Below are positions 1 through 64,000 of a DNA stretch of 64,000 nucleotides, piece by piece. The stretch is from positions 1 through 64,000 of the forward strand of contig CANPZS010000003.1 in the NCBI GenBank assembly GCA_947588835.1. The letters run 5' to 3'. A program made the position numbers and the translations under genes. The stretch's first letter is position 1, and each line of letters opens with the position of its first letter. The stretch is from an uncultured Bacteroidales bacterium. GTDB taxonomy: Bacteria > Bacteroidota > Bacteroidia > Bacteroidales > UBA932. Under the pieces are notes generated by a model. The model saw only the letters and a program-made list of their open reading frames with translations, was not told the DNA's origin and did not search any database.

Positions 1-103
1 AAAACCGATGATCAATCTTGAACGCGTCTATGATAATCAGTTGACCCTCTTTTGATTATTTTCATCGAACTCACGTTTAATAATTTTTATTCTCCTTATG
101 CCG

Positions 104-142
104 CAGGCCCGCAGGCAAGTCGTGCACAGGCCCGCAGGCAAG
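104..142. repeat. Two copies of a 16-bp direct repeat
   Basis: The 16-mer CAGGCCCGCAGGCAAG occurs at 104-119 and again at 127-142, a period of 23 bases. It lies immediately downstream of the GH13 stop codon. Two units are too few for an array, and no function is evident. The first ~100 bases of the window are AT-rich and show no gene. Confidence 0.8.
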
Positions 143-144
143 CC

Positions 145-2199
145 CTATTGTTCAAACACGGCAGTGGCGAAAGAGCCGAGGACCAGCGTTTCGGCGCCGC
201 CGTCGTTTCTTATAGAGACGTCGCCGTTGAGTCCCACGCAATGCGACAGGTCGTCTCCCGCAAGGTCGAGAGTTATCGGCGCATTGCCGAAATTGTGCGT
301 CACGAGCATCCTGCCCGATCCGTCGCGCGCCGTCATGTACCACACCGCGGCCGCCTTGTCGGCCGTGTTGGAGTCATTATACCGCGCATGCCGCGTCATG
401 ACGCCATCCGCCAACGCGGGATAGGTGTTGCGCAGGCGCATGAAAGTGCGGTATACGTTGAGCAGCGAACCTTCGTCCGCCAACTGGGCCTCGACCGAGC
501 GGTCGGCATTGAGCATGTTTGCATCCACCTTGCCGCCGAGGCATTCGGTCGGCACGGTCCCGCTGCGCGTCCATTTCATGGGCGCCCGCACATACTCGTC
601 CCCGCCGGCCTTGCTGCCGTAATAGCCGAGTTCCTCGCCCTGATAGACATAGGGCTCTCCCCCGGCCGTAAGCAGCACGCAGGCGGCCAGCTTTTCTTTG
701 ACAAGGCTGCGTCCGAGGACTTCCCCGGCCCGGTCTTCGTCATGATTGGACAGCTTGGTAGGTTCGATGTAGTCGGCGCGGTTGGCCTTGTACTGGTCCT
801 GGTAGCCGAGTATGTCCTTGACGAAATAGCAGCCCGTATAATTGTTTATGGCCCATTCGAGCCGGTACCAGAAGGCGAATTCGAAAAGCGCCGGCAGGCC
901 ACGGTAATACGGGGCCACGTGGGAAACCTCGCCGTCCAGGACTTCTCCGACCATATAGATGTCGTCATCGTGCCCGGCGGCATGGTAAAGCTCGTTCACG
1001 GCGTCGTACCATTTGCTCAGGAACAGGGGATTTTCCGGGCCGTCCGCACGAGGATAGATGTGCTTCACGGCGTCGAGGCGGAATCCGTCCACGCCAAGGC
1101 TTATCCATTTGCCCGCAGAGGACACGAGTTCGCGGAACACGTCCGTATTCTCCGCTTCGGCTACGTCTCCGTAATTGAAATCCGGCATGCTGCGGTCGAA
1201 GACTCCCTGATATAGCAGGCTCCAATGTATGTCGGCCGCAGTCTTGTTGTCAAGGGCGAACGGAACGTCGAAACTGATGGCTGCCGTCGCAGACGCAGCG
1301 CCCCATTTCGTGCCGCCGTCCCAGGTAGTGTCGGACGTCCTGATGAGGAAGCCCCAGGAAGAATCGAAATCAAGGGTCAGCTCGTAGATGCCGGCGGAAG
1401 TTTCTTTGAAACGGGCGATCTGTCCTTCGCCGTACCAGATGAAAAAGTTCTCCGTACCGTCTTCGTCCGGAACGTCAGGATCTTCGTCAGTGCGGGACAC
1501 CGTCACCGTAGGCGCCGAAGGGTTTCTCCAGTCGAGCCGGAAATGCATCCGGCCCTTCACGGGAGCCCCGCGCCATTCGCCTGCATTGTACCCGCCCGTG
1601 CCGAGCATGGGGAACATCCCTTTCCTAACGTCGTTTTCGGGGTCGTCGGACAGCAGGTACCAGTCCCTGTACCTGCTGTCCGCGGACGACACGGCGTCAA
1701 TGAACCACGGGTTGTCCGAACCGGAATGGTTGAGCACATAGTCGAGATATATGCTTATCCCCTTTTCATGGGCGGCGGACACGAGGTTGGAGAAATCCGC
1801 CTCCGTGCCGAATCTGTCATTGACGGTGAAATAGTCGCTCACGCTATATCCGTGATAGGACGATGAAGGATGTATAGGGGAAAGCCAAATGGCGGACACC
1901 CCCATGTCGTCGAGATAGCCGAGGCGTTCCGTGATGCCGTTGAAATCGCCCCAGCCGTCCCCGTCGCTGTCGGCGAAAGAATATACAAGGAGCTGATAGG
2001 TGACGGACGCCCTTTTCTCTCCGTCGAACGCGGCCGGCGACGCTGTGACAGCTGTCTCCGTCACTGTTGGTCCGGACGGCTCTTCGCCGGGATTTTCGGG
2101 TTCAGGGGGCAGTTTAGGCTTTTCTCCGCAGGAAACTATGGACATGCCCGCGAAGAAGACGGCGGAAAGAAAGCAGATGAATGAAGGATGCCGTTTCAT
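145..2199 (-). CDS. SusG-like alpha-amylase lipoprotein (GH13)
   Basis: Predicted outer-membrane alpha-amylase that cuts starch at the cell surface and feeds oligosaccharides to the SusC/SusD pair. It has a lipoprotein signal with lipobox IVSC (Cys24) and a proline-rich linker. The GH13 barrel starts near residue 65. Conserved regions are visible: DYVLNH (~153), DGFRLDAVKH (371-380, nucleophile Asp376), MVGEV (acid/base Glu419) and SNHDEDR (Asp487). A ~100-residue insertion at about 215-315 sits where SusG carries its CBM58 starch-binding module, and the 684-aa length matches SusG. It is the last gene of the minus-strand starch operon, separated from the SusF-like gene by a hairpin. Family call is secure; exact substrate (starch or pullulan) is inferred. 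Confidence 0.92.
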   Translation of the reverse strand: MKRHPSFICFLSAVFFAGMSIVSCGEKPKLPPEPENPGEEPSGPTVTETAVTASPAAFDGEKRASVTYQLLVYSFADSDGDGWGDFNGITERLGYLDDMGVSAIWLSPIHPSSSYHGYSVSDYFTVNDRFGTEADFSNLVSAAHEKGISIYLDYVLNHSGSDNPWFIDAVSSADSRYRDWYLLSDDPENDVRKGMFPMLGTGGYNAGEWRGAPVKGRMHFRLDWRNPSAPTVTVSRTDEDPDVPDEDGTENFFIWYGEGQIARFKETSAGIYELTLDFDSSWGFLIRTSDTTWDGGTKWGAASATAAISFDVPFALDNKTAADIHWSLLYQGVFDRSMPDFNYGDVAEAENTDVFRELVSSAGKWISLGVDGFRLDAVKHIYPRADGPENPLFLSKWYDAVNELYHAAGHDDDIYMVGEVLDGEVSHVAPYYRGLPALFEFAFWYRLEWAINNYTGCYFVKDILGYQDQYKANRADYIEPTKLSNHDEDRAGEVLGRSLVKEKLAACVLLTAGGEPYVYQGEELGYYGSKAGGDEYVRAPMKWTRSGTVPTECLGGKVDANMLNADRSVEAQLADEGSLLNVYRTFMRLRNTYPALADGVMTRHARYNDSNTADKAAAVWYMTARDGSGRMLVTHNFGNAPITLDLAGDDLSHCVGLNGDVSIRNDGGAETLVLGSFATAVFEQ

Positions 2200-2237
2200 A
2201 AATCAGGTTTAAGGCACGGACAGTTCCAAAGACGAAA

Positions 2238-2278
2238 GAGGCTGACGCAAAAGTCGAAGCGACTTATCGGTCAGCCTC
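2238..2278 (-). terminator. Hairpin between the SusF-like and SusG-like genes
   Basis: Perfect 9-bp outer stem GAGGCTGAC/GTCAGCCTC enclosing a second 6-bp stem AAGTCG/CGACTT. In the transcript direction only a short, interrupted T stretch follows. It may be a partial terminator or an mRNA-stabilising structure that sets amylase level against the upstream sus genes. It is the only sizeable intergenic gap in the operon. Confidence 0.6.
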
Positions 2279-2303
2279 CCCATCGTTGGAAAATGCGTGC
2301 GGA

Positions 2304-3680
2304 TTATTGTTTTGTCATCGTGCAATGGCTGTCGCCGTCATAAGTCGGATACAGCACTATGGTGTAGGTTCCGGCCTCGGTGACGCTCAGGTTGGGGCCG
2401 CCCTGCGACAGTGATTCAAGACTGCCGCCGAAATCGAAGTCCCAGCCATGATTGACGCGGAACTTGAATTCTCCGGGCACGAACTCTCCGGTGTAGCTGA
2501 AAGTCTTCGTCTCCGGATCGTAGGTCATGTCGACATCTGTCTCCCAGCCACCAACGGCAGGCCCGATAAGGCTGAACGTCTCCACTTTGGTAAGCGTGTA
2601 CTTCAGATCGGCAAGATTGGCCTCGATGTGGTAGAATCCGGCCTCGTCGGCGCTCAGATTGCCGCCGTTGGCGTCAAGAGCGTCCTCGGCGCTTCCCTTG
2701 CCGTATGCCGGCTCGTTCCAATTCTGCGCCGTAGAGAATTTGAATTCCCCGTCGAGGGCCATGTAGCCGGTGTATACACCGTCGAACTTGGCTCCGCGCA
2801 GTGCGGGGGCAGATTCGATGGCCCAGCCCTGATGGTTGCCCGGAACATAGAGGAACTCGCGGAATTCGAGCTTGGTGATCTCGTAGGTGTAGTCCATCAT
2901 GTTTATCGAGAACCTGTATATGCCGGCAGCCTCTATCTTGCCTGCCTGCGCGTTGTCAGAGACGAGATTGCCTTTGAGACTCGTGTCCCCGTCGACGGCT
3001 ACGCCGAGAATGGAGGCCTCGCCCACGGGATCCCAGGACTCGGCGTCGTGGTTCTCCTTGGGAGCGATCTTCCAGTAGCATGGCGCCGTCGTCACCTCGC
3101 AGGTAACGGTGAATACGGGATTGTCGTACACGTCCCCGCCGCCGTTGCTGAACTTGACGTCGCCGGCCAGATTCCATTCGTTCATGTCGCCGAGCAGGTA
3201 ATATCCTTCGGAAATGAACGGGGCCGAAAGCGTCGCGGTGACGGTGGTCGCGCCAGTCTTTTTATATGCCACGCCGTCAATGACCGCCACGGCCTCGACT
3301 GCGGCGCTCATGACATGCTCCACCGGCCTCTTGCCGTAGAGGTTCTCTATGGCGGTCCTCAGAGCGGCGGCCTCCACGTTGCCTGAAGCGTCGGCTACAA
3401 GGCTTTCGGCGCCCGCGCTTTCTGGATCCGACAACGTGACTCCGTACGTGACGGAGGAAAGGCCCTCCGCCGAGATTGAAGGCACGATAATCTGCACCGT
3501 CTCACCGGACACGGCATTGAAATCGATGCTGGAGGCAGCGGCGACGCTGAACGATATTTCCACCGGGGCCGCATCCTCCGGATTGGGCTCCAGCTGGGCC
3601 CAGTCGGTGAAATCCTCGGTACATCCTCCGGCCAGGAGGGCGACCGCAATCGTATATAATAACTTTTTCATATCTGTCAT
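2304..3680 (-). CDS. SusF-like outer-membrane starch-binding lipoprotein
   Basis: Predicted surface lipoprotein that binds starch and does not hydrolyse it. The signal peptide ends in LLAGGC. An N-terminal SusE-type Ig-like domain (roughly residues 35-150) is followed by three related beta-sandwich modules starting near YYLLGDMNEW, LYVPGNHQGW and FSLIGPAVGGW. Three binding modules is the SusF pattern, against two in SusE. The ORF start overlaps the upstream stop codon (TAATG), but the second Met (MKKLL, at 3671) gives a more typical signal peptide and is an equally good start. It sits between the SusE-like and GH13 genes. Confidence 0.85.
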   Translation of the reverse strand: MTDMKKLLYTIAVALLAGGCTEDFTDWAQLEPNPEDAAPVEISFSVAAASSIDFNAVSGETVQIIVPSISAEGLSSVTYGVTLSDPESAGAESLVADASGNVEAAALRTAIENLYGKRPVEHVMSAAVEAVAVIDGVAYKKTGATTVTATLSAPFISEGYYLLGDMNEWNLAGDVKFSNGGGDVYDNPVFTVTCEVTTAPCYWKIAPKENHDAESWDPVGEASILGVAVDGDTSLKGNLVSDNAQAGKIEAAGIYRFSINMMDYTYEITKLEFREFLYVPGNHQGWAIESAPALRGAKFDGVYTGYMALDGEFKFSTAQNWNEPAYGKGSAEDALDANGGNLSADEAGFYHIEANLADLKYTLTKVETFSLIGPAVGGWETDVDMTYDPETKTFSYTGEFVPGEFKFRVNHGWDFDFGGSLESLSQGGPNLSVTEAGTYTIVLYPTYDGDSHCTMTKQ

Positions 3681-4858
3681 TATTTGTTGATGAATATGTA
3701 GGCCCCGGTTATGTCATTGAGTATGACATGATAGCTGCCGGCGGGCACGACAATGTTGGGTCCGCCGGTTGTGCCATATCCGTAAGGGAAGGTATCGGCG
3801 CCCCAGTTGGTGCTCCATCCCGCGTTGGTGAACTTGACCTCGGAATCCGCTTCCAGCGTGAGATCGAAATACCAATCATGGTTGACAGCTCCTGCAAAGG
3901 TGTGGACTGGATGCAAGGGATTGTTGCCGGCGGACCACTCGTCGAAACCACCGGTGATGAAAAGTTCGCCGTCACCGAACGTGGCGGGATCGCCTTCGTA
4001 CGGCGTGATCGTCAGGACATCGTTCTTGGTGTCGAGCTCGACCGTGTAATAGCCGTTGGACGGCACAACGATGTTGTTGGAGCCGCCGTCGTTCTTGACA
4101 TAGCCGCCGTCTCCCTGGCCCCACTGGTCATCCCATCCGCCGGGCACGCGCACGAGCTTGAAGCCGTCCGTGGTAAGGTATCCGGTATAGGTAATGACGC
4201 CGGTGCCGTCGTTCGGATCATAGGTCTCGCCGGCTTTCGGGAACATAGGCGTTATCGAAGAGCCGATGGCACTGCCCCATCCACCGTCACCGATGCAGGC
4301 ACCGATCAGGTACCATATCTGCGGCGGGGCGGCGGTCAATGCGATATAATACGGAATGCTCGTGAAGGTCACTTCATTGGAAAATACGTCTTCGGCTCCG
4401 TTGAGTACCGACTTCACGCGGACATGCACCGTCTGCTCCGCAGGCACGCCGTCCTCATCCCACCCGCCGAGCACGCATACGGCACGGGCGAAATCGGCGC
4501 CGCTTACCGCCGCGGTGGTGGTCGTCACGGGATCGAATTCATAATAGTCCGCCGTCAACGAGCCGCTTTCGTCCGCCGAAGCTTCCTTGTAGGAGACGGA
4601 ATAGGACCCATTGAGGGACACCTGCACGCTATAGGTGGATACCACGGGGAATCCGCCGTAATCCGGTACGCCCCAGTCGAATACGAGACTTTCCGTATTG
4701 GCCAGATCCACCGCCTGGGACACGAACGCCGGCGAAGCGAGCGTGAAAGACTCCGGCTGCATAAGCGTCGGATTGGAAGAATTGTCATCCGAGCATGCGG
4801 CGGACAGGAATGCCGCGCCGAGCATAATGAACGCTGACTTTAATATTCTTGTTTTCAT
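3680..4858 (-). CDS. SusE-like outer-membrane starch-binding lipoprotein
   Basis: Lipoprotein with lipobox LSAAC, a SusE N-terminal domain (TLASPAFVSQAVDLANTESL...) and two C-terminal starch-binding modules (starting near IWYLIGACIGDGGW and LFITGGFDEW). It has no catalytic motif. Expected role is to hold starch at the cell surface beside SusC/SusD. The ORF track starts at 4870, but Met5 (MKTRILK, 4858) gives the normal signal peptide. Position right after SusD matches the canonical susC-D-E-F-G order. Confidence 0.85.
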   Translation of the reverse strand: MKTRILKSAFIMLGAAFLSAACSDDNSSNPTLMQPESFTLASPAFVSQAVDLANTESLVFDWGVPDYGGFPVVSTYSVQVSLNGSYSVSYKEASADESGSLTADYYEFDPVTTTTAAVSGADFARAVCVLGGWDEDGVPAEQTVHVRVKSVLNGAEDVFSNEVTFTSIPYYIALTAAPPQIWYLIGACIGDGGWGSAIGSSITPMFPKAGETYDPNDGTGVITYTGYLTTDGFKLVRVPGGWDDQWGQGDGGYVKNDGGSNNIVVPSNGYYTVELDTKNDVLTITPYEGDPATFGDGELFITGGFDEWSAGNNPLHPVHTFAGAVNHDWYFDLTLEADSEVKFTNAGWSTNWGADTFPYGYGTTGGPNIVVPAGSYHVILNDITGAYIFINK

Positions 4859-4876
4859 ATCAGATGTCATTTAATA

Positions 4877-6463
4877 TCAATAACCGGGATTCTGCACCAG
4901 ATTTTCGTTGGCGGTAAGATCCGAAGTGGGTATCGCGAAAATGTTCCGGGTGGCGGGGAAGTTCGTTCCTTCATATACGCCGCCTTTCCATCTCCACGTA
5001 TAGCTGGACCCGCCGAATTTTCCGAAACGGATCAGGTCCATCCTGCGCCTGCCCTCGAAGAAGAATTCGCGGCTCCATTCGTCGCATATTTCGTCAAGGG
5101 TCCAGGACACTTTCGCGGGGGCGTTGGCCCGGGCACGCAGTTCGTTAAGATACGAGATGCCCTCGGACGTAACGGTGCCGCCGTTCTGGCGTGCGGTGGC
5201 TTCGGCATAGGTGAGCCATGCCTCCGCGGCGCGCATGATGAAGAAGTCAGTATCAACGTACTGGTTGTGATGTCCGGCCGAACGGTCGGTATAGATGTTG
5301 TTGAATTTGGCGACCGCGAAACCGTCCGTGTACGTGCCGACGTCTTCGTTGTCAAGCTTTCTGCCTACGCCGTAGAACAATGCCCTGTCATCGCCGGCGG
5401 CACTGACCATGCCGTCCACGTCGGCCTCGGGAGCATTTCCGTTGGGGAAGAACTTGTTGACGAGGTCAGGACGCGCCCTGTTGCCGTTCCAGCTTTCGGA
5501 AGTTCCCGTAGGGAAATCGCCGCCCGCCGTCGAAGCGATGAGGAACAGCGAAGCTCCCCAGCTCGCGGTCTTGAGACCGTCCTGCAGGATGGGGAACACG
5601 GCCTCCACGGTGGCGGAAGACTCGCCGTTGTCGCCCATGAACAGCATCTGGTAAGCGCTGAAGCCGTTGCGGCCTGCGGTGTTGAGCCCGTAAGGGGAAT
5701 CGATGACCTTCTTGGCGTAGGTCGCGGCATCACTCCAGCGGGCCGTGCCCGTATAGACCTCGGCGTTGAGATACAGACGTGCAAGGAGGAGCCAGTCGGC
5801 GGCCCTGTCCACGCGGCCGTAGCCGCCATCGGCCGAAGTCTTCACCTTCGGTTCGGAAAGCTCAGGCTCTATTTCAAGAAGTTCCTGCTCGATGAACTGG
5901 AATACGTCGGCGCGGCTGGCCTGCTCGGGCTTGCCGGAGATGATGGCCGTCACGAACGGGATGTTGCCGAATGCGTCCATGGCCAGATAATAGTGGAATG
6001 CGCGCAGGAAACGTATTTCGGCAGTCTTTACGGCGTCTGCGTCGGCAGCCACCTCAAGATAGTGGTTGCAATAGGTGATGGCCGTATAAAGCCGGTAGTA
6101 CAGACCGCGGAGCATCGGGTGGCTCGCATCGTAGGAATTGAAGCAGAAAGCGGAAATGCCTTCGTCGCCCCATCCGCATATCGCTTCGTCGGTGGTGAGC
6201 TCATTCGAGTTCCAATACTGGCGGACATAGCCGCTGGTGCCGCCGTCGATGCCCTCCACGTCGACGTTGCCGTCGCCTGAAGAATTTCCCGCCATCGCCA
6301 TGGTGCCGTAGCACTTGTTGAACAGGTAGTCGGGATCATCCAAAAGGGCCAGGTTCGGATCGATGGGCGTAACGTTCAGATCATTCACGCATGCGGTGAA
6401 GCCGAATACCATGAGGGCCCCCGCAAATATAGATGTGATATAACGTTTCATTGTTCTGTTCAT
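4877..6463 (-). CDS. susD: SusD/RagB-family starch-binding lipoprotein
   Basis: Surface glycan-binding lipoprotein that caps the SusC barrel. The signal peptide ends in GFTAC. The N-terminal SusD segment (DLNVTPIDPNLA...) is followed by TPR-like helices (e.g. AEIRFLRAFHYYLAMDAFGNIPFV) and the typical C-terminal RagB/SusD part (ELRARANAP, FEGRRRMDLIRFGKF), ending in NENLVQNPGY. The 528-aa length is normal. It lies 6 bp downstream of SusC. Starch specificity is inferred from neighbours, since SusD homologues bind many glycans. Confidence 0.93.
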   Translation of the reverse strand: MNRTMKRYITSIFAGALMVFGFTACVNDLNVTPIDPNLALLDDPDYLFNKCYGTMAMAGNSSGDGNVDVEGIDGGTSGYVRQYWNSNELTTDEAICGWGDEGISAFCFNSYDASHPMLRGLYYRLYTAITYCNHYLEVAADADAVKTAEIRFLRAFHYYLAMDAFGNIPFVTAIISGKPEQASRADVFQFIEQELLEIEPELSEPKVKTSADGGYGRVDRAADWLLLARLYLNAEVYTGTARWSDAATYAKKVIDSPYGLNTAGRNGFSAYQMLFMGDNGESSATVEAVFPILQDGLKTASWGASLFLIASTAGGDFPTGTSESWNGNRARPDLVNKFFPNGNAPEADVDGMVSAAGDDRALFYGVGRKLDNEDVGTYTDGFAVAKFNNIYTDRSAGHHNQYVDTDFFIMRAAEAWLTYAEATARQNGGTVTSEGISYLNELRARANAPAKVSWTLDEICDEWSREFFFEGRRRMDLIRFGKFGGSSYTWRWKGGVYEGTNFPATRNIFAIPTSDLTANENLVQNPGY

Positions 6464-6469
6464 TTTAAA

Positions 6470-9400
6470 TTAAAAGTTCAGGCTAAGTCCGAGGATGAAC
6501 GAAATCGGCCTCGGATAGAGATTGTTGTCGATTCCTCCGAACACTTCAGGATCGATGCCGTCGTATTTGGTGATGGTAAACACGTTGGAGGCGGTACCGT
6601 AGATACGCCCTGCAAGGCCTTTGTACTTGTCGGTCTTGAAAAGATTCTCGAAGCTGTAGCCGAGGGTGATGTTGTCGCACTTGAGGAAGGAGCCGTTCTT
6701 TACGAAATAGTCCGAAAGAACCCAGTCATAAGTCTGCCAGTTCTTGGCAAGGACGGCGGTGGGACGGTTGGAAAGATAGCTTCCGAGAGCCCATATCTCG
6801 CTTGAACTTATGTTGCTCGCTCCGGCATATACGTCGTTGTAGACATAGTTGCCGAGGCTGAGGCGGAACGACATGCCGAAGTCCCAGTTCTTGTATTCCA
6901 GGCGTGAGGACAGGCCCATCGTGACGGGAGCCATGGGGCTCTTATAGAAATACTTGTCGCTCTCGTTTATCTGGCCGTCGCCGTTGCGGTCCACCACTAC
7001 GCCCTCGAGGGGAACTCCGTTCTTGTCGTATACCTGCTGATATACGTAGAACGAGCTGGCCGGATGCCCTACGGCATGGGCCTGAGCCGTGTTGCCGGTA
7101 CCGGAAGATATGCCGCCGGTCGGCACGTAATAATCCGGATCACCCCCCCCGTTGAGGTCGGTGATCTCGTTCACGTTGTAGGTGGCGTTGTAGCTGAGTG
7201 TCCAGAACCAGTCGTCGGTCTGGAGCACCTTGTAGTCGAGAGTCAGTTCCGCACCGCGGTTCCGCAGGGAGCCGATGTTGGTCGTTACCTGATTCTTGAA
7301 ATTGGAGCCGGCCGCCACATACGCCGTATTGAGCAGGTCGGTGGTCTTCCTGTCGTAAAGGTCGACGCTGCCGGTGAGGCGGTCGTTCATGAAACCGAAG
7401 TCCAGGCCGATGTTGGCCGTCGTGGTGGTCTCCCACCTGAGGTTGGCGTCATAGGCCATAGGACGGTACATCTGGCCGTCTCCCGTGACGGGATATTTGG
7501 TGTCGGTGCCGGTGGCGGCCTCATAGATGGCGAAATAGTTATAGTCGCCGATGCCGTCCTGCTGTCCGGTCTGTCCCCATCCGAGACGGAGCTTGAGATC
7601 GCTCAGCACGTCCACGTTCTTGAGGAAGCTTTCCTCCTTCACTTTCCATGCGAACGCGAAGGACGGGAAAAGCGACCAGTGCTGACGGAAACGCGAAGAT
7701 CCGTCGTAACGCACCGTGGCGGTAAGCAGATAGCGGTCGAGGAGGGAGTAGTTGGCGCGGCCGAAGAACGACACGAGATAATTCTCGGTCCTGTAGTTAT
7801 AAGGCACGTGGGCCGTCTCCTGTCCGCGCAGGGCGGGATCGTTGTTGGTCTGTGGATAGTATCCGTTATAATCGTTGTACTGCTTTCTCCAGAAATGCTG
7901 CCACTCGTAGCCGACCATTGCGTCCACATGGTGGATCTCCTTGAAATCCTTATTGTACTGGACATAGGTGTTGAAGGAGAGGTTGCGCTTGGTAATCTCG
8001 TCGTAGCCGTAGCTTCCGTAATAGATGGCGAGAGGGGAAGTGGGCTGCACATTGGTGTCCTGCCGGCCGTAGGAGAGGTCGGCGCCGGCGGTCATGTGTA
8101 TTCTCAGGTCCTCGAATCCGTGCACCTTGTAATCCACCTCGGCGCTTCCTATGACCGAACGGCTTTTGGCCTTGTCGGACCTCAGGTCGAGCATGGCGAC
8201 GGGGTTGTTGGTACCGTTGCGGTTCAGGGTGTTGGGCCAGCTGGAGTCATTGAGGGCGGAACCGTCCAGTTTCCATGCGAAATAGCCGCCGAAGTTGTCA
8301 CGGTCGGGAGAAACGGTGTCGTAGACGCTCTGAGTAGGGTCCATCCTGACCGCTGCGCCGATGGCGCCGGTGTCGGCATAGGAGCTCCACGCATACATGC
8401 CCTTCGCGCTGAGATTCACGCTGAGGTGGTCATCGAGGAACGTAGGGTTCAGGTTCAATGAAACGGTCGCACGCTTGAAGTCGGTGGTCTTGAGAATACC
8501 GGACTCGTCTGTGAAGCCGAGGGACACGCGGTAAGGCAGGTGTTTGGTGGCGCCGGTCAGAGTGACGCTATGGTCGTGGCTGAACGCCTTGCGGTAGATA
8601 AGATCCTGCCAGTTTGTATTGGCCGTGCCGAGCGCCCTCGTGGCGTCATGGTCGGGACCGTACATCTCGGTGACGAACTGGCGGAACTGGTCGCCGTCCA
8701 TGACCTCGATGGTCTTCTTCTTCATGCTGAGGGTGGCGCTGCCGTTATAGGAAACGGCAGGAGCCTGATTCATGCGGCCTTTCTTAGTGGTGATGATGAT
8801 GACGCCGTTGGATCCGCGCGATCCGTAGATGGCCGTCGCAGAGGCATCCTTGAGCACGTTGAAGCTCTCGATGTCCTGCGGGTTCACCATGGAGAGTCCG
8901 TTGGAGAGGCCTTTGACGCCCACGTTGTCCATGGCGATGCCGTCAATGACGATGAGAGGCTCGTTGCTGGCGTTGAGGGACGAGCCGCCGCGGATACGGA
9001 TGGTCGAGCCGCCGCCCGGGGAACCGCCGCCGCTCGTGACATTGACGCCGGCCACCTTGCCGGAGAGCAGGTCCTGAGGGTTGACGATGACGCCCTTGTT
9101 CTTGGTATCGGGCTTGAGGGCCGTCACTGAACCGGTAAGGTCATTCTTCTTCACCGTACCGTAACCGATGACCACCACGTCGTCAAGGAATTCGGTATCC
9201 TCGACGAGGACGACGGTGGCCGGAACGGCCGAAGCGCGGAAAGTCTGCGTTACATAGCCGATACAGCTGATTTCCACCACCGCATCGGCACTTGAAACTG
9301 TCAGGATGAAGTCTCCGTCGAGGCCCGTAGACGCCCCGTTGGTCGTACCCTGTTCGAAAACAGTCGCCCCGACCACGGGACCGATGGCATCAACGACGAC

Positions 9401-9493
9401 TCCTTTTACCTGTACTCCGCTCTGAGCGGATACGGCAAGACCGGCGATGCAGAACAGCACCGCGGTCATCATAGCAGTCATAATCTTTTTCAT
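6470..9493 (-). CDS. susC: SusC/RagA-family TonB-dependent receptor
   Basis: Outer-membrane importer for malto-oligosaccharides, driven by TonB. Order of parts: signal peptide (~1-24), carboxypeptidase-regulatory-like domain (~28-100), plug domain beginning at DDVVVIGYGTVKKNDLTGSV and containing IRIRGGSSLNASNEPLIVID, then a 22-strand type barrel ending ...SFILGLSLNF with terminal Phe. The 1007-aa length is typical. The coding strand has a run of eight G near 7143-7150, encoding an NGGGD loop, which could be prone to slippage. It is paired with SusD. Confidence 0.95.
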   Translation of the reverse strand: MKKIMTAMMTAVLFCIAGLAVSAQSGVQVKGVVVDAIGPVVGATVFEQGTTNGASTGLDGDFILTVSSADAVVEISCIGYVTQTFRASAVPATVVLVEDTEFLDDVVVIGYGTVKKNDLTGSVTALKPDTKNKGVIVNPQDLLSGKVAGVNVTSGGGSPGGGSTIRIRGGSSLNASNEPLIVIDGIAMDNVGVKGLSNGLSMVNPQDIESFNVLKDASATAIYGSRGSNGVIIITTKKGRMNQAPAVSYNGSATLSMKKKTIEVMDGDQFRQFVTEMYGPDHDATRALGTANTNWQDLIYRKAFSHDHSVTLTGATKHLPYRVSLGFTDESGILKTTDFKRATVSLNLNPTFLDDHLSVNLSAKGMYAWSSYADTGAIGAAVRMDPTQSVYDTVSPDRDNFGGYFAWKLDGSALNDSSWPNTLNRNGTNNPVAMLDLRSDKAKSRSVIGSAEVDYKVHGFEDLRIHMTAGADLSYGRQDTNVQPTSPLAIYYGSYGYDEITKRNLSFNTYVQYNKDFKEIHHVDAMVGYEWQHFWRKQYNDYNGYYPQTNNDPALRGQETAHVPYNYRTENYLVSFFGRANYSLLDRYLLTATVRYDGSSRFRQHWSLFPSFAFAWKVKEESFLKNVDVLSDLKLRLGWGQTGQQDGIGDYNYFAIYEAATGTDTKYPVTGDGQMYRPMAYDANLRWETTTTANIGLDFGFMNDRLTGSVDLYDRKTTDLLNTAYVAAGSNFKNQVTTNIGSLRNRGAELTLDYKVLQTDDWFWTLSYNATYNVNEITDLNGGGDPDYYVPTGGISSGTGNTAQAHAVGHPASSFYVYQQVYDKNGVPLEGVVVDRNGDGQINESDKYFYKSPMAPVTMGLSSRLEYKNWDFGMSFRLSLGNYVYNDVYAGASNISSSEIWALGSYLSNRPTAVLAKNWQTYDWVLSDYFVKNGSFLKCDNITLGYSFENLFKTDKYKGLAGRIYGTASNVFTITKYDGIDPEVFGGIDNNLYPRPISFILGLSLNF

Positions 9494-9529
9494 TATCTGA
9501 TATTTGGTTATTTAAACTAACGTACAACG

Positions 9530-10837
9530 TTATTCTTTCTTTTCCTTCACCGCGGAGACGGCGGCCGCTCCCAGGACAAGCAAGATGCCGGCGATGGCGA
9601 GCATCATTGGCTGAGAGCCTCCCGTGAGCTTCAGGAGGAATCCGCCGCAGAGCGCCGCCACGATCTGGGGCAGGCAGATGGTGCCGTTGAAAAGTCCGAG
9701 ATAGGTACCCATGTGGTCTCCCTTCAGGGAGTTCGTCAGAATGGTGAACGGCAGCGCGAGCATGGCCGCCCAGGCGAACCCGATGAGGAAATACGAGGCG
9801 AACAGCAGATACCTGTCATGCACGAACATGACGGAAATGAATCCTGCCGCCCCTACGAGGAGGCTCACCGCGTAGGCGAGCTTGTGCGAACGGAACCTCG
9901 GCAGCACCGTGGCCCATATTATCGAGCCGACGGCCTGCACCGCAAACACTACCCCGACCCAGTTGCCGGCGGCCTGGTAGCCTGCGGAGCTCACGTCTGA
10001 CGTGCCCCAGCAGTTGGCTGCGATGGCCCCGTTGGAATAGGTCCACATATACATGAAGGCGGCCCAGCAGAAAAACTGCACCAGCCCGACAGTCCAGAAA
10101 GCCTTGGGCGCCCTGACGAGAAGACGGAAGACGCCTACCTTCTCCTGCTTGCCGGAAGGCGTTTCTGCAAGTCCGTGGAACTCCGCATATTCCTTCGGAG
10201 GCATTTCCTTGACTTTCACCGTCGTATAGATGACGCACAATATCAATATGGCGGCGCCTACGTAAAACGAATAGATGACGGAGTCGGGGATCACCCCTTC
10301 CGGCGCGGTGTTGGCGATGCCGAGGGCGGCGAAGATGAACGGAAAAAGATATCCCACGAGGCTGCCCGCATTGCACAGAAAGCTCTGGATGGAATATGCC
10401 GTGCCTTTCTGTTCTTCGTTCACCATGTCGCCCACGAGCATCTTGAACGGCTGCATGGCCACGTTGATCGAGGTGTCGAGGAACATCAGGGAGATGAGGC
10501 CGAAAATCATTGCCCCGCCCACGGCCATGTGGAAACTGCCGGCATTGGGCAGCAGGCACATTACCAGGACGGAAATCAGGGCCCCCACGAAAAGATACGG
10601 GATGCGGCGCCCGAAACGGCACCACGTGCGGTCGCTCAAAGCCCCGATGACAGGCTGGACTATGATGCCCATCAGCGGCGGAAGAATCCAGAAATAGCTC
10701 AGGTTGTGAGGATCCGCGCCGAGGGTGGCGAAGATTCGGCTTATATTCGCGCTCTGCAGGGAATATGCGATCTGAACTCCGAAAAATCCGAAGCTGAGAT
10801 TCCACATCTGCCAGAAAGTCAAGTTGCGTTTCTGCAT
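9530..10837 (-). CDS. MFS sugar transporter (SLC45-like, probable maltose/oligosaccharide symporter)
   Basis: Twelve-segment inner-membrane transporter. The N-terminus (LTFWQMWNLSFGFFGVQIAYSLQ) and the loop GALSDRTWCRFGRRIPYLFVGA are typical of the SLC45/sucrose-maltose symporter branch of the MFS, common in Bacteroidota starch loci. It is the first gene of the minus-strand operon, 36 bp before SusC, so it probably takes oligosaccharides from periplasm to cytoplasm. The substrate is inferred from context. Confidence 0.85.
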   Translation of the reverse strand: MQKRNLTFWQMWNLSFGFFGVQIAYSLQSANISRIFATLGADPHNLSYFWILPPLMGIIVQPVIGALSDRTWCRFGRRIPYLFVGALISVLVMCLLPNAGSFHMAVGGAMIFGLISLMFLDTSINVAMQPFKMLVGDMVNEEQKGTAYSIQSFLCNAGSLVGYLFPFIFAALGIANTAPEGVIPDSVIYSFYVGAAILILCVIYTTVKVKEMPPKEYAEFHGLAETPSGKQEKVGVFRLLVRAPKAFWTVGLVQFFCWAAFMYMWTYSNGAIAANCWGTSDVSSAGYQAAGNWVGVVFAVQAVGSIIWATVLPRFRSHKLAYAVSLLVGAAGFISVMFVHDRYLLFASYFLIGFAWAAMLALPFTILTNSLKGDHMGTYLGLFNGTICLPQIVAALCGGFLLKLTGGSQPMMLAIAGILLVLGAAAVSAVKEKKE

Positions 10838-10885
10838 ATGGTTATCAATTATGTTTCAGTGTACGCATGTGGTCGGCATGCATGA

Positions 10886-10893
10886 CAAAAATA
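10886..10893 (-). promoter_or_regulatory. Putative -7 box for the starch operon
   Basis: TATTTTTG on the minus strand matches the Bacteroidota TAnnTTTG element, about 50 bp before the MFS start codon. No good -33 TTTG is seen at the expected distance, as would suit an activator-dependent promoter. Confidence 0.45.
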
Positions 10894-10974
10894 ACCGATA
10901 TTGACTTATATTGTTCCGCAAGTGAAATATTTGACGATGAAGTGTTCATTTTTCGGGACGAACGGAAATCTTTT

Positions 10975-11005
10975 TTTGTCATTGAAGAAGTTTTTGCTTA
11001 TCTTG
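10975..11005 (+). promoter_or_regulatory. Putative promoter for the LytS/LytTR pair
   Basis: TTTG at 10975-10978 is followed after 20 nt by TATCTTG (10999-11005), close to the Bacteroidota -33/-7 consensus. It supports the kinase start at 11050 over the ORF-track start at 10867. Confidence 0.45.
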
Positions 11006-11049
11006 TGGAGGTCGATCAAACGACAGGATACTCTATTTGTCAGGACCTT

Positions 11050-12432
11050 ATGCAAAAAATAAGCACGGCCGCGCTCATACATGGATTCGCATTGCTGCAT
11101 GCGGTGGTAACCATCCTGTGCCTCGTCTTGGGCATAGGGGATTCGCTGCCGCTTACGCTGCTTTCGATGACGCTGACGGTGCTGATCTGCATAAGGGCGG
11201 AGTTCTCCGTGGAATTCACGGCCATCAGCGTCATACTCGTGAACATAGGCGGATTCATACTCGGCACGCTCGGGGCCGACCTCATAGGAAGCATAGTGCA
11301 CAACGCCCTCGCCGTGCGTTCCGCGGCCACGTTTGTCACCACGGAGGTGATGGGATGGTCCATGCATCTTTTCGCCCGCAGCTTCCATCCGGCGGGGAGC
11401 GCGGACGACGACCGCCGCCGTTCATGGCACGAATCCATAGGCTGGCTCGTGTTCGCGGTGCTGGCGGTATTTTTCCTCAGGCTCGCGGTGAACATAATAT
11501 TCCAGACCAGCCTGTACGAAGACATGGAGATATTCTCCATATTGTCGGACTTCCTCCGTAATTCGCTGCTGCTCATCCTTCTCATCTCCATCACGGCGCT
11601 GTTCATCTGCACGCCCCCGGCCAAAGGCATCAAGAACCGCTTCGCGGCTTCGGCGGCGACGGTCCTTTTCATCCTCGCCATTTCCGCCGCCGCTGCGGCA
11701 TTCCATTGCAGCGGGCTTCCCTTCCGCTTCGACATTCCCATATCCCGCAAGGCATTCAGCCAGGTCATACTCATTTCAGGGCTCGTCGAAGTGACGCTGT
11801 ACGCCGTCATATACATGATACGCTTCGCCGCGGACATGCACGCCGAAGTGATCAAGGAACGGGAAAAGACGCACCAGGCCGAATTCCGCTACATGACGCT
11901 GAAGCAGCAGATGAACCCGCATTTCCTGTTCAATTCCCTCAACATACTCGACTCCCTCATAACCGAAGGCAAGCAGGAAGACGCGAGCCGGTACACGCAC
12001 AAGCTGGCCAACGTCTACAGGTACATGCTCCAGCACGAAGGGGAAAAATTAGTGCAGCTGAGCGAAGAGATACGCTTCGCCGACATGTACAAAGAGCTGC
12101 TGCTCGTACGCTTCCCCTCCGGGCTCGTCATAGAGGCCGGCATCCGGGATGAGGACATGTCCCGCTACGTGGTTCCGTGCAGCCTGCAGCTCCTCATCGA
12201 AAACGCCATCAAGCACAACGCCATATCCGCGGACAGGCCCCTCGTCATCCGCATCTCCTCCGACGGGAAGACACTGTCGGTGTACAACAACGTAAATCCC
12301 AAGGTCAGCGAGCCCCAGTCGACCGGGCTCGGCCTTAAATATATACGGCAGCAATATGCTGACTTGAGCGGCACGGCTCCCGACGTGCGTTCCCTGCCGG
12401 GAGAATATTCGATCAGACTGCCGCTCCTATGA
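11050..12432 (+). CDS. LytS-type sensor histidine kinase
   Basis: Membrane sensor kinase. The N-terminal half has about eight hydrophobic segments and no obvious ligand domain. The C-terminal half has the His_kinase signature LKQQMNPHFLFNSLNILDS, with the phosphorylated His near residue 291, then an ATPase domain (QLLIENAIKHN; GLGLKYIRQQY). I chose Met at 11050 (MQKISTAALIHG...) because it opens the first membrane segment; the 61 residues before it in the ORF track read like AT-rich intergenic sequence. It is followed 15 bp later by a LytTR regulator and is divergent from the starch operon, so it may control it. That link is inference. Confidence 0.88.
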   Translation: MQKISTAALIHGFALLHAVVTILCLVLGIGDSLPLTLLSMTLTVLICIRAEFSVEFTAISVILVNIGGFILGTLGADLIGSIVHNALAVRSAATFVTTEVMGWSMHLFARSFHPAGSADDDRRRSWHESIGWLVFAVLAVFFLRLAVNIIFQTSLYEDMEIFSILSDFLRNSLLLILLISITALFICTPPAKGIKNRFAASAATVLFILAISAAAAAFHCSGLPFRFDIPISRKAFSQVILISGLVEVTLYAVIYMIRFAADMHAEVIKEREKTHQAEFRYMTLKQQMNPHFLFNSLNILDSLITEGKQEDASRYTHKLANVYRYMLQHEGEKLVQLSEEIRFADMYKELLLVRFPSGLVIEAGIRDEDMSRYVVPCSLQLLIENAIKHNAISADRPLVIRISSDGKTLSVYNNVNPKVSEPQSTGLGLKYIRQQYADLSGTAPDVRSLPGEYSIRLPLL

Positions 12433-12447
12433 AACAGGAGGTAAACA

Positions 12448-13299
12448 ATGAACGACAAATTCAAAACGCTGCGGACGCTGATAGTTGAAGACGAGCCTCT
12501 GGCACAAAGAAGCCTCGGCAACCTTCTCGCGGAAAACTTTCCGGAAATAATGATAGCCGGCATCACGGACTCGGTAAAAGGGACCGTAGAATGGCTGTCG
12601 GCGCTCGAAGCCAAAGGGACTCCGGCCCCCGACATCATTTTCATGGACGTGGAACTTGCCGACGGCAACTGTTTCCAGATTTTCGACAAGGTGCGCATAA
12701 AGTCCAACGTCATCATGACTACGGCCTACGACAGCTATGCGGTGAAGGCGTTTGAAATAAACTCAATAGACTATCTCCTGAAGCCTATAGAGACGGCGGC
12801 CCTCATAAGGGCCGTATGCCGCGCCAAGGAAAGGATCTCGGCAGCTGACGCAGCCGCACTGCCGGACATCCGCAAGATAATGAGCGTATTCAACTCCATG
12901 ACGGCCGGAGAGGAAAGCCCGGCCCGGACGGAGACCGGACTTCCCGGCGGCAGGAGGAAAGACAAGTTCCTGATCAGGCTCAACGACAGGATAGTCCCCG
13001 TAAGCACCAGAAACATAGCATATTTCTACTCCGAGGCAAAGAACTCGTACATAGTCACCTACGATGACTTTACATATGTGCTCGACGATCCGCTGGACAC
13101 GATAGAGCGCGAAATAGACCCCGGCGCTTTCTTCAGGATATCGCGCAGCTGCATAATATCCGAAAACGCTATCGACAGCATATCGAAACTTCTCGGAGGA
13201 CGTCTCAGGATCACCCTGAAAAAAGGCATACGCACCTACCCCGAGCTTATCGTAAGCAGGGCGAGGGCCGACTCGTTCCTGGGCTGGCTCGACCGGTAG
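12448..13299 (+). CDS. LytTR-family response regulator
   Basis: Receiver domain (residues ~8-125) with acidic pair VEDE, phosphoacceptor Asp67 in IIFMDVEL and conserved Lys in SIDYLLKPI. A LytTR DNA-binding domain follows (~175-280; FLIRLNDRIVPVSTRNIAYFYSE...; SRSCIISENAI). It is the cognate partner of the preceding LytS-type kinase. Bacteroides sus loci are classically run by SusR, so a LytTR pair beside a Sus-like operon is less usual. It is convergent with malQ. Confidence 0.9.
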   Translation: MNDKFKTLRTLIVEDEPLAQRSLGNLLAENFPEIMIAGITDSVKGTVEWLSALEAKGTPAPDIIFMDVELADGNCFQIFDKVRIKSNVIMTTAYDSYAVKAFEINSIDYLLKPIETAALIRAVCRAKERISAADAAALPDIRKIMSVFNSMTAGEESPARTETGLPGGRRKDKFLIRLNDRIVPVSTRNIAYFYSEAKNSYIVTYDDFTYVLDDPLDTIEREIDPGAFFRISRSCIISENAIDSISKLLGGRLRITLKKGIRTYPELIVSRARADSFLGWLDR

Positions 13300-13324
13300 A
13301 CCGGCAGGCAGTTTTCCTATTGAG

Positions 13325-15781
13325 TTACACGTTCCTGCCCGACTCAGATATGAGACGGCGCAGACGTGCGTTCAGTTCATCATTGGCTATAAGGCTTTCC
13401 AGCGTGCAGTGCATGCGGTAACGCCAATAATGGCGGGGCTCGGCGGGCACGTTTATCCTCTCGTCGGCAGGATTTCCCCCGTATCTGACGGCACCGTCAA
13501 CGGAAAGCCAGTCCTGAATCGGCAGCACGGCCAGCATGGCCGGCGATTTCATATGCTGCTCCACAATCATTTCGCAAAGCCACGGCTCGCAGTAATAAGG
13601 CACATCGCCGCCGCATCCGAGCACATTGCGGTAGAACCTTGCGCTCAGTCCGCGGTCTTCCTCCCACCATGCGCGGAGCGTGGAGGTATCATGCGTGCCG
13701 GTGGCGCATACGCACCAATACGGATACGAGGATGGCCGCCCGAACTCCTCGTCAAGGGACTTGGGCATGCGCTGTATTTCCAGCGAAAGGATGTTCAGGT
13801 CGTTCATCGTATCGGGCACGCAGGCCGGGATCATCCCCAGGTCCTCGCCGCAGGCCAGCATGCCGGTGGCCCGCAGCAGGTCTGGAAGTTTGGCGTATGC
13901 CGAATCTTTCCAGAAAACATTGTGCCTCCTGTAGAAGAAATCATCGTACAGATTGTCGAAGGCCCTTTTCGCGCCCTCGTCGAGCGCGGCGTACGCAGTC
14001 GTGTCGCGGGCCGCGATGCGCGGATGCCAGAACCCTTTCCTGCGCGGATCCTCGAGGAAAAGCACGTCGCTCTCCCCTTTGCCGCCCGGACGGGTATAGC
14101 GCGGATCCTTCATGTCGAATCCCATGCCCGCAAGCTCACCGGAACTGTACGGCAGCGCCGGGCTGAAATGTCCCATCAGGCCGCTCTTGTATTGGCAGGG
14201 AATTTCCCAGATGCGGAAAAAGCCGAGTATGTGATCTATGCGGAACGCATCGAAATATTCGTTCATCTTCCTGAGGCGGGCCTTCCACCATGCGAATCCC
14301 GTCCTGGCCATTTCCTCCCAATTATAGGTGGGGAAGCCCCAGTTCTGTCCGTCGGCCGAGAAAGCGTCCGGCGGAGCCCCGGCCTGGGAATCAAGATGGA
14401 ACAGCTCCGGATTGGTCCATGCGTCGGCGCTGGTGCGGCTGACGCCTATCGGCAGATCCCCTTTCAGGGCCACGCCATGATTGTGGGCGTATTTTACCGC
14501 GTCCTTGAGCTGCTGGTCGAGGCAATATTGTACGTAACAATGGAAAGCGATTTCATCCTTGTGCGCACGGGCATAGGCGTCTGCCGCGGCTCCGGAGCCG
14601 TATTTGGCATATTTTCCCCATTTGGAGAAATCCGCCGTGCCGAATTCGTCCCTTAGGGCGCAGAAAACGGCATAAGGCTTGAGCCAGAAAGCGTTCCTGT
14701 TCACGAAATCCATATAGTCCGGCGATGCGGCCACGTCTTCCTTCCTCTCGTCGAATGCGATGCGCAGCAGGCGCATCTTCTCCCTGTTTACCCTCTCGTA
14801 GTCTTCCGCGGGAAGGGCGTTCAATTCGTCGCGCAAAGTGCGGTAATCCTTGCCGGCGCGTACTCCGGCATCAGGGAGATGGATGAACTGCGGATGCAGG
14901 GCGAATGAAGAATTGGCATTGTAGGGGTACGAATCCTGCCACGTGCCCGTCATGGCCGTGTCGTTGACGGGAAGCAGCTGGATGACATTCTGCCCGGTGG
15001 CCGCCGCCCAGTCTACAAGTTTCTTTATATCATTGAATTCCCCGACGCCGAAACTGTCTTCGGTACGCAGCGAGAATACCGGCACCGCGGTGCCCGCGCC
15101 CCTCCACGGAACGGTGCGGAAGACATGCCATGAATCCGCCAGCACGAGGCGCCTTCCCTTTTCGGGAATCTCCGGAAGCACATGATTCGGGCCCTCCTCC
15201 CATAGGATATGGCGCAGTGTCTTGCGGTCCACTATCACGAATTTATATTCCGCGGCATCCTTCATGTTGAGCGTAACGTCCCAGAGGGGAAAACGGCTGT
15301 CGTCGAGCAGCGTGACTTTCTGCCAGTCGCCGAGTGTTCTGCCGCTTCCGGCGATCGCCACCGCCTGATCCGGACGCACCTCGGGAGCCGTAACGACGAA
15401 CGTGACATTGCCGGCGCCGCGATATTTGCCGGGATCGGCCTTCCTGCCCGAAGGGCGCTTGAAGATGACGTCGGTGAAAGCCGAAGACCAGAACGCGGAG
15501 CCTGCGGGACGGTCCGTCCAGCGGTCGCGTATCTCCATGACCTCCGGAGCGGCGCCGGAAGGCCGCACGAAACGGTGTCCGCGCCATTCCCTGCGCACGG
15601 TGACGCCGTCCCTCACCACTTCGAAACCGTATTTGCAGCCGTCGGCGAAATCGCCTTCCTGAAGTTCCGCACGCCAGAGTCCCTGCGGCGAGCTTTCCAT
15701 TTCCCTGCGCCTGTCGCCGATGCGGAGCACTATCTTCTCTCTCCACGAGGTCAGGTAGTGCATCGTTATTATTATTTTCAT
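13325..15781 (-). CDS. malQ: 4-alpha-glucanotransferase (GH77) with N-terminal CBM20 modules
   Basis: Amylomaltase that transfers glucans between malto-oligosaccharides, releasing glucose. The first ~250 residues hold two starch-binding CBM20-like units (one starting MHYLTSWREKIVLRIGD, a second around VTFVVTAPEVRPDQAVAIAGS), as in other Bacteroidota MalQ. The GH77 domain starts near VFSLRTEDSFGVGEFNDIKKLVDWA and shows FRIDHILGFFRIWEIP, ACGEDLGMIP and GTHDTSTLRAWWEED. No signal peptide, so cytoplasmic: it should process what the starch operon imports. The alternative start MHYLTSW is at 15763. Confidence 0.92.
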   Translation of the reverse strand: MKIIITMHYLTSWREKIVLRIGDRRREMESSPQGLWRAELQEGDFADGCKYGFEVVRDGVTVRREWRGHRFVRPSGAAPEVMEIRDRWTDRPAGSAFWSSAFTDVIFKRPSGRKADPGKYRGAGNVTFVVTAPEVRPDQAVAIAGSGRTLGDWQKVTLLDDSRFPLWDVTLNMKDAAEYKFVIVDRKTLRHILWEEGPNHVLPEIPEKGRRLVLADSWHVFRTVPWRGAGTAVPVFSLRTEDSFGVGEFNDIKKLVDWAAATGQNVIQLLPVNDTAMTGTWQDSYPYNANSSFALHPQFIHLPDAGVRAGKDYRTLRDELNALPAEDYERVNREKMRLLRIAFDERKEDVAASPDYMDFVNRNAFWLKPYAVFCALRDEFGTADFSKWGKYAKYGSGAAADAYARAHKDEIAFHCYVQYCLDQQLKDAVKYAHNHGVALKGDLPIGVSRTSADAWTNPELFHLDSQAGAPPDAFSADGQNWGFPTYNWEEMARTGFAWWKARLRKMNEYFDAFRIDHILGFFRIWEIPCQYKSGLMGHFSPALPYSSGELAGMGFDMKDPRYTRPGGKGESDVLFLEDPRRKGFWHPRIAARDTTAYAALDEGAKRAFDNLYDDFFYRRHNVFWKDSAYAKLPDLLRATGMLACGEDLGMIPACVPDTMNDLNILSLEIQRMPKSLDEEFGRPSSYPYWCVCATGTHDTSTLRAWWEEDRGLSARFYRNVLGCGGDVPYYCEPWLCEMIVEQHMKSPAMLAVLPIQDWLSVDGAVRYGGNPADERINVPAEPRHYWRYRMHCTLESLIANDELNARLRRLISESGRNV

Positions 15782-15814
15782 GTCAGAATAATTATGCAGT
15801 TTGTCATCAGGTTT

Positions 15815-15845
15815 CGAATTTATAACTTTTTCCCGACATTGTCAA
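15815..15845 (-). promoter_or_regulatory. Putative malQ promoter
   Basis: On the minus strand, TTG (15843-15845) then 20 nt then TAAATTCG (15815-15822), a TAnnTTCG variant. This would give a leader of about 30 nt before malQ. Confidence 0.45.
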
Positions 15846-15852
15846 CAAACTG

Positions 15853-17196
15853 TCAGGAACGAAGCCTGTTCCAGCCTATGATCGGAAGCAGAATGGATAT
15901 GACGCACGCCGCCACCCAGAAAATCGAAACGGGCATGAAATTATAGACGTCTCCCGCGGAGAAGAACTGGATGAGGTAGCCGCTGGCCACGTCCTGAATG
16001 GACGCCGCGACGTAGCTTGAAATTCCCACTATGCCGAGAGCCGCTCCCGTAGCCCTCCGCGGCACTATGTCGAGAGCCATCAGCCCGGTGACTATGCAGA
16101 ACAATATCCCGATGGCGAGGCTGAACATGGACACGTAAAATATGTTGGCCGCATACCCGCCGCGCGTGAAAAGGAACAGCGCGAGGGACGCGAGGCACAG
16201 CAGGCCGGAAATCACCACCGGACGCACCCTGTTTCCGCGGAACACGACGTCCGAGAGCCAGCCGGCGCACACGGTGCCCGCCACGCCGAACGCCTCTGAA
16301 AAGGCTATTATCTGGGTGGAGCTTTCAAGCGAAAAATCCTTGGCTTTCTGGAGGAACAGCACTCCCCAGCCGCTGACGGCGTACTGGGTTATGTAGATGA
16401 ACGCGCTCGACAAGGCTATTACCCATATTCCCGGATGCCGTATCACCATGGACTGCAGCTTCTTTATGGGCATGGAGTCCGTCTTCTGGGGCTTTTCCCC
16501 GGCTATCTCCTGCACCGGCGGCAGCCCCTTGCTTTCCGGAGTGTCGGAGACGAGGAAAATTATCAGAATGACTCCGACGAGCCCGGCCAGCGCCGAGAAG
16601 AAAAAGCCTCCCTGCCATCCCAGGGCTCCCACAACAAAGCCTATGCTTATGAACGTCAGGAATTTGCCCACATAGGGCGTGGCGCTGAATATTGTATAGA
16701 ATGTGCCGCGGCGGTTGAGCGGAAACCAGCGCGACAGGCTTATCACGCCCGGAGGCGACCCCATGGACTGCGCCCATCCGTTCAGGCCCCAAAGCAGGGC
16801 GAACGCCACGAACATTATGGTTCCGGTCCTGAAGTCCACGAATCCCAGAAGCCCCATCAGCAGGTTTATCGCCGCCGAAACGGCAAGGCCCACGGCCATG
16901 AAACGCCGTATGTTGCAATAATCCGCTATGAAGCCGCTCACGAATTTGCCTATGGCATATATCAGCAGCATGGCGGAACCGATGATGCCGAGCTGCCCGG
17001 CGCTGAGCACTCCTTCGTCTATAAGGGGCTGTTTCACGATGCTGAGCACCATGCGGCATACATAATAAAGGCTGTAGCCTGCGCATACGCCCACGAAAGT
17101 GCGGTTGCGCAATTTTCTGTACCGCGCCCCGATTTCCGAAGCCGGCACCTTGTCCCGTGCGGGGGCGCTTGTCCTGAAATATGAAATAAGTGACAT
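15853..17196 (-). CDS. OPA-family MFS transporter (GlpT/UhpT-like)
   Basis: Twelve-helix inner-membrane antiporter of the organophosphate:phosphate family. The characteristic N-terminal part is present (RNRTFVGVCAGYSLYYVCRM, AIGKFVSGFIADYCNIRRFMA) and there is a GWAQSMGSPPG loop. Likely substrate is a sugar phosphate or glycerol 3-phosphate, which sequence alone does not settle. The ORF track starts at 17292, but that extension overlaps the neighbouring gene; Met33 (MSLISYF, 17196) fits the family and leaves a 13-bp gap. Confidence 0.85.
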   Translation of the reverse strand: MSLISYFRTSAPARDKVPASEIGARYRKLRNRTFVGVCAGYSLYYVCRMVLSIVKQPLIDEGVLSAGQLGIIGSAMLLIYAIGKFVSGFIADYCNIRRFMAVGLAVSAAINLLMGLLGFVDFRTGTIMFVAFALLWGLNGWAQSMGSPPGVISLSRWFPLNRRGTFYTIFSATPYVGKFLTFISIGFVVGALGWQGGFFFSALAGLVGVILIIFLVSDTPESKGLPPVQEIAGEKPQKTDSMPIKKLQSMVIRHPGIWVIALSSAFIYITQYAVSGWGVLFLQKAKDFSLESSTQIIAFSEAFGVAGTVCAGWLSDVVFRGNRVRPVVISGLLCLASLALFLFTRGGYAANIFYVSMFSLAIGILFCIVTGLMALDIVPRRATGAALGIVGISSYVAASIQDVASGYLIQFFSAGDVYNFMPVSIFWVAACVISILLPIIGWNRLRS

Positions 17197-17209
17197 TACG
17201 CGATTGTCG

Positions 17210-18175
17210 TTATGAAGTCCTGCCGACGAGAGAGTCGGCGAAACGGGCGAGCACGGCGTACTCCGGGCCGTCCTTGCCGAAAACTGCCGCATGGGCCATG
17301 GCGGACGAATGCAGGCGCACGATTTCCTCCTTTGCGGCCGCGTCCATGCCGAGCCGGACGTACATTTCCTTGATGCGGGCTATTTTGGCGGCCTTTTCCT
17401 CCTCGCCCTCGGCATCCGCGGCAAGGGCTTCCGTCAAGCCGGGATCGGCCGCGCGCACCGTCATCCAGACTTTCTTCTTGTTGATTATGTCGCCGCCTAT
17501 GGGCTTGCCGAATACTTTTCCGTCGCCGAATGCGTCCAAATAGTCGTCGGCCACCTGAAACGCCAGTCCGAGGTCATAGCCGTACCTGTACACGGCTTCG
17601 CATATAGCGGCGGGCGCTCCGGCGGCCAGGGCCCCCGTCTTGGCGGCGCAGGCTATGAGCACGGCGGTCTTGAGGCCTATCATCTCCATATACTGATCCA
17701 TGCTCACGCTCTCCGTCTTTTCGAAATCCATGTCGTACCTCTGCCCTTCGCACACCTGTGCGGCCGTCTCCGAAAACAGGTCCAGGATGGCCGGGAGCGC
17801 CGCCGCGGGGGCCTTGGCCATGTGCCTGTAGCTCTCTATGCACATGACGTCCCCGGAAAGGACGGCAGTGTCCGTGTCCCATTTGCACCACACCGTGTCG
17901 CAGCCGCGGCGGAGCGGGGACTTGTCCATGACGTCGTCGTGTATGAGGGTGAAAGTGTGGAATATCTCCAGTCCCGCCGCCGGCTCCAGAATCTCCTGCG
18001 GCAGGCTGTCGCGGAACAGCGAATACACCGTCAGGCAAAGTTTCGGGCGGAGACGCTTGCCTCCCACGTTTATCATATACCGCAATGGATCGTACAGCCC
18101 GCGGGGCGCGGACGGAAACAGATCCCGCCGGAAAAGTTCGCCGACGGCGGCTTCGATGACATTTTCATATATCAT
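17210..18175 (-). CDS. Polyprenyl diphosphate synthase
   Basis: Trans-isoprenyl diphosphate synthase that elongates allylic diphosphates with IPP. Both Asp-rich motifs are present: HDDVMD with following RRG, and FQVADDYLD. Other conserved elements are GGKRLRPKL and the GDxxCIESY region. The 321-aa length suits a short- to medium-chain enzyme; product length cannot be read reliably. Soluble protein. It lies upstream of the OPA transporter gene on the same strand. Confidence 0.9.
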   Translation of the reverse strand: MIYENVIEAAVGELFRRDLFPSAPRGLYDPLRYMINVGGKRLRPKLCLTVYSLFRDSLPQEILEPAAGLEIFHTFTLIHDDVMDKSPLRRGCDTVWCKWDTDTAVLSGDVMCIESYRHMAKAPAAALPAILDLFSETAAQVCEGQRYDMDFEKTESVSMDQYMEMIGLKTAVLIACAAKTGALAAGAPAAICEAVYRYGYDLGLAFQVADDYLDAFGDGKVFGKPIGGDIINKKKVWMTVRAADPGLTEALAADAEGEEEKAAKIARIKEMYVRLGMDAAAKEEIVRLHSSAMAHAAVFGKDGPEYAVLARFADSLVGRTS

Positions 18176-18263
18176 ATATCACGGACGACGTTTAAAAAGC
18201 GCGTAAAGATATATCATTAATTTGAATCGGCAGTTAAAAATCGTAAAAAACGTAGGAAACGGC

Positions 18264-18271
18264 TATATTTG
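18264..18271 (+). promoter_or_regulatory. -7 box directly before rsgA (probable leaderless start)
   Basis: TATATTTG, an exact TAnnTTTG match, ends only four bases before the rsgA ATG at 18276. Initiation at the usual distance would leave almost no 5' leader. Confidence 0.6.
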
Positions 18272-18275
18272 CAGA

Positions 18276-19208
18276 ATGATTAAAGGAACCGCCACGGTAG
18301 TCAAAAATGCAGGAAGCCATTACCTGCTGTCCGAGCTTCCGCTCTGGGAGCCGTTTCCGGCCGTGCTGAGGGGACGCATCCGACTGAAAGCCAGCGACAT
18401 CACCAACCCCATCGCCGTCGGGGACATCGTCGAATACGAGGCCGGCGGGCGGGAAGACATGGCCGTCATAACAGGCATATCGGACAGAAAGAACTATGTG
18501 ATCAGGCGTTCTACGAATCTTTCGCGCCAGGCCCATATCATTGCGGCCAACGTGGACATGGTCTATGCGATAGTGTCCCTTTATTTCCCGGAAATAAAGC
18601 TTCCGTTCCTTGACCGGCTGCTCGTCACCTGCGAAGTCTACGGCGTTCCGGTCACCATCGTGCTGGCCAAGACTGACCTGTACCGCGAGCCTGCCCGTGA
18701 AGAGATTCTGCGGTTCCGAGGCATATACGAGAACGCGGGCTACAGGGTGATCGAAAGCTCCGTACGCGACGGCAGCGGCATCGACGAGCTGCGGGAAGCC
18801 TGCAAGGGCGCCGTCAATCTTTTTTCCGGCGAATCCGGAGTAGGCAAATCATCGCTGATAAAGGCGCTCGATCCGGGCCTAAGTCCCAAGACGGGCGACA
18901 TTTCCGTCGCGCATCTGCAGGGCAGGCACACCACATCGCTCTACGAGATGTACAGGCTGTCATCCGGAGGATACGTGATAGACAGTCCGGGGCTCAGGGG
19001 CTTCGGCCTTGTGGACATGGAAAAGGACGAGATAGCGAAATATTTCCCTGAGATGCTCAGGGCCTCGGAAAAATGCCGTTTCACCCCGTGCACGCATACC
19101 CATGAGCCCGGATGCGCCGTCAAGGCCGCCGTAGAGAGCGGGGAAATAGCCCCGGAACGGTACGCGTCATATTTAGGAATGCTGGAAGAAGACAGGAAAT
19201 TCCGATGA
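18276..19208 (+). CDS. rsgA: Ribosome small subunit-dependent GTPase RsgA
   Basis: Circularly permuted GTPase in late 30S maturation. It has an N-terminal OB-fold (GRIRLKASDITNPIAVGDIVEYE), then G4 AKTD, G1 GESGVGKSSLI (~185-195) and G3 DSPGLRGFG. The C-terminal zinc element CRFTPCTHTHEPGC follows. The order G4-G1-G3 is diagnostic. I take the start as Met at 18276 (MIKGTATVVKN), not 18222, because the promoter box lies between them. The stop overlaps the start of the MATE gene (ATGA). Confidence 0.95.
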   Translation: MIKGTATVVKNAGSHYLLSELPLWEPFPAVLRGRIRLKASDITNPIAVGDIVEYEAGGREDMAVITGISDRKNYVIRRSTNLSRQAHIIAANVDMVYAIVSLYFPEIKLPFLDRLLVTCEVYGVPVTIVLAKTDLYREPAREEILRFRGIYENAGYRVIESSVRDGSGIDELREACKGAVNLFSGESGVGKSSLIKALDPGLSPKTGDISVAHLQGRHTTSLYEMYRLSSGGYVIDSPGLRGFGLVDMEKDEIAKYFPEMLRASEKCRFTPCTHTHEPGCAVKAAVESGEIAPERYASYLGMLEEDRKFR

Positions 19209-20647
19209 AAGCGAAAGGTCTCAACAGGGAGATGCTTAGGCTTGCCCTGCCGAGCATCCTGGCCAACATAACGATTCCCCTCGTGGGAATGGTGGACATA
19301 GCCATCACCGGACATCTCGGGAGCCTCGCGGCCGGAGGGGCCTCGGCGGCCGCCTTGATCGGGGGCATATCCATAGGCTCCATGCTCTTCGACCTGCTGT
19401 ACTGGAACTTTTCGTTCCTGAGGGTAGGCACCGGAGGAATAACGGCGCAGGCGTACGGCCGCTGCAGAAAGGCCGAGGCGGACTCAGACGTGTCCGCGGC
19501 CGGGGCCGCCCTGCGCGAATGCGCCGACGCTTTCGGCAGAGCCGTAGGCATATCGGTCATCTCCGGCGTAATCCTGATAGCCCTGCAGTGGCTGATCGTG
19601 CAGGGCGCCTTTCTGCTCATACAGTCTTCGCCGGAAGTGCGCGACCTCGCCGGACGGTATTTCCGCATCCGTATATGGGCGGCCCCGGCCAGTCTGAGCC
19701 TCTATGCGCTCAAAGGCTGGTTCATAGGCATGCAGGACACCGTAAGCTCAATGCTCACCGACCTTACGGTCAACTTCGTGAACATAGGCGCAAGCTGCCT
19801 TCTCGCCTTCGGCGCGGGGCGGATCGCAGGGATAGGATACGACGGGGTCGCGGCCGGCACCGTCGCCGCGCAATATTCCGGACTCGCACTGGCCCTCGCA
19901 ATAGTGCTCGTCAAATACAGGAAGCGTGTGTTCCGGGGCTACGGACCGGGCGACATACTTTCGGCGCTCGGCTTCGGAAAGGCCGGGAAAGCCCGCAGAG
20001 GCGAGCTGCGCCGGTTCTTCTTTATGAACGCGGACCTTCTGGTACGCTCGCTGTGCTTTATGGCGGTCTACAACGGATTCACCATCATATCGGCCCGCTA
20101 CGGGGACACCATGCTCGCGGCAGGCTCGGTCATGATGAAGATAATGCTGGTGTTCTCGTATTTCACGGACGGATTCGCCTATGCGGGAGAAGCCATGACA
20201 GGCAAATACATAGGCATGAAGGACAAGGCCCGCACCACGGCCACGGTCGGACTGTCGTTCATGTGGAGCATGGGCATAGCCTGCATATTCGGGGCTGTCT
20301 ACATTCTGGCAGGCACGGGGCTCATAAAGTTGATGACTTCCGACGCCGCGGTGATCGAGGCTACAGGAACTTTCCTGCCCTGGCTCATGCTCATGCCGTT
20401 TTTCGGCTGCCCGGCATTCACATGGGACGGCATATACATAGGCGCGGCGGCCACAGCGGCGGCGCGCAACTCGGCTATTTTGTCAATGATTGCATTCTTG
20501 GCCACATGGTTCATATGCATCGCGGCATTCAAGGGAGTTCCGGCCATGCACATCCTCTTCGCTGCCTATTTCGCGCACCTGTCGGCAAGGACGGTCTACC
20601 AGACGGTTCTTTACAGGAAAGCCGTCATAAAACCGCATTTCGGCTAA
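19205..20647 (+). CDS. MATE-family efflux transporter
   Basis: Inner-membrane multidrug/toxin extruder with about 12 hydrophobic segments over 480 residues. Conserved MATE features are at the start (REMLRLALPSILANITIPLVGMVDIAITGHLG) and in the middle (FIGMQDT, GYDGVAAGTVAAQYSGL). The true start is Met at 19205, overlapping rsgA by four bases and so probably translationally coupled. The 3' end overlaps the convergent U32 peptidase gene by four bases. Confidence 0.92.
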   Translation: MKAKGLNREMLRLALPSILANITIPLVGMVDIAITGHLGSLAAGGASAAALIGGISIGSMLFDLLYWNFSFLRVGTGGITAQAYGRCRKAEADSDVSAAGAALRECADAFGRAVGISVISGVILIALQWLIVQGAFLLIQSSPEVRDLAGRYFRIRIWAAPASLSLYALKGWFIGMQDTVSSMLTDLTVNFVNIGASCLLAFGAGRIAGIGYDGVAAGTVAAQYSGLALALAIVLVKYRKRVFRGYGPGDILSALGFGKAGKARRGELRRFFFMNADLLVRSLCFMAVYNGFTIISARYGDTMLAAGSVMMKIMLVFSYFTDGFAYAGEAMTGKYIGMKDKARTTATVGLSFMWSMGIACIFGAVYILAGTGLIKLMTSDAAVIEATGTFLPWLMLMPFFGCPAFTWDGIYIGAAATAAARNSAILSMIAFLATWFICIAAFKGVPAMHILFAAYFAHLSARTVYQTVLYRKAVIKPHFG

Positions 20648-21912
20648 GAAGACAATTTCCACAGATACACCTTGTCGCCCCTGTGCGGATGGACCGCACC
20701 GTCTTCGCCCTGCCCTGCGGAAGGTACGGCGACGGAGCAGCTTTCGCCCTTGCCGGCCGTCACAGTTTCTTTCATGGCCACGCGCAGATCGCTTACGGTC
20801 ATCTCAATGACTCCGGTTGTACGTCCTATTATCAGGATATCGTCTCCCGTCTGCAGAGGCTCCGACTCGACGAGGATTTCGGCCACGCCGATACGGCTGA
20901 ACCAATTGGTCACCTTGCCGCAATAAACTTTCCTGCGGGCGGCCCGGCTGCCATAGACATCGCTCCACTCTCCGAGCGGGGCCCCCTGATAATATCCGTC
21001 CCAGAAGCCTCTGTTGAACACTTCGGCAAGTCCGACCTTCAGCGATGCGGCCAGTTCCGGAGTGTAGGTGCCGTCGCACACGGCATCGGCGGCCCTGCGG
21101 TAGCATGAAGCGCAGCGTTTCACGTATTCGGCGCTTCTCGCCCTGCCCTCTATCTTGAAAACGCGCACGCCGGCATCCGTCATCTTGTCCATGAACTCTA
21201 TGGTACACAAGTCTTTCGGCGACATTATGTATTGATTGTCCACATTCAGCGACATGCCTGTCTCGATGTCGGTGACTTCGTAGCCGCGGCGGCACAGCTG
21301 CAGGCAGGCCCCCCTGTTGGCGGAGGCCCCGTAGGCATGCAGCGAAAGATAGCATTTCCCCGAAACGGCCATGCACAGGGCCCCGTGCGCGAACATTTCT
21401 ATACGTACAAGTTTTCCGGAAGGGCCGGTGATGTGCCTATCCTCAATCTGACGATGGATTTCCTTGACCTGATCAAGGCGCAGTTCGCGGGCGAGCACGA
21501 TGACGTCCGCATACGCCGAATAAAATTTCAGGGCCTCTATGTTGGACACGTTGAGCTGGGTGGAGGCATGCACCTCCATTCCGATGCCGCGGCAATACGA
21601 TATGATCGCCATGTCGGACGCTATGACGGCGTCCACGCCGGCCTCCTTCGCGGCGTCGGCCGTCCTGAAGGCTTCCTCCAGATCCTCCCCGTACAGGATT
21701 ATGTTGAGCGTCAGATAGCATTTCACCCCGGAGGCCCTGCATATCCGGACGACTTCGGGAAGATCCTCCACTGAGAAATTGTTCGCGGAACGGGAGCGCA
21801 TGTTCAGCCGTCCCACTCCGAAATAGACCGAATCCGCCCCGCCCCCGACCGCGGCCATCAGGCATTCGAAATTGCCTGCGGGGCACATTATCTCTATCTG
21901 CTCCCCGTCCAT
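20644..21912 (-). CDS. U32-family peptidase/tRNA-rRNA hydroxylation-type protein
   Basis: Member of the U32 family (YegQ/RlhA relatives), some of which act in RNA hydroxylation and others named as collagenases. The family signature MFAHGALCMAVSGKCYLS is present, with nearby cysteines (CLQLCRRGYEV) and a second cluster (KRCASCYR) that may bind an iron-sulfur centre. N-terminal TIM-barrel-like start (IMCPAGNFECLMAAVGGGADSVYFG). No signal peptide. It follows the S41 protease gene after 2 bp. The exact reaction is not resolved. Confidence 0.88.
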   Translation of the reverse strand: MDGEQIEIMCPAGNFECLMAAVGGGADSVYFGVGRLNMRSRSANNFSVEDLPEVVRICRASGVKCYLTLNIILYGEDLEEAFRTADAAKEAGVDAVIASDMAIISYCRGIGMEVHASTQLNVSNIEALKFYSAYADVIVLARELRLDQVKEIHRQIEDRHITGPSGKLVRIEMFAHGALCMAVSGKCYLSLHAYGASANRGACLQLCRRGYEVTDIETGMSLNVDNQYIMSPKDLCTIEFMDKMTDAGVRVFKIEGRARSAEYVKRCASCYRRAADAVCDGTYTPELAASLKVGLAEVFNRGFWDGYYQGAPLGEWSDVYGSRAARRKVYCGKVTNWFSRIGVAEILVESEPLQTGDDILIIGRTTGVIEMTVSDLRVAMKETVTAGKGESCSVAVPSAGQGEDGAVHPHRGDKVYLWKLSS

Positions 21913-21914
21913 TT

Positions 21915-23546
21915 TCAGAACGTCAGCGCGGGCTTGGAAAGGGCTTCCTTCAGCTGGTCGTCATAGCGCAGACGGATTTTTATTCCGGCCTCCTGGAAAT
22001 AATACCTTACCGCTATCTCCTCCTCGATGAACGGGATTATCTCGTCCTTCTTTAGGCGGAGGAAAGTCTCCTTGTCCATCTCCAGAGCCTTTCCCATGGC
22101 GTCGAGCTGCTCCTTCATGGCTTCCGCAAGTCCGTCATTCTCAAGCTCGGACTTCATCTGGTCGTACAGCGTCTTGGCGCCGGACCTGTAGTCGAATTCC
22201 CTGGTCTTGGCGAAAGCTACGAAATCCTCGAATTCCTCGTCGGTGAAGCGGAAATCGTCAAGCGCCGGTATGGAGTCGTGGCGGCGCACGTAGTCAAGGA
22301 CATATTCCTCCACGATGCCGCTCACCACGAGCGAATATGTAATCCTGCTGTATCTGTGGGACTTCACCTCATAGTCCGGAGTGATGCCGCCGCCGTCCTT
22401 GACGATGCGCCCGTGCGCCGTCCTGAACTCCCTCGTAAGCGAATCCGGAATAAAGCTGACGCTGCCGTCTTCGTTGCGGCGGCTGTAGTCTATGGCCTGG
22501 ACGCAGCGGCCGGAAGGCGTATAATATTTAGCGGTGGTCACTTTCAGCTGCCCGTCGTAAGGCAGCGGACGGATGCTCTGTACAAGGCCCTTGCCGTAGG
22601 TGCGGGTGCCGATGACGGTGGCGCGGTCCATGTCCTGCAATGCTCCGCAGACTATCTCGGACGACGAAGCCGAACCCGAATCCACCAGCACCACGATCGG
22701 AATCAGCGTATCGACAGGCTCGGAAAGCGTCTTGTACTCCTGTTCATAGCCTCCGCCGCGCGAAGTCACCACAAGGGAGCCTTTCGGCACGAAGAGGGAG
22801 ACTATGTTCACCGCCTCTCCGAGCACGCCGCCGCCGTTGCCGCGCAGATCCAGCACGACTTTTTTCATGCCCTGATCCTTCAGCCTAAGGTATGCGGCCT
22901 TCACGTCCTTGCCCACCCCTTCGGTGAACTTGGTCTGCAATATATAGCCTGTAGTATCGTCAAGCATGCCGGCATATTCCACCGAAGGCAGCTTTATCCT
23001 CTCCCTGACGACCGGCACATCGATCACGTCGCCGGCTTTCCAGCTCTCTCCGCCGCGCACCTTCTTCACCTTGAATGTCACCGTGGTGCCGGGCTTGCCC
23101 TTCATCCTGTCACTCGACTGCTGGCTGGTGAGCCCGTGCACGGAAACGCCGTCTATTTCAAGGATTTCATCTCCGCACACAAGTCCGTACCGGCTTGCGG
23201 GCGAACCTTCGTAAGGCTCGTTGATTATGACGTTGCCGTTCACGTCCGGCTTGAATATCACCGCGCCGATGCCGCCGTAGGTGTTGTTCAGCATCATTTC
23301 AAGATCATCCTGCTCCTCCTCGGGAATGTACATGGTGTAGGGATCGAGATTCTCGAGCATGGCGTCTATGCCGGCCCTTTCGATGCGGGCCACCGGCAGC
23401 GAATCGACGTAATTGGCATTCAGCTCGCGCAGAATGGCGTTCTGTATCTCCACCCATTTCCCGAGGGTGAAACTCTTCGACTGTCCGAAACATGCGGCGG
23501 ACAGCGCCATGACTGCGGCGGAGACGATAATTTTATTAGTTTTCAT
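21915..23546 (-). CDS. S41-family C-terminal processing protease
   Basis: Periplasmic or lipid-anchored tail-specific protease. The signal region MKTNKIIVSAAVMALSAACFG could be cut by either signal peptidase. A PDZ domain (ASRYGLVCGDEILEIDGVSV, ~115-190) precedes the S41 domain, with nucleophile Ser in VDSGSASSSEIVCGAL and catalytic Lys in TYGKGLVQSIRPL. The C-terminal ~120 residues are charged and helical. I chose the start at 23546; the ORF-track extension to 23636 crosses the promoter box. Confidence 0.92.
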   Translation of the reverse strand: MKTNKIIVSAAVMALSAACFGQSKSFTLGKWVEIQNAILRELNANYVDSLPVARIERAGIDAMLENLDPYTMYIPEEEQDDLEMMLNNTYGGIGAVIFKPDVNGNVIINEPYEGSPASRYGLVCGDEILEIDGVSVHGLTSQQSSDRMKGKPGTTVTFKVKKVRGGESWKAGDVIDVPVVRERIKLPSVEYAGMLDDTTGYILQTKFTEGVGKDVKAAYLRLKDQGMKKVVLDLRGNGGGVLGEAVNIVSLFVPKGSLVVTSRGGGYEQEYKTLSEPVDTLIPIVVLVDSGSASSSEIVCGALQDMDRATVIGTRTYGKGLVQSIRPLPYDGQLKVTTAKYYTPSGRCVQAIDYSRRNEDGSVSFIPDSLTREFRTAHGRIVKDGGGITPDYEVKSHRYSRITYSLVVSGIVEEYVLDYVRRHDSIPALDDFRFTDEEFEDFVAFAKTREFDYRSGAKTLYDQMKSELENDGLAEAMKEQLDAMGKALEMDKETFLRLKKDEIIPFIEEEIAVRYYFQEAGIKIRLRYDDQLKEALSKPALTF

Positions 23547-23617
23547 AATCTTTTCTGAATGTGACAGCGTCCGGCGCAAGGATTTTGCAACACGCGTGCC
23601 ATGCGCCGCGCAGAATG

Positions 23618-23625
23618 CAAATATA
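23618..23625 (-). promoter_or_regulatory. -7 box for the S41 protease/U32 operon
   Basis: Minus-strand TATATTTG, an exact TAnnTTTG match, about 70 bp before the protease start. It is divergent from the rnr promoter. Confidence 0.5.
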
Positions 23626-23658
23626 GTCAAAAACATGTCGAAACCGCATTTTATTTAG

Positions 23659-23666
23659 TAACTTCG
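23659..23666 (+). promoter_or_regulatory. -7 box for rnr
   Basis: TAACTTCG, a TAnnTTCG variant, lies 27 bp before the rnr ATG at 23694. Confidence 0.4.
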
Positions 23667-23693
23667 CACGATTATTACATAAAAGAGATTACG

Positions 23694-25892
23694 ATGAAAA
23701 GAAACAAGGGCGGAAAGAAAGCCCACGAAGAAGTAGTGGGAACGGCCCGTATGACGCGCGACGGAAACGTTTTTCTGTCCGTGGAAGGGCAGGATGAAGA
23801 CATATTCATCAAGACCGCCAAGACGAGGGGAGCCCTCAACGGAGACACGGTAAGGGCCGTGATCACCAAGCAGAAAACCGGCTCCAAACGCAGGGAAGGC
23901 GAGATAATAGCCATAGTGGAACGTTCCGGAAAGCCTTTCACGGGCATTCTGCACGTGGTCGGAGGCCAGGCCTGGGTGCTCATGGGCAGCAGGGTGATGC
24001 CATACGACATTTCGGTGGAAATTTCAGCAGGCAATGATGCGCATGACCTCCCGGACGGGGTGCTCATGCCGCAGGGAGACGGCACGTTCGCAGTGAGCGG
24101 ACTGTACGAGGCCGTCGACGGGCAGGCCCGCCCGCTGCAGGTGCGCAGCGGCATGAAGGTGGCCGCAGTGGTCGAAAGATGGGAGAGGCGCGAGCCCAAC
24201 CCTTCCGGCCGCATCACGGACGTGCTCGGAGAGCCGGGCAGCAACGATGCCGAGATGCATGCCATACTGACCGAATTCGGCCTGCCGTACCGCTTCGACC
24301 CCGAAGTGGAGAACGAAGCCGGACGGATTCCGGACAAGATGACCGACAAAGACCTGAAAGGGAGGCGCGACTTCAGGAAAACGCTGACCTTCACCATAGA
24401 TCCGGCGGACGCGAAAGACTTCGACGACGCCATTTCATTCCGTCCCCTCGAAAATGGCAATTTCGAGGTCGGAGTACACATAGCCGACGTCACATGGTAC
24501 GTCAGGCCGGGGTCGGCAGTGGACAAGGAAGCGCAGGCGCGCGGCACATCGGTGTATCTCGTGGACAGGACGGTGCCGATGCTTCCGGAAAAACTTTCCA
24601 ACGAACTGTGTTCGCTGCGCCCCCACGAGGACAAGCTCACCTTCTCGGCCGTGTTCGAGCTGACACCTCTCGCAAAGGTGGCCGGCCAATGGTTCGGCAG
24701 GACGGTCATCAATTCTGACTACCGCTTCGCGTACGAGACGGCCCAGGAAGTGATCGAAGCCGGAGAAGAAGGCAATACGGTGCCCACGGACATACGCGAC
24801 GCCTTGCTGACGCTGCACAGAATAGCGTCCAGACTGCGCAAAAAACGTTTCGCCGCAGGCGCAATCAGCTTCGACCGGCCCGAAATGAAAGTGGAGATAG
24901 CCGAAGACGGCCGCCCCGTGAACGTCTACAAAAAGGAAAGCCGCGAAGCCAACTGGCTCATTGAGGAATACATGCTGCTCGCCAACAAGTACGTGGCCGA
25001 ATTCGTGGCCACCGGAGGCAGGATAGGAGAAAAGGCCATCAAGAATCCGAAGACTTTCGTCTATCGCGTGCATGACCTGCCGAACGAGGAGAAAATAAAC
25101 GGCCTGCGCGAATTCGCCGGCGCCTTCGGGCACAGGCTCGGCGAGACGGGCGACGGAAAATCGGCCGCCAAGTCCCTCAACGCCCTGCTCGAAGAGACGA
25201 AGGACACTCCGGAGTTCTCGGCGATAGAGACTCTCGCCCTGCGGTCGATGGCCAAGGCCGTCTACAGCACCGACAACATAGGGCATTACGGGCTTGCGTT
25301 CAAATATTACACGCATTTCACCTCCCCTATCAGGCGCTATCCGGACATGATGGTGCACCGCCTGCTCGCCATGTATCTCAACAATGCGGAAAGCCAGGAC
25401 AAAAACTATTACACCCTGCAGTGCAAGCATGCCTCCGAACGCGAGGGCATAGCCGCCGAAGCCGAGCGCGAAAGCGTGAAATACAAGCTCGTAGAATTCA
25501 TGCAGGACAAGACCGGACAGGAGTTCGACGGGCACATTTCCGGCCTTACCGACTGGGGAATGTACGTGGAAATAGAGCCTACCGGCATCGAAGGCATGGT
25601 CGCCCTCAGAGAGATGCGCTCGGACTTCTTCGAATTCGACGAATCGGCCTATTGCCTCAGGGGACGCAGGACCGGCAGGCTGTACAGGCTCGGCGACGCC
25701 GTGAGAATACGCGTGGCCGGCACCAACCTCGAACAAAAGATCCTCGACTACGAACTCGTGGAAGAAACTGAAGCCCCGGCGCCCGAGAAAGGCCGGAGCG
25801 ACGTTTTCCGGCACGGACGCAAAGGCAATAGAAAAGACAAAGGCAGAGGCAAAGGCAGAAGCGTCCGTCCGAAGAAAAAGGCCGGGAGATGA
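23694..25892 (+). CDS. rnr: Ribonuclease R
   Basis: 3'-5' exoribonuclease of the RNase II/R family. The N-terminal cold-shock domain (ARMTRDGNVFLSVEG...) is followed by the RNB catalytic domain with TIDPADAKDFDDAISF (metal-binding Asp residues), HIADVTWYVRPGS and TSPIRRYPDMMVHRLL. A C-terminal S1 domain (GHISGLTDWGMYVEIEPTG) and a Lys/Arg-rich tail (GRKGNRKDKGRGKGR...) follow. At 732 aa it is a normal RNase R. The start is Met at 23694; the ORF-track extension to 23601 runs through the promoter. Its stop overlaps recO by four bases. Confidence 0.95.
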   Translation: MKRNKGGKKAHEEVVGTARMTRDGNVFLSVEGQDEDIFIKTAKTRGALNGDTVRAVITKQKTGSKRREGEIIAIVERSGKPFTGILHVVGGQAWVLMGSRVMPYDISVEISAGNDAHDLPDGVLMPQGDGTFAVSGLYEAVDGQARPLQVRSGMKVAAVVERWERREPNPSGRITDVLGEPGSNDAEMHAILTEFGLPYRFDPEVENEAGRIPDKMTDKDLKGRRDFRKTLTFTIDPADAKDFDDAISFRPLENGNFEVGVHIADVTWYVRPGSAVDKEAQARGTSVYLVDRTVPMLPEKLSNELCSLRPHEDKLTFSAVFELTPLAKVAGQWFGRTVINSDYRFAYETAQEVIEAGEEGNTVPTDIRDALLTLHRIASRLRKKRFAAGAISFDRPEMKVEIAEDGRPVNVYKKESREANWLIEEYMLLANKYVAEFVATGGRIGEKAIKNPKTFVYRVHDLPNEEKINGLREFAGAFGHRLGETGDGKSAAKSLNALLEETKDTPEFSAIETLALRSMAKAVYSTDNIGHYGLAFKYYTHFTSPIRRYPDMMVHRLLAMYLNNAESQDKNYYTLQCKHASEREGIAAEAERESVKYKLVEFMQDKTGQEFDGHISGLTDWGMYVEIEPTGIEGMVALREMRSDFFEFDESAYCLRGRRTGRLYRLGDAVRIRVAGTNLEQKILDYELVEETEAPAPEKGRSDVFRHGRKGNRKDKGRGKGRSVRPKKKAGR

Positions 25893-26542
25893 ATTCAAAC
25901 AACATTGAATTCATAGTCATCGGCCGCACTCGCTTCGGGGAAAACTCCACTGTACTGCACACGCTCAGCAAGGAATACGGCCGCAGGGGGTTTCTCGTGC
26001 GGCCGGGCAAAAGGTCGGCGGCCGCATTGTTCATGCCCCTGAACGTGCTCGAAGCCGACATTTCGGAAAATCCCAGATCCGCGCTGTGGTCCGCACGCAA
26101 CATAGCCGCCGCATATCCGCTCGCAGGAATACGCGGCAACATACATAAGAACGCCATGACCATGTTCATGAGCGAGGTGCTGTACAGGGTCGTGAAGGAC
26201 GGGGCCGACGGGGACGGGCTTTTCGAATGGTGCCGCAACAGCATCCTTACTCTCGATGCGCTGCAATCGGACTTCAGCAATTTTCACATACGCTTCCTGT
26301 TCGAACTGTCGGCTGAGCTCGGCTTCAGGCCCACGTTCGAAGACATGGCCCCGTTCGCAAAGGAGCATCTGGCCGTAATCGGCCGTTTCATGCGGAGTTC
26401 ATTCGGAGAATCCATGCTGATCCCCATGACGGGGGCCGAAAGAAACGGCGTGGCGGACGTCCTCCTGCACTACATAGAGTTCCACACGGAGTCCTCCGTA
26501 AACGTACGGTCCCTCAGGGTGCTGCGGGAATTATACGATTGA
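25889..26542 (+). CDS. recO: DNA repair protein RecO
   Basis: Recombination mediator that helps load RecA at gaps with RecR/RecF. It has an N-terminal OB-fold (EFIVIGRTRFGENSTVLHTLSKEYGRRGFLV), and the central part (NIHKNAMTMFMSEVLYRVVKD) is typical of Bacteroidota RecO. At 217 aa it is slightly short, as usual for the phylum, and lacks the C-terminal cysteine motif of longer RecO. It overlaps rnr by ATGA, and its 3' end overlaps the convergent rdgB by 12 bp. Confidence 0.87.
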   Translation: MNSNNIEFIVIGRTRFGENSTVLHTLSKEYGRRGFLVRPGKRSAAALFMPLNVLEADISENPRSALWSARNIAAAYPLAGIRGNIHKNAMTMFMSEVLYRVVKDGADGDGLFEWCRNSILTLDALQSDFSNFHIRFLFELSAELGFRPTFEDMAPFAKEHLAVIGRFMRSSFGESMLIPMTGAERNGVADVLLHYIEFHTESSVNVRSLRVLRELYD

Positions 26543-27163
26543 CCCGAGATATTCCGCCATGGCGCGCAAAGCCTTGCCCCTGTGCGATATGGCGTTTTTC
26601 GCATCTTCGGGGATCTCTGCGACCGTCCTGTCCGGAAACTCGTCAGGAATGAACACCGGATCGTAGCCGAAGCCTCCCGAGCCGGCCCTTTTCATGGCGA
26701 TGCTTCCCTCCATTGTGCCGTCGAAAAAATGTTTTTCACCTTTAAAGATCAAGGCCACCGACGTCCTGAAGCGGGCCCGGCGGGTGGCATGTCCGGTTTT
26801 CAGGCCCAGTTCGCGGGCGATCGACGCCTCGTATTCGAGACGGGCCATTTCCCTGAGCAATTTGTCTATATTGTCGTCAAAAGACTTGTGTTCTCCCGCA
26901 TATCTGGCGCTGTACACGCCGGGAGCGCCGCCGAGGATTTCCACTTCGAGGCCCGTATCGTCGGCGAAACAATCGAGTCCTGTCCTGTCATAAATATATT
27001 GGGCCTTTTGCAGGGCATTGGCTCTCAACGATGTCCCTGTTTCGGGAATTTCTTCGCGGATGCCGGCTTCGGCGGGAGTGACGAGTTCGAATCCCGCGCC
27101 CAAGATTTCAGATGCCTCACGCAGTTTGCCGGCGTTGCCCGTTGAAAAAACGATTCTGATCAT
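26531..27163 (-). CDS. rdgB: Non-canonical purine NTP pyrophosphatase (RdgB/HAM1)
   Basis: Hydrolyses dITP, dXTP and XTP to monophosphates, cleaning the nucleotide pool. Motifs are IVFSTGNAGKLREASEIL (N-terminal substrate loop), FADDTGLEVEILGGAPGVYSARYAG and GGFGYDPVFIPD, with the closing motif AISHRGKALRAM. The start is Met at 27163; the upstream Met in the ORF track adds seven atypical residues. A TATCTTTG box lies 33-40 bp upstream. Confidence 0.95.
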   Translation of the reverse strand: MIRIVFSTGNAGKLREASEILGAGFELVTPAEAGIREEIPETGTSLRANALQKAQYIYDRTGLDCFADDTGLEVEILGGAPGVYSARYAGEHKSFDDNIDKLLREMARLEYEASIARELGLKTGHATRRARFRTSVALIFKGEKHFFDGTMEGSIAMKRAGSGGFGYDPVFIPDEFPDRTVAEIPEDAKNAISHRGKALRAMAEYLGSIV

Positions 27164-27195
27164 AACTGCTGTCTGTACTACCAATTAACCGGCGG

Positions 27196-27203
27196 CAAAG
27201 ATA
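27196..27203 (-). promoter_or_regulatory. -7 box for rdgB
   Basis: Minus-strand TATCTTTG, an exact TAnnTTTG match, 33 bp upstream of the rdgB ATG. Confidence 0.5.
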
Positions 27204-27240
27204 ACTCTTTTGGCCGACATATAGATTGCTTATTTTTCAG

Positions 27241-27248
27241 TATATTTG
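27241..27248 (+). promoter_or_regulatory. -7 box for the GH2/GH130/GH92 operon
   Basis: TATATTTG, an exact TAnnTTTG match, 46 bp before the GH2 start codon. No clear -33 TTTG at the usual spacing, so an activator may be needed. Confidence 0.5.
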
Positions 27249-27293
27249 TAAACTATCCGTTTCAGACAAACCACATTTGAGACGGAAATACTT

Positions 27294-30200
27294 ATGAAAC
27301 ATACCATTACCACAGTTTTTGCGGCACTGCTGCCGCTCGCGCTTTCCGCAGTCCCGTACTGGAAAGACGTGAAATCCACAAGCGTCAACGCGGTGACTCA
27401 AAGGAGCGAAATCGTGTTCCACCCCGACAGGGAGTCCGCTCTCGTCAAAGGTTTCACCCAAAGTCCCTACTACGTCTCTCTCGACGGGACATGGGACTTC
27501 AATTATTATGACGGCGAAAAAGACCTCCCGGAAGGGATAGAGGCGGGAAATGCGCCGTCGTGGCAGAGCATAGAGGTCCCCGGAAACTGGGAGGTGCAGG
27601 GCTTCGGCACGGCAATATACGTCAATCAGCCCTACGAGTTCTCCCCCGTCAGGCCCACTCCGCCGCTGCTCCCGGAAAACAATCCGGTCGGCGTGTACAG
27701 GAGGACTTTTCCGGTGCCCGAAAGCTGGGACGGACGGCATGTGTTCCTCAACGTGTGCGGAGCCAAATCCGGAGTCTACGTATATGTGAACGGCCGCGAA
27801 GCCGGATATCACGAAGATTCCAAGGACCTCGCCCGCTATGACATAACCCCGCTGCTCAAGAAAGGAGAAAACACCCTCGTGCTGAAGATATACCGCTGGA
27901 GCACAGGCTCATACCTCGAATGTCAGGATTTCTGGAGGATAAGCGGCATAGAGAGGGACGTATATCTTTCCACCGAAAAGAGCGACACGGGATTTGACTT
28001 TTCCGTGGTCTCCGGCCTCGACGAAAGCCTGTCGGACGGAGAATTCCGCCTCTCGGTCTGCGGAAAGGAACCTTTCGATTTCGGATATGAGCTCATAGAC
28101 CCCGAAAAAGGCACGGTGCTCGAAGGAAGCGGCCGCGTGGACGGACAGGGCACATTCACGGGAACGGTGCCCGCGGTGCGCAGATGGTCCGCCGAAGACC
28201 CGCAGCTGTACACTCTGCTGATGAAGGTGAACGGAGAATACACGCGCTTCAACGTAGGATTCCGCAAATTGTGCATCGTCGGCACGAAAATAGGAGACCG
28301 TACCGTGAAGACCTTCCTCGTGAACGGGCAGCCGGTCAAATTCAAGGGCGTCAACGTACACGAGCACAACGAATTCACAGGACATTACATCACGAGAGAA
28401 GACATTCTCCGCGACCTCGAGCTGATGAAGAAGTCCAACATAAACGCCATCCGCACCTGCCACTATCCCCAGCCCCGCATATTCTATGAACTCTGCGACA
28501 GCCTCGGCTTCTATGTCTATGACGAAGCCAACATCGAATCGCACGGCATGGGCTACGATCTCGACCGCACCCTCGGCAACAATCCCGAATGGCTCGAAAA
28601 GCATCTCGACCGCGTGAAAAACATGTACATGAGGACGCGGAACTATCCGTGCGTCACGATACTTTCGCTCGGCAACGAAGCCGGCAACGGATACAATTTC
28701 TACGAAGCCTACCTTTGGGTGAAGAATCAGGAAAAGGATGGCCAGAACAGGCCCGTATGCTATGAAAGGGCCGTCTATGAATGGGATACCGACATGATCG
28801 TGCCGCAGTATCCCGGCGCCGATTGGTTCCGCAGGATGGGAGAAAAATACGACGACCGCCCCGTGTGCCCGTCGGAATACGCGCACGCCATGGGCAATTC
28901 GACAGGCTCCCTCGATCTGCAATGGGAGCAGATCTACAGATATCCCCATCTGCAGGGCGGCTTCATCTGGGACTGGATAGACCAGGGGCTGCACGCGACG
29001 GACGCCGGAGGCCGGGCCTACTGGACCTACGGCGGCGACTACGGCAAAAACAGCCCGAGCGACGCCAACTTCCTGTGCAACGGACTTATAGGTCCCGACC
29101 GCAAGCCGCATCCCGGCCTTGCAGAAGTAAAGCACGTATATCAGAACGTGACCGTCACCCCGGTCGATGCGGCCGCAGGCACATTCTGCATATTCAACCG
29201 TCAATATTTCAAGGATCTGTCGGACTACGACCTTGTCTGGACACTCGAAAGGGATGGCGTGGCCGTCAAAAGCGGACGCCTGCATTTCGCGACGGAGCCC
29301 CAGAGCGGGGAGAATTTCACGATAAAGCTGCCTGCATTCGACAGGAAGGGAGAATACAGAATCAATTTCGACGTCGTGACGCGCACGGCGGAGCCGCTTT
29401 TGGAAAAAGGCTATGCCGTAGCCACGGACCAGGTGCTGCTTAAAGAAGGCGAAGCGCCCGCATTCGCGGCCGGCAGGAAAGCCGCGGTGTCCGTATCCAA
29501 CGAAGGCGGGCTCATCACTCTCGCCGGCAAGAATTTCACCGCCGTTTTCGACAAGGGTGAAGGCATATTGAAAAAATATGTCTACAAAGGCAGGAACATA
29601 TTCGACGACGCACTCGGGCTGAAGCCCAATTTCTGGCGCGGCCCCACCGACAATGACTACGGCAACATGGCTCCCGTACGCCTGCAGGAGTGGAAAAAGG
29701 CTTCCGCCGGCTGCAAGGCCGAGATCTCGGCCGACGGCGCGGAGGCTTCCGTCACCGCGCAGTACGAGCTGCCCTACGGCTGCTCGATGACTGTGAAATA
29801 CAGTTTCCCCGCCGAAGGTGTGATGACCGTGGACGGACAGTTCAACGGGGGCGCCGGCAAAGCCGTGGAGATACCGAGGATAGGATTCAGGATGAGGCTC
29901 CCCGCATCCGCCGACAGATTCGCATATTTCGGACGCGGGCCGGCCGAAAATTATTCGGACCGCAGCTCCGGATCGCGCAAATCCCTGTATGAAAGCAGTG
30001 CGGCGGCGGAATACGTGCCTTACGTAAGGCCTCAGGAATGCGGCCACCATACCGACGTCTCCCGTCTCGATCTGGAGGGAGTGTCCGTATTCAGCGGCGC
30101 GAAACCTTTCGAATTCAACGTTCTCCGCAACAGGGTTGAAGATTTCGACTCCGAAGAGACCACGGGCCGCGACTATCAGTGGCGCAATTTCACTCCGGAC

Positions 30201-30431
30201 GAGAAGCACGATCCGGCGGAGGCCAAAAACGCCATGCGGCGCCAGACGCACGTCAATGACATCACTCCCCGCGACGAAGTGGAGGTATGCATCGACTGCG
30301 GCATGACCGGTGTCGGCGGATACGACAGCTGGGGCTCCAAACCCGAACCGTCGCGCACGCTGATGAGCGACAAGGATTACAGTTTCGCCTTCACGTTCAT
30401 TTTCGACAGAACAAAAATAAAAAATAAATGA
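27294..30431 (+). CDS. GH2 glycoside hydrolase (LacZ-like beta-galactosidase)
   Basis: Exported GH2 enzyme with a signal peptide of about 20 residues. It has a sugar-binding jelly-roll domain ([22 protein letters not shown]), Ig-like domain, and a TIM barrel with acid/base Glu in SLGNEAGNG (~461) and nucleophile Glu in [11 protein letters not shown] (~527). A C-terminal Bgal_small_N domain follows ([24 protein letters not shown]). The five-domain LacZ layout and the small-chain domain favour beta-galactosidase over beta-mannosidase. It is the first gene of a mannose-centred operon and may remove galactose from complex N-glycans; that role is inferred. Confidence 0.9.
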
Positions 30432-31417
30432 GCGGACTCAAGATAATGGGGAGCCCCCTTCCCAATATACCCTGGGAAGAGCGTCCCGCCGGCTGCGACA
30501 AACCGTTATGGAGATATTCGGCCAATCCGATAATCCCGAGGGATCTCCTTCCGGACAGCAACAGCATCTTCAACAGCGCCGTAGTGCCATTCGGCAAAGG
30601 CTTCGCGGGAGTGTTCCGCTGCGACGACACCAACCGCCGGATGACGCTTCACGCGGGTTTTTCCGACGACGGCTTCAAATGGCGCATCGAAAAGGAGCCG
30701 ATAAGGTTCGAAGGCGGCGCGGACGAATGGATATACGGCTATGATCCCCGGGTATGCATGATAGAGGGCAGCTATTACGTGACATGGTGCAACGGCTATC
30801 ACGGACCGACCATCGGTCTGGCACGGACCGAGGACTTCAGGACATTCAGGCAGATGGAAAACGCCTTCCTGCCCTACAACCGCAACGGAGTATTGTTCCC
30901 GCGCAGGATAGGAGGCCGCTACGCCATGCTGTCGCGTCCAAGCGACACCGGCCACACCGCATTCGGGGACATATTCTATTCGGAGTCCCCGGACCTGGAG
31001 TTCTGGGGCAGGCACCGCCACGTCATGTCGCCGGCCCCGTTCGAGACAAGCGCATGGCAGTGCATGAAAGTCGGGGCCGGCCCGGTGCCGATAGAGACTT
31101 CCGAAGGGTGGCTGATATTCCATCACGGCGTCCTGCATTCCTGCAACGGCTATGTATATTCTTTCGGCTCGGCCCTGCTCGACCTCGACAGGCCGTGGAA
31201 GGTCGTCGCCCGCAGCGGCCCTTATCTGCTGTCCCCGCAGGCCCTGTACGAATGCGTTGGGGACGTGCCCAACGTGACGTTCCCGTGCGCCGCGCTGCAC
31301 GATCCCGAAAGCGGCAGGATAGCGATCTATTACGGCTGCGCCGACACCGTCACCTCGCTTGCGTTCGGCTACGTGGAGGAAATCGTGGAATTCACAAAAA
31401 AAACAAGCATAGTATGA
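30428..31417 (+). CDS. GH130 beta-mannoside phosphorylase
   Basis: Five-bladed beta-propeller phosphorylase that splits beta-mannosides with phosphate to give mannose 1-phosphate. Recognisable features: [40 protein letters not shown] (general acid Asp region), [12 protein letters not shown] and GWLIFHHGV. The 329-aa length and no signal peptide indicate a cytoplasmic GH130_2-like enzyme, a group that includes mannosyl-1,4-GlcNAc phosphorylase acting on the N-glycan core. It overlaps the GH2 and GH92 genes by four bases at each end, so tightly coupled. Confidence 0.88.
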
Positions 31418-33624
31418 AACGGCTGACGGCGATACCGCTCCTCTGCATCGCACTGTGCGCCGGAGCGCAGACCGAATACGTGAACCCGTTCATCGGCACC
31501 GCCAATTTCGGCGCCTGCAATCCCGGAGCCGTGACGCCCAACGGGATGATGAGCGTCTCCCCGTTCAACGTCATGGGCTCCGACCTCAACGTATGGGACA
31601 AGGACAGCCGCTGGTGGTCCACTCCCTACGCGGATGAAAACAGTTTCTTCACCGGCTTTTCCCATGTCAATCTCAGCGGCGTGGGCTGTCCCGAACTCGG
31701 CTCCCTGCTCACGATGCCCACTTCCGGGCCGCTGCAGACCGACTACCGCGCCTACGGCAGCGAATATGCCGATGAATGCGCAAGCCCCGGATACTACGCC
31801 CTCACGCTGCTGAACGGCGGCATAAGGGCCGAAGCGACCGCTACCGCACGCAGTTCCGCGGAACGCTACACGTTTCCCGCCGGCCGGGCAAACATTCTCC
31901 TGAACCTCGGAGAAGGCCTCACCAACGAATCGGGCGCCATGGTGCGCAAGGTATCGGACACTGAAATAGAGGGCATGAAGCTGGCAGGCACCTTTTGCTA
32001 CAATCCGCAGGCGGTGTTCCCGGTTTATTTCGTGCTGCGCGTGAGCAAGGCCCCGTCGGAAAGCGGTTTCTGGAAAAAACAGCGCCCGATGACGGCTGAA
32101 GCCGCATGGGATCCCGACGCAGGGAAATACAAAATATACAGCAGATACGGCCGCGAACTTGCCGGCGACGACATAGGCTATTGGTTCAGCTGGAATGACG
32201 TTGCGGAGAACGAGCGGATAGAGGTGCAGATGGGAATCTCTTTCGTCAGCACGGCCAACGCCAGGGAAAATCTCGACGCGGAGCAGAAAGGCTTCAATTT
32301 CGACAAAGTACGTGCGGATGCCGAAAATCTGTGGAAAAGGGATCTCGGGCGCATATCGGTGGAGGGCGGCGACGAGGACACGAAAACAGTGTTCTACACG
32401 GCTCTTTACCACACTCTTATCCATCCCAACATATTGAACGACGTCAACGGAGAATATCCCCTCATGGAAAACGGGGGCACGGGCAGGACGGAGGACGGAC
32501 ACGACCGCTACACGGTGTTCTCGCTCTGGGATACCTGCCGCAATCTCCATCAGCTGATGACGCTGCTCTATCCCGACAGGCAGACCGACATGGTGCGCTC
32601 AGCCGTCGACATGTACAAGGAATGGGGATGGATGCCCAAATGGGAACTCTACGGCCGCGAGACGTTTACAATGGAGGGGGATCCGGCCGTTCCCATGATT
32701 GTGGACACATGGCTCAAAGGATTGAGGGACTTCGACGCCGACGCGGCCTACGAAGCCTTCATAAAGTCCGCCGGCACTCCGGGCAAAGACAACAAGATGC
32801 GCCCCGACGTTGATCCATACATCGAAAAGGGATATATCCCGACAGGCTATTTCGCCGCCGACTTCAGCGGGGACAATTCCGTGTCGCACGCCCTCGAATA
32901 TTACATGGCCGACAACGCCCTGGCGCTTTTCGCCGAAGCCCTCGGACATGAAGAAGACGCGGCGCTTTTCAGGGAACGTTCCCTCGGATACAGGCATTAT
33001 TACAGCACCGAATCGGGGACACTGCGTCCCATTACGGCCGACGGGACTTTTCTGGAGCCGTTCAATCCGAGACAGGGGGAAAACTTCGAGACGGTTCCCG
33101 GATTTCACGAAGGAAGCGCCTGGAACTACACTTTTTATGTTCCCCACGACATTCCGGGACTCGCCGGGCTGATGGGAGGGCGCAAAGCCTTCGTCGCAAA
33201 ACTCGAAAAAGTGTTTGACGAAGGACTGTTCGATCCGGCCAACGAGCCCGACATAGCCTATCCCTACCTGTTCAGCAGATTCAGGGGCCAAGAGCCGAAG
33301 ACGTGGAAAACCGTGTCGGAAATATTGGAAAGACATTACCGCAATGCGCCGGACGGCATTCCGGGCAACGACGACACGGGCACCATGTCCGCCTGGGCGG
33401 TATTTTCCATGATGGGCTTTTATCCGGACTGTCCCGGAGAGCCATTCTACACGCTGACCATGCCGGCGTTCGATGCAGTCACGCTGCATCTGCCCGACGG
33501 AAAGGATCTGAGGATCGAGCGTTCCCCCGGCGCAAAGGGAGCCCGCGTCGGAGGCAAAAAGATTAAAAATTACAGGATAAACCATAAAGAACTCATCGGA
33601 GCCGGCACCATCAAATGGGAATAA
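31414..33624 (+). CDS. GH92 alpha-mannosidase (first of three)
   Basis: Exo-acting calcium-dependent alpha-mannosidase. The start is Met at 31414 ([19 protein letters not shown] signal peptide), giving 736 aa; the ORF track opens 660 bp too early inside GH130. The N-terminal beta-sandwich begins [24 protein letters not shown]. The (alpha/alpha)6 catalytic part has [51 protein letters not shown] and [21 protein letters not shown], all diagnostic. Presumed periplasmic. Linkage preference among alpha-1,2/1,3/1,6 cannot be read. Confidence 0.92.
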
Positions 33625-33649
33625 GCGCACGATGTAAAAATTTTCTGCC

Positions 33650-35836
33650 ATGAAAAAGATTGCGGCATTGTCGCTGACACTCGGCATCATCGCGGCCTGC
33701 AGCGAAAGCATTCCGGAAGACTATGCATCTTTCGTCGATCCCCTGATAGGTTCCGGCGGACACGGACACGTATTCGTAGGAGCGTCCGTGCCATTCGGCG
33801 CCGTACAGCTCGGCCCCACAAGCATTCCGCAGGAATGGGACTGGTGCTCGGGATATCATGAAAGCGACAGCACGGTAATCGGATTTTCGCATACGCACCT
33901 TGAAGGGACGGGCATAGGCGACCTGTTCGACATAACCGTCATGCCGGTCACCGGCGAAGTGACGTACGCAAGGGGCAGCGAGGACGACCCGGATTCGGGA
34001 CTCTGGTCGTACGCCGCACATTCGCGGCAGATCGTAGAACCCGGCTATTACAAAGTGGACCTTCTCCGCTACGGCATCACAGCGGAGCTCACCGCCACGG
34101 CCAGAACCGGGCTCCACAGATACACGTTCCCTGAAAACGCCGGATCGGCCATAGTGTTCGACCTCGAGAACGGAGGATGCTGGGACAAGGCCACAATGAC
34201 GGAAATCCGGCAGGAAAGCGCAACAGGCATAAGCGGCCTGCGCTTCTCAAAAGGCTGGGCGGACGATCAGAGGCTGTTCTTCCATGCCGAATTTTCCCGG
34301 CCTTTCGACAGCGTCGAACTGATAGGCCCCGACAAGGAACATCCCCTGTATGCAAGGATGAATTTCTCCACTTCCGAAGGGGAGCGCATTTTGGTAAAAG
34401 TCTCCATATCGCCCGTGAGCATAGAGGGGGCCAAGGCGAACATGGCCGCGGAAATGCCCGGCTGGGACTTCGACGCAGTGAAGGCCGAAGCCCGCACGGC
34501 ATGGAACAGGGAGCTGTCCAAAATTAAAATCGACACCGCGGATTCCACCGCCATGCGCATATTCTACACCGGACTGTATCACACTATGATACATCCGGCG
34601 GTATTCAACGACACGGACGGAAATTACCGCGGGGCCGACGGGGAAATCCACGGGAACGCCGATTTCGTCAACTACACGGTATTCTCGCTCTGGGACACGT
34701 ACAGGGCGGCCCATCCGCTTATGACCATCATCCACCCGGAAAAGGTCAACGACATCGTGAACACGATGCTGCACATTTATGAGCAGCAGGGAAAACTTCC
34801 CGTATGGCATCTCATGGGCTGCGAAACCAACTGCATGATAGGCAATCCCGGCGTAATCACAGTGGCGGACGCACTCGTAAAAGGATTCAAAGGCTTCGAC
34901 GCCGAACTCGCCTACGCCGCCATGAAAAACACCGTCATGCTCGACGAGCGGGGGCAGGATCTGCGGAAGCAATACGGGTTCATCCCCTGCGACCTCTACA
35001 ATGAAGGGCTCGCCAACGACATGGAATACGCCATCGCCGACGCCGCTGTGGCCAATGCGGCCGAATTCCTCGGCAAAAAAGAAGACGGCGAATTTTTCCG
35101 GAAGCGCAGCCGTTCCTACCTGAACTATATGGACAAGGAAACGCTGCTGGCCCGCGGCCGCCTTTCCGACGGCAGCTGGAGGACGCCTTTCAATCCGTTC
35201 GCATCCAACCACAGGGAGCAGGACTATTGCGAAGGCAACGCCTGGCAATACACATGGCTGGCGCCGCACGACTTCGAAGGCCTTACGGAATTTTACGGCT
35301 CGACGGAAAATCTGACCGCGCGGCTCGACACCCTTTTCGCCCAAAAGACCGAGATAGAGGGCAGCAACGTCTCCCCTGACATATCCGGCATGATAGGCCA
35401 GTACGCCCACGGCAACGAGCCGAGCCACCACATACTCTATTTTTACACGATGGCCGGCGAGCCCGCGAAAACGGCCGACAAGGTGCGCGAAGTGTACGCC
35501 ACCCAATATTCGGACAGGCCGGACGGGCTTTCGGGCAACGAAGACGAGGGCCAGATGAGCGCATGGTACGTCCTTTCAAGCCTCGGCTTCTATCAGGTGG
35601 AGCCGGCAGTCCCGCGATACTGGTTCGGGGCTCCCCTGTTCGACAGGGCCGTGGTGAAAGTGTCCGGAGGAGAATTCGTGATACGCGCCGAAAATCTGTC
35701 GGACACGGACAGATACATTCAGAAGGTGACTCTGGACGGCAGGGAATACAAACTGCCTTACATAAGCTACAAAGACATATATAAAGGCGGCGAACTTGTC
35801 TTCACCATGGGAGACAGTCCGGCTAAATGGTATTGA
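33650..35836 (+). CDS. GH92 alpha-mannosidase lipoprotein (second of three)
   Basis: Second GH92 paralogue, 728 aa, with lipobox IIAAC and so membrane-anchored. Start of domain FVDPLIGSGGHGHVFVGASVPFGAVQLGP; catalytic part with [53 protein letters not shown] and GNEDEGQMSAWYVLSSLGFYQ. It diverges clearly from its two neighbours, so the three probably split the linkage work. It lies 25 bp after the first GH92. Confidence 0.92.
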   Translation: MKKIAALSLTLGIIAACSESIPEDYASFVDPLIGSGGHGHVFVGASVPFGAVQLGPTSIPQEWDWCSGYHESDSTVIGFSHTHLEGTGIGDLFDITVMPVTGEVTYARGSEDDPDSGLWSYAAHSRQIVEPGYYKVDLLRYGITAELTATARTGLHRYTFPENAGSAIVFDLENGGCWDKATMTEIRQESATGISGLRFSKGWADDQRLFFHAEFSRPFDSVELIGPDKEHPLYARMNFSTSEGERILVKVSISPVSIEGAKANMAAEMPGWDFDAVKAEARTAWNRELSKIKIDTADSTAMRIFYTGLYHTMIHPAVFNDTDGNYRGADGEIHGNADFVNYTVFSLWDTYRAAHPLMTIIHPEKVNDIVNTMLHIYEQQGKLPVWHLMGCETNCMIGNPGVITVADALVKGFKGFDAELAYAAMKNTVMLDERGQDLRKQYGFIPCDLYNEGLANDMEYAIADAAVANAAEFLGKKEDGEFFRKRSRSYLNYMDKETLLARGRLSDGSWRTPFNPFASNHREQDYCEGNAWQYTWLAPHDFEGLTEFYGSTENLTARLDTLFAQKTEIEGSNVSPDISGMIGQYAHGNEPSHHILYFYTMAGEPAKTADKVREVYATQYSDRPDGLSGNEDEGQMSAWYVLSSLGFYQVEPAVPRYWFGAPLFDRAVVKVSGGEFVIRAENLSDTDRYIQKVTLDGREYKLPYISYKDIYKGGELVFTMGDSPAKWY

Positions 35837-35840
35837 CGGC

Positions 35841-38153
35841 ATGAAAAAGGCATTCGCAATAATCTGCATGGCCGCGGCCGTCGCCGGATGCTCCCGCAAG
35901 CCCTGCGGCGACGGACTTCCTGCGGAGCCGGCGGATCTGGCGTCCACCCTCACGGGCACCATGTCGGACTACAGCCTGTCCGCAGGGAACACGTATCCCG
36001 CCGTGGCCCTGCCGTGGGGCATGAATTTCTGGACGCCCCAGACTGGCAGGAACGGAGACGGATGGACCTACCGCTACGACGCGCACACCATACGCGGCAT
36101 AAAGCAGACGCATCAGCCGTCCCCGTGGATAAACGACTACGGACAATTTTCGATAATGCCCGTCAAGGACGCCTCCAAGGCGGACGAGGACTCGCGCGCA
36201 AGCTGGTTTTCGCACAAGACTGAGACGGCAAGGCCCTATTACTACAAAGTCTATCTGGCGGACCATGACGTCACGGCCGAAGTCGCCCCGACCGAAAGGG
36301 CCGCCGTCATGCGGTTCACCTTTCCGGAAAACGAACTTTCGGGCATAGTGACGGACGCTTTCGACAGCGGCTCGTTTATCCGCGTGATGCCGGACAAGCG
36401 CACCATAGAAGGCTACACCACGCGAAACAGCGGCGGAGTCCCCTCAAACTTCCACAACTGGTTCGTAATCAAGTTCGACAAGGAAATAGAGAGTTTCGAC
36501 ATATACGACGGAGACTGCCGGACGGAAGGATACGAAGTGCATGGCGGACATGCCATAGCGACAGTGAAATTCCGCACCGCGCGGGGAGAGCGCGTGACCG
36601 TCAGGACGGCGTCCTCGTTCATCTCCATGCAGCAGGCGTACACCAACCTGAAAGAAGTGGAGGGAAAGGATTTCGACACCGTGCGCGAAGAAGCGCGCAG
36701 ACGCTGGAACGACGTTCTCGGCAGGATAATCGTCAGCGGCGGAAGCCCGGAACAATACCGCACTTTCTATTCCTGCCTGTACAGATGCCTGCTGTTTCCA
36801 CGCAAATTCTACGAATGCGCCGAAGACGGGAAGATAATGCACTACAGCCCTTTCAACGGCAGGATATGCGAAGGAAAGCTGTACACCGACTCAGGCTTCT
36901 GGGACACTTTCAGGGCCCTGTTTCCGCTGCTAAACCTCGTATATCCCTCAATAAGCGAAGAAATCGAAGAAGGCTACGCCAACGTGGCCCTTGAAAACGA
37001 ATTCCTGCCGGAATGGGCGAGCCCCGGGCACAGGGACTGCATGGTAGGCAACAATTCAGCCTCCGTAGTGGCCGACGCCGTCGTCAAAGACATCTGCAAG
37101 ACAGGGACCGAAGATCTCTACCGCGCCATCGTGCATGCCACCGGACACGTCCATCCCGAGGTAAGTTCGACAGGCCGTCTCGGACACGAATACTACAATA
37201 CGATAGGATACGTGCCTTCGGACGCGGGCATACGGGAAAGCGTGGCCCGCACCTTGGAATATGCCTATGACGACTGGTGCATATTGAAGCTCGCCGAAAA
37301 ACTCGGAAGGCCCCGCGAAGAACTCGACAGATGGGCCGGCCGGGCCATGAATTACAAAAACGTCTTCGATCCCGAAACCGGACTGATGCGGGGCCGCAGG
37401 GCTGACGGCACGTTCGACGTCCCGTTCAACCCCTACAAATGGGGAGACGCCTTCACCGAGGGCAACGCATGGCACTACACATGGTCGGTATTCCACGACA
37501 TGGCCGGACTGGCGGAGCTCATGGGAGGCCGTAAGGCATTCTCCGCAATGCTCGACTCGGTATTCTCGGCGCCTCCCGTATACGATGACAGCTATTACGG
37601 CGTGCGCATACACGAAATAACAGAAATGCAGGTGGCCGACATGGGCAACTACGCCCACGGCAACCAGCCGGCCCAGCACATCGCCTACCTGTACGACTAC
37701 GTCCAGGAGCCATGGAAGGCCCAATACTGGGTGCGAGAAATCATGGACAGGCTCTATTCCGCGACGCCGGACGGCTATTGCGGCGACGAAGACAATGGAC
37801 AGACTTCGGCCTGGTACGTCTTTTCGGCCCTCGGATTCTATCCCGTCTGTCCCGTGTCGGACCAATATTGCATCGGGTCTCCGCTCTTCCGCGAAGCCAA
37901 GATCAGGCTTGAAAACGGCAGGACGATCACCATCCGCGCGAAAGACAACGCCCCGGACAGACGCTACGTGCATTCCCTGAAAATCGACGGGCGCAGATAC
38001 GACAAAAACTACATAGAATACGGCACGCTGCTGAAAGGCGCGGAACTCGATTTCTCAATGTCAGAAAAGGCCTTTGAAAAGCGCGGAGTATCCGACGAAG
38101 CCATACCTTACTCATTCAGCGACGAACTGGCCGGCAAATACAAAAAAAGATAA
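35841..38153 (+). CDS. GH92 alpha-mannosidase lipoprotein (third of three)
   Basis: Third GH92 paralogue, 770 aa from Met at 35841 (MKKAFAIICMAAAVAGC, lipobox AVAGC). Family motifs: YPAVALPWGMNFWTPQTG, YSCLYRCLLFPRKFYE, GFWDTFRALFPLLNLVYP, EGNAWHYTWSVFHD and GDEDNGQTSAWYVFSALGFYP. The sequence YRCLLFPRK replaces the usual YHTxIHP, a subgroup difference that may reflect another linkage preference. The ORF-track start at 35796 lies inside the previous gene. Confidence 0.9.
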   Translation: MKKAFAIICMAAAVAGCSRKPCGDGLPAEPADLASTLTGTMSDYSLSAGNTYPAVALPWGMNFWTPQTGRNGDGWTYRYDAHTIRGIKQTHQPSPWINDYGQFSIMPVKDASKADEDSRASWFSHKTETARPYYYKVYLADHDVTAEVAPTERAAVMRFTFPENELSGIVTDAFDSGSFIRVMPDKRTIEGYTTRNSGGVPSNFHNWFVIKFDKEIESFDIYDGDCRTEGYEVHGGHAIATVKFRTARGERVTVRTASSFISMQQAYTNLKEVEGKDFDTVREEARRRWNDVLGRIIVSGGSPEQYRTFYSCLYRCLLFPRKFYECAEDGKIMHYSPFNGRICEGKLYTDSGFWDTFRALFPLLNLVYPSISEEIEEGYANVALENEFLPEWASPGHRDCMVGNNSASVVADAVVKDICKTGTEDLYRAIVHATGHVHPEVSSTGRLGHEYYNTIGYVPSDAGIRESVARTLEYAYDDWCILKLAEKLGRPREELDRWAGRAMNYKNVFDPETGLMRGRRADGTFDVPFNPYKWGDAFTEGNAWHYTWSVFHDMAGLAELMGGRKAFSAMLDSVFSAPPVYDDSYYGVRIHEITEMQVADMGNYAHGNQPAQHIAYLYDYVQEPWKAQYWVREIMDRLYSATPDGYCGDEDNGQTSAWYVFSALGFYPVCPVSDQYCIGSPLFREAKIRLENGRTITIRAKDNAPDRRYVHSLKIDGRRYDKNYIEYGTLLKGAELDFSMSEKAFEKRGVSDEAIPYSFSDELAGKYKKR

Positions 38154-38155
38154 AT

Positions 38156-39265
38156 ATGGGAAACTACAAAAATGATTCGAGGATAGTCCTCACCCTCGAC
38201 GCGGGCGGCACCAACATGGTCTTCGGGGCGATGAAAGGCGAAGAATACATCGCCGAACCCATTACGCTGCCTTCCAACGCAAACAACCTCGACCTGTGCC
38301 TGCGCACGATGGTGACAGGCTTCGAAAGCGTCATCAACCACCTCAAAAAAAGCCCGGTAGCCATCAGCTTCGCATTCCCCGGTCCGGCGGACTACCCCAA
38401 CGGCATCATAGGCGGTTTCCTGCCCAACTTCCCTTCATTCAGGGACGGAGTGGCGCTCGGTCCTTTCCTCAAGAAACATTTCGGCATCCCGGTATTCATA
38501 AACAATGACGGAGACCTCTACGCCTTCGGCGAAGCCCTCGGAGGCGCGCTGCCCGAAATAAACGCCCGACTCGAGGCGGCCGGCTGCGCCAAGCGCTACC
38601 GCAACCTGATAGGCTACACCTTCGGCACCGGATTCGGCATCGGCACGGTCATAGACGGCCGTCTCAACCGGGGCGACAACTCCTGCGTGGAAACATACTG
38701 CCTCCCCCACCCCAAGATACGCGGCGTCATAGTGGAGGACGGAGTTTCCATCCGCGCCGTCAAACGCGTATACGGCGAAAGGAGCGGCTCGTCGGCCGAC
38801 AACCTGACACCTAAAGACATTTTCGAAATAGCCGAAGGCGTCAGGCCGGGCGACCGCGAGGCAGCCAAGGCCGCATTCGCCGAAATGGGCGAAGTGGCCG
38901 GGGAAGCCATGGCCACGGCCGTCACCCTCATCGACGGCCTCATAGTCATAGGGGGAGGCATCACCGCTTCGGCAAAATACATAATGCCGTCCCTTCTGGA
39001 ATCCATGCGCGGCAAGATCGGCACCCTGTCGGGAGACGAACTGAACAAGGTGCAGATGAAAGTCTACAATCTCGACGACGAAGACGAATTCGGGCAGTTC
39101 GTCCGCGGAGAGGCCCGCAACCTCAAGATTTACGGCAGCGACGAAGGAGTCGTCTATGACCCTCAGAAACGCGTCGGGGTCATGATTTCGAAGATGGGGG
39201 CCAGCAAAGCCATTTCGGTGGGCGCCTACGACTTCGCCCTTGCGGAAATAGACAAAAACGACTGA
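38156..39265 (+). CDS. ROK-family sugar kinase
   Basis: Cytoplasmic hexose kinase. The N-terminal phosphate-binding motif LTLDAGGTNMVFGAM and the catalytic region VFINNDGDLYAFGEALGG are present, then GTGFGIGTVIDGRLNRG. The cysteine zinc motif of classic ROK kinases is not obvious; CVETYCLPHPKIRG stands in that region. It starts 2 bp after GH92 and is followed by mannose-6-phosphate isomerase, so mannose (or GlcNAc) released by the operon is the likely substrate. Specificity is inferred. Confidence 0.85.
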   Translation: MGNYKNDSRIVLTLDAGGTNMVFGAMKGEEYIAEPITLPSNANNLDLCLRTMVTGFESVINHLKKSPVAISFAFPGPADYPNGIIGGFLPNFPSFRDGVALGPFLKKHFGIPVFINNDGDLYAFGEALGGALPEINARLEAAGCAKRYRNLIGYTFGTGFGIGTVIDGRLNRGDNSCVETYCLPHPKIRGVIVEDGVSIRAVKRVYGERSGSSADNLTPKDIFEIAEGVRPGDREAAKAAFAEMGEVAGEAMATAVTLIDGLIVIGGGITASAKYIMPSLLESMRGKIGTLSGDELNKVQMKVYNLDDEDEFGQFVRGEARNLKIYGSDEGVVYDPQKRVGVMISKMGASKAISVGAYDFALAEIDKND

Positions 39266-39268
39266 GCC

Positions 39269-40276
39269 ATGTACCCTCTGAAATTCAAGCCCATATTCAA
39301 GACACTCGTGTGGGGCGGCGAAAAAATCGCCGGCTACAAGGGCCTGCGGATCGATGACCGCAACATAGGCGAAAGCTGGGAACTGTCCGGCGTAAAAGGC
39401 AACGAATCCGTGGTGGCCAACGGCGAACTGGCCGGCAGGACCATCACGGAGCTCATCTCCGAATACAAAGGCCGGTTAGTCGGCAAGAAAGTCTACGAAA
39501 AGAACGGCACGGAATTTCCGCTGCTCATCAAATTCATAGATGCCATGCAGGACCTCTCGGTGCAGGTGCATCCCGACGACGCATTGGCCGCCGCCAGGCA
39601 CAACGGCTCGAAAGGCAAGACCGAAATGTGGTACGTGGTGCAGGCGGAGCCCGGGGCGCATCTGCTGAGCGGGCTCAAAAGCGCGATAACCCCCGACGAA
39701 TACATACGCAGGGTGGAGGAAAACAGCATCACCGAAGTCCTGAACGACTACAAGGTACATGCCGGAGACGTATTCTTCCTGCCCGCCGGACGCATACACG
39801 CCATAGGCGCGGGCACCTTCGTCGCGGAGATACAGCAGACCTCCGACATAACTTACCGCATCTACGACTACGGACGCCCGGGACTCGACGGCAAGCCCCG
39901 CGAACTGCATACGGAACTTGCGAAAGACGCCATAGACTACACTGTATATCCTGACTACAGGACGGTATACGAAGCCGGGACCGACAAAGAGACCGTCCTT
40001 GTGGACTGCGACTATTTCACCACCTCGCTCTACGACCTCTCAAAGCCGTTCACGCATGACCTCAGAGACATCGACTCTTTCCTCGCCGTCATCTGCATCG
40101 AAGGCGAAGGCACCGTCGCGGACGCGGAGCCTCTCTCGGGAAACGGCCCGACGAAAGGGCACGTCACCGACATAAGGCGCGGTGAAACCGTACTGATACC
40201 GGCATCGTCCGTAGGGGTGACCTTCAAGCCGGCGGCAGGTTCAAGGCTGAAACTGCTCACGAGCCGCATCCGCTGA
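39269..40276 (+). CDS. manA: Mannose-6-phosphate isomerase, class I
   Basis: Zinc-dependent isomerase converting mannose 6-phosphate to fructose 6-phosphate. N-terminal PLKFKPIFKTLVWGGEKIAGYKG, metal ligands in SVQVHPDD, the Glu of KTEMWYV and the His of GRIHAIGAGTFVAEIQQ, with ITYRIYDYGRPG downstream. At 335 aa it is the short bacterial form. It lies 3 bp after the ROK kinase and completes the route from released mannose to glycolysis. Convergent with the next gene. Confidence 0.94.
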   Translation: MYPLKFKPIFKTLVWGGEKIAGYKGLRIDDRNIGESWELSGVKGNESVVANGELAGRTITELISEYKGRLVGKKVYEKNGTEFPLLIKFIDAMQDLSVQVHPDDALAAARHNGSKGKTEMWYVVQAEPGAHLLSGLKSAITPDEYIRRVEENSITEVLNDYKVHAGDVFFLPAGRIHAIGAGTFVAEIQQTSDITYRIYDYGRPGLDGKPRELHTELAKDAIDYTVYPDYRTVYEAGTDKETVLVDCDYFTTSLYDLSKPFTHDLRDIDSFLAVICIEGEGTVADAEPLSGNGPTKGHVTDIRRGETVLIPASSVGVTFKPAAGSRLKLLTSRIR

Positions 40277-40285
40277 CGGATTGAT

Positions 40286-41494
40286 TCACACCTTCAGCCT
40301 GATATGCATCCTGCCGAGCAGCCAGGCGATGAATATGCACAGGGCCACATAGCCCAAAATGTAAACCATGCCTGCCAGCCCCGAAAACCTGCCCCACAGA
40401 TTGAGGCCGGTCAGCGAACAGAAGCCCGTAAGGAAATAAGGTATTGAATACACCGTAAGGGTGGCCGTACCCGCCGGCCTGATAAGGCCGAACCAGCGCA
40501 CTACACCTTTGTCGGCCAGCAGATGCAGCGCCGTATAAAGCATGACGCACATCGCCGACACCCAGAATATCCACGGCAGAGTGGCGAGATTCTTGGAAAT
40601 GATGAACCACCTGTGCGACACGAATCCGGCGGCCGAAAGCAGCGAAGCGGCCGAAAGCGCCATGCAGACACGTTTGGCGGCCGTCCATTCCGACGAATGC
40701 CGTACGCTCAGCACCGACAGGATCATGCCTCCGAGGACCAATATCGGCAGTCCGCCGTTGTCTATATGCAGTATGTCGCGGAAAGTGTCGAACAGATTGG
40801 GCTTCGGAAAATTGAAAAACGGCTCTCCCGTCCGCGTCACCGTGCTTACGGCGCAGACCGCCACGAATATCGCCCATATCGGCACGAGCAGCCGCAGACG
40901 GTCGCGGCAAAGCAGATAAATGACGGCGCACAGCAGATAGTTCCAGCCTATTATGCCGAGGATGCCCCACCACCCCGGTGCGAACACCCTGCCCGCCGGC
41001 CGCCTATAGCATACGGCCAGCCAAAACAGCAGAGCCACGCCAAGGACTTTGAGCACGGCGTAAAGCGCCTTGCGCCCCCTGCCCGCGGCGGCGGGATAGT
41101 CGTTCCACACGAGGAAAAATCCCGCCGTCATGGCCATCAGGTAACAGGCTCTCGCCGCGGCCGCATTTTCCAGTCCCGAAGACGTGTTCATGGTGAAAAC
41201 GCCCATCATAATCAGGGCGAACGACCGGGAGATGATATGCCATAAAGTGCTTTCGGCGCTCAGTCCCTTGCGGAAACGGTTCTCTATGGCATAAGGTATA
41301 GACATCCCCATGGCGAAAAGAAAACTCGGGAACACCACGTCGGAAAGGCCCATGAAATCTTCGTAGGTCTCCGAATGCAGCATCCAGTGAGGCACGCCCT
41401 TTATGGTCCAAAGGTCATTGACGAATATCATCAGCACCATCGTCAATGCCCTCAGCATGTCGATGGCAATATTTCTGTCCGAATACGATGCCAT
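40286..41494 (-). CDS. HGSNAT/DUF5009-like multispanning acyltransferase
   Basis: Integral membrane protein of 402 aa with about ten hydrophobic segments. N-terminus RNIAIDMLRALTMVLMIFVNDLWTIKGVPHWMLH and FMGLSDVVFPSFLFAMGMSIPYAI match the bacterial relatives of heparan-alpha-glucosaminide N-acetyltransferase. It could transfer an acyl group across the membrane to a sugar, but the reaction in bacteria is not established. It follows the M3 peptidase gene after 12 bp on the same strand. Confidence 0.82.
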   Translation of the reverse strand: MASYSDRNIAIDMLRALTMVLMIFVNDLWTIKGVPHWMLHSETYEDFMGLSDVVFPSFLFAMGMSIPYAIENRFRKGLSAESTLWHIISRSFALIMMGVFTMNTSSGLENAAAARACYLMAMTAGFFLVWNDYPAAAGRGRKALYAVLKVLGVALLFWLAVCYRRPAGRVFAPGWWGILGIIGWNYLLCAVIYLLCRDRLRLLVPIWAIFVAVCAVSTVTRTGEPFFNFPKPNLFDTFRDILHIDNGGLPILVLGGMILSVLSVRHSSEWTAAKRVCMALSAASLLSAAGFVSHRWFIISKNLATLPWIFWVSAMCVMLYTALHLLADKGVVRWFGLIRPAGTATLTVYSIPYFLTGFCSLTGLNLWGRFSGLAGMVYILGYVALCIFIAWLLGRMHIRLKV

Positions 41495-41506
41495 CTCCGC
41501 AGCGGA

Positions 41507-43534
41507 CTATTCGAGTCCCCTCGCCCTGAGCAGCGCGGCCGGATCCGGGTCCGCCCCGCGGAAACTGCGGTACAGCGTCATCGGCTCCTCGCTGCCTCCC
41601 CTTTCGAGGAAAGTCTCGCGGAAAGCCTTGGAAACTTCGGGATTGAAGACACCCTTCTCAACGAACATCTCGAAAGCGTCCTGCTCCAGCACTTCCGCCC
41701 ACAGATAGCTGTAATAGCCGGCACTGTAGCCGCCATTGAATATATGGTTGAAATAAGTGGTGCGGTAGCGCGGTATGATTTCATCCACAAGGCCCATATC
41801 CCTGCACGCCTGCACCTCGAAATCGCGTATGGACTGCGCGTCGGTGAAGGCCGCAAGCCGCCCGGCGTCAAGCTCGTGCCATTTCATGTCGAGAATGGAA
41901 GCCGCACAAAGTTCCCCGGTCATAAAGCCCTGGTTGAACTTCAGCGAATTGTTCACCTTCTCTATGAGGGCCGCGGGAATGGTCTCCCCGGTAAAGGTGT
42001 TGTGCGCATATACCGAGAGTATCTCAGGCTGGAAGGCCCAATGCTCGTTGAACTGTGAAAAACACTCCACGAAGTCCCTTGTCACGCCCGTGCCGCTTAC
42101 GTCGGCATAACGGCATTTGGAGAGGAATCCGTGCAACGCATGGCCGAATTCGTGAAAAGCGGTCTGCACTTCATCTATCGTCAGCATCGACGGCGAGTCT
42201 TCCGAAGCCGGAGGGAAATTGCAGACATTCACTATGATCGGACGCACGTCATTGCCGTCGGCGTCAACGTACTGATCGCGGAAATTGTTCATCCATGCTC
42301 CGCCGCGCTTGGTGCTGCGGGAGAAATAATCCGCATAGAATATTCCCAGAAGCGAACCGTCCGAATCCGAGACGCGGAAAGCCTGCACCGTGGGGTTGTA
42401 CACCTGAACTTCCGGGGCCGGCTCAATGCGCACACCGTAAAGCTTTTCGGCGGCATGGAAAACGCCCTTGCGCACGCTGTCAACCTGGAAATACGGCTTT
42501 GTCTCGGACTCGTCGAGGTCGTATTTGGCCTTGCGCACCTTCTCGGCATAATAAAACCAGTCCCATGGCCTTATCACGCTGCCTGCAGGCAGAAGACCGG
42601 CCTTGATGTCGGCGTCCATGAATTTCTTCATGGACGCGATTTCTTCCGCGGCCTTCTTCATGGACGCGTCCATTATCTGCGCGAGAAACTTGTCCACGGT
42701 CTCCGGATCGCCGGCCATCTTGTCGGCCAGCAGATATTCGGCCGAAGTCTTGTATCCGAGAAGATTGGCCTGTTCGGTGCGCAACTTCATGATTTCGAGG
42801 ACGATGGCGTTGTTGTCATGGTCGCCGCCATTGTTTCCGCGCGAGGAATAGGCATTGAAAAGCCGTTCGCGCAGGTCCCTGTCGGCGCATGAAGCCATGA
42901 ATCCGGGATATTCCGATACGGTGACGCCGAACTCGTCGCGGAAAGCATTGTTCTCGGCAAGCAGATTGTCGCCGAATTTCTGCGAAAGCGCGGCCAGCCG
43001 CTTGTTTATTTCCTTGAAACGGGCCTGTTTTTCCGCATCGAGGGACACGCCGTTGCGCACGAACCTGTCGTAAAGCTTTTTCGTCACCATCTGCTGCTCC
43101 CTGTCAAGCGACGACATGTCGTCATACACGGCCTTGACGCGAGCGAAAAAGTCGGGATTCATGAATATATCGTCTGACGCTTCCGTCAGCATGGCGGTCA
43201 TTTCCTCCCCTATCTTCTGCATCGATTCGGTGGCGTCGGATTCCGAAAGGTTATAAAACACTCCGGTGACCTTGGCGAGCTGCTTCCCCGATAGTTCGTA
43301 AGCCGCTATGGTATTTTCAAACGTCGGCGCATCAGCGTTGGATATTATCGCCTCTATTTCAGCCTTTTGCACGGCTATTCCGGCCTTTGCGGCCGGGATG
43401 TGGTCCGCCTCCGCTATCCTGTCGAAGGGCGCGGTGCCGTAAGGAGTGTCCCAATCCTGCTGAAATATGTTTTTCTGTCCGCAAGAAACTGTCATGATTA
43501 TAGCTCCGAACAAAACCAATCCTTTGAATTTCAT
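41507..43534 (-). CDS. dcp: M3-family peptidyl-dipeptidase (Dcp-like) lipoprotein
   Basis: Zinc metallopeptidase releasing C-terminal dipeptides from short peptides. Lipobox TVSC at the end of the signal peptide; helical N-terminal half; catalytic HEFGHALHG (~460) with the downstream Glu in the usual position (TRDFVECFSQFNEHW). The C-terminal signature NHIFNGGYSAGYYSYLWAEVLEQDAF is diagnostic of Dcp/oligopeptidase A. 675 aa, normal. It lies 9 bp after the nuclease gene, and the two could be co-transcribed. Confidence 0.93.
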   Translation of the reverse strand: MKFKGLVLFGAIIMTVSCGQKNIFQQDWDTPYGTAPFDRIAEADHIPAAKAGIAVQKAEIEAIISNADAPTFENTIAAYELSGKQLAKVTGVFYNLSESDATESMQKIGEEMTAMLTEASDDIFMNPDFFARVKAVYDDMSSLDREQQMVTKKLYDRFVRNGVSLDAEKQARFKEINKRLAALSQKFGDNLLAENNAFRDEFGVTVSEYPGFMASCADRDLRERLFNAYSSRGNNGGDHDNNAIVLEIMKLRTEQANLLGYKTSAEYLLADKMAGDPETVDKFLAQIMDASMKKAAEEIASMKKFMDADIKAGLLPAGSVIRPWDWFYYAEKVRKAKYDLDESETKPYFQVDSVRKGVFHAAEKLYGVRIEPAPEVQVYNPTVQAFRVSDSDGSLLGIFYADYFSRSTKRGGAWMNNFRDQYVDADGNDVRPIIVNVCNFPPASEDSPSMLTIDEVQTAFHEFGHALHGFLSKCRYADVSGTGVTRDFVECFSQFNEHWAFQPEILSVYAHNTFTGETIPAALIEKVNNSLKFNQGFMTGELCAASILDMKWHELDAGRLAAFTDAQSIRDFEVQACRDMGLVDEIIPRYRTTYFNHIFNGGYSAGYYSYLWAEVLEQDAFEMFVEKGVFNPEVSKAFRETFLERGGSEEPMTLYRSFRGADPDPAALLRARGLE

Positions 43535-43543
43535 AATCTTCCG

Positions 43544-44968
43544 TCAATTATTCCACCAGAAAGTCACATCCTCCGGAGACTGGGCTTCCACTGCGTCGGC
43601 CTTCTCTTCGCCTATCTTGCCGGCGAGATTGACGAACAGGTCCAGGCCGATTTTTTCCTCGAGTTCATCCACGGAAATGGCGATCCCCCTTCCGAATGAA
43701 GGAGTGTTCTCTTTATGCTCCAGATAGACCGAGAACGCCGCGAATCCCCCGTTGACGGACGATGACGCATCGTAACGCAGCACGGACTTGAAATATGCAT
43801 CCGGTATGGATTCTTTCTTGCCGACATTGTCTTCCACTGTCTTGGGATTTTCTCCCAGCACGCAGCCCGTCACCACGTACAGGGTATCGGACTTGTCGCT
43901 CCATTTGCGGACCTTTGTCTCAAGAGATACCCAAAGCCCTTCGTTGAACTCGGCGAGCTGCGGAGTGGCGTTGGTGTAATAGAAAGTCTGATTGTTCAGC
44001 TGGGACGTGCGAAGCCTGTCGGCGGAAGGAATCTGATGCCCGCGCTCGTAGCCGTTGGCATAAAAATCCCCGCTCTTGGCAAGGATAGCCTGATCCTCCA
44101 CGAAAGGATCCTGATACCAGTCTTTGCTACGTTCCGCATTCTTTTCAGTGTAGAAGCCGCACAGAGGATATGCCACCCATCTGGCCACATAGTGGCCGCT
44201 GTCGTAGAGGAAAGAATAGTTGCGGTACACCTCGTCGTCACACAGGGCCGTATGGATATGGAAACTTTTTTCGTCAGTCACTTCCGGAAGCTCGAGCCAT
44301 ACCGGCACTTCCGAATACATATTGCCCATGTCTGAGCTCAGGCGGGTAACCCTCACGTTCTTGAGTTTCCATGTAGGGGCGACGGAGGAAGTGCTTCTGT
44401 ACCGGAACGCTATTTTTATTTTCTTTCCGCAGAATGCCGAAAGATCAATGTCGCCGGAATTCACGAAGGCCCAGCTGTTTCCGGCCGGCAAGCCCGGAAT
44501 GGCGACGTCCTGCCATTTATTGCCGTCGTCCACGGTGACCTGCAAAGATATGAAATCGGTTATCTCGGCTCCCGACAGATAATTGAGTGCATGATCGAAA
44601 GCGAGGTATGCCGTCTTGTATGCGGTAAGGTTCAGTTCCGGAGACACCAGACGGCTGTCAGTCTCATGGCGGACCTCATTGGAGTAGGCGGTGGCCTTCA
44701 TGCCGTAAGACTTGTCAAAAGTCCATACGGTCACACCTTCGGGCACATCTGCATCTTCAATCGTGAATGCACCCTGGCCGGTTTTAAACGGTTCGTCCAA
44801 TATTACATCTGAAGTCGGAGGAACTTCCGGTTCAGGATCCGTGCCGCCGGTATCGGGATTTTCCTCTTCGGGGTTTTCCGGCAATGTCGTCGGCGAATTT
44901 TTCTCCGCACATGATGCAAGGAGAGAGAGAGCGGCGATAACGCTCAAAAAATATGACAAATGTTTCAT
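43544..44968 (-). CDS. Secreted DNA/RNA non-specific endonuclease lipoprotein
   Basis: Surface lipoprotein (lipobox LLASC) with a Pro/Glu-rich linker and a beta-sandwich domain at about 55-210. A C-terminal NUC1-type nuclease follows: RGHQIPSADR (catalytic His and Arg) and the metal-binding Asn in FYYTNATPQ. This family degrades extracellular nucleic acid. The start is Met at 44968 (MKHLSYFLSVIAALSLLASC), not the ORF-track 45025, because a promoter lies in between. 474 aa. Confidence 0.87.
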   Translation of the reverse strand: MKHLSYFLSVIAALSLLASCAEKNSPTTLPENPEEENPDTGGTDPEPEVPPTSDVILDEPFKTGQGAFTIEDADVPEGVTVWTFDKSYGMKATAYSNEVRHETDSRLVSPELNLTAYKTAYLAFDHALNYLSGAEITDFISLQVTVDDGNKWQDVAIPGLPAGNSWAFVNSGDIDLSAFCGKKIKIAFRYRSTSSVAPTWKLKNVRVTRLSSDMGNMYSEVPVWLELPEVTDEKSFHIHTALCDDEVYRNYSFLYDSGHYVARWVAYPLCGFYTEKNAERSKDWYQDPFVEDQAILAKSGDFYANGYERGHQIPSADRLRTSQLNNQTFYYTNATPQLAEFNEGLWVSLETKVRKWSDKSDTLYVVTGCVLGENPKTVEDNVGKKESIPDAYFKSVLRYDASSSVNGGFAAFSVYLEHKENTPSFGRGIAISVDELEEKIGLDLFVNLAGKIGEEKADAVEAQSPEDVTFWWNN

Positions 44969-44973
44969 GTCCG

Positions 44974-45004
44974 CAATATAGGTATAATAAATAAGAACGG
45001 CAAA
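44974..45004 (-). promoter_or_regulatory. Promoter of the nuclease gene, near-leaderless
   Basis: On the minus strand TTTG (45001-45004), a 20-nt spacer, then TATATTG (44974-44980). Only five bases separate this box from the ATG at 44968, so the mRNA may have almost no leader. Confidence 0.5.
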
Positions 45005-45025
45005 GACAAAATAGCTTTCGCGCAT

Positions 45026-45058
45026 ATAAAAAGAAGCCGGCCCGGAGGGGTCGGCTTC
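45026..45058 (-). terminator. Terminator of receptor module A
   Basis: Minus-strand hairpin GAAGCCG...CGGCTTC with a GC-rich interior, followed by TTTTTATA. It lies ~30 bp after the stop of the module A lipoprotein. Confidence 0.8.
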
Positions 45059-45089
45059 CCATCATGTTCATTATCGGGCAATCCGTTGA

Positions 45090-46763
45090 TTATTCGGTCT
45101 TTCCGTTCAGGCTGTAGATGTAACCCTTGTTCTGGGCGGTTTCCGCAGTCCCGTTGTAAAGGGTGAGCTGGCCGCAGACGATCACGTCGTCGCCGACGGC
45201 GATCTGGGTGTCCCCTGTCTGCCATTTGCGGTTGCCGAGATACAGCACCCTGTAGGCTTCGAAGTCGAGGGCCTTGTCGTCGCTGTAAACTCCGTCCGCG
45301 GACATATAGAAGGTGGCGTTGCCATAGCTGCCGAACTCGCCGTTGTTGGCGATCTTGGAGATCTTGCCTGCGACATATAAAGCCTTACGGCCAGTGGCGC
45401 CGGACTCCAGCGCATTGGCGGCCTTTATGGCTCCCAGCGGGGTGAGCGGATCTTCGAGCGTGCCCCAGCCCTCGCTTTGGTCGGTCAGGCCGTTCACGCT
45501 GTAGACATAGGCCTTGCCGCTCGCAGTCTCGGGAGTGCCATTGTACACCGTCAAATGACCGCACAGGATTACCTCGTCGCCGACGGAAGGCGCATTGTCG
45601 CCATCAGCCCACTTCTTGTTGCCGAGCCACAATACGCGGTATGCCTCGAAATCGAGGGTATTGTCGTCATGGTAATCTCCGTCGTCAGAAATATAGAACG
45701 TGCCGTTGCCATACTGCGAGCCGAACGCGCCGTTGTTTGCATACTTGGATACTACGCCTTTCACGTAGAAGTCGGTAGCGGTCTCGCCGCCGAGAGCCGT
45801 GACGTATTCGATGGCCTCGGCGACAGTGAACGGTATCGCGAGGGTACCGGTGCGGCCGGCCTGGGTGAGCGTCTGCTGGGCGGTGTATTCCTTGCCGTCA
45901 TTGTCCTCCGTCCTGAAGGTGATGGTGGCGATGCGACCTCCGGCATTGTTCTCCGCAGCATGGAAGACTACGCTGCTGCCGGCAACCGAAGCGATCGACA
46001 GCCAATCAGCCGCATCCTCGGGAATCTCGACCCACAGGCCGGCGCCCTTGTTGGTGAGAGTGACTGCGACGTCGCCGCCGTCAACGGAGATGGAGGCATC
46101 CTCGGGATCGACTGATTCGACCTTGATGAGCGACTTGTTGATGTTGAGGACGGTCACGTCCACGAGCTCCACCGTTCCGCTATAGGTGGTCTTGGGACCC
46201 TCAACGGTAACCTCGTCTCCGACCTCGAGACCCAAGCTCAGGAAATTCTTTTCAGCTCCTTTGGCATCAAGCGTACCGTAGATGTAAACTTCGCCGGTTT
46301 CGTCTTGCAGATACCAGTTGCCGTATTGGGTGTTCACAATTGAGGTAACGGTGCCGGTCACGCGGTAGGTCTTGCTGTCCGGACCTGCGATAACCTCGGC
46401 GCAGGTGGCCTCGGAAACGCTGGCGACACCCTGTATCACATTGATGTGCTGGGTTGCGCCCTCGCAGGTCAGTAGGACTTCGCCGTTGCGGCCGTCAAGC
46501 GAGCCTTCGGCGGAGAAAGTGACGGAGGACTCGCCGGCCGAGCCCGACGCGGGGGACACCGTCAGCCAGTCGGGACCGCCGGAGATGGTCCAGCTGCCCG
46601 TGGCGCTGACGGAAATGGTGGTGGAGCCGCCCGCCGCCGGTATGGCGACGTACGAAGACGAAACCGTCACTTCGCTGAGATAAGTGGGGCCCTCTTCCTG
46701 GCATCCGGTCGCCGCGAGAGCGAGGGCCGCGGCCATGGAAGCGAAAATATATTTGGTTTTCAT
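45090..46763 (-). CDS. BACON-domain lipoprotein with repeated OB-like domains (module A)
   Basis: 557-aa surface lipoprotein (lipobox AATGC). A BACON domain (~30-115; YVAIPAAGGSTTISVSATG, WLTVSPASGSAGES) is followed by an OB-like unit starting ATCAEVIAGPDSKTYRVTGTV. A BACON-like stretch comes next, then two more OB-like units (TVAEAIEYVTALGGE...; TPLGAIKAANALESG...), each with GN(G/A)TFY and a LDFEAYRV segment. No catalytic motif. It sits 15 bp after the Oar-type receptor and has a paralogue in the same place in module B, so it is probably that receptor's surface partner. Function beyond that is unknown. Confidence 0.8.
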   Translation of the reverse strand: MKTKYIFASMAAALALAATGCQEEGPTYLSEVTVSSSYVAIPAAGGSTTISVSATGSWTISGGPDWLTVSPASGSAGESSVTFSAEGSLDGRNGEVLLTCEGATQHINVIQGVASVSEATCAEVIAGPDSKTYRVTGTVTSIVNTQYGNWYLQDETGEVYIYGTLDAKGAEKNFLSLGLEVGDEVTVEGPKTTYSGTVELVDVTVLNINKSLIKVESVDPEDASISVDGGDVAVTLTNKGAGLWVEIPEDAADWLSIASVAGSSVVFHAAENNAGGRIATITFRTEDNDGKEYTAQQTLTQAGRTGTLAIPFTVAEAIEYVTALGGETATDFYVKGVVSKYANNGAFGSQYGNGTFYISDDGDYHDDNTLDFEAYRVLWLGNKKWADGDNAPSVGDEVILCGHLTVYNGTPETASGKAYVYSVNGLTDQSEGWGTLEDPLTPLGAIKAANALESGATGRKALYVAGKISKIANNGEFGSYGNATFYMSADGVYSDDKALDFEAYRVLYLGNRKWQTGDTQIAVGDDVIVCGQLTLYNGTAETAQNKGYIYSLNGKTE

Positions 46764-46778
46764 CGGAATGTCCTTTTA

Positions 46779-49700
46779 TTAATTGAACAAATATTTGATA
46801 CCTATGGAAGCATACCAGCACTGGCCGAGAGCGTGGTTGAGTGTCCACGTCTGCGTGTTGCCGTTGATGGAGGCGGGAGTCGAGAACGTCGCATAGCCGT
46901 CCGCGTCTACGCCTTCATACTTGAGGATGCGCGCGTCGGAGCCGATGGCGGGGTTCAGGTACTTGGACACTCCCCAGCTGGAGTTGAACAGGTTCAGCAC
47001 GTTCTTGACGTCGAGGTTGAGCTGAAGGGTGTTGGTGGTCTTGCCGATCTTCACGGTAAAGTCGTGCTTGTAGCTCAGATCGATGCGGTGAACCCAGGGG
47101 TTGTATACGCTGTATGCCTCGGCATACTGGCCCTGATGCCTGCTCAGGTATTTGTCCTTGTGGACGTAGTCCATGAACCGGGTGGCGTCGTCGTTGCTGA
47201 CGAAGCGGAACTGGTTGGAGGATACTTCCTCGTCAGTAGGAACATAGATTGCGTCGTAGTTGTATCCGTCGCCGTTCATGTCGTTGGCAAGCATGTAGGA
47301 ATAGTTGTAGCCACCACGCCATGTCTCGTAGATGATGCTGTAGTGGTTGCCGCTCTTGTCGTCATGGGTGAGGGAAGCGACGAACCTATCCGGAGTCACA
47401 TACTGCGAATTGTGGAGCTGGATATAGTTGGGGCCTTCCACGGTAGGTACATAGGTGAATGCGGATTCAGCCGCCGAGCCGGGCATGCCGGTCACCTCTT
47501 TGTTCACCGTGTGGGTGTAGGCCGCCATGAGGCTCAGACCGTCGACCGGACGGGCGTTGAGGGTGACGCTGGCGGACCAGCCGTAGCCCTTGGAAGTGTT
47601 CTCAAGAACAAATGCCTTGGTGCCTGTACGATAGCTGTCCGGATAGAGAGGACGGTTGTCGACGCCGTTGAAGCGTGCGAAGCCGCCTATGTTGGGAATG
47701 CTCCAGTCGGAAATGGACACCGCATTGACAGTCTTGTTGAATATGCCCTCAGCCTCTATGGAGAGAGGGAAGGAAGTCGGGAACGAATAGTCGAAGGCGA
47801 TGGAAGTCTTCCATACCTGCGGCATCTTGAACTTCGGATCCACGCCGTTCACGGCAGACGGCACGGTGCCGTCCTCAGGTCTGATGGTGCTGGGATAGCC
47901 GAGCTGCAGAAGTTTCTGATAGAGAGCGTCGAGCGTCGCCTTGCCGTTGGCGTCGGTCACCAGGCCGCCGTTGAACACGTCCATCGAGAAGCCTTGTTTC
48001 TCGGCTGCCGATTTGTTTATTTGCGCCTGATATTGTACCATACCGCCGTTGGTCGGCATGTTGGTGAAGAACACGAGCGGGAGACGGCCGGAGAAGAGTC
48101 CGGTGCCGCCGCGTACCTTGAGCGACTTGTCGCCGAGGACGTCCCAGTTGAAGCCCACGCGCGGAGAGAGTGTCAAGTTGGCCGAAGGCCACTTGCCCGT
48201 GTCGATGTGCTGCTCGGCATAGCCGTGCGTCTTGGGATAATAGCTGAGCTGGAGAATGGCATTGTTGGTCATCAGGTCGCCGTTGTTGAAGAACAGGCCG
48301 TCGACGCGCAGGCCGGCGGTAAGCTTGAAGCGGTCGCTGACGTTCCATTCGTCCTGGCCGTAGAGGCCGGCCTTGTAGAACTGTACGCGGGCGGCGGGAG
48401 CGGTTTCACCGTCGTTTCCGTAGGTGAGGCAGACGATCTCGGGAGTGGCGCCGTTAAGGAAATCGCTTACAGAATTGTAGCGGTAATATCCCGAACCGTT
48501 GCGCATATAAGAGTTGTCGGCCATCTGATATTCGAAGCTGACGCCTCCGGTGATCTTGTGGGCGCCCGCATAGTAGGTGAGGTCGTCCTTGATGTTGGCT
48601 ACGGTGTTGTGCACCGCGTTGTTCCAGGTGAAGAGCTCATAGCCGAGGGCCATATAGTTGTTGGTTCCGGCGCCGCCGGTCAGATCACCGTCGAGGATGT
48701 CGATGAAAGGAAACTCATCGGAATTGGTTCCGCGGACGTCATCGAGCTTGGAATAGGTGGCGAGGAACTGGTTGGAGAGCTTGTCGCTCAGGCGGCTGTT
48801 GAGGTCGACCGAGAACGTGCTCACGATATTCTGCTGCGAATACATGGCGTTGGCGAAGGCCATGGAGTACTGCGACATACGGCTGCCGGGCATACGGGTG
48901 CCGCCGTCCATGGATGTGGCGTTCGTTGCCGACCAGCGGTTGTTGAGCGTATAGTTGTAGCGGAAAGCGAGATGATGCTTGTCGCTGATGTTCCAGTCGA
49001 GGCGGGCGAGGAGCTTGGTGTTGTTCTCGTCGGCGGGGAAGTCGGTCCAGGAACCCGTGTCGTAGCCGTATTTGGACTTCACGAATTCGGAAACCCTCTG
49101 GAGGTCCGCCTTGGTGGTGCGGGAAATGTAGTTGTCCGGATCGGCCACGCCGTTGGTAGAACCCTGCCAGCGGTTGGCGATCGTAGGGATCACCGCATAT
49201 TCGGCGTTGACGAAGAAGAACAGCTTGTTCTTCACGATGGGGCCGCCGAGAGTGAATCCGTAGGTGGTGGTGCGGTCCTTGGCCCTCGCTCCGCCTATCT
49301 GCTCGCCGTCAACGGTGTCACCGCGCATATTCTCGTTGCGGTGATATACATAGGCCGTTCCTTTGAAGGTGTTGGTACCGGACTTGGTGATGGCGTTCAC
49401 GCCACCGCCTATGAAGTTGGTCTGACGGACGTCGTAGGGCGAGATAACCACCTGCATTTCCTCGATGGCGTCGATGGAGATCGGGTTGCCGCCGCCGGGA
49501 AGGCCGTCGCTCAGACCGAAGTTATTGTTGAAGTTGGCTCCGTCTACGGTGAAGTTGGCGGTACGTCCGTCGGCTCCGGCGAAGGTCATGCCGTTTCCTC
49601 CGTAGGGAGAGAGACGCGTCACGTCCGTGATGCTGCGGCTGACGGTAGGCAGCGAAGTGATCTGCCTGCTGGTGATGTTGGTAGCCGCGCCGGTCTTCTC

Positions 49701-50096
49701 GGTGGCGAACTTGGAAGAGGCCGTCGAGATGACCACGGCCTCGCTGAGCATCTCGGCGTCATCCGACAACGAAGCGTTGAGGAAGTATGCTTCGGCGAGC
49801 TGGAGAGTGATGTCCGTGTAGGTGACATTGTTGAAGCCGAGGCAGCTTACCTCGACGGAGTAGGGACCGCCGGTGCGCATACCGTTGATGGAGAAACGGC
49901 CTTCGGCGTTGGTCACGGCATAGTACTGCGTGCCTGAAGGCGTGTGCACCGCGACGATCGCGGCTCCTGCGACAGGCTCGCCGTTCTTGTCGGCTACCCG
50001 GCCGCTGAGGGTTGATGTCGTCACCTGGGCAAAGGCAACGACGCCCGCAAACATGGTAATGAATGCGAGCATAACTTTTTTGAGTGTTTGTCTCAT
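46779..50096 (-). CDS. Oar-type TonB-dependent receptor (module A)
   Basis: 1105-aa outer-membrane receptor from Met at 50096 (MRQTLKKVMLAFITMFAGVVAFAQ signal). A carboxypeptidase-regulatory domain (~28-110), an Oar-like plug (TNITSRQITSLPTVSRSITD; FTVDGANFNNNFGLSDGLPGGG) and a large barrel ending GIKYLFN follow. No SusD neighbour. Its first 252 residues are identical to the receptor of module B, and the rest is mosaic, with long identical islands (e.g. KSKYGYDTGSWTDFPADENN) between divergent stretches. The ORF-track start at 50291 reads through the promoter region. Substrate unknown. Confidence 0.88.
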   Translation of the reverse strand: MRQTLKKVMLAFITMFAGVVAFAQVTTSTLSGRVADKNGEPVAGAAIVAVHTPSGTQYYAVTNAEGRFSINGMRTGGPYSVEVSCLGFNNVTYTDITLQLAEAYFLNASLSDDAEMLSEAVVISTASSKFATEKTGAATNITSRQITSLPTVSRSITDVTRLSPYGGNGMTFAGADGRTANFTVDGANFNNNFGLSDGLPGGGNPISIDAIEEMQVVISPYDVRQTNFIGGGVNAITKSGTNTFKGTAYVYHRNENMRGDTVDGEQIGGARAKDRTTTYGFTLGGPIVKNKLFFFVNAEYAVIPTIANRWQGSTNGVADPDNYISRTTKADLQRVSEFVKSKYGYDTGSWTDFPADENNTKLLARLDWNISDKHHLAFRYNYTLNNRWSATNATSMDGGTRMPGSRMSQYSMAFANAMYSQQNIVSTFSVDLNSRLSDKLSNQFLATYSKLDDVRGTNSDEFPFIDILDGDLTGGAGTNNYMALGYELFTWNNAVHNTVANIKDDLTYYAGAHKITGGVSFEYQMADNSYMRNGSGYYRYNSVSDFLNGATPEIVCLTYGNDGETAPAARVQFYKAGLYGQDEWNVSDRFKLTAGLRVDGLFFNNGDLMTNNAILQLSYYPKTHGYAEQHIDTGKWPSANLTLSPRVGFNWDVLGDKSLKVRGGTGLFSGRLPLVFFTNMPTNGGMVQYQAQINKSAAEKQGFSMDVFNGGLVTDANGKATLDALYQKLLQLGYPSTIRPEDGTVPSAVNGVDPKFKMPQVWKTSIAFDYSFPTSFPLSIEAEGIFNKTVNAVSISDWSIPNIGGFARFNGVDNRPLYPDSYRTGTKAFVLENTSKGYGWSASVTLNARPVDGLSLMAAYTHTVNKEVTGMPGSAAESAFTYVPTVEGPNYIQLHNSQYVTPDRFVASLTHDDKSGNHYSIIYETWRGGYNYSYMLANDMNGDGYNYDAIYVPTDEEVSSNQFRFVSNDDATRFMDYVHKDKYLSRHQGQYAEAYSVYNPWVHRIDLSYKHDFTVKIGKTTNTLQLNLDVKNVLNLFNSSWGVSKYLNPAIGSDARILKYEGVDADGYATFSTPASINGNTQTWTLNHALGQCWYASIGIKYLFN

Positions 50097-50159
50097 ATAA
50101 ATAAAGGTAAATATGAAATTGAATAGCTTCCTACCTAAAAGCGACGCGAATATACGACC
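49341..50159 (-). repeat. Long inverted repeat, arm A (receptor 5' region)
   Basis: Read on the minus strand, this matches 52354-53172 on the plus strand (paired coordinates sum to 102513). Identity is perfect over 359 bp (49786-50144) and nearly perfect beyond. The outer edge is the G of GGTCGTATATTCGC; beyond it the sequences differ completely. It covers the promoter -7 region, leader, signal peptide and plug of the receptor. Confidence 0.92.
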
Positions 50160-50175
50160 ATTTTTCGACAACAAA
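50147..50175 (-). promoter_or_regulatory. Putative promoter of receptor A at the repeat boundary
   Basis: On the minus strand TTTG (50172-50175), 17 nt, then TATATTCG (50147-50154). The -7 box is inside the inverted repeat; the -33 box is in the central segment and is not shared with side B at this spacing. A short AT-rich dyad (CGACAA...TTGTCG) overlaps the -33 region. Confidence 0.4.
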
Positions 50176-50294
50176 AAAAATTTTTGTCGCTTTTTATATG
50201 CCATATCGCCAAATGGCTGTATATGAGTGAAATATGTTTCAAAATAGGCTATCGAGGTCATATTCACCACGATGCGCGCGGCGGCACGCACCGT

Positions 50295-51551
50295 CTACCC
50301 GTAAAAGGCATCTTTGATCATGTCCACGGAGTCGAGCAGTTCCCAGCCGAAGAACTGAACTTCCTTCTCGACGGGCTTGCCGTTCTCCATCACGGTTACG
50401 GCCCGGCGGTAAGGCTTGCGCCCCATGTGGCCATAAGCCGCCGTAGGCTCGTAGATGGGGTTCTTGAGTCCGAACTTCTCTATGATTTTGGCGGGACGGA
50501 GGTCGAACAGTCCGCCTATCTTGGCGGCGATAGCGGCGTCATCCATGCCGTTGTGCGATGTTCCGTAGGTGTTTACGAATATGCTGACCGGCCTGGCGAT
50601 GCCTATCGCATAGGAAATCTGCACCAGCATTTCATCGGCTATCCCAGCCGCAACCATGTTCTTGGCTATGTAGCGCGCGGCGTATGCTCCGCTCCTGTCC
50701 ACCTTGGAGGCATCCTTGCCCGAAAAAGAGCCGCCGCCGTGCGCACCCTTGCCGCCGTAGGTGTCGACTATTATCTTGCGGCCGGTCAGTCCCGTATCCC
50801 CGTGCGGGCCGCCTATGACGAATTTGCCGGTAGGATTGACGTGCAGGATGAAGTCGTCCCTGAACAGCGCCGCAGTATCTGCCGGCAGCGTAGATTTCAG
50901 CTTGGGCAGCAATATGTTGCGCACGTCGTTGGCGATGCGTTCGTGCATGGCCTTGTCCGTGGCGAATTCATCGTGCTGGGTGGATATTACTATGGTGTGG
51001 ATGCGCACCGGCCTGCCCGTCTTTCCGTCATATTCTATGGTGAACTGCGACTTGGCGTCGGGACGCAGGTACGGCATCAGCTGCGGTTCGTTGCGGCGGA
51101 TGTCCGCCAGAATCATCAGGGCACGATGCGAAAGATAAAGCGGCAGCGGCATGTATTCCTCCGTATCACGGCAGGCATAGCCGAACATCATGCCCTGGTC
51201 CCCGGCTCCCTGTTCGTCGGCGTCGCCCCTCACCACTCCGCGGTTGATGTCCGGGCTTTGCTCGTGCAGGGCCGAAAGGACGCCGCAAGAATTGCCGTCG
51301 AACATATATTCCGCCTTGTCGTATCCTATCCTGTTGATCACCCGGCGCACGGTGCCCTGTATGTCGACATACGCGTCCGAAAGCACCTCGCCCATCACTA
51401 CGACCATGCCGGTGCTGCAGAAGGTTTCGCAGGCGACTTTGGACTCGGGGTCCCTGCGCAGAAATTCATCGAGTATGGCATCCGATATCTGGTCCGCCAC
51501 TTTATCCGGATGTCCCTCGGACACAGATTCTGAAGTGAACAAATAATTCAT
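50295..51551 (-). CDS. metK: S-adenosylmethionine synthetase
   Basis: Makes SAM from methionine and ATP. Motifs: FTSESVSEGHPDKVADQISD, the GAGDQG-type loop in ADEQGAGDQGMMFGYA, GGPHGDTGLTGRKIIVDTYGG and GGGSFSGKDASKVDRSGAYAARYIAKN. 418 aa, the longer Bacteroidota form. It is an essential-type gene lying inside a segment bounded by long inverted repeats and next to a DNA invertase. Its own promoter and leader (51552-51704) are also inside, so control should move with it. Confidence 0.97.
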   Translation of the reverse strand: MNYLFTSESVSEGHPDKVADQISDAILDEFLRRDPESKVACETFCSTGMVVVMGEVLSDAYVDIQGTVRRVINRIGYDKAEYMFDGNSCGVLSALHEQSPDINRGVVRGDADEQGAGDQGMMFGYACRDTEEYMPLPLYLSHRALMILADIRRNEPQLMPYLRPDAKSQFTIEYDGKTGRPVRIHTIVISTQHDEFATDKAMHERIANDVRNILLPKLKSTLPADTAALFRDDFILHVNPTGKFVIGGPHGDTGLTGRKIIVDTYGGKGAHGGGSFSGKDASKVDRSGAYAARYIAKNMVAAGIADEMLVQISYAIGIARPVSIFVNTYGTSHNGMDDAAIAAKIGGLFDLRPAKIIEKFGLKNPIYEPTAAYGHMGRKPYRRAVTVMENGKPVEKEVQFFGWELLDSVDMIKDAFYG

Positions 51552-51572
51552 GGCAATGCATCATTATTAAAA

Positions 51573-51594
51573 AGCTCCGCAGGAATGCGGAGCT
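51573..51594 (-). terminator. Terminator-like hairpin in the metK leader
   Basis: Minus-strand AGCTCCGC-ATTCCT-GCGGAGCT followed by TTTTTAATAATG, between the riboswitch and the metK start. Eight perfect base pairs plus a U tract make a convincing attenuator. The 5' foot (TTTTAGC, 51592-51598) is complementary to GCTAAAA (51614-51620) in the aptamer tail, which suggests a competing antiterminator. Confidence 0.7.
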
Positions 51595-51611
51595 AAAACT
51601 ACAATAATATA

Positions 51612-51660
51612 ATTTTTAGCATTTTTTTGTGTGGTTGCAAGCAGCCAAATCTATCCACAT
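51612..51660 (-). ncRNA. SAM-II-like riboswitch upstream of metK
   Basis: On the minus strand: 5-bp stem TGTGG/CCACA, a loop with GATTTGG...CTTGCAA directly before the 3' strand of the stem, then an A-rich stretch ending AATGCTAAAAA. The conserved bits (GAUUU, UUGCAA abutting P1, and GCUAAAAA) and their order match the SAM-II pseudoknot class as I recall it. Location in the leader of metK, a SAM-pathway gene, supports this. Covariance-model scoring was not possible here. Confidence 0.75.
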
Positions 51661-51672
51661 TCTTTTCGACGG

Positions 51673-51704
51673 CAAATATAGCCATTCCTTCCCTACAAAA
51701 CAAA
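51673..51704 (-). promoter_or_regulatory. metK promoter
   Basis: Minus strand: TTTG (51701-51704), 20-nt spacer, TATATTTG (51673-51680). It is one of the best Bacteroidota consensus matches in the window and predicts a ~115-nt leader holding the riboswitch. Confidence 0.65.
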
Positions 51705-51718
51705 TTGAAGCGGGCGCG

Positions 51719-52318
51719 TCACATGAAAGTTTTTATGAAACGGTGCACCGTGCTCCTGTCCACGCCGCATATGTCCGCGATGCGGCTTTTAGGCACGCCG
51801 GACTGCAGCAGTTGCCTTATCTGCTCTCTTTTGGGATAAAGCTTGTACTTTGACGCATCGCTTTTCCGCCCCTTGGGCCGTCCGAGCACCTGTCCCTCGG
51901 CCTTTTTCCTGCAAAGGGCCTCCTTGGTCCGCTGGCTTATCAGGTTGCGTTCTATCTCAGCCGACAGCCCGAACGCAAACGCAAGCACCTTGCTCTGGAT
52001 GTCCTCGCCGAGACGATACCCATCCTTCACCGTCCACACCCGGCAGCCTTTGGTCATGCACAGATTCAGAATCTCCATGATCATGAACAAATTGCGTCCG
52101 AGGCGCGACAGCTCGGCACATATTATAAGGTCGTCTTCGCCTACCCTGTCCAACAATTTCCCGAGCGCCCGCTTGGCGTACGCCGTCGTCCCGCTGATGG
52201 TCTCCTCTATCCATCCGTCTATCGCAAGACCTTCCTTCCTGCAGAACTTCATAATTTCAAACCTTTGATTTTCAACAGTCTGTTTGTCACTGCTAACTCT
52301 TATGTATCCGTAGATCAT
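51719..52318 (-). CDS. Mpi-like serine site-specific recombinase (DNA invertase)
   Basis: 199-aa serine recombinase of the resolvase/invertase family. Catalytic motif YGYIRVSSDKQTVENQ (nucleophile Ser at 9-10), ELSRLGRN (active-site Arg residues), FGLSAEIERNLISQRTKEAL (dimer helix) and a C-terminal helix-turn-helix (GVPKSRIADICGVDRSTVHRFI). It closely resembles Bacteroides Mpi, the master invertase of phase-variable promoters. The start is Met at 52318; the ORF-track extension runs into the repeat. It lies between two inverted copies of a receptor 5' end, the likely substrate. The promoter box is TATATTTG at 52345-52352. Confidence 0.9.
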   Translation of the reverse strand: MIYGYIRVSSDKQTVENQRFEIMKFCRKEGLAIDGWIEETISGTTAYAKRALGKLLDRVGEDDLIICAELSRLGRNLFMIMEILNLCMTKGCRVWTVKDGYRLGEDIQSKVLAFAFGLSAEIERNLISQRTKEALCRKKAEGQVLGRPKGRKSDASKYKLYPKREQIRQLLQSGVPKSRIADICGVDRSTVHRFIKTFM

Positions 52319-52344
52319 TGTATGACAATTTGTAATTAATGCGT

Positions 52345-52352
52345 CAAATATA
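52345..52352 (-). promoter_or_regulatory. -7 box of the invertase gene, overlapping the dyad
   Basis: Minus-strand TATATTTG, an exact match, 27 bp before the invertase ATG. It overlaps the left arm of the dyad at 52347-52364, so a bound recombinase would cover its own promoter. Confidence 0.5.
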
Positions 52353-52364
52353 CGGTCGTATATT
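52347..52364. other. Candidate invertase crossover site, side B
   Basis: AATATACG-GT-CGTATATT: two perfect 8-bp arms around a 2-bp asymmetric centre, the architecture of serine-invertase sites. The shared inverted repeat starts at the last base of the left arm (52354). On side A the equivalent site (50149-50166, minus strand) keeps the GT centre and right arm, but its left arm matches only at 4 of 8 positions. Confidence 0.55.
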
Positions 52365-53172
52365 CGCATCGCTTTTAGGTAGGAAGCTATTCAATTTCAT
52401 ATTTACCTTTATTTATATGAGACAAACACTCAAAAAAGTTATGCTCGCATTCATTACCATGTTTGCGGGCGTCGTTGCCTTTGCCCAGGTGACGACATCA
52501 ACCCTCAGCGGCCGGGTAGCCGACAAGAACGGCGAGCCTGTCGCAGGAGCCGCGATCGTCGCGGTGCACACGCCTTCAGGCACGCAGTACTATGCCGTGA
52601 CCAACGCCGAAGGCCGTTTCTCCATCAACGGTATGCGCACCGGCGGTCCCTACTCCGTCGAGGTAAGCTGCCTCGGCTTCAACAATGTCACCTACACGGA
52701 CATCACTCTCCAGCTCGCCGAAGCATATTTCCTCAACGCTTCGCTGTCGGATGACGCCGAGATGCTCAGCGAGGCCGTGGTCATCTCGACGGCTTCTTCC
52801 AAGTTCGCCACCGAGAAGACCGGCGCGGCTACCAACATCACCAGCAGGCAGATCACTTCGCTGCCCACCGTCAGCCGCAGCATCACGGACGTGACACGTC
52901 TCTCTCCCTACGGAGGAAACGGCATGACCTTCGCAGGCGCCGACGGACGTACCGCCAACTTCACCGTGGACGGAGCCAACTTCAACAACAACTTCGGTCT
53001 GAGCGACGGCCTGCCCGGCGGCGGCAACCCGATCTCCATCGACGCCATCGAGGAAATGCAGGTAGTTATCTCGCCCTACGACGTCCGTCAGACCAACTTC
53101 ATAGGCGGCGGCGTGAACGCCATCACCAAGTCTGGCACCAACACTTTCAAGGGAACGGCTTACGTATATCAT
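52354..53172 (+). repeat. Long inverted repeat, arm B (receptor 5' region)
   Basis: Counterpart of 49341-50159. There is one mismatch at 52368, then 359 bp identical (52369-52727), then scattered mostly silent differences to about 53172, after which the genes diverge. The two arms enclose 2.2 kb with metK and the invertase gene. Confidence 0.92.
52359..52366 (+). promoter_or_regulatory. -7-like box of receptor B
   Basis: TATATTCG in the repeat, same as on side A. The nearest upstream TTTG (52329-52332) is 26 nt away, longer than the usual 19-21, so this promoter may be weak or off in the present orientation. Confidence 0.35.
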
Positions 53173-55719
53173 CAAAACGAGAACATACAGGGTGACGCAG
53201 TGTACGGCGAACAGATTTCCGGCGCAAGGGCCAAGGACCGCACAACCACCTACGGATTCACTCTCGGCGGCCCTATCGTGAAGAATAAATTGTTCTTCTT
53301 TATCAACGCAGAAATGGTGAAAATACCCACCGTAGTAAACCGTTGGAGAGGTTCCGAGGACGGAGAAGCGGACGAGACCAATTATGTATCCCGTACGAGT
53401 ATTGAGGATCTACAGGCAGTTTCTGAATTCGTAAAGTCCAAATACGGCTACGACACGGGTTCCTGGACCGACTTCCCCGCCGACGAGAACAACACCAAGC
53501 TCCTCGCCCGCCTCGACTGGAACATCAGCGACAAGCATCATCTCGCTTTCCGCTATAACTACACGAACAATTTTTCATGGAGTTCTCCGAATGCTACTTC
53601 TATGGACGGAGGCACACGTTCTGCCTATAGCCGTATGTCCTTGTATTCCATGTCATTCGCGAATTCGATGTATTCAATGAAGAATCTCGTGAGCACGTTC
53701 TCTCTTGATCTAAACAGCCGACTGAGCGACAAACTTTCCAACCAGTTCCTCGCCACCTATTCCAAGCTTGACGATGTCCGCGGATCCAATTCCGACGAAT
53801 TCCCGTTCATTGACATCCTCGACGGTTCCGATGATGTGAACAACTATATGGCCCTCGGCTACGAACTTTTCACCTGGAATAATGCGGTGCACAATACGGT
53901 ATGGAACATCAAGGACGACCTCACTTATTATGCAGGGAATCATAAGATTACCGGAGGCGTCAGTGTGGAATACCAGATGGCAGACAACGCCTATATGCGT
54001 AACGGTACGGGATATTACCGCTACAAATCCGTGGATGACTTCCTTCATGGCGAAACTCCCGAAGTCGTCTGCCTCACCTACGGATACGACGGTGAAACCA
54101 ATCCCGCCGCACGCGTGCAGTTCTACAAGGCTGGCATCTACGGCCAGGACGAATGGAATGCCAGCGACCGCTTCAAACTTACCGCCGGCCTGCGCATCGA
54201 CGGACTGTTCTTCAACAACAACGACCTGATGACCAACAACGCCATTCTCCAGCTCAACTATTATCCCAAGTCCTATGGAAACGCGGAAACGCATATTGAC
54301 ACCGGCAAGTGGCCTTCCGCAGGCATTACCTTATCTCCTCGCATCGGCTTCAACTGGGACGTCCTCGGCGACAAGTCGCTCAAGGTACGCGGCGGTACCG
54401 GACTCTTCTCCGGACGTCTCCCGCTCGTGTTCTTCACCAACATGCCCACCAACAGCGGTATGGTACAGTTCCAAGCCCAGATAAACAGCAAGGAAGCAGA
54501 AGAAAAAGGCTTTGACATGACAGCCTTTAAAGGAGGTCTCGTAACCGACGCCGACGGCAAAGCGACTATAAAAGCCTTATATGACAGACTCATCAGTCTC
54601 GGATATCCCGAAACAATATCTCCTGAAGACGGTGAAGTCCCTTCATCCATTTCCGCAGTGGATCCAAAATTCAAGATGCCGCAGGTATGGAAGACATCCA
54701 TTGCGGTGGATTATTCGTTCCCCACGTCATTCCCATTCTCCGTCACGGCAGAAGGAATATTCAACAAGACGATAAACGGCGTATCCGTTTCCGACTGGAG
54801 CATGCTGCCCGTAGAAGGATACACACATTGGAAAGGCGCGGACAACAGACCTATCTATCCATCCAACTTCCGCACCACTACCAAAGCATTCGTACTTGAG
54901 AACACATCCAAGGGCTATGGCTGGTCAGCCAGCGTCACTCTCAACGCCCATCCGATCGACGGCTTGGGACTCATGGCGGCATACACCCATACAGTAAGCA
55001 AAGAGGTGACCGGCATGCCCGGCTCGGTAGCCGAATCTGCATTCACTTATGTGCCCACAAGCCATGGTCCCAACTACATAAAGCTCCACAATTCGCAATA
55101 TGTGACTCCGGATCGCTTTGTAGCATCAGCAACCATTGATGACAAGAGCAACAACCACTTCAGTGTCATCTACGAAACTTGGCGAGGCGGATACAGCTAC
55201 TCTTATATGTTGGCGAACGACATGAACGGTGACGGATATGGCTATGACGCCCTTTATATTCCTACTGACGAGGAGGTATCCTCCAACCAGTTCCGCTTCG
55301 TCAGCAACGACGACGCCACCCGGTTCATGGACTATGTCCACAAGGACAAATACCTGAGCAGGCATCAGGGCCAATATGCTGAACCTTACAGTGTATACAA
55401 CCCGTGGGTGCACAGAATAGATCTCAGTTACAAACACGATTTCAAAGTCAAGACTGGCGGCAGCACGAATATTCTCCAACTCAGTTTTGACCTAAAGAAC
55501 CTGCTGAACCTGTTCAATTCGAGCTGGGGCGTAAGCAAGCAGATCAATCCTGATATCACCGAGGCCAGAATTCTCAAGTATGAAAATACCGATGCCGACG
55601 GTTACCCTGTATTCTCAACTCCTAAAAAAGTTAATGGGGACCTCAAGACATTCACTCCGGTCTATTCGCTTGGCCAATGCTGGTATGCCTCTGTCGGGAT
55701 AAAATATATGTTCAACTAA
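52417..55719 (+). CDS. Oar-type TonB-dependent receptor (module B)
   Basis: 1100-aa paralogue of the module A receptor, from Met at 52417. Same signal peptide, regulatory domain and plug (residues 1-252 identical). The barrel is mosaic: divergent blocks (IPTVVNRWRGSEDGEADETN versus the A version) alternate with near-identical DNA, such as 53437-53560 and 55275-55370. The divergent blocks lie in barrel segments, which probably include surface loops. It ends GIKYMFN. Followed after 15 bp by its lipoprotein partner. Substrate unknown. Confidence 0.88.
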   Translation: MRQTLKKVMLAFITMFAGVVAFAQVTTSTLSGRVADKNGEPVAGAAIVAVHTPSGTQYYAVTNAEGRFSINGMRTGGPYSVEVSCLGFNNVTYTDITLQLAEAYFLNASLSDDAEMLSEAVVISTASSKFATEKTGAATNITSRQITSLPTVSRSITDVTRLSPYGGNGMTFAGADGRTANFTVDGANFNNNFGLSDGLPGGGNPISIDAIEEMQVVISPYDVRQTNFIGGGVNAITKSGTNTFKGTAYVYHQNENIQGDAVYGEQISGARAKDRTTTYGFTLGGPIVKNKLFFFINAEMVKIPTVVNRWRGSEDGEADETNYVSRTSIEDLQAVSEFVKSKYGYDTGSWTDFPADENNTKLLARLDWNISDKHHLAFRYNYTNNFSWSSPNATSMDGGTRSAYSRMSLYSMSFANSMYSMKNLVSTFSLDLNSRLSDKLSNQFLATYSKLDDVRGSNSDEFPFIDILDGSDDVNNYMALGYELFTWNNAVHNTVWNIKDDLTYYAGNHKITGGVSVEYQMADNAYMRNGTGYYRYKSVDDFLHGETPEVVCLTYGYDGETNPAARVQFYKAGIYGQDEWNASDRFKLTAGLRIDGLFFNNNDLMTNNAILQLNYYPKSYGNAETHIDTGKWPSAGITLSPRIGFNWDVLGDKSLKVRGGTGLFSGRLPLVFFTNMPTNSGMVQFQAQINSKEAEEKGFDMTAFKGGLVTDADGKATIKALYDRLISLGYPETISPEDGEVPSSISAVDPKFKMPQVWKTSIAVDYSFPTSFPFSVTAEGIFNKTINGVSVSDWSMLPVEGYTHWKGADNRPIYPSNFRTTTKAFVLENTSKGYGWSASVTLNAHPIDGLGLMAAYTHTVSKEVTGMPGSVAESAFTYVPTSHGPNYIKLHNSQYVTPDRFVASATIDDKSNNHFSVIYETWRGGYSYSYMLANDMNGDGYGYDALYIPTDEEVSSNQFRFVSNDDATRFMDYVHKDKYLSRHQGQYAEPYSVYNPWVHRIDLSYKHDFKVKTGGSTNILQLSFDLKNLLNLFNSSWGVSKQINPDITEARILKYENTDADGYPVFSTPKKVNGDLKTFTPVYSLGQCWYASVGIKYMFN

Positions 55720-55734
55720 TTGATTGAAAATCTT

Positions 55735-57594
55735 ATGAAAATCAAACACATATTCTTGATGGCGCTGGCAACCTCATGCTTGTTTGCAGGGTGCACCAAA
55801 GACGAAATCGGGACGCAGTTCAACAATCTCACGGTTGACAACAATTATCTCACCATCGGGATGGAGGGCGGCCGGCTTGAACTTAACGTGACGGCTACCG
55901 AAGCTTGGCAATTCGTCATTGATGAAAATTGGCCTCTGGAGTTTTCTTTCAACAAGGACGCCGCCGGCAAAACGATAAAGGCAAAGCACGACAAACATGG
56001 GAATTGCATCAACGACGAGGCAGATATCAAGTCCAAAACGCCAAGTTGGCTTGATGAACCGTCCGTCATGAGCGGCCAGGCCGGGACCACCAAAGTGGTT
56101 TTCGACATTCCGTCTACGGAATACGGGCGGGAGATTGAGATATCGCTCTATGCCGGTGACAGCAGACAATTCGTCAGAATACGTCAGGGTAGTATGGTTC
56201 CTGAGCTTGCCACGGCCGAACAAGTTATCGCCGGGCCGGACGGCAAGACCTATACGGTCACGGGGGTATGCCAGTCCATTACGAATACTTTATATGGCAA
56301 CTGGATTATAGCCGATGCGACAGGAAGTTTTACAATCTATGGTACGCTTGACAAGGACGGAAAACCACAAAATTTCACAAGCCTTGGAATAGAGGTCGGC
56401 GACATCATTACTGTACAAGGGCCGAAAACCACCTATGGTGGTTCAACGGTAGAGCTGGTTGATGTGACCGTTCTCAACATCGAAAAGTCCCTTCTGAAAC
56501 AAATTGATGAGGCTTCGACGATGGTCGTAAATGAAAACGGCGAGGATGTAAAGATTAGGTTTGCATATAAAGGAAGCGGTGTGTATGCAACGGTAGATGA
56601 AGACTGCCAGGGCTGGGTTTCCTATATGGATACGGAATTTATTCCGGGCAAAGTTACGATCTTCGAAAAAAATCCTGCCGATACGGCGATTGTGACGCTT
56701 CGGGTTGCACCGCTTGAGGATGCAGCGGTAACAGAACGGGAAGGAGTTGTCAAGTTCAAATCTTCTCTCCTGGGTGAAGAAGACGAAGTGGTTCAAACCA
56801 CCGTTGAGCTCACCATTCAGCAATTCGCCAGTGCCCGTCCCGGTACCCTTGAGACACCCTTCACGGTCGCTGAGGCCATCGAATACGTCACGGCTCTCGG
56901 CGGCGAGACCACGACGGACTTCTACGTCAAGGGCATCGTGTCCAAGTTCGCCGACAAAGGCGAGTTTGATGCCACAAAATATGGCAACGGCACGTTCTTC
57001 ATCTCGGACGACGGCGTCTACCATAATGACAAGACGCTCGATTTCGAGGCATACCGCGTGTCCTGGCTCGGCAACCAAAAGTGGGTGGCTGGCAACAAGC
57101 AGCCGGCTGTCGGCGACGAGGTGATTCTGTGCGGTCATTTGACGGTTTATTCAGATGGCACCCCCGAGACTGCAAGCGGGGCCTATGTCTACAGCGTGAA
57201 CGGCCTGACGGACGAAAACCACGGCTGGGGCACGCTCGAGGATCCATTCACTACACTGGGAGCCGTCACTGTCGCCAATGCGTTAGGGTCAGGTGTCACG
57301 AGCCAAAAGCCTTACTATATCGCAGGCAAGGTTTCCAAGGTTGTCGAGCTCAGCACAGACCACGGCAACGCTACCTTCTATATTTCGGAAGACGGCGTCT
57401 ACCACAACGACAAATCCATGGATTTCGAAGCATACCGCGTGCGGTACTTAGGTAACCGAGCGTTGCAGGAGGGGGACACCATTAAGGAGGGCGACGACGT
57501 GATCGTCTGCGGCCAGCTCACCCTTTACAACGAAACGGCCGAGACTGCGAGCGGCAAGGCCTATGTCTACAGTCTGAACGGAAAGACAGAGTAA
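55735..57594 (+). CDS. Lipoprotein with OB-like repeats (module B)
   Basis: 619-aa paralogue of the 45090-46763 product, from Met at 55735 (lipobox LFAGC). The N-terminal BACON-like domain is diverged and longer (LTVDNNYLTIGMEGGRLELNV). The OB-like units follow in the same order (ELATAEQVIAGPDGKTYTVTGV; TVAEAIEYVTALGGE; TTLGAVTVANALGSG), and the last ~230 residues are close to module A, ending YVYSLNGKTE against YIYSLNGKTE. The first half has lower GC than the second, consistent with a mosaic origin. Likely surface partner of receptor B; ligand unknown. Confidence 0.8.
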   Translation: MKIKHIFLMALATSCLFAGCTKDEIGTQFNNLTVDNNYLTIGMEGGRLELNVTATEAWQFVIDENWPLEFSFNKDAAGKTIKAKHDKHGNCINDEADIKSKTPSWLDEPSVMSGQAGTTKVVFDIPSTEYGREIEISLYAGDSRQFVRIRQGSMVPELATAEQVIAGPDGKTYTVTGVCQSITNTLYGNWIIADATGSFTIYGTLDKDGKPQNFTSLGIEVGDIITVQGPKTTYGGSTVELVDVTVLNIEKSLLKQIDEASTMVVNENGEDVKIRFAYKGSGVYATVDEDCQGWVSYMDTEFIPGKVTIFEKNPADTAIVTLRVAPLEDAAVTEREGVVKFKSSLLGEEDEVVQTTVELTIQQFASARPGTLETPFTVAEAIEYVTALGGETTTDFYVKGIVSKFADKGEFDATKYGNGTFFISDDGVYHNDKTLDFEAYRVSWLGNQKWVAGNKQPAVGDEVILCGHLTVYSDGTPETASGAYVYSVNGLTDENHGWGTLEDPFTTLGAVTVANALGSGVTSQKPYYIAGKVSKVVELSTDHGNATFYISEDGVYHNDKSMDFEAYRVRYLGNRALQEGDTIKEGDDVIVCGQLTLYNETAETASGKAYVYSLNGKTE

Positions 57595-57622
57595 AGCCCA
57601 CGAGGCTTTGACCTGCATTTGC

Positions 57623-57655
57623 AAGGGGGTTGGCCCGCGGGGCCGACCCCCTTTT
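57623..57655 (+). terminator. Terminator of receptor module B
   Basis: Strong hairpin AAGGGGGTTGGCCC...GGGCCGACCCCCTTTT directly downstream of the module B lipoprotein. Confidence 0.85.
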
Positions 57656-57890
57656 GCGTTTGGTTTCTTCCCGAAAAAAACTAAACCCGATAGCTTGACA
57701 AGTCAGGGGCTACCGGGAATCAACAATGCGAAAATAGTGTTTTTTTTGATTAATGCAAATGAGATATTCTGAATATCAGTCAATATTATCACAAGACCGC
57801 CTGCATCGCTATTATACGGCTTGCAATGGTGACACAAGAAAGACGATGACGCTCTAAAGATGCAGGGCATTGTCCGGCCTGCGGCAGCCG
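57656..57890. other. AT-rich intergenic stretch, no gene seen
   Basis: About 235 bases between the module B terminator and the truncated ATPase gene. It contains an imperfect hairpin (CCCGATAGC...GCTACCGGG, 57685-57718) and a T8 run. I see no ORF, tRNA or repeat. It marks the junction with the accessory region. Confidence 0.5.
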
Positions 57891-59042
57891 TTATTTCTTT
57901 ATCAGCCGGAGTGCCCAGCCGGCCAAGGGATTGGGAATGCAGTATAGCCCGCCGTTTTCCTGCATGTTGTTCATCGAAAAACGGATTCGGCGCTCAGGGT
58001 TGTATTTTTCCGTATAAACGGAAAGGCTCCGGCCGGAGGTGTTTCCCTCAGCTTTTACTTCTATCGGCACAGCCGCTCCGTCCACATCGATGAGGAATTC
58101 GATTTCCGCCCTTCCTTCCGAAACCCAATAGAAAGGCTTTTCGCCGTCCAGTTGCGGCAGCAGGGCCTGCAGGACGACATTCTCGGCCATTGCACCCTTG
58201 AACTCCGTATAGCCTGCATTCCGGTTCTGTATCACGTCCGCCCTGACTCCGGCCAGACGGCGGAGCATGCCGCAATCGCAGGCGTAGAGTTTGAAAGCCT
58301 CACGGTCTTCGTAGCCGCCGAGCGGTATGCCAGGCTTGGAGACATTGAAAATCTGATATACCAGGCCGGCATCGGCCAGCCACGCAATGGCGGATTCATA
58401 GTCCCTGGCCCTCGCTCCGGTACGGACGACGCGATAGATGAATTTCCTGTTTTCCTTGCTGAGCTGGGCAGGCAAGCTGCGCCAGACAGCGCGGATACGG
58501 GTCACTCCCTGCGGCTCCGCATATTTGGAAAAATCAACCTCGTCCAAATTCAAGATGTCCTGAAGGGCGGCGTCAATCTCGGCCATCCCCGCACCGTCCA
58601 GCATCAAGGATGCGCTCTCCGGCATTCCCCCGCAAATCTGATAGCGCCTGAATTCGGAAACGAGTCTGTTGAATATGACGACTGGAATGCACTCCGGCCC
58701 GTCTATACTGTCAACATATTCGAAAACTGACGGATCGGACATACGAAGGAATTCCCTGAACGTGACCGGATACATGTCAATCTTGTTCACCTTCCCTACC
58801 GGTACTTTCATCCGCTTGCGTCTGACTGCGACCCCGAGCAGCGACCCGGCTGCGATGATGTGGTAATCCGGAGCGTCTTCGCAGAAATATTTGAGGGCGT
58901 TGAAGACATCTTCGCTTTCCTGTATTTCGTCGAAGAAGACAAGTGTCCTGCCAGGCAGGAGCGGCACGTCGCTGTAGGCCTGCAGTTCTTTGATTACGCG
59001 GGCCGGCTCTTTGGAAATCCGGATATCCCGTCTGATTTCCAT
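57891..59042 (-). pseudogene. AAA_14/DUF4143 ATPase lacking its P-loop
   Basis: The protein from Met at 59042 has the Walker B region (TLVFFDEIQESEDVFNALKYFCE), sensor-like IAAGSLLGVAV, and the C-terminal DUF4143 nuclease-like part (FYWVSEGRAEIEFLIDVDGAAVPIEVKAE). The whole N-terminal segment with Walker A (GxRQVGKS) is absent, about 40-60 residues. The first seven residues, MEIRRDI, look like the start of a different AAA_14 subfamily, so an internal deletion may have fused two such genes. Without a P-loop it should not bind ATP normally. The rest of the frame is open, so it may be recently inactivated or still produced. Confidence 0.7.
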
Positions 59043-59049
59043 AAATACA

Positions 59050-59100
59050 CAAATAAGTGCCGAAATATGTGCAACGACAACACTTTTCTGCACTTATTTG
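59050..59100 (-). promoter_or_regulatory. 11-bp inverted repeat in the leader of the truncated ATPase
   Basis: CAAATAAGTGC (59050-59060) and GCACTTATTTG (59090-59100) are perfect complements separated by 29 bp. They lie between the -7 box and the start codon at 59042, so the transcript would begin with a stem-loop. Confidence 0.7.
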
Positions 59101-59130
59101 CAAATATAGCGGATTTTGCCAAAATGCCAA
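59101..59130 (-). promoter_or_regulatory. Promoter of the truncated ATPase gene
   Basis: Minus strand TTG (59128-59130), 19 nt, TATATTTG (59101-59108), abutting the inverted repeat. A good consensus match in front of a gene that has lost its 5' coding part. Confidence 0.5.
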
Positions 59131-59246
59131 GATTGTCCGCAGCGTTTTTTTTCAATTTGCCCTCAAAGAAGATCGGGCGCACTGACTTTTGAGCAAAATC
59201 AATGACAGATTTGAGTAAAATCTTTTCAAGATTTGAACATTTTTGA

Positions 59247-59254
59247 TATCTTTG
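59247..59254 (+). promoter_or_regulatory. -7 box of the intact ATPase gene
   Basis: TATCTTTG, exact TAnnTTTG, 21 bp before the ATG at 59276. It supports that start over the ORF-track start at 59243. Confidence 0.55.
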
Positions 59255-59275
59255 CGGCAGACGAATCAGCGAGTT

Positions 59276-60460
59276 ATGTATAGACGATTGCAATATGACG
59301 AACTGGCGGCACGACTGGCGGAACCGCGCAGGATGATTCAGGTTGTTTCCGGCCCTCGCCAGGTGGGAAAATCCACCATGGTCAAACAGGTATTGCAGGA
59401 AACGGATGTTCCCCATATGCTCGTGTCGGCGGACAGTATTTCCAAAGACAATACGGCGTGGATCGGCGAGACGTGGGAAACCGCACGGGCACGTATGCAT
59501 GTCGGCGGACATACCGAGTATCTGCTCGTCATCGACGAGGTACACAAGATAGACAACTGGAGCGAGGAGGTCAAGAGGCAATGGGACACCGACTCTTTCA
59601 ACGATGTTAACCTGAAAGTAGTCCTGCTCGGCTCATCGCGCCTGCTGCTCAAAGACGGCCTGACGGAGTCGCTGGCGGGACGCTATGAATTGATACGGAT
59701 GCCCCATTGGAGTTATCGGGAGATGCACGAGGCGTTCGGCCTGGATGTCGAGCATTATATTTTCTTCGGCGGCTATCCGGGCGGTGCGCACCTGACGGGC
59801 AACGAAACGCGGTGGCGGAAATACATCAAGGACAGCATCATAGCACCGGCCATCGAGCGCGATATACTGATGACGAAGACCGTCTACAAACCCGAGCTGA
59901 TGAAACAACTTTTCATGCTGGGCTGCACATATTCGGGCGAGGAAATTTCGTTGACAAAGCTGCTCGGACAGCTACAGGATGCCGGCAATGTCACTACGCT
60001 GGCGAACTATATGACGACGCTCGACGAGTCGCAACTGCTGTGCGGCCTGCAAAAATATGCCAACGACAATGCGCGCAAATACAATTCCATACCCAAGCTC
60101 TGCGTCTATAACACCTCGCTGTTGAGCGCATTGTCCGGAACTGCTTTCGAAAAGGCATATACAGCGCCGGCCAAGTGGGGCCGTTGGGTGGAGAGTGCCG
60201 TGGGAGCGCATCTCCTTAACTACGCCGAAGAACAAGATTATAAGGTTTATTATTGGCGCGCCGGCAACAAGGAGGTGGATTTCGTGATCGAGAGCAACCG
60301 GCAGTGCATTGCCATAGAGGTCAAGAGCGGCGGCCGCACCGTGAATGCCGGTCTGGCGGAGTTCGCCGGACGGTTTCACCCGAAGCACTCGTTCGTCGTA
60401 GGCCCGGGCGGAGTTCCTGTCGAGGAGTTTTTGCAGTGGAATATCAGCGAACTGTTTTAA
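59276..60460 (+). CDS. AAA_14/DUF4143 family ATPase
   Basis: 394-aa ATPase with Walker A VVSGPRQVGKSTMVKQVL (~20-37), Walker B YLLVIDEVHKIDNW (~90), sensor VVLLGSSRLLL and a C-terminal DUF4143/PD-(D/E)XK-like part with VYYWRAGNKEVDFVIESN...IAIEVKSGG (D, E and K in place). Widespread in Bacteroidota and archaea, function unresolved. It is divergent from the truncated relative at 57891-59042 and from a different subfamily, judging by sequence. Confidence 0.87.
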   Translation: MYRRLQYDELAARLAEPRRMIQVVSGPRQVGKSTMVKQVLQETDVPHMLVSADSISKDNTAWIGETWETARARMHVGGHTEYLLVIDEVHKIDNWSEEVKRQWDTDSFNDVNLKVVLLGSSRLLLKDGLTESLAGRYELIRMPHWSYREMHEAFGLDVEHYIFFGGYPGGAHLTGNETRWRKYIKDSIIAPAIERDILMTKTVYKPELMKQLFMLGCTYSGEEISLTKLLGQLQDAGNVTTLANYMTTLDESQLLCGLQKYANDNARKYNSIPKLCVYNTSLLSALSGTAFEKAYTAPAKWGRWVESAVGAHLLNYAEEQDYKVYYWRAGNKEVDFVIESNRQCIAIEVKSGGRTVNAGLAEFAGRFHPKHSFVVGPGGVPVEEFLQWNISELF

Positions 60461-60514
60461 CGCTCGTCAGCGTTGCAGCCGCATCGATTTTGATTCCCCG
60501 CCCGTCAAAAAGTA

Positions 60515-60565
60515 GGGAGAAAATCGAAAACGATGGGGAGAAAAAGACAAAAAGCAGGGAGAAAA
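60515..60565 (+). promoter_or_regulatory. Three 21-bp-spaced direct repeats before fic
   Basis: GGGAGAAAA occurs at 60515-60523, 60536-60544 and 60557-60565, exactly 21 bp apart, so on the same face of the helix. The last copy ends three bases before the -7 box. The layout suggests a binding array for a regulator. Confidence 0.65.
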
Positions 60566-60568
60566 CAT

Positions 60569-60576
60569 TATTTTTG
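60569..60576 (+). promoter_or_regulatory. -7 box of the fic gene
   Basis: TATTTTTG, exact TAnnTTTG, 17 bp before the ATG at 60594. The GTG used by the ORF track (60576) overlaps it and is therefore unlikely as a start. Confidence 0.55.
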
Positions 60577-60593
60577 TGCGAAAGGTAAAAAAT

Positions 60594-61394
60594 ATGCAGA
60601 CCGATCTCGAGAGATTGATTTTCCTCTACCGGAATTCGGGAATAGACACGCAGATAGACTACGACAAGTTCTATTTGTACTCACTTGTTACCAATTCCAC
60701 AGCCATTGAGGGTTCCACCCTTACAGAGCTTGAAAATCAGATCATGTTCGACCAGGGCATCAGCCTGAAAGGAAAGAGCCTCACTGAGCAGAACATGAAT
60801 CTGGATCTTAAAAACGCCTATGAGACGGCCATAAAATGGGCTCATGCCCATACGGAGATTACGGTTGATTTGTTGAAAAGTCTGTCCGCCCTTGTCATGA
60901 AGAATACCGGACAGGATTACAAGACTGCGTTGGGAGACTTTTCATCCGCACGTGGAGACTTGCGTCTGCTGAATGTCTCGGCCGAAGCCGGAGGCAAATC
61001 GTATATGAATTACAGTAAGGTTCCTGTAAAACTTGAGGAGTTTTGTACATGGCTGAACAAGGAACGGAAAGATTGCGCAAACAAAAGTGTCGTACAATTA
61101 TACGAGATCAGTTTTGATGCCCATTATCATCTGGTAACGATACATCCGTGGGCTGATGGCAACGGCAGGATGGCGCGCCTTGTGATGAATATGCTTCAGT
61201 TCGAGTTCGGCCTCATTCCGGCAAAAATTCTCAAGGACGATAAGGAGGAGTATATCAAGGCATTGGTAAAGACCCGTGAAAACGATGACCTGAGTATATT
61301 CCGGGAGTTCATGACTGCCGACATGGTCAAAAACCTGACTCTTGACATTGAGACGTATCGTAAGTCCGTCGACGACATTCCGGAAAGCAGATAG
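60594..61394 (+). CDS. fic: Fic-domain protein (probable AMP transferase)
   Basis: 266-aa Fic protein from Met at 60594. The Fic core HPWADGNGRMAR is intact, so AMP transfer from ATP to a target hydroxyl is expected. An N-terminal inhibitory motif of type (S/T)xxxE(G/N) is present in NSTAIEGS, placing it in the self-inhibited class II. Target unknown. It stands alone with its own promoter. After the TAG stop the same frame continues for 23 codons resembling a winged-helix tail (see findings). Confidence 0.9.
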   Translation: MQTDLERLIFLYRNSGIDTQIDYDKFYLYSLVTNSTAIEGSTLTELENQIMFDQGISLKGKSLTEQNMNLDLKNAYETAIKWAHAHTEITVDLLKSLSALVMKNTGQDYKTALGDFSSARGDLRLLNVSAEAGGKSYMNYSKVPVKLEEFCTWLNKERKDCANKSVVQLYEISFDAHYHLVTIHPWADGNGRMARLVMNMLQFEFGLIPAKILKDDKEEYIKALVKTRENDDLSIFREFMTADMVKNLTLDIETYRKSVDDIPESR

Positions 61395-61467
61395 AAAATC
61401 GAAGGAATCCTCAAACGCATCGGGCCGGACAAAGGCGGCCATTGGGAGCCGGTCGGGGAAAAATAAA

Positions 61468-61487
61468 TTATACCCATTATGGTATAA
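61468..61487 (+). promoter_or_regulatory. Palindromic operator before the hip genes
   Basis: TTATACC-CATTAT-GGTATAA is a perfect 7-bp dyad. A further half-site GGTATAA lies at 61522-61528, flanking the -7 box at 61504-61511. HipB of E. coli binds TATCC(N8)GGATA operators, so self-repression by the adjacent HipB is likely. Confidence 0.75.
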
Positions 61488-61503
61488 TGTCAAATATTTG
61501 TAT

Positions 61504-61511
61504 TAATTTTG
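61504..61511 (+). promoter_or_regulatory. -7 box of the hipBST operon
   Basis: TAATTTTG, exact TAnnTTTG, between the palindrome and the downstream half-site, 30 bp before hipB. Confidence 0.55.
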
Positions 61512-61540
61512 CACCCGATAAGGTATAACTTCAAGAAACT

Positions 61541-61747
61541 ATGTATAATCTCTCTGCTACTGTCAAGATGTTGCGGAAGCAATATAAACTGACGCAAGAG
61601 GATCTTTCATTGAAGTCGGGCGTAGGGCTGCGCTTTGTACGGGACCTTGAACAAGGAAAGGAAACGCTGCGCCTCGATAAAGTGAATCAGCTTCTTGATT
61701 TTTTCAATTATGAGATGGTAGCCTCATCAAAAAACGATAATCCATGA
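61541..61747 (+). CDS. hipB: HipB-like XRE antitoxin/repressor
   Basis: 68-aa helix-turn-helix protein (LRKQYKLTQEDLSLKSGVGLRFVRDLEQGK), nearly all of it the Cro/C1 domain, of the type annotated as Y4mF-family antitoxin. It probably represses its own operon through the dyad at 61468-61487 and joins a complex with the two downstream products. Stop and the next start overlap (ATGA). Confidence 0.87.
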   Translation: MYNLSATVKMLRKQYKLTQEDLSLKSGVGLRFVRDLEQGKETLRLDKVNQLLDFFNYEMVASSKNDNP

Positions 61748-62082
61748 GACAGGCTGAGATCTTTTACAAAGACCGGCCGGCCGGGATCTTGACAGAAAAC
61801 GATACCGGATATGAGTTTTATTATCTGCCGGAATATCTGCTTTCGGAAACAGCCAGGCCGATCAGTCTGACATTGTCCTTGCAGGAAAAAATATACACAA
61901 GTCCTACGCTGTTTCCTTTTTTTGACGGGCTGATCCCCGAAGGGTGGCTGTTGGACGTGGCATTGCGCAATACGGACATCAGTATACTCGACCGGATGTC
62001 TTTGCTGCTGACCTGCTGCAAGGATTGCATCGGTGCGGTCAGCGTCGTTCCCGTTGAAGAAAAAGATGAAGGCCATGTGTAA
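61744..62082 (+). CDS. hipS: HipS-like antitoxin (HipA N-terminal subdomain)
   Basis: 112-aa protein equal to the N-subdomain-1 of HipA, made as a separate chain: AEIFYKDRPAGILTENDTGYEFYYLPEYL, FPFFDGLIPEGWLLDVAL, LLTCCKDCIGAVSVVP. In the tripartite HipBST systems this small protein, and not HipB, neutralises the kinase. Gene order B-S-T and overlaps on both sides agree with that arrangement. Confidence 0.82.
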   Translation: MRQAEIFYKDRPAGILTENDTGYEFYYLPEYLLSETARPISLTLSLQEKIYTSPTLFPFFDGLIPEGWLLDVALRNTDISILDRMSLLLTCCKDCIGAVSVVPVEEKDEGHV

Positions 62083-63016
62083 ATGTCTATATTGTTATCG
62101 TCCGCTCCTGAAAGGGGAAAAGGACATGCACGACGCCTGTGTCAAGAAGTTTTTCGGGACAACGGCTTTGCCCGTCTTGGACTACACGACGGCGCAACTG
62201 GATCAGCTCGCCCTGCAGATTATTCAGGAAAAGACGTCTCTTACCGGCGTCCAGCCGAAGCTGTCTCTGCATCTGAATGAGCATGAGGGCAGCAAGCGAT
62301 TGACCATCGTCGGGCTTTGGGGCGGCTATATATGCAAACCGCAGAGTCCCCGATATGAATTGATGCCGGAGGTGGAGGATTTAACCATGCATCTTGCGGA
62401 AGAAGCACGCATTGATGTGGTTCCCCACACGTTGATGCGGATGGCGGACAATACGCTCTGCTATCTCACCCGCCGGATTGACCGGACGCCTGACGGAGAG
62501 AAGATCGCAATGGAAGATATGTGCCAGTTGACCGAAAGGCAGACGGAACATAAATATAAAAGCAGCTATGAGCAGGTCGGAAAGGCGATTTTGAAATACT
62601 CGTCTATGCCCAGAATGGATGTTGTCAATTTCTTCGAATCAGTGCTTTTCTCATGGCTGACGGGGAACAACGATATGCACCTAAAGAATTTCTCTCTGTT
62701 TGAAACAGCGGACAAGATCCGTTTGACACCTGCCTATGATCTGTTGAATGCGGCTATCATCAATCCTAAAGATGATGAAGAACTGGCATTGACCTTAAAT
62801 GGCCGGAAGAAGAAGATTCAGCGGGAGGATTTTATCAAATCGGCAGCCGTCCTGAATATAGAAGCAATAATTGTAGAACGGCTGATAAATAAGTATATCA
62901 AGCTATTGCCCAAGTTTGACGCAGTCATTCTAAACTCTTTTTTAAGTGCTGAACTTAAAGAAAAGTATGCTGAATTATTGCGGGAACGGCTTGGCCGGCT
63001 GTCTCAAAAGTATTAA
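62066..63016 (+). CDS. hipT: HipT/HipA-family serine-threonine kinase toxin
   Basis: 316-aa HipA-fold kinase lacking the N-terminal subdomain that the preceding gene encodes. It starts with a small cysteine cluster (CKCLYCYRPL...DAC). The glycine-rich loop SLTGVQPKLSL carries the Ser expected for autophosphorylation; catalytic Asp in GNNDMHLKNFS and metal-binding Asp in TPAYDLLNA are present. Known relatives phosphorylate aminoacyl-tRNA synthetases; the target here is unknown. Start 62066 overlaps hipS by 17 bp; Met at 62075 is an alternative. The kinase appears intact. Confidence 0.85.
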   Translation: MKAMCKCLYCYRPLLKGEKDMHDACVKKFFGTTALPVLDYTTAQLDQLALQIIQEKTSLTGVQPKLSLHLNEHEGSKRLTIVGLWGGYICKPQSPRYELMPEVEDLTMHLAEEARIDVVPHTLMRMADNTLCYLTRRIDRTPDGEKIAMEDMCQLTERQTEHKYKSSYEQVGKAILKYSSMPRMDVVNFFESVLFSWLTGNNDMHLKNFSLFETADKIRLTPAYDLLNAAIINPKDDEELALTLNGRKKKIQREDFIKSAAVLNIEAIIVERLINKYIKLLPKFDAVILNSFLSAELKEKYAELLRERLGRLSQKY

Positions 63017-63040
63017 CATATGCCGTCTATATGAGGAAAT

Positions 63041-63140
63041 CCTGTTTTCCGTGAGACACCCGAATTGACGAAACAATCAGTCTCTCACGCGTCTGTAGGG
63101 CATCTTTTTGTCAAAAGTCCAAAAATTTGCGGAAAACAGG
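63041..63140. repeat. Inverted repeat in the hipT-abiEii intergenic region
   Basis: CCTGTTTTCCG (63041-63051) and CGGAAAACAGG (63130-63140) are perfect complements 78 bp apart. Nested inside are CGTGAGA (63050-63056) and TCTCACG (63083-63089). The two genes converge here, so it could act as a bidirectional terminator or be a small structured element. Confidence 0.6.
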
Positions 63141-63161
63141 AAAGACCAACTGCCGAGATCT

Positions 63162-64000
63162 TTATCGTTTCTCAGAGAACAAGAATGCCTGGAGTTTTTC
63201 CAATCCCATTCTATGTTTTTGAGGATTGATCTGTTTAAGTATGCCTATATTTTGTGATTTCCATTTAACGGACGGATAATGGCTTAAATTTCCCGCACAG
63301 CATTTTCCCCAATCGGGTTCACCGTTTTCAAATGACAGAAGAAATTCTCGGTCTGTTTTGTTAAGTCCCTCGTTTATCTGTTGAATGAGGTTATGCCTTG
63401 TCTCCTCATAATCCGTATACGTAAATGGGATATCGGACATTCCCTCAAATTGGTTTTCCAGTGGTTCTGTCTGGTCAATGGCATTCGGTTGCAAGGACTC
63501 GATGAATGGCTTGTCACTCCCCAACAGGCAAAGCATGAAGCCATCCTTGACATCATCGAACGATGCCATTTCCATATATTTGCAATCGAATAGGTCCCGT
63601 GGATGTTGACGACTCAGAGCCGCTGCAATCTTGCCACCGTAAAGTTGTGAATATGAAACCGTACGTGCTTTGCAGGTCATATTGAACTCCGTTTCAGCTC
63701 GCTCGCACAGTTTCCTGTCCTCTGTTTCCCCGATAATGCCACGCTTTATACCGTTTACTTCGATTTTGACGGTCGCTCCATCCATGGAACACTGCAATTT
63801 CTGGACAGCAGGCTTATGAATTATATTGATGCCAGGTATGGATGCTTCTATACTACTTTTCAGGATTCGTAGGTATTTGTTGATTTTTTCCAGACTCTCA
63901 GCCCTTTCATGTATGGGAATATATGTGAGGTCTATATCGACTGAATAACGCGGCATGTTCTTATAAAACAGGTTGATAGCCGTACCTCCATGTACAGCGA
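63162..64000 (-). CDS. AbiEii/AbiGii-type nucleotidyltransferase toxin (5' end outside window)
   Basis: The frame stays open to the window edge, so the ORF-track start at 63956 is internal. Upstream codons read AVHGGTAINLFYKN and continue into MPRYSVDIDLTY. Together these give the GG...DxD nucleotidyltransferase core. Downstream KIEVNGIKRG and QLYGGKIAAALSRQHPRDLFD fit the DUF1814/AbiEii family. Such toxins are usually preceded by an AbiEi antitoxin gene, which would lie beyond 64000 on this strand. Family call is good; completeness cannot be judged. Confidence 0.82.
   Translation of the reverse strand, partial: AVHGGTAINLFYKNMPRYSVDIDLTYIPIHERAESLEKINKYLRILKSSIEASIPGINIIHKPAVQKLQCSMDGATVKIEVNGIKRGIIGETEDRKLCERAETEFNMTCKARTVSYSQLYGGKIAAALSRQHPRDLFDCKYMEMASFDDVKDGFMLCLLGSDKPFIESLQPNAIDQTEPLENQFEGMSDIPFTYTDYEETRHNLIQQINEGLNKTDREFLLSFENGEPDWGKCCAGNLSHYPSVKWKSQNIGILKQINPQKHRMGLEKLQAFLFSEKR

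Follow-up and report, generated by a model that had tools for sequence, protein, structure and literature searches.

Genes and repeats at the locus

The locus described in the current work lies in a 64-kb stretch of DNA from the genome of an uncultured Bacteroidales bacterium (hereafter the window), and the coordinates of its features are collected in Table 1. Two paralogous receptor genes enclose a segment of approximately 2.2 kb, which carries metK together with a gene for a serine recombinase, and each receptor gene is followed by a probable surface-lipoprotein gene, a BACON domain being present in one of them (45090-46763). The recombinase matches the Mpi equivalog model NF009949 over residues 1-198 with a score of 327 bits (cut-off 272), and its layout, consisting of a resolvase domain (PF00239) and a C-terminal HTH_7 domain, is that of a small serine recombinase. 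Its RVS and LSRLGR motifs, containing the catalytic Ser and Arg, align to solved structures of DNA invertases and of gamma-delta resolvase. The 5' parts of the two receptor genes are located on the homologous arms of inverted repeat I2, which extends over 1217 nt at 92% identity.

Two further observations concern the surroundings of these genes. A hairpin (AGCTCCGC...GCGGAGCT) at 51570-51600, between the recombinase gene and metK, may end transcription of the recombinase gene or form part of the metK leader. A run of ATPase-like, Fic-like and HipA-like genes, as read by eye from the translations, follows the receptor-2 operon on its downstream side (57891-63956).

Table 1 Features of the proposed inverton and of the genes that flank it (coordinates of the window).
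Feature	Position	Strand	Remarks
Mpi-family serine recombinase, 199 aa	51719-52318	-	NF009949, PF00239, HTH_7
Proposed invertible segment, ~2.2 kb, with metK and recombinase	50159-52354		Between two inverted sites
metK, methionine adenosyltransferase	50295-51551	-	TIGR01034; within segment
Receptor 1, outer-membrane barrel and carboxypeptidase-regulatory-like domain	46779-50096	-	PF25183, PF13620; faces end B
Receptor 2, receptor 1 paralogue	52417-55719	+	PF25183, PF13620; faces end A
Left homologous arm: receptor 1 -7 box, 5' UTR, 5' coding part	48943-50159	-	Inverted repeat I2
Right homologous arm: receptor 2 -7 box, 5' UTR, 5' coding part	52354-53570	+	Inverted repeat I2
Site A: dyad AATATACG-GT-CGTATATT	52347-52364	+	Proposed crossover core GT 52355-52356; homology edge 52354
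Site B: GGTCGTATATTCGC	50146-50159	-	Inverted with respect to site A; proposed core GT 50158-50157
Receptor 2 -7 box TATATTCG	52359-52366	+	Fixed arm; two bases downstream of core
Receptor 1 -7 box TATATTCG	50147-50154	-	Fixed arm; promoter alignment
Segment end B: upstream half of receptor promoter (TTTTGTTGTCGAAAAAT)	50160-50190	-	Matrix score +10.8
Segment end A: without upstream half-promoter	52323-52353	+	Matrix score -13.6
Putative recombinase -7 box TATATTTG	52345-52352	-	Overlaps left dyad arm

Coincidence of a dyad with the edge of homology

A preliminary description of this DNA had pointed to a dyad with perfect 8-bp arms around a GT dinucleotide at site A, and to receptor homology that begins one base before this GT, and both observations are borne out by the sequence and by alignment of the arms. 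The left arm of the dyad (52347-52354) and its right arm (52357-52364) enclose the GT, and the homology between the receptor arms begins at 52354 at site A and at 50159 at site B, being one base ahead of GT on both sides. To the left of this edge the arms mismatch at offsets -1, -3 and -5 and at most positions beyond, while to its right a single mismatch is encountered at +14 (52368, where the receptor-2 arm has A and the receptor-1 arm has G), past which the arms are identical for approximately 360 bp before decaying as a mosaic, with identity later falling to about 80%. The 2-bp cores at the two sites are identical and inverted relative to each other (52355-52356 on the plus strand and 50158-50157 on the minus strand), and the frame of Mpi inverted repeats, G-NN-CG, is present at both sites as G-GT-CGTATATT. 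Serine recombinases need matching 2-bp cores, and the serine invertases Hin and Gin recombine around such a core.

Site A is the sole perfect 8-bp dyad with a 2-bp spacer in the window; when the local 172 bp are shuffled under a Markov-1 model, one arises with P=0.005, or with P=0.03 if any spacer from 0 to 6 is allowed. Taken alone, the dyad is evidence of modest weight. The strong part of the evidence is its coincidence with the homology edge and the recurrence of this coincidence in other genomes.

The perfect 8-bp dyad as such does not qualify as a conserved binding site, being absent from site B and from a related locus in another genome (L196, see below). The left half of site B, GAAAAATG, is non-dyadic, with 4/8 arm positions pairing versus 8/8 at site A, and L196 is a poor dyad as well (5/8). 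The outer parts of the arms, AATAT and ATATT, mostly represent two -7 boxes, i.e. AATATA of the recombinase and TATATT of the receptor, in agreement with the overlap noticed previously. What stands of the dyad as a site is its inner part, ACG/CGT, which fits Mpi sites, whereas perfect 8-bp arms are not needed; the conserved part is, judging from the loci compared, the G-NN-CG frame with A/T-rich flanks. Exact copies of GGTCGTATATTCGC in the 2.15-Mb genome (104 contigs) number only two, namely sites A and B, and a search for further targets returned 11 near-matches with one or two mismatches versus 12 for a reversed-pattern control.

The same locus plan in congeneric genomes

The motif GGTCGTATNTTYGC and its reversed control were searched in 400 genomes of the same genus. 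Single copies occur at about the rate of the control and are often situated within unrelated genes, and lone copies as extra targets were rejected, among them two additional copies in G206 (L149 and L150). Inverted pairs less than 3 kb apart are present in 3/400 genomes, these being the window, G019 (26235-/28474+) and G206 (30397-/31068+), and each of the three pairs encloses an Mpi recombinase with receptors outside, the recombinases of G019 and G206 being 67% and 74% identical, respectively, to that of the window.

In these three genomes one and the same G marks the beginning of homology between the arms (window 52354/50159, L137 9475/7249, L138 8069/7411); the edge base and the core are conserved while everything leftward differs. 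The stretch shared exactly from the edge is 28 bp in L138 and 15 bp in L137, within arms of 83-85% identity over 312-313 bp. A fourth locus, L196, follows the same plan with a TT core, reading [C/G]-TT-CGTATTTTTGCC. In L137, L138 and L196 the recombinase gene is located inside the segment, as in the window, and in 4/4 receptor loci it starts at end A and reads toward end B. In contrast, metK, which is presumably essential, lies inside the segment in the window and outside it in the other three loci, from which it follows that it was captured by, or moved into, the segment in the lineage of the window. The neighbourhood common to L137, L138, L196 and L185 comprises metK and smpB, with miaA in two of the first three. 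The four receptor loci may stem from one ancestral inverton, in which case their agreement would reflect conservation rather than four independent events.

Divergent receptor pairs also occur without a recombinase. In L181-L184 the receptors are approximately 90-170 bp apart, and the pair in L185 carries GGTCGTAT at one receptor promoter; no promoter-located inverted repeats were found in the recombinase-free pairs L181-L185, where the repeats sit in coding sequence. At L197 (G129:C2:24000-39000, 4229-11560) an Mpi-family recombinase is situated between two divergent SusC-like genes whose arms are approximately 73% alike, and no exact repeat of length 14 or more was found beside this recombinase.

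Position of the homology edge across Mpi-family loci

Exact repeats beside Mpi recombinases served to locate the repeat edges, with no motif being assumed. At most Mpi loci the edge coincides with a dinucleotide that is followed by CG, or precedes it by one to two bases, reading G-AG-CG at hsdS genes (including L136, see below), G-GT-CG at the receptor loci and at another hsdS type, TT-CG in L196, G-AA-CG in L198 and A-AA-CG in L057. Among 27 Mpi pairs, the number with copy-to-copy identity rises from 6-8 at offsets -4 to -2 to 26 at -1 and 27 at the core, a step which is partly by construction, since cores were assigned by rule from the edges. The recurrence of CG is not by construction, and CG follows the core in all but 2/27 loci (CC or CA in those). 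Four loci fitted no core rule, of which L137 was added from its own alignment and three were left out of the 27.

The hsdS invertons L191 (G335:C14) and L193 (G412:C30) represent the same inverton in two species, present in opposite arrangements, with the ends exchanged with respect to the flanks. Their outer junction lies inside a 21-bp repeat, GAGCGATTATGTGCAGACACA, which begins at the edge, and their comparison reveals a second exchange within the genes as well. Among the loci compared, opposite arrangements were seen for hsdS relatives and not for the window locus, the nearest relative of the window recombinase being about 77% identical.

The published Mpi repeat of Bacteroides fragilis, ARACGTTCGTN, reads ACG-TT-CGT, and the repeat of B. 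intestinalis, GTTCGTTTAA, reads G-TT-CGT (G-TT-CGTTTAA), both in the frame described above (PMC8375218). Crossover by a serine invertase at the GT core, as put forward in the preliminary description, gains support from this published repeat, from the common edge in three genomes, from the TT-core locus L196, from the 27 Mpi loci and from the hsdS junctions of L191 and L193; this support is comparative and falls short of proof.

An explanation devoid of site-specific exchange would regard the dyad as back-to-back -7 boxes and the edge as the limit of a duplication that took in a receptor gene and its core promoter. It would account for the coincidence of the outer dyad arms with TATATTTG and TATATTCG, and for the receptor pairs that occupy the same neighbourhood without a recombinase, including the one with GGTCGTAT at a receptor promoter. 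We consider it improbable, given that the motif occurs in inverted pairs around Mpi recombinases only, that the edge base and core are retained where the leftward sequence is different in every case, and that hsdS loci, which involve no -7 box, have this edge frame too.

A predicted receptor promoter divided at the proposed core

The bases that lie upstream of the core were scored with a promoter matrix, built by aligning 55 further receptor promoters of the genus at their -7 boxes. End B of the four loci, the segment end remote from the recombinase start, scores +10.8, +11.5, +6.0 and +7.9 (P<=0.002 versus same-base shuffles; P=0.0002 for the +10.8 of the window versus shuffles of its own bases), while end A scores from -13.5 to -17.8. 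Resemblance to ordinary receptor promoters is thus confined to one segment end in 4/4 loci, which assigns the upstream half-promoter to that end only, and the fit of end B is exactly in register with the -7 box of the arm. A complete promoter on the invertible segment, as is usual in Bacteroidales, was not found at this locus, where the -7 box is on the fixed arm and the upstream half is on end B. Judged from sequence, the receptor that faces end B would possess a whole promoter and the other would not, and inversion would swap the receptors; as assembled, receptor 1 is predicted to be ON and receptor 2 to be OFF. The putative -7 box of the recombinase is kept in L138, together with the receptor box, and is absent from L137 and L196.

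The coupling of recombination to expression that had been proposed earlier is retained insofar as the crossover is tied to a promoter, but division of this promoter explains it better than binding or repression by the recombinase. A variant with site-specific inversion would have expression switched mainly by read-through of the co-oriented recombinase and metK transcripts: in the assembled orientation both genes point toward end B and receptor 1, and at each of the four loci the recombinase gene runs from end A to end B. This variant is unlikely, because the segments of L137, L138 and L196 do not include metK, and because the match of end B to ordinary receptor promoters is in register with the -7 box of the arm.

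Proposed mechanism

The reading that accounts best for these sequences, to which we assign a probability of roughly 0.77, is a split-promoter switch, in which an Mpi-family invertase acting at the GT cores would impose either/or expression of the two receptors. The two GT dinucleotides, at 52355-52356 and 50158-50157, would represent the 2-bp crossover cores of the local recombinase, and exchange between the two inverted sites would flip the 2.2-kb segment with metK and the recombinase gene. As the core would lie inside the receptor promoter, the -7 box, the 5' UTR and the gene would stay on each fixed arm and the upstream half-promoter would ride on end B alone. Only the receptor facing end B, being receptor 1 as assembled, would then have a complete promoter, and a flip would pass this promoter to receptor 2. 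The flipped junctions are predicted to read CGAAAAATGGTCGTATATTCGCATCGC where end B joins the receptor-2 arm and CAAATATACGGTCGTATATTCGCGTCGC where end A joins the receptor-1 arm. We infer catalysed inversion at the window locus, the exact positions of cleavage and the ON/OFF outcome from the comparisons given above.

That homologous recombination between the long arms inverts the segment while the recombinase works elsewhere is very improbable: the 1.2-kb arms at 92% identity, with their 360 identical bases, indicate that gene conversion or homologous exchange has acted here as well, yet L138 and L137 have the same edge and recombinase position with only a short edge identity, the motif has no other genomic copy, and the other Mpi recombinase of this genome (L136) has its own repeat with core AG.

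If the split-promoter switch is correct, a gut bacterium could express one of two outer-membrane receptors at a time and change over by a single flip, with the crossover dividing the promoter itself. The comparison would also provide a rule for placing Mpi-family crossovers, with the edge of identity one base before a variable 2-bp core that is usually followed by CG, and this rule could be used in genomes even where long repeats hide the crossover site. A tentative extension, which is slightly less likely than not to hold, is that the constant G-NN-CG frame leaves the variable 2-bp core to serve as an address, which would insulate several Mpi paralogues of one genome from each other (GT here and AG in the hsdS inverton of contig C1) and which, having been placed inside a promoter in this lineage, would make a self-contained either/or receptor switch.

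Comparison with known systems

Mpi of B. fragilis acts as a master enzyme on at least 13 targets located at a distance (PMC4747536; PMC5903667). The window recombinase resembles it in family (NF009949), in the ACG-NN-CGT frame, in an edge located one base before the 2-bp centre and in the control of surface structures. It differs from the master enzyme in having one local site pair rather than many spread targets, and the core is GT here versus TT in the Mpi repeats of B. fragilis and B. intestinalis. The capsule promoters of B. intestinalis are located wholly on an invertible segment of 183-186 bp (PMC8375218), unlike the present locus, where the -7 box and the upstream promoter half would be separated by the crossover and where the segment contains metK and the recombinase gene.

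Tsr0667 of B. fragilis performs shufflon-type multiple inversions at three SusC/SusD gene clusters (PMC4747536). As in that shufflon, DNA inversion at the window locus would select among outer-membrane receptor genes. The difference is that a serine recombinase and one site pair are present here; the Tsr0667 recombinase we take to be of the tyrosine class.

The resemblance to Hin and Gin lies in the catalytic fold and motifs, the best solved relatives being DNA invertases (4m6f, 3uj3), whereas their sequence identity to the window recombinase is low and the Mpi equivalog model fits far better. Inversion by Hin moves a whole promoter along with the segment.

The hsdS invertons (L136, L191 and L193) have recombinases 76-78% identical to that of the window and a G-NN-CG edge in the same place. 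They differ in that the core is mostly AG, in that the recombinase is outside the repeats, and in that the site overlaps the hsdS start, with coding sequence being exchanged instead of a promoter half. L136 (G000:C1:98000-112557) contains the second Mpi recombinase of the window's genome (8055-8663), and its repeats (8664-8976 and 10241-10553) are 313 bp in length and 99% identical, with the edge G-AG-CGTTTTTG. At L198 (G364:C4), which is not at receptor genes, the recombinase is located inside repeats at approximately 5865-5891 and 9831-9857 with the edge G-AA-CGTTATTTTTC, and a 17-bp repeat pair adjoins the recombinase.
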